Assembly: GCF_029227915.1 (NCBI RefSeq)
Contig: NC_079882.1
Location: forward strand, 21,395,001-21,459,000
Source of the DNA: Hydractinia symbiolongicarpus
Taxonomy: Eukaryota; Cnidaria; Hydrozoa; Anthoathecata; Hydractiniidae
Length of the DNA stretch: 64,000 nucleotides
Direction: 5' to 3'
This document shows, piece after piece, positions 1-64,000 of the stretch. Made by a program: the position numbers and the translations under genes. Numbering within the stretch: position 1 is the stretch's first letter; each line of letters opens with the position of its first letter. The notes beneath the pieces were generated by a model. That model saw only the letters and a list, made by a program, of their open reading frames with translations, did no database searches and had not been told where the DNA came from.

Positions 1-743
1 TGTTTATTAAATTTTCAGACATTAGTGGGATTCGAACCCACCCACTTTAAACTTTCTGGTTTTAAGTGGCAGTTTTTTTGAATACTTGTGTTTCCCATTG
101 TCAATCTGTATTTTGTAAGAAATATACATTTTGTTAAAAATGAGCAAAACTATGGTTTCTATAGAGTCAAATTAAACTGTATAATGAGTCGGAAAATGTC
201 TTATTTGATGTGGCTAACACTTTTCTAGAAGCATCTAATGTTATCAAACCCTCCTCGAGTTTTCATTTTTAGAATATTGGCTGTAAAAATTTTTACTTTA
301 TAACCTGAAAAATGGTCGATGTAAAGAATAAATATTGTAAATTAACTATTGAGCAAATGTGATTGTTCTTAAATTAACTTTTAAGTCCCTACCTGAATAA
401 ACCTCATAAAGGATTAGTTGACTGATGAACACAAAAAAATCAAATCTCAACTTCATTCCATTTATTGCTCAAATATATAAAACATCCCTTAGGAACAGTA
501 CTTATATCCAAGTCAACGTATCCACTATTTGTCTTAATAGTATTATGCAGTTTAATGATGTATTTATGTCATAATTGGAGTTAATAAAAAGGTGGATATA
601 ATACCATCAATTTATTTATTACAAAGAATTGAACTAATGAGGCAAACGTTTTGGAACACAATTAAGGGCAGAAATTTACTAGCGTGGAGGCCAGCCAGTT
701 GTGTATCTGGCAAATGTAAATTTATTTTTTAAATGTTTTTTAG
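1..743 (+). other. Intron upstream of the first visible ADCY9-like exon
   Basis: No coding exon was recognised here. The stretch is AT-rich and ends in a T-rich acceptor (ag at 742-743) in front of the first visible cyclase exon, so it is most simply the 3' part of an intron whose 5' exon lies outside the window. A tRNA B-box-like sequence occurs on the minus strand near 25-45 but has no A box. Confidence 0.6.
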
Positions 744-3502
744 GAAAACCTGGCAGAGTTCATTTCACAGCAAAAACATATGAATTTCTTCGAGGTCAAT
801 ATGAAGTTGAGGAAGGAGAAGGAATAACCCGTTTTGACGACGGAGCCTTTCTGAAATCGTATTTTATAACTGGTCGTAAGAATGGATTATCTGGATATAA
901 ACCATGGCAGAAGGAAGGCGACAATGGTAGTAAGCATTCAATCACAAGCTTAAATGATGTTGTCATGAAACACTCTGACAGCATTGCTAATGTACTAGTT
1001 GGTCTAAGCCCTGAAACAAAACAAAAGATCGCAGCAAAGGGTGATATAGATCACAAAGATGTACACTTTGCTCTTCAGACTAAAACAAATTCATTCACTG
1101 TTGACCAAGATGGCGGTGATAACATTGAGAAAGAATATTTATCACAATCATCACCAACCACGTCACCTACTGGAGGTAAACTACAAAAACAATTTGCAAA
1201 AACACCACTGCCTTATCCCCGATTAAGTGCCACCTTTAATTTCACATATGGTATGACTTTAAATGAAGCCTTAATGAGAGATGCAATGAGAGCTTCGAAT
1301 GATAATCAGTTGGTGAAACTTATGCACGAGAAAAAAATCCAGAGAGAGTACTTCTTCAACCCACCTTTGCATTGGTGTTCTCTTAATTTCATTGATGAGG
1401 ATGATCGAAAGAAAAACAAAACGGAGATCGAAATGGACGACTATGCTGAAAATCGCAAAAAAGATTTGCAAATATCTACAGAAGCAAAATACAGAGATGA
1501 GGGCTTTAAAGGTTTCAAGTTAAATCCAAAAGTAACTACGTTTGCATCTCCTAAAGTCCATTTCTTATTTGATGTCATCACATGTGCTTTCACTTTAATT
1601 GTTCTGACGATCTCATGTATTTGCTTCTTTTATGATGAATTTCCTGTTAGCTTAATGGCAGTGATACCAGTGTGTATTCTTGCTATGTTGTGTATGCTAA
1701 TATTAAAATGCATCAAATTCTCACCTTCAAATTTTCCAAAGAACATAAGTCAATGTACAGTACCAGTGGATAAAGAAAATAGCGAGACAGGTTCGTGATT
1801 TATTTTTCACGTATCTAAATGTCGGAAGTTTTTGCATTTAGGAATTATTAAATGTCGGAAGTTTTTGCATTTAGGAATTTTTAAGTTTCTAAGAAAAAAC
1901 AATATTTGTGACTTAAGAAATCAGTTAAAAAAATTGTTGTTGTTGGTATCAATGATAATTGGTATCATTATTAAATAGTTTCTAGTTTATTAAGGTAGGG
2001 TTGATAACCTTTTGAAAATCAGGGAAAAGGTATATCTGAGAAGGAAAGACAGTGAATGTTAGAGAAAAGTTTGGTTGTGGAAGTCTTTGGTGTTGTTGGC
2101 CGATTTGATCAATGTGAAATATTATTCATTTTGATAATCAATTCGCAATTATCGAACCAATCCAATTTATGAAGTAAAAAAGTATTTTTACTTCGCCATG
2201 TTTTATTGTAAGATTTAATAAAAATAATAGTTTATAATAGTTCTGTCACTTTTTATGCTATTTGATTCAGGAAGCACAGATGTTCCGAGCAGTACCGAAC
2301 TTCACGATGTACGAAACCATAATAGAAAAAGTTCTGATGATGCTGCGAATAGCTGTCAAACGTTCAAAAGAACTTTGCTATCCTCATGGGTGACTGCTCA
2401 TTTAACTGGTGGATTGATAATGTGCTTACCAATAATAGTCGCATTTGCTTCCTTTCATGATTGCTTTGACTCGAACTCGTTAGAAAACGATAAAGAATAT
2501 TTTACAATGTTGGTGTTTGTTGCTCTACTGCACTTCAGTAGTTTTACTCAGTTGTCCTACCTCATGAAGACAGGGATAGCCTACATTTGGTGTTTAGCGT
2601 TTATCCTTCTTCTATTTTTAAACGATTGCTTGCATGAGACGAAGTTAACTCGTAATATAGTAATGACAGTTATTCTACAAATAGTTTTGGTGACAGTATT
2701 AAATCGAATTCACGAGCAAGGTGTTCGTGCTAATTTCTATGGAGACAAGGAAGCTGCAGAACAGAAGAACGTCGCCATTGAGCAGAAACAAGTAGCTGAT
2801 TGGTTGATTCAAGATATGTTTCCACGGCACGTGTCAGAGCGGCTGAAGTATACGAAGAATTGTTCGAATAATTTTGATATAGTTGGTGTACTGTTTGCCA
2901 CCATTGTAAATTTCGGAGAGTTTTACGAAGAGAATTACGAAGGTGGAATTGAATGCATTCGAATATTGCACGAGCTTGTTGCCGATTTTGATAAGGAACT
3001 AGCAAAATATGAAGACATAGAAAAAATCAAAACTGTTTACGGAACAACATTCATGGCTGCGTCTGGCTTGAACTACAAGCCAATCTCAAGTAGCAATCAA
3101 ATTGCAAAGAAGACACATAAGTATTTGCATTTAAAAGCACTTGTCGATTTCGCTTTAGGCTTACAAGACACTCTTAATGAATTTAACCAAAATATGTTGG
3201 GTTTCCGCTATCGCTTGCGATGCGGGTTAAATGCAGGTCCTGTCACAGCAGGCGTAATTGGGACAATGAAACCTCAGTACGATATTTGGGGTGACACGGT
3301 TAATCTTGCGAGTAGAATGGATACGACTGGTGTTCAAGATAAAATACAAGTTGATGAGGAATGCGTCAAAAAATTAACAGATTTTTATACGTTCGAATAT
3401 CGTGGCACGATTCCTGTCAAAGGAAAGGGTGACGTGTCGACTTATCTTCTCGTCGATCGCAAGCCTAACCCACCGACCACAAGTGAGGAAGAGATCACCT
3501 GA
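744..3502 (+). CDS. ADCY9-like: Membrane adenylyl cyclase, ADCY9-like (3' part, two exons)
   Basis: Adenylyl cyclases make cAMP from ATP at the plasma membrane. Exons are 744-1790 and 2271-3502; splicing joins a G to GA, giving Gly in frame. Exon 1 begins at the end of the C1 catalytic domain (PGRVHFTAKTYEFL), then a long cytosolic linker and two membrane helices. The motifs YFFNPPLHWCSLNF and TFASPKVHFLFDV resemble ADCY9. Exon 2 adds about four more helices and the whole C2 domain, including VNFGEFYEENYEGG and YDIWGDTVNLASRM, whose Asp, Asn and Arg bind the nucleotide in this family. The C-terminal tail is short. The 5' exons with the first membrane block and most of C1 lie outside the window. 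The ADCY9 match is from memory of the vertebrate protein; the cyclase identity is secure. Confidence 0.9.
1817..1879. repeat. Two-copy 33-bp tandem repeat in the cyclase intron
   Basis: About 30 bases (1817-1846) are repeated identically at 1850-1879 with a three-base spacer. The repeat lies just after the donor site at 1791 and looks like a recent local duplication. No function is implied. Confidence 0.9.
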
Positions 3503-3560
3503 AGAGAAAAAGGTCAGTCCGTTTTACTGAACGTTTTTGGTAAATTATTTCGTAAAACGT

Positions 3561-3771
3561 AATAAACCATCGTAAATCGTAATCGTGAAACATCCTGAAC
3601 TTTCTCTGCTTTTATCTATCTAAGGAAAGGGTGTCTGAAGATTCAATTGTTTTTTTAGTGTTGCGATAGAATAATTTGACTGGTTTTCGATCGAATGAAA
3701 TGGTGGACAAAGACATTCTTCAAGCTTGTGTGTATTCGTTTTAAAGTTCCGACATATTAAGATGAAATAAA
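3561..3771 (+). terminator. Candidate poly(A) signals of the cyclase gene
   Basis: AATAAA occurs at 3561-3566 and again at 3766-3771, about 60 and 265 bases after the stop codon. Either could end the transcript. The sequence alone does not choose between them. Confidence 0.5.
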
Positions 3772-4919
3772 CGGACACGTGTATGACGAGCAATTACACG
3801 AACATCATATTGTCGTGTAGACTGCGTATTTATTACAATTTTAATATATTTTTAATTCTCAAGGATTTAGTTAACAATTATTTTCATCGTCATTGCGGCT
3901 AAAAAAAGAAATACAACACAGTTTGTTTCAATGCATGAAGGTTCTGTTTGTTAATATATAAAAAACAACAACAACAAAACATACAAACTTCTTTTAAGCA
4001 TTAAATATTTTCCAGGATTTTATTTTAGTTAATGTATAAAAGAGCACTCGAATTGGTATTAAAATGGCACTTCTTAGACAAAATATTTATTTGGTTATAA
4101 TACGATTTTTTATAATTCACCAAACATTTTCTTTTCAATTCGAAGTACACAAGTTTTTTTATAAAAATGTATATAAGTCTCTGGTTTATTATTTCACTGC
4201 TCGACTAGCCTTTTTTTATTAAAATGGTGTTCAATCTCGTTTTTTTTAAGATACATTCACATCTAGTTGAAATGGTATAATTCAAATCTTTTAATCAAAA
4301 CTCTTGATTCCGACATATTTAATTTATAGTTATCATACAAAGTGTTTTTAAATGCACACAAACGTGTGAATTTTTGGTAAATTTCCTCATTACAATTCTC
4401 TAAATGATTTATTTTCTTCTCCTTCCTATACTGACACCTTTAGAAACAGTGCTACTGATGTAGCAAGGATCTTCAAAGAAATAAAATAACCTAGTATTTC
4501 GCAAAGGGTTTTAAATCTAATTCGAATGCCACACGGAATTTTGTGGAGACTGCAAAAATGGTTTAAAATACACCAACAAATGGTCCTTTAAAGGTTATTT
4601 GGACGCAAATTAAGCGATAGAAAGTGCACCGACAAACGTAGGTCCGCGTAGTTTTTTACTCCTAGGAAATTAAATCTGATTGATCCTTAGATTCCACACC
4701 AATTTTTCGAAGAAGCCGAATTTCCATTGTTGTTGCTGACATCTGTTAACTTTGAACTCTGACCACCTCCTTCCTCAAGGTTAGTGAACCTGAGCACTCC
4801 CGGATGGGAAATTCAATTCTCTTCTCTATAATAATAGCCGTCATCTGTCTGTCTCTGCGCAGACCCCCGCTGAGTTAGAAAATGATGTTGCGGAAACACC
4901 AATATCAAATACGATATAT

Positions 4920-5005
4920 TTTTTCCACTTTGTTGCGACGGGAAAATATAATGGACGGGCGAACCCGTGGATTTTTCCACGGGCAACGACTAGCTCATCT
5001 TAATA
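4920..5005. repeat. Short dispersed foldback repeat
   Basis: A perfect 8-bp hairpin (4964-4971 with 4976-4983, loop TTTT) sits in a segment rich in the phrase GCGAACCCGTGG. A copy of the hairpin core recurs at 47022-47040 inside a POLR3A intron, and a diverged copy of the flanks lies near 56868-56945. This suggests a small, old, interspersed non-autonomous element. Confidence 0.45.
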
Positions 5006-7246
5006 ACCCAAAGTTGAGTGGCTGTGAGTTAGGACTACTAAACTATATGTTGGTATGTCGACCTTGCTGAAACACCAGGGTGGTGTACTTTGAAATCTAA
5101 GGTAATAGCAGCAGTGTGAACAAACCACAGTAGGTGTAAGGGTGTAAAAAATGTAAAAGTTTGCTTCCTACACTTGTCCACTTAACCTTATTCTGGACGG
5201 GATTTTGGGGAATTGAAGATTTTCCATTTATATGGTAGTCTAATGTATTTTCTTTTGTCAAATATATGTCCGATATATTTATATTCTGCATCGGAGCTGA
5301 AATCTGATCAATCGAATCTTCCTTGTTCAATTCCTTTGATACCTTGTTTCTTGTGATTCGAAATTACTTTTGGTCATTTTCGCGAAAGTTTATGCCTTTG
5401 GAAATTTTAAGTCGGTAAAACTCAAGGGCTTTTTCAGCATTAACAAATCCTAAAACGGGAAAATCTCAAATTTAGTGATTTATTTCTTCTTTAAGCATTA
5501 ATTACAATAACATTTGGTGTTTTCTTATTTTTGGGTGCTGCGAACATTTCTCTGATATCCCGATTTCTTAGAACAGTCTTGTGATTATGGTAAATACCAT
5601 ATGCGATTTAATAAATCATTTTTTGGAAATTTGACATTCGTGAAAAAATTTTCATGCGGAAACGAATCTTATTTTGAATTCGAGAAAGTTTTTTTGCAAA
5701 ATATGTCCAAAAAATCACCAAACGCGAAAGTTTCTGGCTGTAAAGTAATTCAAATTCACCTAAAAATCTCCTAAATTTTTGTGTGTTTTCCCTGCTAATC
5801 AAGATAATCTCCTAAAAAACAGCTAAAATCCTCAAGTATCCTTAAAAGTTAGCAAAACGAGTAGGAACCCTATTGAAGCTTGTATTTTGTTTATAGTTCC
5901 ATAATTGATCATCTAAAGTTAACGAACGACTTAATTAGTTGCCCTGATGATAAGCTTTCAACCTGAATGACCAATTTTTCACTGGAGTTTAATTTTCAAA
6001 TGATTCAATTAATGCATTTATTAGAATTATTTAAAAAAATCTTTTGAGGAGTGCGTTGGACCTAGGCTAGTGAACAGTGTTATCCAGGCGTTTTTTGGAA
6101 AACATTTGTGCGCACTAAATGCAATTAAAAACTGTGAAACTTTGTGCTTCAAATCATCCACAACATCACATTCAATTTCGAAATGTTGTGTCTATCTTTA
6201 CACTGAGATGTTATTCATATCTGTTGCATACTTTATTTAAACATATCAGGACTTGACAAAATAATTGCAAACTGCTTTTGTTTAGTCCCATATAGGTATT
6301 CGCGTGTAACCAGTTCCCAAAAAACATTTTTTTATACAAGCTAAAAGAAGTCCTATGAAATCAGTATAAATTAAAACAATGACCTTGTTATGTGATTGAG
6401 TCAAGATTTTTTCATTATAATCATAGTTTTTGAGTTTCTGAATTTAACCGTTTTCGGATATGAACCGTTTTTGACATAATATCAATATAAACATTTTAGT
6501 ACACATTAGTTTCTGTTCTGTTTTTTCTTCGACTTTGCGTTGATTTAAAACAAAACAAAATTGCAGATTGAAAAACTTAGTTAAGGTATTATGATAAAAT
6601 ACGGAATAAAGCATTGCCAAGACCCAAGTTTTAAAAGTGCGGTATTACATTTTTAAATATACCTTTCACATAACCTTTACCAATTTCCAAAATATTTTTT
6701 TTAATCGTAATCTGCAAATATCACGTGCTTTTTACAGCCTTGTTCTGAGGGATTGTTAGATTTTTTGACAAGCCTCATCAGGGCCGAGGTCAATATAGTT
6801 GTTTTTTTTACCAACGCTATAGCACTTCTACATGTGGTTAATAAAGATGGTTTTTATTACATCAATTTAGGCATTCTATAGGCTATGATTTAGGTAACCT
6901 ATGAGTCGAAAGTTAGTGGTTTGCCACAAATGTATAAGAGCATTCCATGCAGTTAGAAACTTTTTGATATAAGTCAAGATATGTTGGGGAGATGGTCAAA
7001 CCAACTCAACTTTTCGTGTTCTTGTAGTTTGACTCCTATTTTATCTATAAAGCCTGTTTCTCCAACAACAAAAAACGAAAAAAACAAAACACGTTCAGCA
7101 CTTGTTCGCACCCAAATTCGTGATCTTTGGGAATTAAACTTTTAAAATGTTTTTATTTACTCTTTAAAGTAAATAACATCGAACAAAAATACAGTGTCTG
7201 ATACGACACAGTAAGTGCCATGCTTCTGCTGGCATACTTAAAGAAA

Positions 7247-7294
7247 TGCAAGGATTAAATTCTGCAAGGACTAAATTCTGCAAGGACTAAAATT
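7247..7294. repeat. 16-bp tandem repeat, three copies
   Basis: Three consecutive 16-base units of the form TGCAAGGACTAAATTC; the first differs at one base and the last at its end. It is a simple local duplication in intergenic DNA. Confidence 0.85.
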
Positions 7295-7848
7295 GGTTTT
7301 ATTATACTATTATTATATTACAGATGGTTATGGTTTTGCAAATGGGAGATATCTTAAACTTAAATATATTCTTAAATATAAGAAATTTTTTTCTCTTCCG
7401 TGCTGTTCAGTTAGCTTGAAAATTTTCCACGAAATTTTAATTTCAAAATAAAGATGCTTTGATGTCTCGGATTTTCAGATGTCATTCATGCTGAGCAGAG
7501 CGAATTTCTTTTAATGCGCATCCGTAAAAATGAAAGTCGTAAACAATAGAAGTCATTAGGTCTCGTCAACTATACACGATATTACTATTACTTCATTTTA
7601 CAAAATGATAGGATGGAGAAAGGTTTGAAGTTTTGATCGATTCTATTGCTGCTGTTACATATCTATGTGCAAACTAGTGGTTACGAAAACAAGTAAGTAA
7701 TAGGAAGTTTTAAAGTCATTGGGGATTCCATTTCCAGTGTAAGTTACTACCTCTCCAGCATGTGCTTGTGCTATGTAAGGTGATAAGTAAACAAAACAAC
7801 ACATATTACTTTAACAAGTAAAGTTAAACATCGGAGGAAAAACAAATA

Positions 7849-7854
7849 TTTATT
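7849..7854 (-). terminator. Poly(A) signal of the DsbA/FrnE-like gene
   Basis: AATAAA on the minus strand lies about 18 bases after the 3' edge of the SECIS-like hairpin and about 730 bases after the TAA stop at 8583. The spacing would put the hairpin at the very end of the 3' UTR. Confidence 0.55.
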
Positions 7855-7871
7855 TCATTTTTGAGAATAAA

Positions 7872-7930
7872 GCTACTGCAGTACATCAAAATATCAACTA
7901 TTCAATTTCATGATATTCATCATTGGTAGC
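7872..7930 (-). promoter_or_regulatory. Candidate SECIS element in the 3' UTR
   Basis: A SECIS hairpin directs selenocysteine insertion at in-frame UGA codons and lies in the 3' UTR of eukaryotic selenoprotein mRNAs. Read on the minus strand: a short lower helix GCTAC (7930-7926) with GTAGC (7876-7872); a 5' quartet strand ATGA (7923-7920); an eight-pair upper helix GAATATCA (7918-7911) with TGATATTT (7896-7889); a 14-base apical loop starting TGAAA; and a 3' quartet strand TGAT (7888-7885). Eleven bases separate ATGA from the loop adenines, the spacing expected of real SECIS elements. The lower helix is short and the upper helix is A/U-rich, so this needs folding or homology support. It was found by looking downstream of a frame with a suspicious UGA, which raises its prior. 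Confidence 0.6.
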
Positions 7931-8582
7931 AATCCTCCACCCATTACCAAATAATCACACAATAATAAATAATTTTATAAATAATAAGATTTGTTATCTA
8001 AAACTAAAAAAACAAATTCGTCACGAGTAACGAAACTTATCAAATTCTTTTAGGATTCAAGTTGTCTTTATTTTAAAGTGAACTTTGCATTTTTCATAGC
8101 TATAACTATTAATCACTATAATGGCAGAAGCTAATAGGAAATTCTTTTATGATTGTAATATATTAACCATTGAAAGTATAATAAACTTTATGTTCAGGCA
8201 AAATAAAACTTACTGAGCAAAACACTAAATTGGTTTAATAAGAAAACATGACTATTATCCTGAACATCTGGAAATTTAAAGTGTAAAATTGCACATAAAT
8301 CTGCTTCAGATTTCACCATTATTTAACTTTACAATTTTGAAAATCATAAAACTATGGTTTCTCAATGTAATGTAATAAGAAATCCAAACACAATTATAAC
8401 CTGGAAAAATTTAAAAAAATATCTTAAACTAAATTTTATAATAAAAAAACTGTGATTTAAATTAAAAATTGAAATAAAAATTTTCTATCTCATCTAAATA
8501 GCGTAAAAAGAGTGTGTATGTTTTATATTACATATATATGTGCTAATTGCATCAATTGAATCATATCATTATTTGTAAAATT

Positions 8583-10195
8583 TTAATGCTTTGTTTTATT
8601 GGCTTTGTGATATTCTTTTAATAATTTGTTAAATGTATCAACAAAACCAGATTTGTTTTGCCCACCAGAAAAAGTTACAGGTCGTTTGTCGTTGTACCCA
8701 TCAATATAAATAACAAAGTGTGGCACTCCTAAAATTCCTTTCTTCTTTGTTTTTTGAATTTCACTGTGTAATCGTTTAACACTTGTTGGTGATGTAAAAA
8801 ATTCCAAAGCTTTCACCTTATCTACGCCACAACGTTCAGCTAACATTTGCAAAACTTTATCGGAATGCAAATTGACAGCCTCTTCAAAATACTGTTGACA
8901 CAGTAAATTGCGAACTTCTGATTCCTTTTCTGGACCATAATTTTCAAAAACAAACTGTAACAGCAGATGACTTTTGATAGAGTTTACAACGTAGCGGTCA
9001 GGATCAAATTTTATGCCCTATGAATATCGAATAATATAGTTAAAAAAGACAATTATATGGTTCACTAATAAAATACTTATGAAGGGAAAATTTAGAGCAT
9101 TTTTACAAAAATATCTGTTAATTACTTAACTCATTAACAAAATAAAACGCAATAAAACAGAATATTAACCCTTATTAGATGACACTAATTCCTGTATAAA
9201 CAAAAAATTAGCAAAAAAACAAACACATAGGAAGACTTGATTACATAAAACTGTGTTTTGTGGGAAGAAATTTAATAATCAATTTTAATTAAGAAGAAAA
9301 AAGTTCAAAGACCTACCACACTTTTAGCAGCTTTAGCAAGGGGTCCTTGACCTTTTAATTCTTGCTTAGCCACTTTCTCTCCAAATTTGTTGGCTAGATA
9401 GACCTGTAACGGAATCCCTTCTGGTAACATATGTGCATCCAACAAAAATGGTTTCCAGGACACAACAACTGAAGCCTTATTCTCAACTGCATTGATAGCT
9501 GCTTCAAGTTGGCGTCTACCTATATAACACCTGAAAGGCAAAAGTATAATTTCTATGAATATTATAAGTATTATATATATATAATCTATATATTATTTTA
9601 CATGGCTAGGTTCACAAATATCGAGGGATATACTGTGTCTATATTTCCAGGAGGGGGGCATGGATTAGATTTAGAGTCCTAGAATAACTTACAGGTGACA
9701 GTTCTCACAAGGACTATATAGACAACAGCTGTTGTCTATTTCTGTGTGATTACATAGTCATGCTATGGACACACACAAAAAGAAAACAGGCTAGCTAGGT
9801 GGCATTCACAAGCTTCCTATCCCTTCATTTATTCCTCACTTGAATTACATACATTTAAAAATAAAGAGAAGCTTGGCCATCAACTATATGTTAGACAGTT
9901 AATTTGTAATTTAGATAAGAAAATCTAGATAATGGTTTCAGTGTTAAAGGGCCTTTAATTTACTTAATTTTTCATTAACCATTATCTACCCTACTATGAT
10001 GCGCAAGTAAATGAGTAGAAATGCATGATAACAACCACAATGGAAACAATAAGCCATTCAACTACCTAGTATTTTTGCTTTTAATTCTTGAGATTAAATA
10101 ACAAAAACTTATTATTCTTACCAAGGTCATATGATATCCGCGGTTACTTCTACTTTTATCACTACTTTATCATTTGAATTATCTGAAAAAGACAT
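8583..10195 (-). CDS. DsbA/FrnE-like thioredoxin-fold protein, predicted selenoprotein (U-P-W-C)
   Basis: The product resembles the FrnE branch of the DsbA superfamily, thiol-disulfide oxidoreductases with a CxxC active site at the start of a thioredoxin fold split by a helical insert. Exons are 10195-10122, 9530-9317 and 9017-8583, joined by GTAAG and GTAGGT donors and CAG/TAG acceptors. The joined frame has 240 codons plus TAA, with one in-frame TGA at codon 23: TADII-TGA-PWCYIGRR. Family members read DxVCPWCYIGKRRLE, so TGA replaces exactly the first active-site Cys. The frame is coding on both sides of it, with a natural ATG in CAAAAATG context. Later hallmarks are SWKPFLL, GIKFDPDR and the cis-proline region GILGVPHFVI. 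No signal peptide is evident, so a cytosolic location is inferred. A SECIS-like hairpin lies 3' at 7872-7930. The alternatives are a sequencing error or a nonsense allele (TGT/TGC to TGA). Confidence 0.85.
9601..9690 (-). repeat. Partial SINE-like dispersed repeat in intron 1 of the DsbA/FrnE-like gene
   Basis: These bases match 28003-28090 with scattered differences; shared phrases include CTATNNTTTCCAGGAGG and GAGTCCTAGAATA. At the other locus this segment is the 3' part of a tRNA-headed SINE on the minus strand, so this copy looks 5'-truncated and in the same orientation. Confidence 0.6.
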
Positions 10196-12881
10196 TTTTG
10201 CACCAGAAGAAGTAAAATTACTTTGTACTACTGTATTACTTTACTACTACTGGCTACTCCACGGTCGAAATGTTTTGATTACGATGTTTGTTGATTTATT
10301 ACATTGCGCTTCATCAGTAAACCGTGCTTCTTTAAACTTCTCCCTCGCGGATGCTCTATACCAGTTCAAGATGGCGGATGAAAGGTAAACATGTCGCAAA
10401 ACGAAACTGAAACATACCTAAAGGACGTATTTAAATCCTAAAAGTTTTCGGTTTTTTATTTTTAAATCTTAGATTTTAAGTCGCAAAAATGTAGTGTGAG
10501 ATAAATTACAAATGCTCAATCACTTAAATGTCAAAAACATTTATTTTGATGTGAGGCTTTTTGTGCTAAATTTTACAAAAAATAGATGCCATAATTGATT
10601 GAGGGTGGCAAAAAATTTGAGAAACATTATGGTTTTTAATATCATGTTTTGCCATTGGCAGGATATGTATTCCAAAAATATTTAACACAAACGCCAAACT
10701 ATCTCGATACTCCGTAGTGAGAAAAGGAGAAAGAATAGCCATAAAGGCGATGATTGAAAATTTCAAGCAGCTCTTTTAAGACGTTCGCATTTCAATGTGA
10801 TGAAGTAACAAGACGCGAGTGTTACTTCTTTTTATCATGACTGACATAATTGTTGTGAAGATAAGTAATGGTAAGTATTCGCCTGTCATATAGATAATAA
10901 GTCTCCAATTCGTCTGTATAGTAGAACAATAAAGAAATAAGAAGTCAACAGCAAGGCTTGTTGTTTTGGGGGAATTGGAACATGTGATAATGCTTTCTAT
11001 AATATTAGATCGAAATAAATGAAAAGTTTAAAATTACTTGAATCAAGAAGGTTTAAAAAGAAAACCTCCTTTATGAAAATTGTCTAGAATAAGCACATTT
11101 TGATGAATATCGTTTTGTTTCGACATTTTTCAAATTAATTGACAACAGACATATGCTTTTTTAATGCATCTTATTTATTTATTTCTGTAACCAACATTTA
11201 AAGTTAAATTTTGAGAATTTTATCCCTATTCGCGAAAATCTGTCTGCGCGAAAAAATTCCCGGAAAGATCAATTCGCGAAAATAAATCTAGAAATGACTT
11301 TTTCGCTAAAATTAACTTCGTGAAACTGGAAAAAGTAGTTTTTCTTGAGAAATATTCTTTTTTTAGAGTTGTTAAAAATGATAATGATCACCCTCTGTGA
11401 ACAAGTTCAATTAAAGCCTACCTTATCTCAATAAATAGGCCTGATATAAATTAAAATTGCGAAAAAATGCTAAGTTCATAAAATTAACTTTTCACAATTC
11501 TTTGTATTTATTGACCCAAACTCGTCCCCAGCGCCTTTTGTCTCTTTTTTTTGTTCAGTAAAAAAAAAGAGACAAAAGGCGCTGGGGACGAGCTTGTTTA
11601 TTGACCCTCTCAAAAATAAGTCAAAAGTTCAAAATTAATCAACTAATTGTTGAAGTACCCACTTACAAAAATTCTCTAAAAATTGTCATTTTAAAACTAA
11701 TTCACCAAAAGATAGCCAATACACGTAAAAGGAACTTTTTAGCCGTCAAGTTACTTAGTTGCTTGCTTTGCACCCTTTTACCTAGACACTGACAACGTGA
11801 ACTTTACTTCAACCCTACCAAACGCGTTTGTTTCAAAACAGCCAAAAACACTTTCCAAAAGTCACTATAGTGCTGTTTACTGATAGAGTTGCTTCCGACA
11901 TAATTTTTCCCACAGTTCAACTAGGAAGGATGCTAAGTGAGACAAAGTGTTCAGGGGACGGATGTAAGGCCTAAAGGTTGTTAAGCAAGTTTTTAGGCAA
12001 TGGCCAATTTTCGACTTAGTCCCTGAAAAAGTGCATGTTTAGCCTTCTTTTACTACGAAGGGTACATGTATAGCAGGAATGTACGTCAGATCTTTGTTCG
12101 CGGATTTACAAACAACAACAATATCAATTAAAACAGGTTACAGTCCGGTTACCTTTGCAGACATATCATGACCAAAAAAATTGCTTAAAAATCATTCAGA
12201 TATTCATGAAATTATATTCTTGTAGTAATTTTAAACCAGTAAAAAATATTTGCTTATAAAACAATATATACATAACAAATTATCAGTTTTAATAACATTC
12301 AAAATCTTATATCCTAACAAATTCGTGAGGCGTTTACATGATTCCCAGACGATCCTGATTGCCATTAACCACACTGTGTTTACATGAAACTTTTATATTG
12401 GAAACGAGCAAACACTTGTAGTTAGTTTCTGCGCATGTGCAACGGGTTCCTACACACGCGCAAGTTATGTTGCGTCAATCCTGTTTACATAAACACTGTA
12501 TTGGATAAATCTACCTGGTATGAATTTTAAAAGATTTCGAGAGAATTTAGGTTTTTAGGTCAAGCTAGAAGAAAATAATAAAACGCATAACAATCATTAC
12601 AAATTTTAGGAGAAAATGGAAAGTTCTAATAACCAAACCTTTTCCTAACATACTAGTTAATCTTTTATAAAAATGTGAAAGATTGATGTCAGGATGAAAA
12701 ATTTTAGAGAGTTTAAAAGGAATCTTGGGTCTCAATTTTAGGGTAGTTAAGAGGTTCTAGGTGCAGCCACCTTAGAGACCCTTGTAAACGCCGGCTAAGA
12801 TTACGTTATATTTTACTTTTAAATATTTTTTAAGAAATTTTGTTGCAGTTCCAACAGGGAACGCTATGTTACCCCACAGCG
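10196..12881. other. Intergenic region between the DsbA/FrnE-like and SLC26 genes
   Basis: The first few hundred bases should contain the 5' UTR and promoter of the DsbA/FrnE-like gene, which reads leftward. No TATA box or conserved reading frame was recognised. A perfect long hairpin lies at 11521-11592. Short open frames here match nothing I know. Confidence 0.55.
11521..11592. repeat. Perfect foldback hairpin, 32-bp arms
   Basis: The arm from 11521 (CTCGTCCCCAGCGCC...) is perfectly complementary to the arm ending at 11592, with a loop of about seven bases around GTTCAGT. Such a structure is typical of a foldback or miniature transposon, or of a snap-back event at a repeat end. Confidence 0.85.
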
Positions 12882-12887
12882 TTTATT
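12882..12887 (-). terminator. Poly(A) signal of the SLC26 gene
   Basis: AATAAA on the minus strand lies about 150 bases after the TAA stop at 13040. It is the first canonical signal downstream. Confidence 0.5.
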
Positions 12888-13039
12888 ATCGGTTTTAAAG
12901 GGGTAATCCAAAATGATGAGTTAGCAAAAACAATAAAATAATTAAGGAAATAAGCACGCGTTTCAGTCCGGAAATTACTTTCAGTGTATGCTTTATGTAG
13001 ATGGTATCACATCTTCACATTATACACGTGCCTTTTCTT

Positions 13040-16000
13040 TTACACAACTTCTTTCTCAGACGTTGATTGGTTGAAACTTTCAGCATCGTCTTCTTTGGTT
13101 GCCTATGAAAAAAAAACACGCTTAATAATAACCTGTGCTATAAGATATATAAAGTGAAAAAAGCTGGTTTGAAATGAGTTGAAAAAGATTTTTTAGGCGC
13201 AACACCACCTTTGTTTCAATACCTGCGCAGAAGAGCAACTGCTGTCGTCCCTAACGATCAGATTATATGACGCGTCATTGTTTACATTCTTCAACAGAGG
13301 TTCACAAATCCCTTTTAACTGAAAACAAATTGTAAACGTAAAGTAGTTCTCTGCGAGACATAAAGAAGATAAAAGAGGGATTGGATCAACGAAATAATGA
13401 CTTACGTGTTCTTTTGAAAGAGAAAACTGCACTGCATCATGGGTAGACACAAAGATATGTTGGGAACCATGTGTACTTGTAAAACCACTGGCCTCAAGTG
13501 AGATTAGCAGTTTCGCTTAAATAAAATCAATTAATTGTTTAATGATCATCATTGAATTGTTTTTTACTTTACGTACACAAAAACGCGATATAAATATAAC
13601 ACATTAAATACTAGCTTTTTTGTCTTCTAAAATTAAAAAAAGAGGAATTTTAAAGAGAAAAACACGTTTAAAAGATCATCATTATGCTCATTTGGCTTAA
13701 AAAAGTCTCATTCTAAAAAAAGCATTTCATAGATATATATGAAAAATGCTATGCTGCTGCTTTAACCTGTGATTTTGAATTGGTAAACAATCCTCGTTTC
13801 CTTACAACATATTTGACTAGACAAGCTTAGCAATTAAGACATTATTTACCTGGACAATTTGCTAAATAAACATTTACGTCAACTTTTTTAAATTCGCTAC
13901 AAACCTAAAAATACATAACAAAAACAAATTAAGCCATCCCAGTATTAAGAAGTGAAAAAGAGTCCTTGGGACGAGATTGCAAAAAATGTCAATTTTTATT
14001 AGAAATGATGCATGCCAGCAACGAAAACACAACTTACTGTTGATATCATAGCCACGCCCATCGTGTCGGCGTAACATATTTGTGAACATTCAAGTATAAT
14101 AGTATGCGTGGGACAAAAAAGTCGGCACGATTCGTCTTGATAAACTACTTTCGTAGAAAGATTATTTGGAGAATCGAACGAGCCACTTCTTTGGATAAAA
14201 GGTACGTTACGCTTCTCAGTACACTAAAAATGAAATGGATAAAAATGACGGTCATTCACTTAAAAAATGACAGTAATTCAGTTAAAAATGACCATCATTC
14301 GGTTAAAAACGACCATCATTCAAGTAGAAACGACCATCATTTAGTTAAAAATGAATATCATTCAGTTAAAAACTACCATCATTCAGTTAAAAACTACCAT
14401 CATTCAGTTAAAAAAACCATCATCTAGTAGAAAGTATGAGAGAGAATGGAAAGAGTAAAAATTTACCTGTGAAAAGCTTCTCTGTTTTAAGGGTGGGGCG
14501 TAGGAATTATTCTCCATAAAGAACTTATCACTGGAGCTATCGGGATCACTCCTCGCTGTGGGTGCTTGAAAACAACTTGGTACTGCCATTTGGATGCAAG
14601 TACTTGGATTAACGGTAGACTCATACAGTTTTTCTTGAAAGAATTCCACATTTGCAAAGAACAGAGGTGCGTGAAATTGGAAAATTTTAACACCCGGGGT
14701 TTCATATAACTAAAAAAATGTGAAGGGGCTATCAATCAATCAATGAATAAATGTTTAGTTCGTAGTGCAGCTAATTAAGGAAAGACATTATTGTGCTAGA
14801 AAATATTACGCCAGCAAAGATTGCGCAAGAAAAGCTTGCAAACCTTTCTTCCCTTAAATTAGCTAACAAATTGTTACTCGATGTATAATAGAGATTGTTG
14901 ACATAATGAATATTCAGCCAACATAAACGACTGTTTTAAAGAACGCAAAAAAAGCTCGTATTATTAACAAAAACCACGAAATATACCTACAGAGTTTTGA
15001 AATTTATCCATATAAATTTCTGTTCCTTTCACTTGCCCCATTAATGTTGTTGATGGTCTGTAGATTAATAAACATACTCATTATGTCTCGTTAAGTAAAT
15101 GGAAGTAATTCGGATTTAAAAATATCGATAGAGTGGATGTACCTGGAGTTTCTCACAACAGACACCAGCAGATTGGCAAACAACCCAGTCGCAAGACCGA
15201 CATCAACTCCAAATATAATAACTGCTATAAAACTCACAATCCAAATACCCTGGAGAAAGACTAGATGTAAGTATGTATTCGTATATATTTAAATTGTCAG
15301 TAAATCATACAGCAGTGAAAAGACGATTGATAAGACTTCTTACCATGTCAATCACAGAAGCCTTCCATAATACCTTCAACCTTGAAAATTGCTTGAATAG
15401 TCCTTTTAAAGCAACCAAAACAATAGCAGCCAGAATTGCCTATGGAAATCAATTTTATTGCGATTTCAAGAATAAGGAAAGAAAAGATGAGTTTTGAGGT
15501 TTGTCGCTCCTAATGAAACATGTATTTTAAAAACAAACAATAGAAGTAAGCAAAAATTCTTACCCTGGGCAAATACACAAACAGTGGAGCTAGCACAGTT
15601 AGTGTAAGGACAATCAGAGCACTTGCAAAAATTCCAGCAAGCTAAAATAATTATTTGTAAAATATTTGTATTTGTAAAATAGCCATAAGAAAATAACCAT
15701 AAAGTTTATAAAATAACAGAACTAATCGCAAAACACATATATAGCAGTCGGTAAGTAGATTAACGTACGCGAGAATTAAATATTTAGGAAAAGTCTATTC
15801 GCGAAAACTAATGCTAGCGAAATATATCTTTTTTGATTCGTGAAATTTTTTGCCCGCCACATATCGAGGTTAACATCGTTCCACATGTCACACGTTAAAT
15901 AAAAAAATGAGAAATTATAAATAGACTCTACCTGTGTGCTACCCAAATTTTCTTGTATGAGTGAGCGAGACAATGATGCTGACGCAACGAAGCATGAAAG

Positions 16001-19000
16001 AAAACTTCCAACCATATTTACTGCACCGTATGCGTATAACTCCTAAAATGTAAAGGTACACATCAAAATTTTTCAAGTTTTTAAATTTAAACAATAACCT
16101 TTGGCTTAACCAGTAAAGGTACATGTACACTGACCTGATTTGCATCAACTTTATAGTTGTTTTTCTTCGCAAAGGATTTGGCTACAGACACACTGATAGC
16201 ATATGAAACAACCGCGATGCTGACGCAATCAATGATCATGTCTTGCATGTAGGAAAACTTTGGTGAAGAAAGAGGTGGCAGTCTACAGAAAAAGAATTCA
16301 TGTTTCTACTAACGGGATTTGCTAGTTGACAACTTAAAATGTGATTCTTACCCTTTTGGAACATTTTCTAAAATAGGGATTGAATATGTTTCTTTGAATT
16401 TGAATCCGTACGACAATCCAGTCCCTAAAATGACCTACAAAGAATTTAACAAGATGAAAATTAACCTTAAACGAAAGAAAACAAATAAGCAAACAAACAA
16501 CAAAAAATAAACAAAAACTTACTACTATAAGTTCGGCTGGTATTGGAAACTTTATTTTCTCCTTATACTTTTGCGTAAAATATTTCACAACGAATAAAAT
16601 TATTGTAGCTACTACGCCAATGGTCAATGCACCAATGTTTGTCTCCTTGATGTGACTGAAGATGTATCCATACAACTAAAAAAAAAGAGATATATATTGA
16701 TGGAAAAAAAAGTTGTAGTAGTAGCAGAAAAGTAGATTTAAAGATTTAGGTATTCAATAAAAAATTTAATACTAATGCAATATAATGAATCAATAACCCA
16801 TGGAAGGGTAATAAAAAAACGAAGGTGACTAAGTTGTTTGCTCCTAGTCAGTAGGAATGCTGGATTAGTGACGTCACACAACTGGAAACTTGAGAGATTA
16901 AAGGCACGGAACACGAATACGGAATTTCTACATGCTTTTAAACAATACCTTGAACAAGCTAAAGTAACCACTTGTTTTATCCCGTGGTATTCTTATACCA
17001 ACGAAGTGTTTCACTTGACTGCTAAAAACGTGAAAAGCGGCTCCTGTCGTGAATCCGCTGATGAGAGGGTCGGAGAGAAAGATTGTGATAAAACCGACAC
17101 GAAAAAATCCAAGGACGAACTAAATCAGAAAAAAATAATCAAGATTAACATATACTTGAAAAAGAAACTCGCTTCATAAAGGAACTTGAAGATAATAAAA
17201 TCAACACCTGGATCGCACCAACAAGAAAAGAGACGGTGACAGCGTATTCGATTCGACTTTCTACCAGCAGTTGATCATACTGCGAGTCTGTTGTCCCATT
17301 TGAACGTGATGGAAAGTTAACATTCATATTTTTTTGCACGACCTCGCCAACCATTAGCGATATAATGGCGAATGTTCCTAAAAATTATTCATTTGAAATT
17401 TAGCGCTAAATTCTGCTGCAATCAAATTTAAATAGACACGAATTCGAGGCCTAACAGTGTGCAAAACTAAACTGTATTTCATAAAATTATCGGATTGTTC
17501 CAATTCAGAAGTTGCATATAGATCGGTTTCTTTTTACAAAATGAAAAAAATCTTACCAATGCTAAGGTGTTTTGAAGAGCCCATTAAAAAGTAAACGAGC
17601 ACAGGGATAAGCGATGCATACAATCCATAGATTGGCGGAAGAGTTGTTAACATACCGTACGCCATACCTGTTAAAAAGAGGGCGAAGATAAAGATCGAAA
17701 ATTTAATAAAAGGGAAGGTTAACACCATGTATCAAATATTAATTGTTAATGCAACAAAAAAATCGTTTAAAAAAACGATTAAGTGCTTAATAGCAAATCC
17801 AACCTAATGGCTGATCGCGCGAAGAATGTTTGTGCAACGGGGGGTAATTACCTTGAGGTATCTGCATTATACCCAGCGTTATCCCCGCAGATATGTCCCG
17901 CAGGAGATAATGTCTTTGATACTTTGGCAGCCATGATATAACAGGAAAGAAGGAGAGAAAACGTTGCAAAATATCTGCACATGTGCAGTTTTGTTTGATC
18001 CTTGTTGATAACTGTTTGATAAGCGATTCATCCTCAATGTTTTGTCCGTATAAACGCGATACTTCTTCCTCCGTGTAAACTGGCCTTTCGATGCGCACAT
18101 GTCTTTTGCCAGAGCGACGAACTGATTGTCGAATTAAGTCAAGTTTCATTGCCGGTTCATCTTTTGTAATCTAAAATTAAAAAAGCTAAAAATCAAAAAA
18201 TTGCATATATACAGAAATAAATTTATAGGTAATAGTCTAGGTCTCGTGACACGATTTAAAAAAAAAATCGATATAAAGTCCTGTTTACACTATTAAAGTA
18301 CATTAGTTTTTTACTCAGCACAAATTTTCTGTAACAAGCCGTTTTTAGATATATCGCAAGTATTCGTGCCTATAAATTTTTAGTGCAGTTCGCTGACTTT
18401 TTTTCGCGAATCAATCGTTTTTTACATGAAATCGTTATTTTCACAAGTGCATACTCTATGTAAATTGTTCCTATTAAACTATTCCTTTGGGAGTCGGTAA
18501 TTTGAACAGTTTTTTTTTGCGAATATTGCACTGTGGGGAATGAATTATAAGGGAGATAAAAAGAATTCAATGCTGAAGATAAATGGCAACGTGTTATTCG
18601 AGAGATGCGAATGGCAACGTAATAGTGTCTAAAGATACATGGCAATACAAGAAGATAAACATTGATGCATTATTAGGGAGATAAGTAGTATCTAATGCAT
18701 TATTCAAGATAATGTATGACATAGCCCTTTTTAGGGAGATGCATAGTAATATATTACTGAGGAGATAATTAGCAATGTATTGATAAACAGATTCTTTTAA
18801 ATCAAAGTGCATGGTCTCGAAATTCAATCCCCTTTAACCGTTAGTCAGCCTGACTGTTTCTCTAAAGTGAAGATCCTACACTCAACGCTGCCTGAAGTCA
18901 AGCAAAATGCGCACCAATGACAGACTTGTGATGATCTCAAACAAAACATGATTTTCATACGTTAAGACTTAAGACCAAGAATATGTTGAGCTGATTTTTG

Positions 19001-21104
19001 AAAAGTTATATAAGCTTTGTTTGCTATAAACACAAACTTAGTGGCTTATGACGCGTTGTCACAACGTATTGATCTGGAGTTGTGCATGTTGAAGAGACGG
19101 GCTGCATTGTAAAATACATTTCCTGCATGTTTTACCTTTTCGAAAAGATACAAATGTTTGTTGGAAGAAGACGCTGTATCGACAAGATGTAAAAATTCTC
19201 TTTTTTAGTAAAAGTTAAATACAAAGGAAAGAAAAAAAAAAACGAGCAGTGCGAACTTACGTTTCTGCTGTTCAAGCACCATTTCGTATACAGAAATATC
19301 TAAGCATGTGAAAACGCCCAATGTATCTCACACTAACCGACAACGAAGAGCGAAAATTAATATTTGCAAAAATAGTGCCATTAGCCTGGAAAACACTTTG
19401 TGTAGTTTTAACAACTATTAAGATGACGAAGACTGGATTAATATACTTACTAACTGAATGGAAGATGTGATGCCATACAAATAAAAAAATAAAAACAAAA
19501 TTTATTTTAAGTAAATACAATAACGTGATTTAAAAAATCTGCAAAGAAAACTATAATTTTTATCCACTTATAAAACTTGGAGGCTGTTGTAACTCTAACT
19601 CTTAAGAAAACAAATCGATATGTTGGTGAACAAATACACAAAATAAATAATACAAAAGATTAATATTGAGTGGTTTAATGCTCGATGATGTAAGTGTACT
19701 GACGAAAAGCTTCGTTTTTAAAAATTATTAAATTTATATTTAAACATGTCGTATTACCATCTAGAAAAATAATACAGAGGATATATAATAAGGGTATGTT
19801 ATATGAGGAAGATGTTCATAGCTTTGTAGTCAAATTTTATTTTTTTTCTCAATTTATTACGCAGTAAGTATACCCTTCGGAAATGTATATTCCACTTTAA
19901 ATTTATCATCAAGTTTTATTTTCACAAAGTCAAGGTTTTTTATAAAAAAATAGTGCATAAAAATGTAAGTCTACAATTTCAGGTTAAAAATAGAATATAG
20001 ATCTATTGTTTAGAACAATACAGAAATAAGAATAATGATCAGTCTAGTTGGAATTGCGCGATATTTTCTTCTTCATGTCCCAGTCAAACAACAAACAAAA
20101 CAAACAAGCAGTAGGAAACCATAAACAGTAGTGCTTAGTTGTGAATCAATAAAAACAAAAAAGTTTCATTTGACTAGAAAGAGCCCTGAGTACAGTTACC
20201 ATATTTTATCTGTTTACTCGTTAATACAATAGAGACGTTTCGTCACATGATGTTATGGCGAAAAAGTTCTCGCGACAACTGAAAATCAAGCCAAAGCAAC
20301 GCAAAATACATACGCAAAATCACTTGTAAATTTTCAATTCTTGATACTCAATGAAAGAAAAACATGCATAACCGAGAAACTCATGTCGCTAAACCAGGCA
20401 AGTTTCCACTTGAAAACAAAAGTAGAAGTACTTAAAAAGCATAGTGAAAGTTGATTTTTTTTTAGTTTTATTGTAAAAGGGGGCATTCCCTTTAGTTTCA
20501 ATCATAATTTACAGAACGGACTTGTAACAGAACGCACATGAAATATATCGCTCGTGCCAACATGTCATGTGTAATTAGAAATACTTTGTTATCTCTAACG
20601 AAAGTTATGACCGCAAAAAAATTATTTTTAATTTAATGATTTTTGAAGCTAAACAACGAAATAAAAAGCCACCCTAAAAATCTTTGTTAAATTAAGAATT
20701 AACTAAAAAGCGAATGCTTAAGGTTTACAAAAAACAAACAAACAAACAAACAAACAAACAAACAAACAAACAAAACATTAGCAATGAAACCAAGTAATTG
20801 GCCTTTTAGTACATAATTGATCAAGTTATATTTGAAATATATCTTTTTTTAATCGGCGACGTTAATAAACAAAGCTATTATATAAAATTAAATGAAAAAG
20901 AAAATGAAAATTTATATTACTGAAATGTGAATCAAACACGATCCTTCATATAATATACTTCGATACATAAGATGTTCCGAAGTCTCTTGTTATATTTAGG
21001 GCTGTCAAACTTTTGCGTTTGTTTGCTCATGAAAAAAAAACCGTGTCAAAAGGACGTACCACTGCTATTTCTTCTGCTTTGAATCCTTCGTTATCAAGTT
21101 CCAT
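13040..21104 (-). CDS. SLC26-like: SLC26-family anion exchanger (SulP transporter with STAS domain)
   Basis: SLC26 proteins exchange chloride, bicarbonate, sulfate or oxalate across the plasma membrane. The 19 exons are 21104-21060, 18170-17852, 17667-17557, 17377-17208, 17119-16949, 16675-16523, 16434-16352, 16282-16135, 16042-15932, 15641-15564, 15439-15344, 15249-15143, 15057-14991, 14709-14467, 14223-14038, 13904-13850, 13515-13406, 13318-13223 and 13102-13040. All phases agree and give 803 codons plus TAA. Residues 114-143 hold the SulP signature GIMQIPQGMAYG...PPIYGLYASLIPV; FLSDPLISGFTTGAAFHV and GAVNMVGSFLSCF follow in the membrane domain. The STAS domain starts near 530 and contains ETPGVKIFQFHAPLFFANVEFF, then IILECSQICYADTMGV and STHDAVQFSL; a variable insert lies between its first and second parts. 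The first Met is chosen because its 15-codon exon splices in phase after a 2.9-kb intron. Substrate and exact orthology cannot be read from sequence. Confidence 0.92.
14247..14427. repeat. 21-bp minisatellite filling an SLC26 intron
   Basis: About eight or nine units of the form ACCATCATTCAGTTAAAAA, period 21, with increasing identity toward the right end. They occupy most of the 243-base intron between the exons at 14709-14467 and 14223-14038. There are no unique spacers, so it is a tandem repeat and not a CRISPR array. Confidence 0.9.
18545..18785. repeat. Degenerate tandem repeat in SLC26 intron 1
   Basis: Phrases such as GGGAGATAA, GGCAATG and GCATTATT recur every 30 to 35 bases over about 240 bases, with many substitutions. 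It looks like an old minisatellite. Confidence 0.5.
20731..20775. repeat. (AAAC)n microsatellite
   Basis: About eleven uninterrupted AAAC units in the first SLC26 intron. A shorter array of the same motif lies at 25062-25090. Confidence 0.95.
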
Positions 21105-22740
21105 TTTTACACACAGTTGAACCCACTTTTGAACCCACTTTCAATAAGCAATAAAGTTTCACAAGAGTATAAATAATTTAGTTATTAAATATATAATATA
21201 AATAGGTCATGCGTCTAAAACATAGAAAACGATTATGTGCTTTTCTGCGAATAGATTTCATGTCAACGTAAACACACAATGAAAGGGATGTTATTGTTTT
21301 CGACAGATATTGTGGTGGCTTAACTCAGAGTGTGGGAATTTCACTTAGCTAAACATGGGACGTCAGCTGACCACGCCAGAAATATATGACATCAGTCAGG
21401 AAAATGTTTTCCCAAGGCAAATAAAGTTGTTTATATTCTGTCCAAAGTAAACAAACAAACAAAAAATAATATAAAAATAAGTTATATGAGCAAATTTAAA
21501 TAAAATGAAAATAAAATAAATATATTATTTAGTTGACTTTATACCAAAAAAATGTCAGAAATGATCGTATAAATCAGAAGACGATCAGTTAAACACGCAA
21601 AATGTTTTTATGTGACGATTTTTTATTTTAACGTGATGTATAGCTCGCGTATAATAGCAAATTAGTTAAACTAATTACGAATCAAAATAGATAAGGAGAC
21701 TCTAAAGAATAGAAGTTATATTTTTATATAAAAATAGACGTATCTCTTTAGATTTAAGTTTAAAAACAAAATCATCAACGAAGGAGAGTGTCCGAAGCTG
21801 TCCACTCGACAGGATTTAACAGGAAAATAGAAGGCTCCTTTTCCTCATAAAACCCCTTCTTGAAAAAAGTTTTAAACTTCCAAATTTTGTTCATCTACAC
21901 GCTTTTTTGTATAAGAACACCTTTATTTTTCTGAAAAAGAGACTTTTTGATTATAATCAGCTTAGCTTGATATTCTGATATAAAAAAAATTCAAAAGGGT
22001 TTTGGTGCGAAGTGATGTTGACTTTCTTAGGTAGATATTCAAACTAGAATTTGCATATAAAAAAGATACACTGTGAATTTTTCAGTCTTTAAAAAACATA
22101 ATAAAAATCGAAAGAAGAAATCCAAATAAACAAAGATAGAGGTCTAATAACACATATTGAATGAAACAATTAAAAACTACATGTCCCTCGGTCTATTACC
22201 TCGGTTCTATTACTTGTATGTGACGATTGTTCTGTTTATCATACAAACAAACAACACGTGCGATAATATGCCAGCGTAATTTTACATGCGAGTGACACTT
22301 CTGACAGTAAATGCTATATGGTGAGGTAGTAGTATATACGAAAGTAAAACTTGACCGAGGGGATGAAGATAACTTAAGGCGTTATGTACAGTTTATTGGT
22401 GAGCGAAGAGCCAAGTATTAATGACCATCTGTATTTTAAAACTCAGAGAAATCTCCATCCACTTCAATTTATTAACACTCTACCCAACTATCAGTTAAGA
22501 AAATTTCAAGGTTACCAATTCCAATAGCAAATTTTCGCTCGTAATTTCTGTACTTAATTTTGCCTATTTTACTTGTAGATAAACGAAAATGTTTGCACCC
22601 TGTAAAGTTTGATTCTATTAACGGCGACGTTGTAAAAAAACAGCTTGCACGAACAAGAGTAGGATCAGGTCGATTTGGATTGGACGTAGAAAGGGGTGGC
22701 GTCAAATTCTGATATCAAGAGATTTTGAAGACAGTTTAAA
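21105..22740. other. Upstream region of the SLC26 gene, no gene seen
   Basis: AT-rich sequence 5' of the SLC26 start codon. It should hold that gene's promoter and any untranslated first exon, but no motif is distinctive enough to mark one. No conserved open frame was seen. Confidence 0.5.
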
Positions 22741-23680
22741 TGAACCGTGTGGTGGAATTTCGAACATGATCAAAAAATTATGTATCGACAAAGAAATATT
22801 AGAGAGGTTTGAAGCTTTACTTGCATCCCACTGGACAAAAACCCTGGTCTACACCCAATTGGAATTGGATTTGCTACAGATGACCTCGTGGATTCTGTAG
22901 GCCCGGTATTAGTTTGCGATGGTTACTGAACAGGTTGTAATTCGACTGTACACGCGATGCAGTTGGTCGATTATTTCTTTTAGATGAAACTAATGCTTTC
23001 AACTCGATCGTCAGACATTACTTCATAACAGTACTATCATTTTTCGCAAATGCTATACTGAATTTTCATATATTATGTGTGGAGGGGTGTTAAAATCAAG
23101 TGAAGGAAAAACACAAGGTGATCCAATCGCAATGGCTGTATATTCGATCGCAGTTATCCCACTTGTGCTTACGCTAGTAGACTGTTCTGTTACAAATGAA
23201 CACTTCACAAAGACAGCTGGCTATGCCGACGATTTTGCTGCTGCTGAAAAGCTTGGTGATTTGAAAAAATGGTGAAAAAATGGTGGAAAAATTGTGCGCA
23301 CTTGGGCCTAAATATGGTTACTACCTCAACGCAATCAACTGGTTTATCACAAAAGACAAGCTAACAGAGAAAGAAGAAGAAATCCTAAAAAAAAACAAGA
23401 TGACACCTAACGACCAACGTCATCTTGGCGCTGTCATTGTCAAGACATCGTATAGTAAGTTTCAGGGAATGGTTCAAGCAAATTCAACTGCTGAGCTAGA
23501 TTGCATTTGTTAAACCACATAGAAACCACGTTTACAGTAAATTCGTTTTAGAATTTAAGCACAAATTTTTCTTTAGTATGAAATCTGTACCTGACATTCG
23601 CGATCAGTTATACCGGCTTGACAACGTCATATATGTAGAGTTCATTCCAACATCAACAGGAGGCTTAACCTTTTAAGGCT
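22741..23680 (+). pseudogene. Decayed reverse transcriptase relic
   Basis: Pieces in more than one frame align with one retroelement polymerase type. IPLDKNPGLHPIGIG starts near 22826. SSEGKTQGDPIAMAVYS (near 23100) holds the B motif. AGYADDFAAAEKLGDLKKW (near 23217) holds the catalytic Asp-Asp. GPKYGYYLN follows, and SKFVLEFKHKFFFSMKS lies near 23540. Stops and frameshifts separate the pieces, and the Asp-Asp block is followed at once by a stop. I recall this polymerase type, marked by EGTTQGDP and KNPGVRPIG, as common in cnidarian genomes, possibly DIRS-like, but no recombinase was seen to confirm that. Confidence 0.7.
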
Positions 23681-26259
23681 TTACCTCTTTTTTTTCCGAT
23701 GTAGGATTACCGTAATTCCTCTTTTTAGCCCCCGGGGGCCTATTAAATTCTGGAGGTTTTAGACAGGGGACTTTATAGAAGGGGGACTTTATAAAAAAAA
23801 TGGGGGCTAAAAAAAATGGGGGCTAAAAAAAAGGGGGGCTAAATAAATAGAATTTTAAACACAATATCTAATTTTCAAATTAACACACAATGTTAACTTC
23901 ATCTGTATCATCATCTTCATCTAACAGAAGAAGTTCTATGTTGGACTTGTAGTTAAAAATTACTTCCGCAAAAAAAAAGTTCCGCACAAATTTCTACCGC
24001 AAATAATTTCTTGCCTTAAGGTACAATGAGTGTTGAAGATAGACCAGGGAAGTTTTACTTCTTTAAGTTTTCTTAAAACTGGTGGAATGGGCCAAGAGTG
24101 TCCGACATTCTTTATTAAACGATAAATATCGTTCGGCTTATATCGATTGATTGGTATGTGCATTAATGGTAGCCAATTAATCTTCAACGATTATTGTCAC
24201 GTAGAAGTGTTATTACAATCACTCAGAGTACGTGAAAGAGTTTGTAATGTCAACTTGTTTCTATGTCATTCTTCAGAGCAACATATTTACTCTTTGTGTA
24301 TTTTTTAATTGTATAAAATTCGAGTGTGTTTAAAAAATTAAAATATTACGCACAAAAAACAATAATCAATACTGTTGATTGGGTACAATATCCATGTATG
24401 ACCACGAGAAATACATAAATAAAACTGCATTTTATTAACCTAGAAGAGCAAAACAAACGCAATAAAAAGTTTTTGCAAGATTCAGTTTCGGATAAAGATC
24501 TTCTCGCAGAATGTTTACTTGCATCCTTTATTCACTTTCTTGTTTAGCTTCTTATATCTTCTTCTTCATCAGTATTGTAAAGGTGAAAGTCTCTCTTATG
24601 GCAATCTCTATCCATCCAGACTTCAAGTTTCGATCAAGTGATTCTCACTACCATCTAGCTTGTTGCCAAAAAGTATCTTTGAATCAATTCCCATAAAATT
24701 TCCCTTAGATTAATTTCCACAAATTCCCGGAAAAATCAATTAGCAAAATAATTCTTTGCAAAATTACTAACAATGACTGAAATTTATCTTCGCGTTTTTT
24801 TTTAAAATACAAAAGGAATTTTTCGTTTTTCTTCTTCTCTTTTTCTTAATAAATTACTGATCATTTATTAGCTTCTTGATGACGTTTAAGCCTTGTAATT
24901 TATGGTTGTTTGTTTGTTTGTTTTTAATGTTAAATGATGAAAAAAGAAATGGAAACCGAGTACCTTCTAGGCGTCTGTCAATTGATTCGTTTCGTTTTTG
25001 TAGTTTACAAAATTTAATGCCAGCCTCTGTGATATGAGCAAATTCAAAAATAAATATTAAATAAACAAACAAACAAACAAACAAACAAATTTCTAAAACT
25101 GGAAAGATTTCCAAAGATATTTTGCGATTCGTTTTTTATACATTATAGAATTGCTCGTTGAGCAATTCTATAATGTATTATTTAGCAATTCGAAGATCGA
25201 ACAAGGGAAAACGAAAATTCTCTTTTAAACCTCTAGTGGATAAACATTTGCGAATCAAGGAATAAAAATATTACTATAACTTCCGCGAATGGTCATTTTA
25301 AAAAGTTTAGCGAGACAAATTTTAGCAAAAAAAGGCCAAAAAAACTAATAATTAGCGAAAATTATTTTTCTTCTCTAAATATCTCCAAATAACTGATTTG
25401 CGAAAATTTATCTCTGTGAAATGCATTGTTTTAAATATGACATAAAAAAATCAACAAGGTACTTTAATCTGCTTTAATAGAAGAACATTGCTACTTATTT
25501 GGAAGTAGACAATCTAAAACAGATAACTTACTTTACAAATAAAAGTTAGATCCCGATTCATACCTTTTTAAAATTGTTGATCATAAAAGCGCAGTAAAGT
25601 AATAAGGAAGGACATAGTCCCAAATACATCAGTAATTCAGTCATTAATGGTTGAATGGATGGATTAATGGTTGCATATCTACTCATTTGAAAAACATCGA
25701 GCTGCACCTGATGGAACACAAAAATGAAACTGATCAAAAACAAAATTTTGTAGATTTTGTGCCGACTTGTGTAAAGTTGACCCTTGTGTGTGGTTACGTC
25801 ACACATTTAAAAGTACTGCGATTAAAGGCCCAACACTAATTCTTATTGTCCTTATTACCAAGCAAATACCGCCTTTTATACACTTAGGCCGAAAGGGGAC
25901 TATGGTGTCGTATAATTCTTCAAATTTTTTTCAATCATGCTATAGCTTTTACCATTCTTTGATGAATTTACATAAAAAGCAGAGAAATTATATTGTTAAT
26001 TTGGGTTCTTTTTTTTAGGGTAAGGGGTCCAATTTAAGTTCGGACTTCTCTTAAGCCCTTTTTCTCAACTAAATTTCTAGCCAGGGAAAGAACACCAATT
26101 TTCTTGACGACTATAAAACTTACATAACTGATGAAAAAAAATTATTAACACTTTTAATATTTCTAACGATTTGCCTATTAAATCTTGAGAATTGTGCCAG
26201 TTGGTCTCAATATAGATTTGATTGAACTCGATGATATCACCTTACTATTAAGAAAGTAT
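23681..26259. other. Gene-free region with simple repeats
   Basis: It contains a G-rich stretch with repeated GGGGGCTAAAAAAA phrases around 23765-23845, an (AAAC)n array at 25062-25090 and a perfect foldback at 25138-25178. None of the open frames here resembles a known protein. Confidence 0.55.
25138..25178. repeat. Perfect 19-bp inverted repeat with 3-base loop
   Basis: The arm ATACATTATAGAATTGCTC is followed by GTT and its exact complement. It is a compact hairpin, probably a foldback or miniature element remnant. Confidence 0.9.
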
Positions 26260-27830
26260 ACTGATCATCCCAGTGTTGGAGACACTAGATCATAAGACAA
26301 TTTTGGTTTATTCATGTTGAACCTGGTGATGTCTATGGAGACTTCACCAGGAAGTCTAAACTCACAAAAATCTCCCAGTGAAACAACCCCGTTAAAGTCT
26401 TGCAGCTTGCTGCTGAGGTCATTTGCACTCCACTTACAGACTGTATATAACACTTCTATAAGCAATGGCGCCTTTCCAGATGTTAGGCTAGCAGAAGTGT
26501 TTCTAGTCTTTCGAAAGGAGGACAAGTTTCTCAAGAAAGATTTTCGCCTTGCTAGTATTTTAACTCTTATTGTTCAAGTCTATAAGAGAATACTTTGAAT
26601 ATTTAAAAAAGTGTTCTCTGTCAATTATGCAGCTTTCGTCACAGACACAGACACATCATACAGTATGCTTTACTTAGAATGTCAGGTCTTTGGTATGAGT
26701 GCCTAGATAAATCTAGGTTGGGAACCATAATGATGGACCTAGCATTCAATACCCTTGATCATGATTTGCTACTGCGGAAAATCGCAGCCTATTAGGTAGA
26801 TATTATTACGTACATTAAAAAGCTATCTTGACAAAAGATAGTACAGGCCCATAATTGGAGCCTCACTCAGTAAATAGTTGTGGGTGTTCCATCCTTGGTC
26901 CTCTGCTTTTCATTATTTTTATCAATGATTTGTTATTTATAGTTGAGAAAACAAATATCTGCAACTTTGCAAATAGCATCATGCTATTTTTGCCTGTTAT
27001 GCTTTCATGCTGAAGTTGTAAGTTGTCTATGGCTTATCCAAGGTTTTTACATGTTTTTCATCAATTAGCTTGTTCCGAATCCAGCAAAATTTCAGATGAC
27101 GTTTCTTGATTTAGGAACACAATACTATTAAACTCCGGTGATTATAATATAACCATATTTTCTTCTAATTCTGTGATTTCCTCAGGTATTAACATAGATA
27201 ACATGCTCTCATTTTATTTGCATATTCTCACGTTGTACACAGAGCAAACTACAGCCTTGGGTGTCTTTAAAGGGTTATAAATTATATGGAGTTTAATCAA
27301 CCATTAATATTAAACGCGTTTATATCCCGTGTGTTTAGGTATGCTCCAATTATACAAATGCCTTGTAGTAAACCCTCCATTAACTCCGTTATTTCCATTT
27401 ATAAATGTGCCGCAATCCATAGGTTGCATCTTTGATAAGGAGCTGGACGATTTATAGTATCAAATACAAATTGCTTCTGCTCATTTCACATTTGCATATT
27501 TTGTAAAGTCCTACCTTCATTAAATGACTTTTTCAAATCACAAGGGTGTCTTTGTCTTTACAAAAGACCAACCACCACAAGTAGTTGTGGAACATGTTAA
27601 TTTATATTTAGATGCTACTTTTTATGGAATGCACTGTCAGATTATATAAAGAAATAAGAAGATATGTTCTTGAAAGCTGTGTAGGTAAACCTCTAATAAA
27701 TCTTGTCTTCTGGTTTCATTATTTTTTTATCTTTTTATCTTTTAGTTTAAGTTTAATGGTTGGTGTGAATTAGTCACTTTATTTCAAACTATGTAAAACC
27801 AACTTTAAATAAATAATAAAAAAATAAAAA
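26260..27830 (+). pseudogene. Decayed CR1/L2-like LINE relic
   Basis: In one frame near 26395-26575 the reading LQTVYNTSISNGAFPD...AEVFLVFRKED...KDFRLASIL follows the usual LINE polymerase pattern (SIxxGxFPDxWKxAxVxPxFKKGDxxxxxNYRPIS). Later, in other frames, a VPQGS-like region (near 26885) and a WNALPD-like C-terminal phrase (near 27630) can be seen. Stops are frequent. An A-rich tail at about 27800-27830 marks the 3' end. Confidence 0.6.
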
Positions 27831-27999
27831 AATATGAAGTCAAACTATTTAACAGAAGAATATTAGGAAAGATGTTTCTCGTTTTAAGTGAATGTCAATT
27901 GTATTGGTGATTTTAAATCTGAACTGACTTCTTTCATGATCATCTGCTTCCTAGACATAGGGAACTACACAGGAGAGTAGATAGATGTGCACATTTTAT

Positions 28000-28301
28000 A
28001 TGGCTAGCCTCACAAATATTGAGGAATATACCCTGTCTATTATTTCCAGGAGGGGCCATGGCTAAGATCAGGAGTCCTAGAATATTTAATGCTCATTTTG
28101 AGCTACGCGGACCTAATTAGGGTCTGCGCTCTACCAGACAACTCCCTGCCACATCCAACAGCTCTTCTCTCAATTTCCCTCACATGGTTTGGGTTAACCC
28201 GGGTCTATGGTATCATTCACTCCCCCATATATAATCGCCGCCAAGGGAAGTCAAATCTCCTGCACAAAGTGCGAAAGTTATAGCCACTAAACTAAGGTGC
28301 C
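28000..28301 (-). mobile_element. tRNA-derived SINE
   Basis: On the minus strand a tRNA-like head starts GGCACCTTAGTTTAGTGG. Its A box is TAGTTTAGTGG (28285-28295), and a weakened B box, GATTTGACTTCC, lies at 28246-28257. These are the internal RNA polymerase III promoter parts of a tRNA-derived SINE. The body runs to about 28000, and its 3' 90 bases recur at 9601-9690. Ends were set by eye. Confidence 0.6.
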
Positions 28302-29354
28302 ATAAACTAAATTATTGCTCCATCAACTAAACTACTGCCCCACAGGTGTGTTTGCGAGGTGTGTGCATTTCCTAAAACACTTATATGGGGCATAATCATT
28401 GTTTCAATAGTTTGCTTTATTGTACCGTTAATGACCACACCTGCCACTAGAGGCATGCTTGTTTATAGACAAAGATTGGTGTTTTTTCTACTTTAGTCAC
28501 ATGTGAGTTTCTTATCAGCAGAACTTTTTAAAACTATGCAGCAAATCTTTGTTTATTAATTAATGATTTTCTAAGGCATACATTCTTCTCTACATGCTGC
28601 ATGTCAAGTAACATTACTTTGTAACCAGAACTTATATTTACAACATTGTTATAAAAAAACACATTCACAGGGTTTTAGAAGATGCTGTAAATATGTAAGA
28701 GAAGATAACAATCCCTAGGTACAATGCTGCACTTTATTTGTGTCACATGCACATAAATACCACAATTTAAGATATAGGTAAATCTCTAGGAAATATTGTT
28801 CCGCATTCCCCATTTTCCACCAAGTTTTGTAGATTTTTTTAAATAATAAAAAAATTCTAGATGTAGTAGCTGGGAAATGTATTGGCATAGTACCTGCTTA
28901 ATTACCCCAACTATTTTTAAATGGAATTGAAGACAGATATCAGCACTGTTATTCTTCCAGTGGGCAAATGTCACGTGGTACATGTCCGTATTTTTGAAAG
29001 TAGCTATTATGATTTAAGGTATAACACATCATTTACCTCTTTATAAAAAGTGCCTGCATTTTTCTTAGCTAGTATCTTTGTTCAAATATGGAACAATCCA
29101 CTCCACTATCTGAAAAATGTTCGAAATATGGTGCAATTAGGTCCTTGCCAAACAACCTAAGATCATAAAGTCCATTGTAAACAATCTGCCTGAGAGTGCA
29201 GTCTGCTGTGACATTGAGAAGTGAACTTACCAAGTTCGCAGTGCATGTCACTTAAATAGAAACGCCGTTCTTCATTGCTTGTGGCTGCGATCCTTGAAAT
29301 TCCGCACTTTTTCTCAATATATTTGTCCGAGGTTGTGGCTAGCTAGCTCTAGCC
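28302..29354. other. No recognised gene
   Basis: AT-rich DNA with short frames on both strands that resemble nothing known to me. GCTAGCTAGCTC immediately precedes the inverted-repeat element that follows. Confidence 0.5.
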
Positions 29355-30129
29355 TTGGAGGAAAGAATACGGAAGGAGAAACAACTTCATTTCTGTACGC
29401 TTTAAATGTATTGAATTTTCTATTGTTTTTAATTTCAAAAGAATCAGTGCGTGAGGTGCTCGACCGAGTCTTTTACGCAAAAAAATGATCAAATTCCATG
29501 TTCTCCTTTAATAGGGGCTAACTTTTTTCTATTGAAATCTGACTGTAACACGCTGCAGGCACGTGATATTTATATGGAAAGTGTGCTTAATATAAGTCGG
29601 TAAACATTGCTGTTAAAAACTTCAACAATACGTTTGGAAATAAGCGTTTAACCATGATATTAACCTATTTTTGCAGGCTTGAGTATACCACTTTGATCAT
29701 GAAAAACAATATAGACAGATATGCGCCGGACGTGTGCCGACAAAATGTGTGCTGGATTAATGTTTATTCTAACTAAAGAAATAACTTCTTATAACAGAAC
29801 GTCGTTTTAAAACGAGATATAAACTTTTTCTTTTTGTTTACAAAAGTGTCGAGCATGTGCTTCTTCGCTAATTATGTTAACATAAGAACAAAAGAAATTT
29901 TACTGATTTCAATGTGGCTTCTTGTATTGGTATTATCATCAAATTCATCATCAAATTATCTAATTGTTTTTATAACCAATCATAGTTGCGAATTGTTATT
30001 CACAAATAATTTAGTCACACAACCGCCAAAATTTCAAATTAAGTTTCTATACAGACACCTGCTAGAACCTCACGCAGTGTTTCAATAGAATTAAAAGAGT
30101 TGTTTCTCCTTCCGTATTCTTTCCTCCAA
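29355..30129. mobile_element. Non-autonomous DNA transposon with 32-bp perfect terminal inverted repeats
   Basis: The left end starts TTGGAGGAAAGAATACGG (29355-29386) and the right end is its exact 32-base reverse complement (30098-30129). The 775-bp interior has no recognisable transposase. The octamer GCTCTAGC lies one base outside the left end (29346-29353) and directly outside the right end (30130-30137). It may be an 8-bp target-site duplication as made by hAT elements; the extra base at the left leaves this uncertain. Confidence 0.7.
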
Positions 30130-32025
30130 GCTCTAGCTAACTATTAAAAAAAGGTCAACTTGCAACTTGTTGAATGGCTAGCTAGCTATAGCTGTAATTA
30201 TCCTAGCGTTGTGCGATTAAGGATTGTTTATGAAAGTCACACGACTTAATAATTAAATTTGTGATAGCTAAAATATAACGAAATGATGTACCTATCTTAT
30301 GCATCTGTCGATTTTCTTTCCAATTTCAGTTTCAAAACTAGAAACAGGAACGGGCAAAACAGGCTCAGAGTTTGTTTACCCTTTTCGATTCCGTTTGTTT
30401 GTTTGTGCTCGTCCCCTATGTATTGTACAGCTTCGCTATGTGTCCATCCCCAGGGGCTCGTTTTACACGTCATTTTTCCAACCTCTCATTCCCCAGGCTC
30501 CATAACAAGGACTTTCTCTCTTGGAGCAAGAGATCTTGGAGGAGAAGAGTGCTTTCCTTTCATAATATGAATGGAAAGAGGTATAAACGCAGGAAATTTT
30601 GAATGATTGGCTGAGATTTTTCCTTCTTTTAATTATTCAGAAGTAAGTCAGGAAGCGCGCTTAAAACAGTTTAAGTGTTCGTTCATTTTCTCCTGTATTG
30701 AAAATATGAAGTAAACAAAGTGAATTTAATAATAAGGTTTTGACACCATGAGTACTATTAATATTTCTCATTTTTGATGAAATAATTAGTCACCCGGCAT
30801 GAAAATTTAATAAAATGTTATTGGTAGTAACCTGAAGTCATATGTTTGTAACAAAATATTTCACAAAAAAAATATTTCACTTTTCTTCATGGTCAGGGCC
30901 TTCTTAATTCATAACATTTTATTTCAATTTCTTAGTTCTCATTAAGGGCGCTGTAGCAACAAAAGAAATATTTATATAATTAATGGTTAACTGAAACTGT
31001 GAGTGAACTCGTGTATTCGTTATAATATATACACAACCTCTTGAAGTATAATCTTTTTTCTTTTTTTTATTAATAAGAACAAGTATTTTTTGTTTGATAA
31101 AGATATAAAATAAATATTAAAATTATGTTTTTAAATGTTTGAGAATTGAGAATCCAGCAAAAAATACGTAAAATTAAAACGAAACATAACATGGCAATTA
31201 TTAAAATGTTTCTCTCTTGCGCACGCGCGTGAAAAGGCCCTACTATACAAAAAATAGACATCCTGGGGTGGAGATTAGAGAGGGACTATGCTGACTTTAA
31301 AAAGAAGATATGATGGTGTACATGAAGGTTTGGCACGTGATTATATACTTTTCGGTACCGTTTTTATCATTATAACATGGTAAACGAAGCTTCTATAAAA
31401 CCGAAACCGTATGGCCAACTCCATGCTTGCTTTTATATTTCACGTATATTATTACGATGGCCCCTATGGGCTCATTTCTCTTTTTAGTATAAGCACTTTT
31501 CTTCTTCGGTTCTCTTTATTTCTCGAAATCTTCTATTCCATTTGAAACACTTCTCTTCCAAAGTGCGAAACACTTTTTCAGTTTGGGAGTTGACACAAAA
31601 AAGGAAACTACTACCCTGGGAAACGGTTTCCCATAACGCAGTCAGTTTCCCATATGGGAAACCATTTTCCAAATATAGTTTTGGGGCACATCTCTCCCAC
31701 AAAGGAATTTATTTACATTTGTGTGAGACAAGATATGGTGACCAGCAAGAAGGTTTTTTTCCCCAGCTAATATTTTGCAACTTAAACAGGGAATATCCTG
31801 CTAACAAATCAAAACAAATATTGTTTTTGTAATTACTAGATTTTTGATTACTTTTTTTAAGTGGATACTAGATAGGAATCAAACCATTTGCGTCATAATT
31901 ATGCAATGTTGATCTGAAACATAAATAATATATACAATGTTATTGTCCATGGTTATTGTCTATTATTCCCTATCTCCCCCCAGTCATTGGGGATCAAATG
32001 ACGATAGAGATGTGATTTACGACAA
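30130..32025. other. Intergenic DNA and 3' flank of the Gypsy element
   Basis: No gene was recognised. Bases 31975-31985 read, on the minus strand, as a G-rich purine run after the Gypsy stop codon, in the position of a polypurine tract, so the lost or decayed 3' LTR would lie just to its left. The phrase ATGGCCCCTATGG at 31454 recurs at 61525 beside another LINE. Confidence 0.45.
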
Positions 32026-34540
32026 CTAATTCATGATAAAGTCCTGAAGATATGCTGGTTGACGGTGCTCTCTCGTAGAGCGACGAATCGAAGGTAGTGG
32101 TGACGTTGGCAAAGGTGAATCAATGCGAGGACTTTTATCGGACTGGAGTGCGGTAGAAGTGCCCTCCTCAAATACGGGTTTCCGGGTTGCAACATGTTCA
32201 GCTGGTGGAGGCGGAGATTTTGACAATCGAGGCTGGTCTGCAGAGTGGCTGCTGTCATCTATATCGCGATCCGACGGTTTGGCTGGTATCATTGGCGAGG
32301 TAGTCGGTGATATGGTGCGCCAAGCATCTGCAAGCCGCTCAAATGGTATGTTAGGCTGGATGGGTGTAAATTTCCGAAGAAACTGACGATTGCGTAATGT
32401 CACTCTCCGAGATCCATCAATGCGTACAACGTACTGATCGTGTTGATGAACTTCAATCACCGATCCGGTTCTATCCCACCTACGCGGGTATGGGCCAGTT
32501 TGGTTTTGAACTCGAACATTGTCTCCAACACAGAGGGGTGTCAATCGCTTTGAGTATCGAGATAACCTCTCAGCGATGGCCATGTGCCGGCGTCTAAGGG
32601 CCTTCTCACGATCCTCAAGCATGCTCACCCATGTCGGATGGGGAAGGTATTTACCAGGAAGAATCGGGATAAAGTCCTTGATGGGGCGTCCGAATAAACA
32701 AATGGCAGGTGACAGTTTTGTGGTTTGGTTGGGTGTGTTGCGATATTGCAGCATGGCACGTTGGAATGAGTCTGTATCGAGGTTGCCACTGGGGCCGACA
32801 TTATCCATTAGCATCCGTTTAACAGTCTTAACACCAACTTCAGCTCTGCAGTTGCTATGTGGGTACGCAACCGATGAAACACGATGGTGGACACCCCAGT
32901 TTCGAAGGAAGGTTGATGTAGATGATGCACATAACTCTGGCCCCCCATCCGATGCGAATTCGTCGGGTATGCCATACGTGACAAAGGTGCGGCGTAGACA
33001 ATCAATCAGGGCACTGGCCCCATTCCTGGCTTCTTCCACGATAGGCAAATTCGAATACCTATCAACACAAACAAGATAATTGTGACCGGCATAGTGGAAG
33101 AAGTCACCACATAGTTGTTGAAATGGATAATCAGGATAATTGAGAGGGGTCGGTGGAGCTGATTGTTGTGATGGTGCGATGTGGTCGCAGCTTTTACACC
33201 CTTGTCGTAGTTTGATGATGTCAGAAGTAAGGCCAGGCCAGAAGACGGAAGATTCTGCTCTCAAGGTCATGGATGTGACTCCGTGATGTGCAGCATGCAG
33301 GCTTGATAAAATATTGGAGCGTAGGCATTTCGGAACAATAACCCTGTCCTTGTAGAGAGCGACACCGTCAACTGTTGAGAGATGGTCACGATACTGGTGG
33401 TAAATCTGAAGATGAGGTGGTAAGTCTTCCCGATTTCCGGTAATGCCAGATTCAATTAGATCTACCAGTATCCTCATTTCCTCGTCCGCGGTGGTTGCTG
33501 AACGGACGTCCTCCCAAGTTGTAGATTTCAATGAAGACAATGCAGTGGATGCAGCAATACAGGATATATCATCAGGCAGTACTAACTTTTCAGGAGTCGG
33601 ATCACCTGCCGGGTGGCGTGACAGTGCGTCTGGAACTCGATTTTTCAATCCTGAGATGTGTTGCATGGAGAATCGATAACGTAGTGTACGTTCCTTCAAA
33701 TTCCGCAATCGATTGTTAGGGATATTGTCGAGAGACCGGTTGGTGAACAGTCCAAGCAAGGGCTTGTGGTCCACAGCGATGATCAGGTCCTGGCATCCTA
33801 AAACAAAATGTCTACATTTATCCAAGGCGTACGCTACAGCTAACGCTTCACCTTCAATTGGCGAGTAACGTGATTCAGCTGGGTGGGTAAATCGGCTACC
33901 CACGAGAACAACTTTCCACCCCGTATGACAACAAAACAGGGTTTCGGCCATGCAGGAACAATGTTTCTGGTACAGCCAAAAGCCCACCCCGGTTTTAGAC
34001 CAGTCGGTCGCAATACAAGTGCGTCTGGATCCATCAAAAATTGTTACTCCCTCTTCTATTTCATCGACGATTTTCGCCTTAGACGTAGCAAAGAGTTCAT
34101 CTAATCGATCGTCCCAATAAAATTCGGATTGTGGCTTTAGTAGGTCACGGAAGGGTGCCATGTTGTCGGCCATGCTGAACGTATATGACACCTGGTTGAC
34201 TAAGCCAAACCAAGATCGCACATCTGTTATGTTCTTGGGAACCGGAAAATCGGTGATAGCGCGTAGGGTGGTGGATGATGGACGGACATTGGTCGGGGTG
34301 ATCTCAAAACCAGCAAATTCAACAGTATCGTGGGCAAATTTGAATTTAGATGGGTTCTGGATAATGCCGTTTCGCCCACATGTATCTAACCAACGACAGG
34401 TATGGAAAAAACATTCACCAATGTCACTTGCCCATAATAAAGAGTCATCAGTCACCTTAATTTTGTTCGGAAAATCGGATACTATAGCATCGAATCGCCT
34501 TGAATATCCGTCGCCTGAGGTGATGTAACCTTGTACATCG
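32026..34540 (-). pseudogene. Gypsy RT (C-terminal)-RNase H-integrase frame
   Basis: In the second frame, polymerase sequence is readable from about 34540 (QGYITSGDGYSRRFDAI), and the frame stays open to the stop at 32026. The catalytic box reads KVTDDSLLWA, so the usual aromatic residue of YxDD is Val here; related elements remembered from cnidarians also lack the Tyr. RNase H and a complete integrase core follow, then a basic, Ser/Pro-rich tail. There is no chromodomain. Confidence 0.8.
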
Positions 34541-36450
34541 CGTGATGTACGTTGTTAAATGGCGATCCTCTTCGCGCAGTGGGACGCTATGATAACCGTT
34601 CCAGGCATCCGATACTGTTTTCTTTGTGTGCTGAGGAACTGTACGCACCTGATGAAACGGGGATGGTGTGTGATGTGTTTCCCGTGTAGCATGTTTGTTG
34701 AGTGCTTGAAAATCAACACAACGTCTAGGTTTTCCATTCTTCTTGGGGCACACGACCATTCTGTGACACCAGGTCACAGGTTCACCAATGGGTACAGGCT
34801 CAATAACTCCGAGGTTGACGTCCCGGTCCAAATCGGCTTTGACCTGCTCCTGCCAGTGGATTGGAACCGGTATGGGAGAATGATGTGCAGTCGGTTCAGC
34901 ATCCTGGTCGATCATCAGTCTAACAGGTGGTCCAGACATCAACGGTAACGGTTGGTGCTCACATGTGTTGAAAGTGCTGTCTTTGTAATAATTTAGAATC
35001 CACTGTTCAAACTTTTCACGATTCTGTTCTGTGGGTGGAAATGGCAACTCCTTGGGAATGGGAGGTGGTACCGTTCGTTTTGGACAGGCACATTCGTTGT
35101 GTTGTAGTGGACCAGTGATAGTATTGGCACCGATAGATGGAAACTCTGCAGGTATAATGCCAAGGTCAACACATGCACTCCGACTAAGGTAGAACTTATC
35201 TGAATCATTGGTGACATAGGTAAACTGCTTGGTCTCCTGAAGAGAACTGTCCTGACTAATGCCAGAGATGCGGAGAATGATAGCACCTAGTATCTTGATG
35301 GCTTGTCCATTAGCTGCATCCATTTTCATGCGGACTGGAATAAGATCTTCTATATTAAGGTGAAAACGTTGCACCCATTTGAAACCGATGAGGCAACTCT
35401 GACATCCAGTGTCTGCCATTGCTGGGATGGATATGGGCGATTCTCTAGTTCCGTGAGGGATTGTAAACCCCAATTCCTCGTAATCAGTATCAGCGATTCG
35501 GACAGCTAGGTTAAGGAATGGCTGCGATTGAGATGGAGTTTTCTTCCACATGTTCTTACGCTTGTCGTGACAGTGATGGTCTGCTGGGTTGGTTCTACTC
35601 TGCTTGAGATTCATAGAACAGAGTGAGTTGAAGGTGTTAACGGATTCTTCAACAAGAGCAGTCTGATCAGCTTTCTTATCCTTGTTTTTCTTGTCCTTGT
35701 TGCGACACACATGATCGAAATGATGTAGGCGCTGACAGTGTCCACATGAGTGACTAAATGCGGGGCAGGAAGATTTTCTGGACTGTAATGAATTACCACT
35801 ATGACAATGTGTTCCGCAATATCCGCATTTCTGTGACGAAGTGTCTCGTTTGGAGTCGACATCATTTTTGGGCTTGGTAAACGAGTCTCGCTTTTCCTTT
35901 CGGTATTGACTGTGTATGACACTAGCCTGATGACTGTCAAGTAAACGCGTGGCAGATCGCTTACCAGCTTCTTTTGTTTCGACGAATTTCATAACCTGCT
36001 CCAGGGGCATCTCCTGGTTGGTGTGGCCGAGGAGTTCCAGCTGGATATCTGGATCTGCAATGCCTCGACTAAGTACGTCTCGCAGAATATGCTCTGTATA
36101 GTCAACGTCATAGTTACACTCAGGGCACGATACGGTGTATTTGCAAACGCCAGCCTGTCCTTTTAATCTCGCACCAAAGGATCGTATCGATTCTTCAGGT
36201 TCTTGACACATGTTGTTGAGGGCTACGCGAGCGACCATTACGTTTTCTTCTCGAACAGCGAGGGATTTCATTGACGAGAGGATAACATCTTCACTTTTAT
36301 CTGCCAGCATACCAGCAGTTGATCGTGTCAAATCCCTGCGTAACTGTTCATCACAGCATTCTAATAACTGCAAGACAGCGTCCCTGCCTGTGATCTTTGT
36401 AGTTGTTTTGTATTCCCTCCATCGGGTAAGAAAGTATGTCCAGTCTTCTG
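34457..36450 (-). pseudogene. Gypsy gag-protease-RT (N-terminal) frame
   Basis: An open frame starts within gag at the truncation point; DWTYFLTRWREY is near 36438, and the first Met is at about 36373. It passes through the Cys/His segment and the protease, and into the RT fingers (VIEPVPIGEPVTWCHRMVV, CVDFQALNKH). After LREEDRHLTTYITR the frame diverges from the family: the expected segment of about ten residues before QGY is missing and the frame changes. It is therefore inactive as it stands. Confidence 0.8.
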
Positions 36451-36463
36451 ATCATCCGGCTAA

Positions 36464-37870
36464 TTGGTTGATCAAGTAATGAAAGTTATTGAAAGGGTGA
36501 TTGATAAGTTACTTAGAGAAAGAATTGATATAGATAAGATGCAATTTGGTTTTGTTCCAGGGCGTTGCACTACAGATGCAATATTTTTACTCAGACAGCT
36601 TCAGGAAAAGTATTTAGGAAAGAGAAAGAATCTCTATTTTGCCTTTGTAGATTTAGAGAAAGCTTTTGATAGAGTGCCACGTAAAGTTATTTGGTGGGCT
36701 ATGAGAAAATTAGGTGTGGATGAGTGGCTAGTTACGATGGTTCAGTCTATGTACAGCAATGCTAGAAGTCGTGTCAGGATTAACGATTCACTTAGTGATG
36801 AATTTAGTGTAAATGTTGGTGTACATCAGGGTTCTGTACTTAGTCCTTTGTTGTTTATTCTAGTCTTAGAAGCGCTGTCGATGGAGTTCAGAACAGGTTG
36901 TCCATGGGAGTTATTGTATGCAGATGATTTGGTTCTCATAGCAGAGTCGATGGAAGAATTAGTTGAAAAGTTTGAGAAGTGGAAGAAAGGACTAGAAGAG
37001 AAAGGGCTGAAGGTAAACACAGCAAAGTCTAAAGTCATGATAAGTAGCATTACAGCTAAGTGTGACCTTGTAGTTGGAAAGTGGCCTTGTGGAGTTTGCA
37101 GGAAAGGGGTTGGTAGTAACTCAATTTTTTGTCAGATTTGCAAGCATTGGGTACATAAGAAGTGCAGTAGTATTAGTGGAAGGTTAAGAGCTGGCATACA
37201 GTTTGTATGCAAGCATTGCAAAGGTGAGATTATAGAGAATGAAGTATTTCCAGCTTTAATGATGTACAACAGTGGCTCGTTAGAGATAGTTAAGAACTTC
37301 TGTTACTTAGGTGATATGTTGGGCAGTGAAGGGGGTGTTGGAAGAAGTGTTACTTGCAGGATAGGTTCTGCTTGGAAAAAGTTTAGAGAGTTACTTCCTT
37401 TATTGCCTAGCAGAGTCCTGTCAATTGAGGTAAAAGGTAGGTTGTATGAGGCCTGTGTAAGAAGTGTTATGTTGTACGGTAGTGAGACATGGGCAGTGAA
37501 GCAGGAAGATCTTGATCGTTTAGAAAGGAATGATATGAGAATGGTTAGGTGGATGTGTAATGCCAGTCTGAGAGACAGAAAGAGTTCAGAAGAGCTAAGA
37601 AGCAGGCTAAGTCTCCGTAGAATTAAAGATGTTATCCAGATAAGAAGATTGAATTGGCTGGGGCACTTGGAAAGAATGGAGGAGGATAATTGAGTAAGAA
37701 AGTGTAGAGACTTGATAGTTCCTGGGGCAAAGCCCAGAGGCAGACCAAGAAAGACTTGGCAGGAGGTTATAAGGACAGACTTGATAGAGAGGAAGTTGAG
37801 TTTAGATCTAACACAGTCTAAATCAGATTGGAAGAGCCCCGTCCAACCCATGCTAGCATGGAAAACGGAC
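36464..37870 (+). pseudogene. LINE reverse transcriptase with C4HC3 (PHD-like) finger, one nonsense codon
   Basis: RT motifs are present in order: FVDLEKAFDRVPR (motif A), QGSVLSPLLFILVLEAL (B) and LLYADDLVLIAES (C). About 45 residues after the polymerase palm comes CGVC...FCQIC-KHWVHKKC...VCKHC, which fits the PHD spacing C-x2-C-x10-C-x2-C-x4-H-x2-C-x14-C-x2-C. Then follow the LINE C-terminal motifs LYGSETWAVKQEDL and WLGHLERM. The frame meets TGA at 37691-37693 where relatives probably have Trp, and continues readable (VRKCRDLIVPGAKPRGRPRK) to about 37870. It lacks the endonuclease and the start of the RT, so it cannot move on its own. Confidence 0.85.
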
Positions 37871-37912
37871 GTTAAGCCGAGAATGATGATGAATGATGAA
37901 ACACAATATTAA
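36464..37912 (+). mobile_element. 5'-truncated LINE with a PHD-type zinc finger, copy 1
   Basis: The element starts inside the polymerase at VMKVIERVIDKLL and ends in GGACGTTAAGCCGAGAATGATGATGA, followed by a few ATGA units. A second copy with the same 3' end is at 54001-54928. The 5' truncation abuts the truncated gag of the Gypsy element in head-to-head orientation. Confidence 0.85.
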
Positions 37913-38110
37913 GTTTTTAAAATGCGATCTACAAAAGCATTTTGTCGCTGATTTTCTTTCTATCGCCGTTTTTTGTTCCTAAACTTTTAAAATGCGATCT
38001 GAAAAGGCTTTTCTATCGCCATTCTTTCTCCTTAAGTTTTTAAAACGCAATCTAAAAAAGCATTTTTAACTTTTACAATGTGACCTAAAAAAAATTTCTA
38101 TCGTCACTTA
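37913..38110. repeat. Degenerate tandem repeat upstream of POLR3A
   Basis: Three to four diverged units of the form TTTTAAAATGCGATCT...AAAAGC...TTTCTATCGCC, about 60 bases each, lie between the LINE tail and the POLR3A start codon. The POLR3A promoter must lie in or beside this stretch. Confidence 0.55.
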
Positions 38111-38357
38111 AAAATATTAGATTCGCAATTTTATCATTTTTTTAAAGTGATTTGCAAATTTCGATTGGCGAATTGTGAACTGCTAATCGAACCCTGGTAG
38201 TGTTTGCCCTACTCTAAACTATTGGAAATAGTAGACTTCAGAACTTTCCACAGTGATGAAATTTCCCTAAATTACAGTCAAAACTTACCTCAACTTTTTA
38301 GTCTTATTAGTTTATGTTTATTTTAAGACATATAAATCAATTATCAATGTATACAAT

Positions 38358-50180
<11,823 letters not shown>

Positions 50181-51389
50181 AATTGTTAATTGTTTGTTAA
50201 ACTGGTTTTGCTAAATGATAAGGAGCATTTGACGTTGTTAGAAAGTTGTTTTGAATATAGTACACGGCAACTGAGTTAGTCTAAAAACCACATAAATTCA
50301 TAAATACTGTGCTGAGTGTGTGTGCTGAGTGTGTGTGCTAAGTCTTTAGGCCTAAAATCAACTAATTCAGTTTTATCGAAATTTTTGTTTTGTTTCTGTT
50401 ATAAGACGGTCTGTAATTCCCAAAAATTTCAAATTCGTGAAATTACATTTCCCTTTAAAATGATTTTTAACAGTTGTAAATTATATCTAGACTTTAGATT
50501 TGTTTTGTTTTGAATTATGATTTTTCCCAGTTTTCATTGCACCTTCACGTTGCCTAACAAAATGTTATTTTGTAAAAGTCAGCTTTACTACCGAACATTT
50601 TCTTCTTCCATCGTTTTGTTTTAAATATTGACAGAAATATTTTCTTTGACAAATACATAAGCATGCTGAAGAAGTAGAAGTCCGAACACGTCCTCTCGTT
50701 TTCGACACTCCGGAGTTTCACCTGGCAGAAATGACGTGACGACAATAATACGCGTATATCGAAGTTTGCACGGGTTTCAATGATTAGGCGTGTTTCGATG
50801 AATGATGCGTCCCGAAGGTTCTGACCACGACAGACCAACTATCGATGAAAAATTAGCGTCAAGATATGATGACAAATCTATTTTCGTAAAAACAATTTAA
50901 CACATTTTGCTGAAATGTAAGGTTTATATTTGACAATTAAAATTTCGACTACGCTGTGTCTTCTTCCATCCATTTTGTGTACTGTTTGCAGAGAGTAAAC
51001 ACTTTTTTGGTTGATCTGTCGTTGAAAAGATACGCAAAACTTGTAGATTTTTCTTATTTTTTTTTCTTAACAGTGCTTTTCTTTTTTTTGCTTTTATATA
51101 AGAAATACAAATGGGATAAAACATCAAAAGTAAAGATAGTAAAAACAACATTAAAAAAATAAATATAGACATCTTCTGTAGGAATTAACTTCCACCAGAT
51201 GTTCGCTTTCAACACCAAAAGCATTTACATTCAAAAACACATGTCATCTTTTTACATAAGTATTTTTTCTTTTAAAATACAAAGATAACGTGAGTATCAA
51301 CGATAGACTGCTTGCAAACTAACCAAAGAATTTCGAAGTAAAGCGGATTATACAAGTGAGAAGTTTCGTTGTCTGCAAACTTCGCAAAA
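50181..51389. other. Region between POLR3A and the seven-helix gene
   Basis: It should contain the POLR3A 3' UTR and the promoter of the next gene. No further exon encoding the usual POLR3A C-terminal phrase (RPLIFDTNEFH in human) was found. Open frames on both strands look random. Confidence 0.5.
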
Positions 51390-52154
51390 ATGTTCACACA
51401 AAACTGGACGACCTTGCAAGTTATACTTAGTCTCATTGTTATTCTGCTTCATTGCTGTCTTTTTTATTTTCTGTCTCCAATAAAGCAGAATCATGGCCGA
51501 TGTTGTGAACATCATTGGAGAAGATTGGGGTTGAGTCTTTCTTGCGCTCATATCTTAAGCGGAGTGTGTTTGCTATCCTCGGGAATTTACAACCTAATGT
51601 TTTATCGTGGTTTATTTCCAGTGATAGGAAGCATCAAAATCAACATAATGATGACTGCAGTCTTTTGTGTTATGCTGCACGTTTTGAGTCTTTTGATCAA
51701 TGACTTTAAGTATATAAGCTCCCACAATGCTCTACCTGAAGAAAACGTGTTTTATGTCATGTTGATGTGGGTATCGACATCGCTTGGCGCGTTACTATTC
51801 GTATTTGTTGAAGCGAATGACGAAGTGTCGACAATTTTATGCGTTATTTTCATTATATTTGACGTGTTTCTTGTCGTTGCATACGCCGAAATCTGCCGGC
51901 GCACGATACTTATGTTCAAAGGGATGGAGGAGTATGAAACGGAACATTATACAGTTCCATTCTGTAACGATGGAAAAATACAGTTTTTATTTCCAGGTGT
52001 GTTACTATCGATATCTTTTGTGTCGTGCACGCTACTGCTCGCACTCGAGCGGTTGATATGGCAACAAAATGATGTCGTTTCTTACATATCCGTCGTGTTA
52101 AACTCGATTTTTCAGGGATTAATTTGTATACTACATTTACATATTTCAAAGTAA
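51390..52154 (+). CDS. Intronless predicted seven-transmembrane protein
   Basis: A single 254-codon frame from ATG at 51390 (context GCAAAAATG). Seven hydrophobic segments are visible at about residues 8-28, 42-70, 77-99, 113-137, 145-170, 195-220 and 225-248, with short loops and a very short tail. That topology and the lack of introns recall the many intronless rhodopsin-like orphan receptors of cnidarians. However, the class A landmarks are absent: no DRY-like box after helix 3 (it ends LLINDFKY), no NPxxY in helix 7, and no retinal Lys. The possibilities are a diverged receptor or another polytopic protein. No ligand can be proposed. No poly(A) signal stands out nearby. Confidence 0.5.
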   Translation: MFTQNWTTLQVILSLIVILLHCCLFYFLSPIKQNHGRCCEHHWRRLGLSLSCAHILSGVCLLSSGIYNLMFYRGLFPVIGSIKINIMMTAVFCVMLHVLSLLINDFKYISSHNALPEENVFYVMLMWVSTSLGALLFVFVEANDEVSTILCVIFIIFDVFLVVAYAEICRRTILMFKGMEEYETEHYTVPFCNDGKIQFLFPGVLLSISFVSCTLLLALERLIWQQNDVVSYISVVLNSIFQGLICILHLHISK

Positions 52155-53870
52155 ATATATTTTGGAGGTGCAATTATTTTTCAGATATTTTATTTTTGAG
52201 AGTAAAAACCGTACTTCGCGTGTGCTGACCTTCTCGAGCGGTTACAATCAACCCCATACCCAGGGTTTTGCCTCTCGCTGGTGCTGCGCTTCGCCAAACA
52301 GAGACAACAGGTCCTGGAAAGAACACAACTTCGTTCCCTATAGCGTTTATGATTTTTTAGATAATCTTGTCGTGCGATAGAGATGGAAACTTCTTTGGTG
52401 CAACATGAAACCCTTCTATTCGCAAAAGTCAAACCGTACAAAATATTTATAAAAACGTTATACTGTGCTGACCAGTTCAGACTGTCATGTAACAGAAAGC
52501 AAAAATAAACTAAAATCTTGTTAATTTTTTGTATTAGTATGTCATAAAAATAATTTTCCCCCCTTATACATACAGCACTTGAATTATCCGAGTAAATCTA
52601 AAATTTTAGCAAGGGTTTTTACAAAGACATCGATAAATATACGAATAAAACAAGTCCGCAGACTTGAAATAAAATTTAATGCCTTATTCATACTATTTTT
52701 TGAGCAAAAATTCTTTAGGCTGCGAAATTTAGTACAGTAATTACGCGAAAAACTTTTGGCGCGAAAATATAAATTTTTTGAAGAAACAGAAATGACTACA
52801 GAATGATGTCTTAAACATCATTTTTCTATAGACAATTTCATTGTGACTCGTGTTGTTTGTAATCCCTAAACCTCTTACGCAAATCGACAGGCAAAATAAT
52901 TCGGGCGGTAAGTCGTGGACCAGTCCATTCTAAACTTTATTTTCAGTTGGAGACATCTTTAACCTTGAAATTAGAATATAGCTTGCATGTAGTTTAGATT
53001 CATATATCAGTAAAAAGGTGCTAGTAGCCACAGTACAAAAGTTTTTTACCATAATTTGACTTTCTTCCCCTACGGTCTGCATTTTTTTGCTTGTCGATTT
53101 TTCTGATTTTTTCCGCACATGCTCAAGAATCCTGTAAAAACGTAAACATTAAAACACAAAAATGCATCTGTAATGATGCCTTAAGCGTAGAAATTAAGTA
53201 ACTATATAATTTTTCTACGAGTTTTTCTGCTTTGTTAAATTATTCCAAGCCAAAAAACACTGGAACTTTTAAGAAATCTTGTTGGAAAAGAAACTCAATT
53301 AAAGTGTATTTTTTAATTTCCACTCATCAATCACAAAAATAGTTTTTCCTGTGTGATGGGCGAAATGTCAAAACACAAAAAGTGAGGGCAGAGTTCTATG
53401 TTTGAATTTAAACATCTTTTCAATCAGGGATAAATCTTATGCTGGGTCGCCACACAAAGGCATTATTAAAAACAAAGAAGAATGTGCCTATAAAATTTAT
53501 TTTTCTTATTCAAATTCACATATGTACAAATTAACTGTGCATAACTCCTGCTCCAAATAAAAAAGTTCTGAAATAAATATCTACAAAATTCATTTAAAAT
53601 TTATATACATGTGATAAATAAAACGAAACCAATGCGCTGTTTATATGGAACCGAGTAATTCAGTTAGGCGAGTAAAGTGGAGATCCCGTTTTTATATCGA
53701 CTCTTGAAGCGAGTTATATAATATACTCCTTGGTTTGCCAGAGCAATGAGATTTCATTGAGGAGTGATACTCAGTTCCTTGTAAACAGGGCAGAGTAAAA
53801 GTTAATAATTCGTATTGTGGTAGTAAAAATTATACTATGGATTTTACCATATTTGGACGAACGGAAACTT
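52155..53870. other. No supported gene; 3' flank of the coiled-coil gene
   Basis: It contains the 3' ends of two converging genes. A 62-codon minus-strand frame at 53118-52930 begins after an acceptor-like TTTACAG but does not match the phase of the neighbouring gene, so it is not called. AATAAA on the minus strand at 53876-53871 lies about 20 bases after the stop at 53897. Confidence 0.45.
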
Positions 53871-53896
53871 TTTATTTATTTATATTTTATGGACGA

Positions 53897-56800
53897 TCAA
53901 TAGGCGTAGTGGTGTTCCGGTAAAATATGTTCTCTTTGTTTTTCCATCAATCCCTAGAAAAGAAAAGTTACCTCGTTAGAAAAATTATACACAAAAACAA
54001 ATATCTTCCTGTTCATTCATCATCATCATTCATTCATTCTCGGCTTAACGTCCGTTTTCCATGCTAGCATGGGTTGGACGGGGTATTTTAATGACCCTCT
54101 TCCAATCTGATCTAGAGTGTGTTAGATCCAAACTCAACTTCCTATGTATCAAATCTGTCCTCATAACCTCCTGCCAAGTCTTTGTCGGCCTCTTGGCTTT
54201 GCCCCAGGAACTATCAAGTCGTAGTAAATTATCCCCCTCCATTCTTCCAAGTGCCCCAGCCAATCTTCTTATCTTGATAACATCTTTAATTCTACGGATA
54301 CTTAGCCTGCTTCTTAGCTCATCTGAACTCTTTCTGTCTCTCAGACTGGCGTTACACATCCACCTAAACATTCTCATATCATTCCTTTCTAAACGGTTAA
54401 GATCTTCCTGCTTCACTGCCCATGTCTCACTACAACATAACACTTCTTACACAGGCCTCATACAACCTACCTTTTAACTCAATTGACAAGACTCTCTTAG
54501 TCAACAAAGGAAGTAACTCTCTGAACTTTTTCCAAGCAGAACCTATCCTGGAAGTAACACTTCTTCCAACACCCCCTTCACTGCCCAACATATGACTTAA
54601 GTAACAGAAGTTCTCAACTATCTCTAACGAGCCACTGTTGTACATCATTGAAGCTGGAAATACTTCATTCTCTATAATCTCACCTTTGCAACGCTTGCAT
54701 ACAAACTGAATGTCAGCTCTTAATACTACTGCACTTCTTATGTACCCAATGTGCTTACAAATCTGACAAAAAATTGAGTTACTACCAACCCCTTTTCTGC
54801 AAACTCCACAAGACCACTTTCCAACTACAAGGTCACACTTGCCTGCAATGCTACTAATCATGACTTTAGACTTTGCTGTGTTCACCCTTAGCCCTTTCTC
54901 TTCTAGTCCTTTCTTCCACTTCTCAAACTGTGATATCCGGTTAAAAGTTGCAGTTATAGCAAAGACGAAGAGCAAAAATTAATTCTTTCGACACAAATTC
55001 ATTTTAACTAAAATTTTAAATTATGCCTCAAAGATTGAAAAAGTGAAGATAACCAACGCTAAATAATAAATAACTGCAGAACGCACGACAAAATCTTACT
55101 TGTCTTAAAGCATGCAACTGCTTGATGATTTGTTGTTGACGTCGTGACGGTGTTTCGGGTGAAGAAAAACGCTGAAAAAATACTATACTTTCAAAAAGAC
55201 AAATTTTCTCAACGCACAGTTAATGCATAAATATAACATACCTCTATATCAAAGGGATCATCGTTTCTTCTGACAGATTCTTTTGACCAGTCTTCAATGC
55301 CGTCGTGTTGTAGCACTTCCGTTTTAGTCCGATGAAACGGGACAAGGTAATCATCGACCAGATTGTTCAAAGTTTCCTCTGCATTCTTCTCCTCTTTTTT
55401 CCTGCTTAACTTTCTTGTTTTATCTTTTGTTTCAGCTTGAGAGTGTTCCACGTAGTTATTTTCTGTTAACTCGGATGACCGTTTCTTAATTTTCTTTTTA
55501 ACTTTTCGAGATTCTTGCGGCTGATCATTTTCAGCATTTTTTGTTTTTTTGGGTTTTGGAATTTTCGATGCTTTCGTTATTGTCTTTTTTTCAGTTTCGT
55601 ATTCGTGGCTACTTCGTATAGAATTATTCGTCAATTCGTTTTCATCTCCAGACACTGGCAGATATGAAGTCTCTTCTTTCAACCGTTGAGAGGTAATCTT
55701 TTTACTTTCATTAGAGTACTGCTTTCGATAAGTTTGATGGTTTATTTGGGTAGCCTCGCTCTCATTTTTAGCTTGTCTCGATTGTGTTTCATTATCTGTT
55801 TTTTCTACACGAGCAAAACAAACAAACTCAATAGTGGTACATCGAGAACCAGATAAGATTGTTATTCATTTTTTTATATCATCATTTTCTAGCTTGATCG
55901 TCACGATTGTAAATGTTTTTGTCAGTTGCTGCAATAAAGGTGAACGGGGTCTGCCCCAGCAGGGAGGATTCCCCAGATTCGCTTCGAGAATTGCCCAGAT
56001 TTACTTTCACCTATCTTCATAACTTACAAATTAAAATGTTTCCCATAAGTAGAACAGGTTGATTTAAAGGGTTTCAAAAAAGACCTACAATAGTTTCGGT
56101 AAAAACTAATAGTTAGAAGGCTCAAAAAATGCTCAATTTCACACATTACACGTTACTTATACGAGTAGATCTTAAAATTAGTTTTACAAAGTTAAATTCT
56201 TCTAATAGAAACAATATTACCTGCATTCATTGTACGAGCTAAACGAGTCTGCTTTTTCGCCTGAAACAGAACAGAATAATCGATTACAACTAGGAGTGAA
56301 ACTTCAAAAAAAAATTATGGATTTTATGAAAAAAAGTTATAGTATTTACTTGAACAGCCTCATCATACGCCTTCTTTATACTTGCTTCGATTAGTTCCTG
56401 CTGTTTCCTCTTCTCCTCCTGAATAAAAAAACATAACTAACATAAATTCACGTCGGCACTCAGCAACAGCTTACGTGAATTAACAAAGCAGACAGACAAA
56501 CGACATGCCACGTTGGTTATTTTTGCCAATGTGAAAGAAATTGGACTAAAAAGGCTTAACACTCTCCTTACAGCAACAAAATAGGTCAGTTCTTAAGAAA
56601 ATACCTCTTTTTCTTTTTGCTTCTTCTTTTCTTCTTCCATTCTTTTTTGCAGCATTTCACGTTCTCTTTGAAACCTTGCTTCTGATTCTTGTTCTTCTCT
56701 TAGTTGTGCTTCTCTAGCCAATTTCTTTGCAAGTCTTTTCTCCTCAACTTGTTTTGCAATTTCTCTCTAATAAAAATAAACCTCCATAATAATAGACGTA

Positions 56801-59020
56801 TTTTATTCAAAATGGTAGCCAAAACACGACTTTGAGCTAAAGATGCGCAAAATAGCGATGACCGGAATATGCACCACAAGCGAAAATTTAATGGTCGGAA
56901 CATGTACGACAGGCGAACCTGCGTTTTTTACCGCTAAACGACTAGTTGACCGATTTCGTTATGCCAAACAAAATTTCGGTATTTAGCCATACCAACCTCG
57001 TGTTCAAGATGCTTTAATCTCCGTTTTTCTAAGTCATCGAGTTCGTGCTGCTGTTTAACTTGACCTCTGGCAAATGATCGACTACAAGAAAGAATCACAG
57101 TTGTCAAAAATTAAAAATGCTCACAGATAGAAGAAATGCCACGAAAAAACAAATACAAGTTTTCAATCGTACTGAAGAATCCTTACTTTTTCTTTGACAT
57201 AGATTTATTGAGATTATTTCCAGCGTTACTAGAAGAGTTCAAAGATTCGTTTAGTTTTTCTGCCTCCTGTCTTTCATCTTGAAGTTTTATCTAAAAAAAA
57301 TAATACGTTATAATTTATAAGTTTGATCTTTCGTTTCGACATTGCAAGAAAATGGAAAAGTTGAAAACATTGTAAATTACACTTCTCCGTAGCTCTGCTC
57401 TTATATTTCCTGGGTCCTCGGCTTTGATTGGTGCACCACCACCTGGTCTCCCCCATGGGTAATATTCACAATCAGGTGTGGCTTGTTTTTTTCTGATCTC
57501 CTCCTGTCTTGAACTGTTCATTAAAGTCGATTCTAAAAAATAAAGTTACACTTTAAACATATCATTTTCTATCATGGAACACAAATAAATTATATTTTCA
57601 AAATATAGTTACCAACCTTCAATGGGAATATCTTTTGTTTCATTGTCTGGACCTGCAAAAAACACAAGAAAACATTAGGTTGTGTTTGCTTCAAATGATA
57701 ATAGTTGCTTCAAGAATATATCAAAATATTTTTCTTGTTTTTAAAGTCAACACAAGTTTTATAGGTGTGCTGAACAATATAAAAATTACCATACTTTGTA
57801 TGGAAGGTGGTTTCTCGACTTTTTCAGGTTCTGCTTCATTAAAAAGTTCAGTGAATAATGTATTTAATTGTTCTTGTGAAATGTAAGATGAATCGTCATT
57901 TTTACACTGTTTTGAATAAGTATCTCTTCTAATTATAGAAACATTACTACTGTTTTCAGTTTCTGCATCTTTTTTAGTTCCAGATTGTTTTCTGTCATTT
58001 GAAATATCTGACACAAGTACTTCTTCAAGTTCTTCGTCAGTTCTTGGAGTTACATTTGGTGCAAGTTTTCTTTCTCTATCTTTTTCTAGTCTTAGTTTTG
58101 AAGTTTTATTTGATTTAATTTTTGATACATCTGTTTGTCCCCGCTTCTTTTTATCAAATAAATGTGACTTCCATTCTGCATTTTTCCGTCGACCTGCACT
58201 GGTGCCACGGATGCATTTCTATAAGCAAATCATACATTTTTTAATCAAACCAAGTATACAGCCAAAATATTTTAGGCATTTTCAGTCAAAATAATTTGGG
58301 CAAAAAAGCAAGTGATAAGTATGTAACATGCTTCCTTAAGAACAACAGTTAACAAAATATAGGTTTATCATAACTATAAATGATGCTTTTTGTGTAGTAT
58401 ACTATATTCAGGTAATAATTCTTTAAATAAGCACTTGAATCATGTCCAATAGATCATTGTTGGAACCTACATAGCTGCTGTCTAGTTGAGCAGAAATTTA
58501 AAAAGTTTCTGTAACAAGAACTTTAGACAGTTTAACTGCCTTTGCTATCTCTGCCAGCAACTAGTGGCAGGATTATCCTTTATGCTAACCACACAAAATC
58601 TAAATTATAACTAAATAATGTATTCCTACTGAATAACTTTTGTTTTATTGTTATTTATATTTTTAAGTTAGGTCTGTATCTGGCTATACAGTTTTTTGTA
58701 CATGAAGTTCTGTTACATCAAAAAACGACCTGCATTTCCACAATTTTATTCAAACTTACAATTTTTGCTTTATCTTCAGTATCCAAATCTATGATAAATA
58801 TAAAAGGTGAATAAAAAGAAAAAAAGGATATACTTTTAATATATTAAGAACTTTCTTACCTCCAGCAAAAACAATGTCAAATTTTCCATTAACAGAGTTA
58901 AGTTTAAACCTAAAAAGTCAGAGTTTTTTATACTAAATACTGCTTTTTTTTAATTCACTGCCTTATTCATAGATAAAATTAGGGCCTCGTACAAATAAGC
59001 TGTATAAATGAAACTTACAT
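53897..59020 (-). CDS. Coiled-coil protein, CCDC66-like (centrosome/cilium)
   Basis: CCDC66 proteins bind microtubules at centrosomes and cilia. Exons: 59020-59019 (AT of the start codon), 58909-58860, 58788-58760, 58218-57795, 57652-57617, 57532-57381, 57290-57187, 57081-56997, 56766-56605, 56418-56350, 56260-56221, 55804-55242, 55171-55100 and 53953-53897. All phases agree, giving 614 codons plus TGA. The N-terminus MFKLNSVNGKFDIVFAGG resembles the start of CCDC66. YYPWGRPGGGAP (near residue 200) is a motif shared by CCDC66- and CSPP1-type proteins. Residues 265-375 form a charged coiled coil (KQVEEKRLAKKLAREAQL). A Lys/Glu-rich disordered part follows, then the C-terminus QQQIIKQLHALRQGLMEKQRE. 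The frame also stays open upstream of the split ATG, so the true start could be earlier. A gene is near certain; the family name is tentative. Confidence 0.65.
54001..54928 (-). mobile_element. 5'-truncated LINE, copy 2, in the last intron of the coiled-coil gene
   Basis: The same family as 36464-37912: it starts at FEKWKKGLEEKGL, contains a damaged version of the PHD-like finger (the segment between the second and third Cys pairs is frameshifted), and ends in the same 3' sequence with ATGA/ATG units (54007-54060). A frameshift near 54435 splits the rest (SETWAVKQEDL follows in another frame). It lies between exons 55171-55100 and 53953-53897, in sense orientation. Confidence 0.85.
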
Positions 59021-61119
59021 TTTCTTGTCTCGTTGTCCTGTACCTAGAATTTTTTATTTCTCCTAAATAATTTAATAAAATTAAATATATAAGTATTAGA
59101 TAATGAACTAGAAATAATGTACTTTAATTTTATATATTTCTTGTTGTTTTTTCCAGTTGCCATATTTCACGATTTCCTTGATCACAAAATCCCAGCTAAA
59201 AAGAGAGTTGTCGCAAAATAATCCTTTGCAGTCATAGGTAAACAGACGGCCTTTTCTTTTATAAGCACAGAGGCAGAGTTTGCTACATTGCTTTTTTTAA
59301 ACAATAAATCAGCGGCAAAACAAAACAACAAAAAGAATTTATTTAAATGTATGGTCAGGATTATTGCAAAATTTTTGCCATTTTTTTGAACAGGAAAAAG
59401 TACCCAAAGTGAGACTTTAAAAATAGTTAAAGAACGGAGATAGATAATTTTAAAGCATATATAAAAAGGGAAATTCCCAAAACAAATGTACAGACAATAC
59501 TTTACATAAAGAAAGCGACTAATTGTTTGAACAAAAAAAAAGCATCAAAAATCAAGGAAAAAGGGAGGAAAAGCTGTCTTTAAAAACATGGTGTTAAAAA
59601 GAAGCCTGATTTGAGTAAGTTAAAACATTTAATTCATATAGAATAGCACAGAAATCTTGATCGATTTATCATAGTCGGAACTTTGTTGATATATTAATAA
59701 AAAGCATTTTGATGAAAATGGAGCTACCCATGTTCTCCCTCATTGATTAAATTTCGCACATGGCCAATTTTGCTGTGCGTTTATGATAGTGTGAATCGTG
59801 AAATAAATTGCAATGGTGGCTATGTAGGCAAAGAGAAATTAGGGTGAGCTTGTGATTCTAGTAAAACAATTAAATATGTTCTGATCTAAAATTTTCAGGA
59901 TTTTGTTTTATCATTTATATCTTTAACAAAATAGGGATCTCCTATAGGGAAGTTTGCCAACATGAGTGGTGATTACGTGCCTTTAAAACAAAATAAAGAT
60001 ATGGCACCCAGAGGTTAAGTTCGGGAAATTTTTGTTGATACTTTTGGAGTGAACTTTTTTCCCAGAATTTTTTCTGATTTAAAGTATAGGCTGTTTTTTG
60101 CTCAATGAGTTTTAGTGTGACGTAATATTTTGATTTTGTATCGAGAACAATGGACATGGAAAAGATTTAGGAAGCTGGTACAGCAACCACATCAAACACC
60201 AAAAGTCATTAAATAAAAAAGCTTGTCATTTCCAGTGAGACCAAACCTGCCACATTAAAAAAGCACCTAGCTATACAATCAGGAAAGCTGCTAAGTAAGC
60301 ATCTACTGCCTTAATTAACAAAATATTGAAGATTTATTTGGGTAATAAACATCTCCTTAAGCTTCATAAAAACATAACCACCTATTAAAATATAAAACTC
60401 TGATCAAAGTCAAAACTAAACGCTTTTGATGATAAGAGAAATGGATTGGAGGCATTTTGTTTCAAAAATAAAAAACTCTGCAGAGTTGACATCAATAAAC
60501 AAAAATTTTGTAATGCATCTAAACTTAGCCAAAGGGATTCATAATTTTGGTGAATTAAGTCATTTTTTTTTTTGCCATCTTTGCGTAGCTTGCATCACTG
60601 ATGTAAAAAATAGCTAAAATAGGTGTTAAAGAAACTTTATAGACTGAAAAATTGAGGGAGCTTCTGAACTATCTTCTAAATTGCATAATTACAGACTGAA
60701 TGGCAAATTAATAAATTTGGCAGCTCGGTTTTGATCTAAAGAGGTTGAACTACATAGCTATAATCACCTTTCCAAAAACTAATTCGTCCTAATAGGCGCT
60801 GGGTGATTTAATCCACAAATTAGTCCTAATTTGCAGATCCGTCAATTCCCTAATCTTAAAAGATAGTAAATACATGGGTAATCCTACTAGCGATTCATAA
60901 ATTCGTTAGCTAGACTAGGCATCAAACATTTTCCTTTCCTTTCAGGATGTAGTAGATTAATTCGACATGTTCCTTTGACGGCCAGTTTGTAAATAAACGG
61001 CCCGTGTAGTTAGGTTTATGGCGCGCGGAACCGCTTTTTAATACTTTCTGTTTAAACTTTCTGTTTAAAAATATACCGCGCCATATTGGTTCTTTCCAAA
61101 GTCGGCTTTCGTTTTCGAA
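59021..61119. other. Upstream of the coiled-coil gene; no further exon recognised
   Basis: The 5' UTR and promoter of the leftward coiled-coil gene should lie here, and possibly a promoter for the rightward exon at 61120. Around 60990-61080 the DNA becomes richer in CpG (for example GGCGCGCGG), which fits a housekeeping promoter. No conserved frame was seen in the rest. Confidence 0.45.
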
Positions 61120-61264
61120 ATGGCCGAGTCCACATGTGCGCCAGAGAACCCAACCGTTACTCATTTTGACGAAAATGGCTTATTGCACCGTTCAACACAA
61201 AATACCCAAACATTACGTTCTCACGCAAAATGTGAAAAGATGTTGGAAAGATCATGCTGTAAAG
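61120..61264 (+). CDS. Candidate first coding exon of an unknown gene
   Basis: ATG GCC GAG in good initiation context (GAAATGG) opens 48 codons, MAESTCAPENPTVTHFDENG and onward, ending with G before a perfect GTAAGG donor at 61265. CpG-rich DNA lies just upstream. Nothing in the product is familiar. The following intron would contain the antisense LINE at 61.5-64 kb and continue beyond the window. The opposite strand has an 80-codon frame over the same bases, which is less likely because it lacks such signals. Confidence 0.45.
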
Positions 61265-61548
61265 GTAAGGGGCCTTGAGAAACGTCAATAAATTTAGCTA
61301 ACGTTTGTGGGTAGCTCTAAAGGTGGGTTTTAGGTTTAACGTTTCTTTTTTTTTCATTTGACGATAAATCTCGTAGTAGCCTAGTTAACTAAACTTTCTT
61401 CAAGGTTATCAAATTCAGTTTCTCTCCAACGTCAGAGCAATTCCCTAAAATCCAAATCCAACTCATAGCAAACTGCGAATTACAATCCAATCAGCAAAAA
61501 ATACTAGCGTGGTCACGTTTTTTAATGGCCCCTATGGCTAACTTCTCT

Positions 61549-64000
61549 TAATAATAATAATAATAATAATAATAAATATTTAAAGTGGCTAGCCCAGAAA
61601 ATCACAAAAACCTATAGTTAGTGGATTGTTTCCACTGGGGGCCACTAGAACAAAAAAGAAACAAAAAATGATAAACCTTAGACTGCCTCAGCTCAATCAA
61701 ACATAGTAACATTTATAATCTGTGAAAATTGAAAAGAAAAAGAATAAAAAACAAAAATTAAAAAATTCAAAAGTGATCTCCATTAGAATTTGCCAAATAC
61801 ATTAGAGATGGAAGTCTTAAACAAAAGCAGACTTCCATCACAGGTCACTTGGTCTGGAAGATTATTCCACACTTTTGCAGCTCTAAATGGGAAGGCTTTT
61901 TTGCCAAATTCCGTGTTGACCAAGGGAAGTGTGAACCTGTTTTTTGAAGCTCCTCTTGTTTGATGATTATGACAGTTTTTTGTCAAAAGGAATTTTGAGC
62001 GCATGTAATCAGGAGCAATGTGATTCATGGCTTTGAAAACTAATATGGCATCGTTTTTGATGAGTAAATTATTCATTGAATATTCCCTCTCTTTCCCAAG
62101 AAAAGTACGGACACATTTTAATCGTTTTTCTAGTTTTCCCAATCTACCTTGGGTGGCACAAGCCCATGCCGAGGAGCAGTAGTTGAAATATGGCATGACA
62201 AGTGCATTAATTAAAAGGTTTTTTGTGTGAGGTGTTAAACAGGATGCAATGGTTCTAATTTTAGAATATTTAATTAGTATTTTTCTATTTATGTCATTAA
62301 TGTGCTTTTCCCATTGCATTTTTTGGTCAAATGTTACCCCAAGATATTTAACTTTTTCGCTCCTCTTCAAAGGAATACCCATATAGTTGATAGTTTTGTT
62401 CTCAACTTTTTTTAACTGGCTGTGGTTGCCGAAAAAGATTGTTTCAGTTTTGTCCGTATTAATAGTCATTTTGTTATTATTCAGCCAGAGGTCGACTTGC
62501 GAAAGTTCTAACTCGACCTGGGAGACAAGGGTATCCAAGTTTTTATGAGACGAAATAATTATTGTATCATCCGCATATAGATGGTGGTAGTTTGAATTGA
62601 TGACAGATTTTAAGTCATCAATATACAAAAGAAAGAGCAGGGGCCCCAACACAGATCCCTGCGGCACCCCAAAAGCGTCTTCATGAAGCAGATCTGATCC
62701 TGTGTCGTTTACAAGAGTCAGCTGCATTCGGTCCGTTAAGTAGGACTCGAACCAGTCAAAGGCAGCATCTCTGATGCCAAAACACCATAGTTTTTTTAAC
62801 AAAATTTTATGATCAACAGTGTCAAAAGCTTTTTTAAGGTCAATGAGCACAGCACAAACAAAGTTATGTTGGTCGAGCTCAGTAAGAATAAAATCAGAGA
62901 CATCGACTACTGCAGTTTCTGTGGAAAAGAGTTTTCGAAATCCGGACTGTCTGTCATTCAGGAAGTTGTGCTCAGAAATAAAATGAGTCATTTGCTCATG
63001 CACTAACTTTTCAAAAATTTTCATAGGAATTGGCAAAATGGAGATAGGCCGATAATTAGTAGGATCTGTTTTATTGTTACTTTTAAAAATAGGCGAGACC
63101 CTTTTAGTCTTCCAACATTTAGGTACATAACCAGTAAATAAAGATTTGTTGAAAAGACTTGATAAATAAATACTTAAAACTGACGAACCTGCTTTTAGCA
63201 GTCGTGAACCAATTCCGTCCAAGCCTGTAGCTTTATTAAGTTTTAGTGATCTAATTATTTTTTCGACACTTTTGGTCTCAATACGAGCCCACCGAAAGTC
63301 GTGTCCGCTAACAGGTGGATTAACATTAGTAGTGTCAGAAGAAAATTTAGAGGCTAGTTTGGCACCAACACTGACAAAAAATGAATTGAATGTGTTGGAA
63401 ATTTCTTTTGGGTGAGAAGTTTCTGTACCATCGTTTTGGACTACTCGTTTTATCGAGGTAGTATTGCCTGACTTATCAGGAACCAGTTTTTTTAGGGTTT
63501 TCCAAAGTTGTTTTGGCCGTTTTTGAAAGTCCTGCAAAACGTCATTATAGTACTCGTTTTTGAGTCGATTTTTGAGACCTATTACCTGGTTCCTTTTTTG
63601 TTTGAAAGCTTCCCAGTCTATGATGGATTTTGTTTTTGATGCTTTCCGTTTCAAGAAGTCTCTTTCTTTGATGGCTATTATTAATTCATCAGTGACCCAT
63701 GCCTCAACACGGCCAGAAAATCTATGTGTTTTGAAAGGGGCATGTTTGTCAGCCACTGTTTTAACATTTTTATTCAGTTTCTCACATGCTTTATCAAGGT
63801 CATCATAATTATTAAAATATGACCAGTCTAAATTCCTGAGGTCCTTCAGAAAAGCCTCTTCACTGAAGTTCTTGTAGCTACGAACCTTGCATGTTTTAGG
63901 TTCAAATTTTGGCCTTTTGAATTTTCTGATCACATAAACTAAATTGTGATCACTGATGCCTAAATCCATGACACCAGTTTTAGAAATACAAGAACTGTTA
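61549..64000 (-). mobile_element. CR1/L2-like LINE, apparently intact 3' two thirds
   Basis: The element enters at the right edge and ends at a (TTA)n tail (61575-61549 on the minus strand), the short-repeat 3' end typical of CR1/L2 relatives. About 200 bases of 3' UTR lie between stop codon and tail. The first part (ORF1 and most of the endonuclease) is outside the window. Confidence 0.85.
61783..64000 (-). CDS. LINE ORF2: end of endonuclease plus reverse transcriptase
   Basis: The frame is open from the window edge to TAA at 61783, over 730 codons without a break. It starts in the last motif of an APE-type endonuclease (VMDLGISDHNLVYV, the SDH motif). The RT follows: KVSP-like entry VSPIFKSNNKTDPTNYRPIS, motif A VLIDLKKAFDTVDH, motif B GVPQGSVLGPLLFLLYIDDL and motif C HLYADDTIII. 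The C-terminal domain holds KYLGVTFDQKMQWEKHI, YCSSAWACA and a final AAKVWNNLPD. All catalytic Asp residues are present. With no stop or frameshift, it is either young or still active. Confidence 0.9.
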   Translation of the reverse strand, partial: NSSCISKTGVMDLGISDHNLVYVIRKFKRPKFEPKTCKVRSYKNFSEEAFLKDLRNLDWSYFNNYDDLDKACEKLNKNVKTVADKHAPFKTHRFSGRVEAWVTDELIIAIKERDFLKRKASKTKSIIDWEAFKQKRNQVIGLKNRLKNEYYNDVLQDFQKRPKQLWKTLKKLVPDKSGNTTSIKRVVQNDGTETSHPKEISNTFNSFFVSVGAKLASKFSSDTTNVNPPVSGHDFRWARIETKSVEKIIRSLKLNKATGLDGIGSRLLKAGSSVLSIYLSSLFNKSLFTGYVPKCWKTKRVSPIFKSNNKTDPTNYRPISILPIPMKIFEKLVHEQMTHFISEHNFLNDRQSGFRKLFSTETAVVDVSDFILTELDQHNFVCAVLIDLKKAFDTVDHKILLKKLWCFGIRDAAFDWFESYLTDRMQLTLVNDTGSDLLHEDAFGVPQGSVLGPLLFLLYIDDLKSVINSNYHHLYADDTIIISSHKNLDTLVSQVELELSQVDLWLNNNKMTINTDKTETIFFGNHSQLKKVENKTINYMGIPLKRSEKVKYLGVTFDQKMQWEKHINDINRKILIKYSKIRTIASCLTPHTKNLLINALVMPYFNYCSSAWACATQGRLGKLEKRLKCVRTFLGKEREYSMNNLLIKNDAILVFKAMNHIAPDYMRSKFLLTKNCHNHQTRGASKNRFTLPLVNTEFGKKAFPFRAAKVWNNLPDQVTCDGSLLLFKTSISNVFGKF

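Follow-up and report, generated by a model that had tools for sequence, protein, structure and literature searches.

A probable selenocysteine-containing DsbA/FrnE-type oxidoreductase gene in the hydrozoan Hydractinia symbiolongicarpus

Introduction

Animal forms of DsbA that carry selenocysteine (Sec) at the active site were reported in 2010 from Ciona intestinalis, C. savignyi and Branchiostoma floridae (PMC2874816). That report places the Sec-TGA in exon 1, notes that annotations of C. intestinalis and amphioxus had wrongly treated it as untranslated, and gives SECIS elements for the Ciona and Branchiostoma genes (PMC2874816). A study of 2012 described Sec-DsbA as occurring widely among marine invertebrates and listed two genes for Nematostella vectensis and one each for Lottia gigantea, Capitella teleta and amphioxus, alongside cysteine (Cys) forms in the sponge Amphimedon and in Trichoplax (PMC3473315). 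FrnE (DsbA) is also listed among the families annotated in SelenoDB 2.0 (PMC3965025). Among the matches listed in the open-access literature, of which coverage was partial, no paper on a hydrozoan Sec-DsbA was found.

Here we analyse a 64,000-nucleotide stretch of Hydractinia symbiolongicarpus DNA (hereafter the window), in which a first-pass annotation, made from the sequence alone, had proposed a new selenoprotein of the DsbA/FrnE type and had known of none in the animal lists. Neither the novelty nor the absence from animals can be upheld: Sec-DsbA was in print for Ciona and amphioxus in 2010 (PMC2874816) and for two Nematostella genes, Lottia and Capitella in 2012 (PMC3473315), and the family is named as FrnE (DsbA) in SelenoDB 2.0 (PMC3965025). 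The gene itself, its in-frame TGA and a candidate SECIS element downstream of it are considered below, together with the other explanations that might be offered for the stop codon.

Gene model and protein family

The gene lies on the reverse strand and consists of three exons. Exon 1 (10195-10122, reverse strand) runs from the start ATG to the first splice donor, exon 2 (9530-9317, reverse strand) starts inside the W codon of UPWC, and exon 3 (9017-8583, reverse strand) terminates with TAA. Joined, they amount to 723 nt, or 240 codons plus TAA, and both introns are of the GT-AG type (TTG/GTAAGA and TTTCAG/GTG for the first, GTG/GTAGGT and CATAG/GGC for the second, the slash marking the splice site). 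Translation of 10122-10195 on the reverse strand gives MSFSDNSNDKVVIKVEVTADII, followed by the stop and by P. The stop is an in-frame TGA at codon 23 (10129-10127, reverse strand), the proposed selenocysteine codon, which occupies the place of the first Cys of the CPWC active site; the surrounding sequence reads VEVTADII-TGA-PWCYIGRRQLEAA.

Re-translation and exon joining bore out the exon coordinates and codon counts of the first-pass annotation, and with them its central observation of an in-frame TGA at the catalytic Cys. This codon is the sole internal stop of the coding sequence and aligns with the first Cys of CPWCYIG. The frame on either side is coding, as had also been proposed: the other 239 codons are open, and when the protein is aligned with three relatives, the residues flanking the TGA prove conserved on both sides.

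With Cys entered at the TGA, the protein matches the Pfam family DSBA (PF01323) at E = 8.9e-23 and 81.5 bits, the gathering cut-off being 25.6; no NCBIfam model matches it. The crystal-structure chains 5cp1 and 5cnw of FrnE, which we take to be a bacterial protein, are matched with E = 2.9e-18, and in this alignment the TGA codon (as Cys) again falls on the first Cys of CPWCYIG. The CxxC active site is thus written TGA-P-W-C in this gene, with Cys-26 present, and the motif is complete only if the TGA stands for Sec or Cys.

Homologues and the residue at the TGA column

Three protein searches yielded 68 proteins in total, 67 of which were aligned with the window protein. The TGA column is covered by 58 of the 67 aligned homologues and is occupied by Cys in 56 of these, by Trp in one (P0002) and by Tyr in another (P0021), the last showing that residues other than Cys do occur at this column. 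The in-frame UGA thus stands where 56 of 58 homologues covering the column have Cys, as is expected of a eukaryotic selenoprotein. The remaining nine proteins are gapped at the column and all are short (133-182 residues); they are probably unspliced or truncated calls. Among relatives with a species name the nearest are two Cys forms: Cys is found at the TGA column both in Hydra vulgaris LOC100211789 (P0003), which is 65% identical to the window protein, and in the DSBA-like protein of Clytia hemisphaerica (P0009; 54% identical).

Two close relatives deserve separate mention. P0002, a cluster of three member sequences from the sources jgi and lgn, is 66% identical over 95% of the query and reads IEVTADIIWPWCYIG at the site, with Trp at the TGA column. 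Judged from the protein sequence only, this Trp may be the product of a TGA translated with a table in which UGA is Trp; a real TGG could be the alternative. P0001 is 97% identical and runs through the exon 2-3 junction without a break; it therefore seems to derive from a spliced transcript of a close relative. Its called frame begins at the first Met downstream of the TGA, a start that could reflect a stop at the TGA codon and that a retained intron 1 could explain too.

A candidate SECIS element in the 3' region

The best candidate for a SECIS element lies at 7930-7872 on the reverse strand and comprises a helix I (GCUAC/GUAGC), a 5' AUGAU, a helix II of 8 bp, a 14-nt apical loop with AAA, and a 3' UGAU. 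Helix II stands directly between both quartets, the AAA is found 2 nt into the apical loop, and the core (7923-7885) is situated 660 nt past the stop codon. A possible polyadenylation signal, AATAAA, follows just 3' of the candidate (7849-7854, reverse strand), and a second AATAAA, at 8072, lies 5' of it.

A first, looser scan for SECIS geometry covered both strands of the window and returned 30 candidates, two of which fall within 6500-8582; the second of these two, at 7958-7907, lacks helix I and was not considered further. Strict criteria, which call for contiguous helices of at least 7 and at least 5 bp and were set after the candidate had already been seen, gave four SECIS-like sites on both strands of the window, 7930-7872 among them. 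Such sites are commoner in the real window than in its shuffles, where they number 0.65 per 64-kb strand (60 shuffles). At least one strict site occurred in 0.97% of 3000 shuffled 3' regions of 982 nt, the share being 0.6% for a helix II of 8 bp and 2.3% for one of 6 bp. The density of the three other sites, counted over 128 kb (both strands), predicts a site in about 2% of stretches as long as this 3' region. The chance of an equally good SECIS-like hairpin in the 3' region is accordingly about 1-2%.

Rfam searches of 5000-10400 and of 7855-7950, with E values as high as 10 allowed, gave no match to a SECIS family. The matches that they did return at E <= 10 (3 and 15; snoRNA, miRNA and one bacterial sRNA) lie far under the gathering scores and were taken as chance. 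The candidate is no stabler than its shuffles (z = -0.18), 86 of 200 of which fold as well. A competing fold is better than the SECIS fold by 1.9 kcal/mol and the exact SECIS fold accounts for 0.3% of the ensemble, the mean pair probability being 0.30 in helix II and 0.82 in helix I. We consider 7930-7872 a probable, as yet unproven, candidate for the SECIS of this gene.

Other features of the window

On the forward strand, the frame 2231-3499 contains a Guanylate_cyc catalytic domain (3.6e-47) and ends in TGA; an upstream frame (683-1795, forward strand) has no Pfam match and may belong with it to one adenylate cyclase-like gene. Exons of a large RNA polymerase subunit, with Rpb1 domains 1, 2 and 5, are found at 41244-41939 and 45707-45919 (forward strand) and, from their motifs, are presumably part of the largest subunit of Pol III. 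Open frames at 14407-18170 (reverse strand) resemble an anion transporter, which we take to be of the SLC26 type; the STAS domain at 14407-14709 reaches 21.4 bits, just under the cut-off of 22.6, and the segment 17790-18170 (reverse strand) has no Pfam match. Long retrotransposon-like frames occur at 32029-34554 (reverse strand; RNase H and integrase), 61786-63999 (reverse strand; reverse transcriptase) and 36464-37690 (forward strand; reverse transcriptase, recognized by eye). At the gathering threshold, Rfam finds in the whole window two tRNA matches only, at 47986-48057 and 49800-49871 (both reverse strand); they score 61.4 bits each, the peptide that overlaps them is identical, and they are perhaps copies of a tRNA-derived repeat.

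Reading of the in-frame UGA

The gene is, in our judgement, very probably a working animal gene for a Sec-containing thiol oxidoreductase of the DsbA/FrnE type, its UGA being recoded by means of a SECIS element, because the position of the TGA is exact, the frame is conserved on both sides, relatives have Cys (once Trp) at this place, and a fitting SECIS-like element is present. Ribosomes would decode the UGA of codon 23 as selenocysteine under the direction of a SECIS in the 3' UTR, for which 7930-7872 is the best candidate, and the product would have a Sec-Pro-Trp-Cys active site in a DsbA-type thioredoxin fold. By analogy with DsbA and from what is described for the family, Sec, as the exposed first residue, would attack the substrate and Cys-26 would be the resolving residue (PMC2874816); the catalytic role and the redox direction are what we infer from this analogy. 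The selenoprotein proposed in the first-pass annotation thus stands as far as the TGA position, the conserved frame and the Cys of 56 of 58 homologues carry it, and the SECIS-like element fits without amounting to proof. Under the vertebrate rule, a stop codon upstream of exon junctions exposes a messenger to nonsense-mediated decay. The TGA of codon 23 is located upstream of both exon junctions, and selenium-dependent decay of the DsbA/FrnE mRNA is therefore plausible if the vertebrate rule is carried over.

If the TGA were an error of sequencing or assembly, the true codon would be TGT or TGC and the product a normal DsbA/FrnE of the Cys form, like those of Hydra and Clytia. The TGA is indeed one base away from a Cys codon, and both of these relatives have Cys. 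However, if codon 23 were TGT, 120 single-base nonsense changes, in 95 codons, would be possible in the coding sequence, and the TGA observed is only one of the 120. Moreover, P0002 has Trp at the equivalent codon and P0001 starts past it, a SECIS-like element is present at the expected location, and Sec-DsbA is reported for a cnidarian (PMC3473315). We regard an error as very improbable.

It is highly improbable that a nonsense mutation in codon 23 has made the gene a recent pseudogene or a null allele. One stop suffices to break a gene, but a random nonsense change would hit this codon about once in 120, the other 239 codons are open and the splice sites intact, and P0001, at 97% identity, seems to be transcribed and spliced.

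A functional mRNA might also do without the modelled exon 1, through another first exon or by initiating at the Met inside exon 2, where P0001 starts; the TGA would then stay untranslated. Yet VEVTADII, encoded by exon 1 just 5' of the TGA, is a good match to both P0002 and Hydra, and a start at the internal Met removes the entire active site, which makes such a transcript an extremely unlikely explanation. A reassigned nuclear code in which UGA is read as an ordinary amino acid, at which the Trp of P0002 taken alone could hint, is next to negligible, because a TGA closes the adenylate cyclase frame 2231-3499 (taken as the gene end) 16 residues past the catalytic domain, which extends to residue 407 of 423, and because TGT encodes each of the three remaining Cys residues of the DsbA protein; the relatives that bear a species name are animals, whose nuclear code is the standard one.

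Sec and Cys forms among close relatives

We compared the window protein with its relatives in a tree of 16 rows, namely the window protein and 15 hand-picked homologues of the 67. The window protein is joined to P0001 with support of 99/99, and the tree does not settle the branching among the window protein, Hydra, P0005 and P0002. The two changes counted for a single group of the window protein and P0002 carry no information, since that group excluded P0001, which may have either state. On an evenly balanced judgement, close cnidarian relatives, probably hydrozoans, may possess this FrnE-type enzyme both in a Sec form, represented by the window gene and probably by P0002, and in the Cys forms of Hydra, Clytia and P0004, Sec and Cys having been exchanged at least once and perhaps repeatedly. 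If this is true, such cnidarians constitute a natural panel for studying what makes a disulfide-handling active site retain Sec or lose it.

Comparison with known systems

By the descriptions in print, the window gene probably belongs to the published Sec-DsbA family of animals (PMC2874816; PMC3473315). What may be new is the gene of Hydractinia symbiolongicarpus and the occurrence of a Sec form close to the Cys forms of Hydra and Clytia. It adds one more case in which ordinary gene calling would truncate an enzyme at its active-site UGA, and its probable Sec form can be set against closely related Cys forms.

FrnE of PDB 5cnw/5cp1 has the family and the CPWCYIG motif in common with the window protein and is a Cys form, whereas the window gene has TGA. 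Hydra P0003 and Clytia P0009 are about equal in length to the window protein and share the CPWC site; in contrast to the TGA, or Sec, of the window gene, their first active-site position is Cys. The family name and assignment of FrnE (DsbA) in SelenoDB 2.0 fit the window protein by their description (PMC3965025). With the Sec-DsbA of Nematostella, Lottia and Capitella, a set that includes a cnidarian, the window gene shares the family and the Sec/Cys exchange, and from the family and the position described it is probably orthologous to them (PMC3473315). As reported for Ciona and Branchiostoma, the upstream active-site Cys is replaced by Sec and the Sec-TGA lies in the first exon, a likeness that the window gene would share across phyla; these animals belong to another phylum, and the SECIS elements of Ciona are reported as form II, whereas the window candidate, as drawn, is without a mini-helix (PMC2874816).
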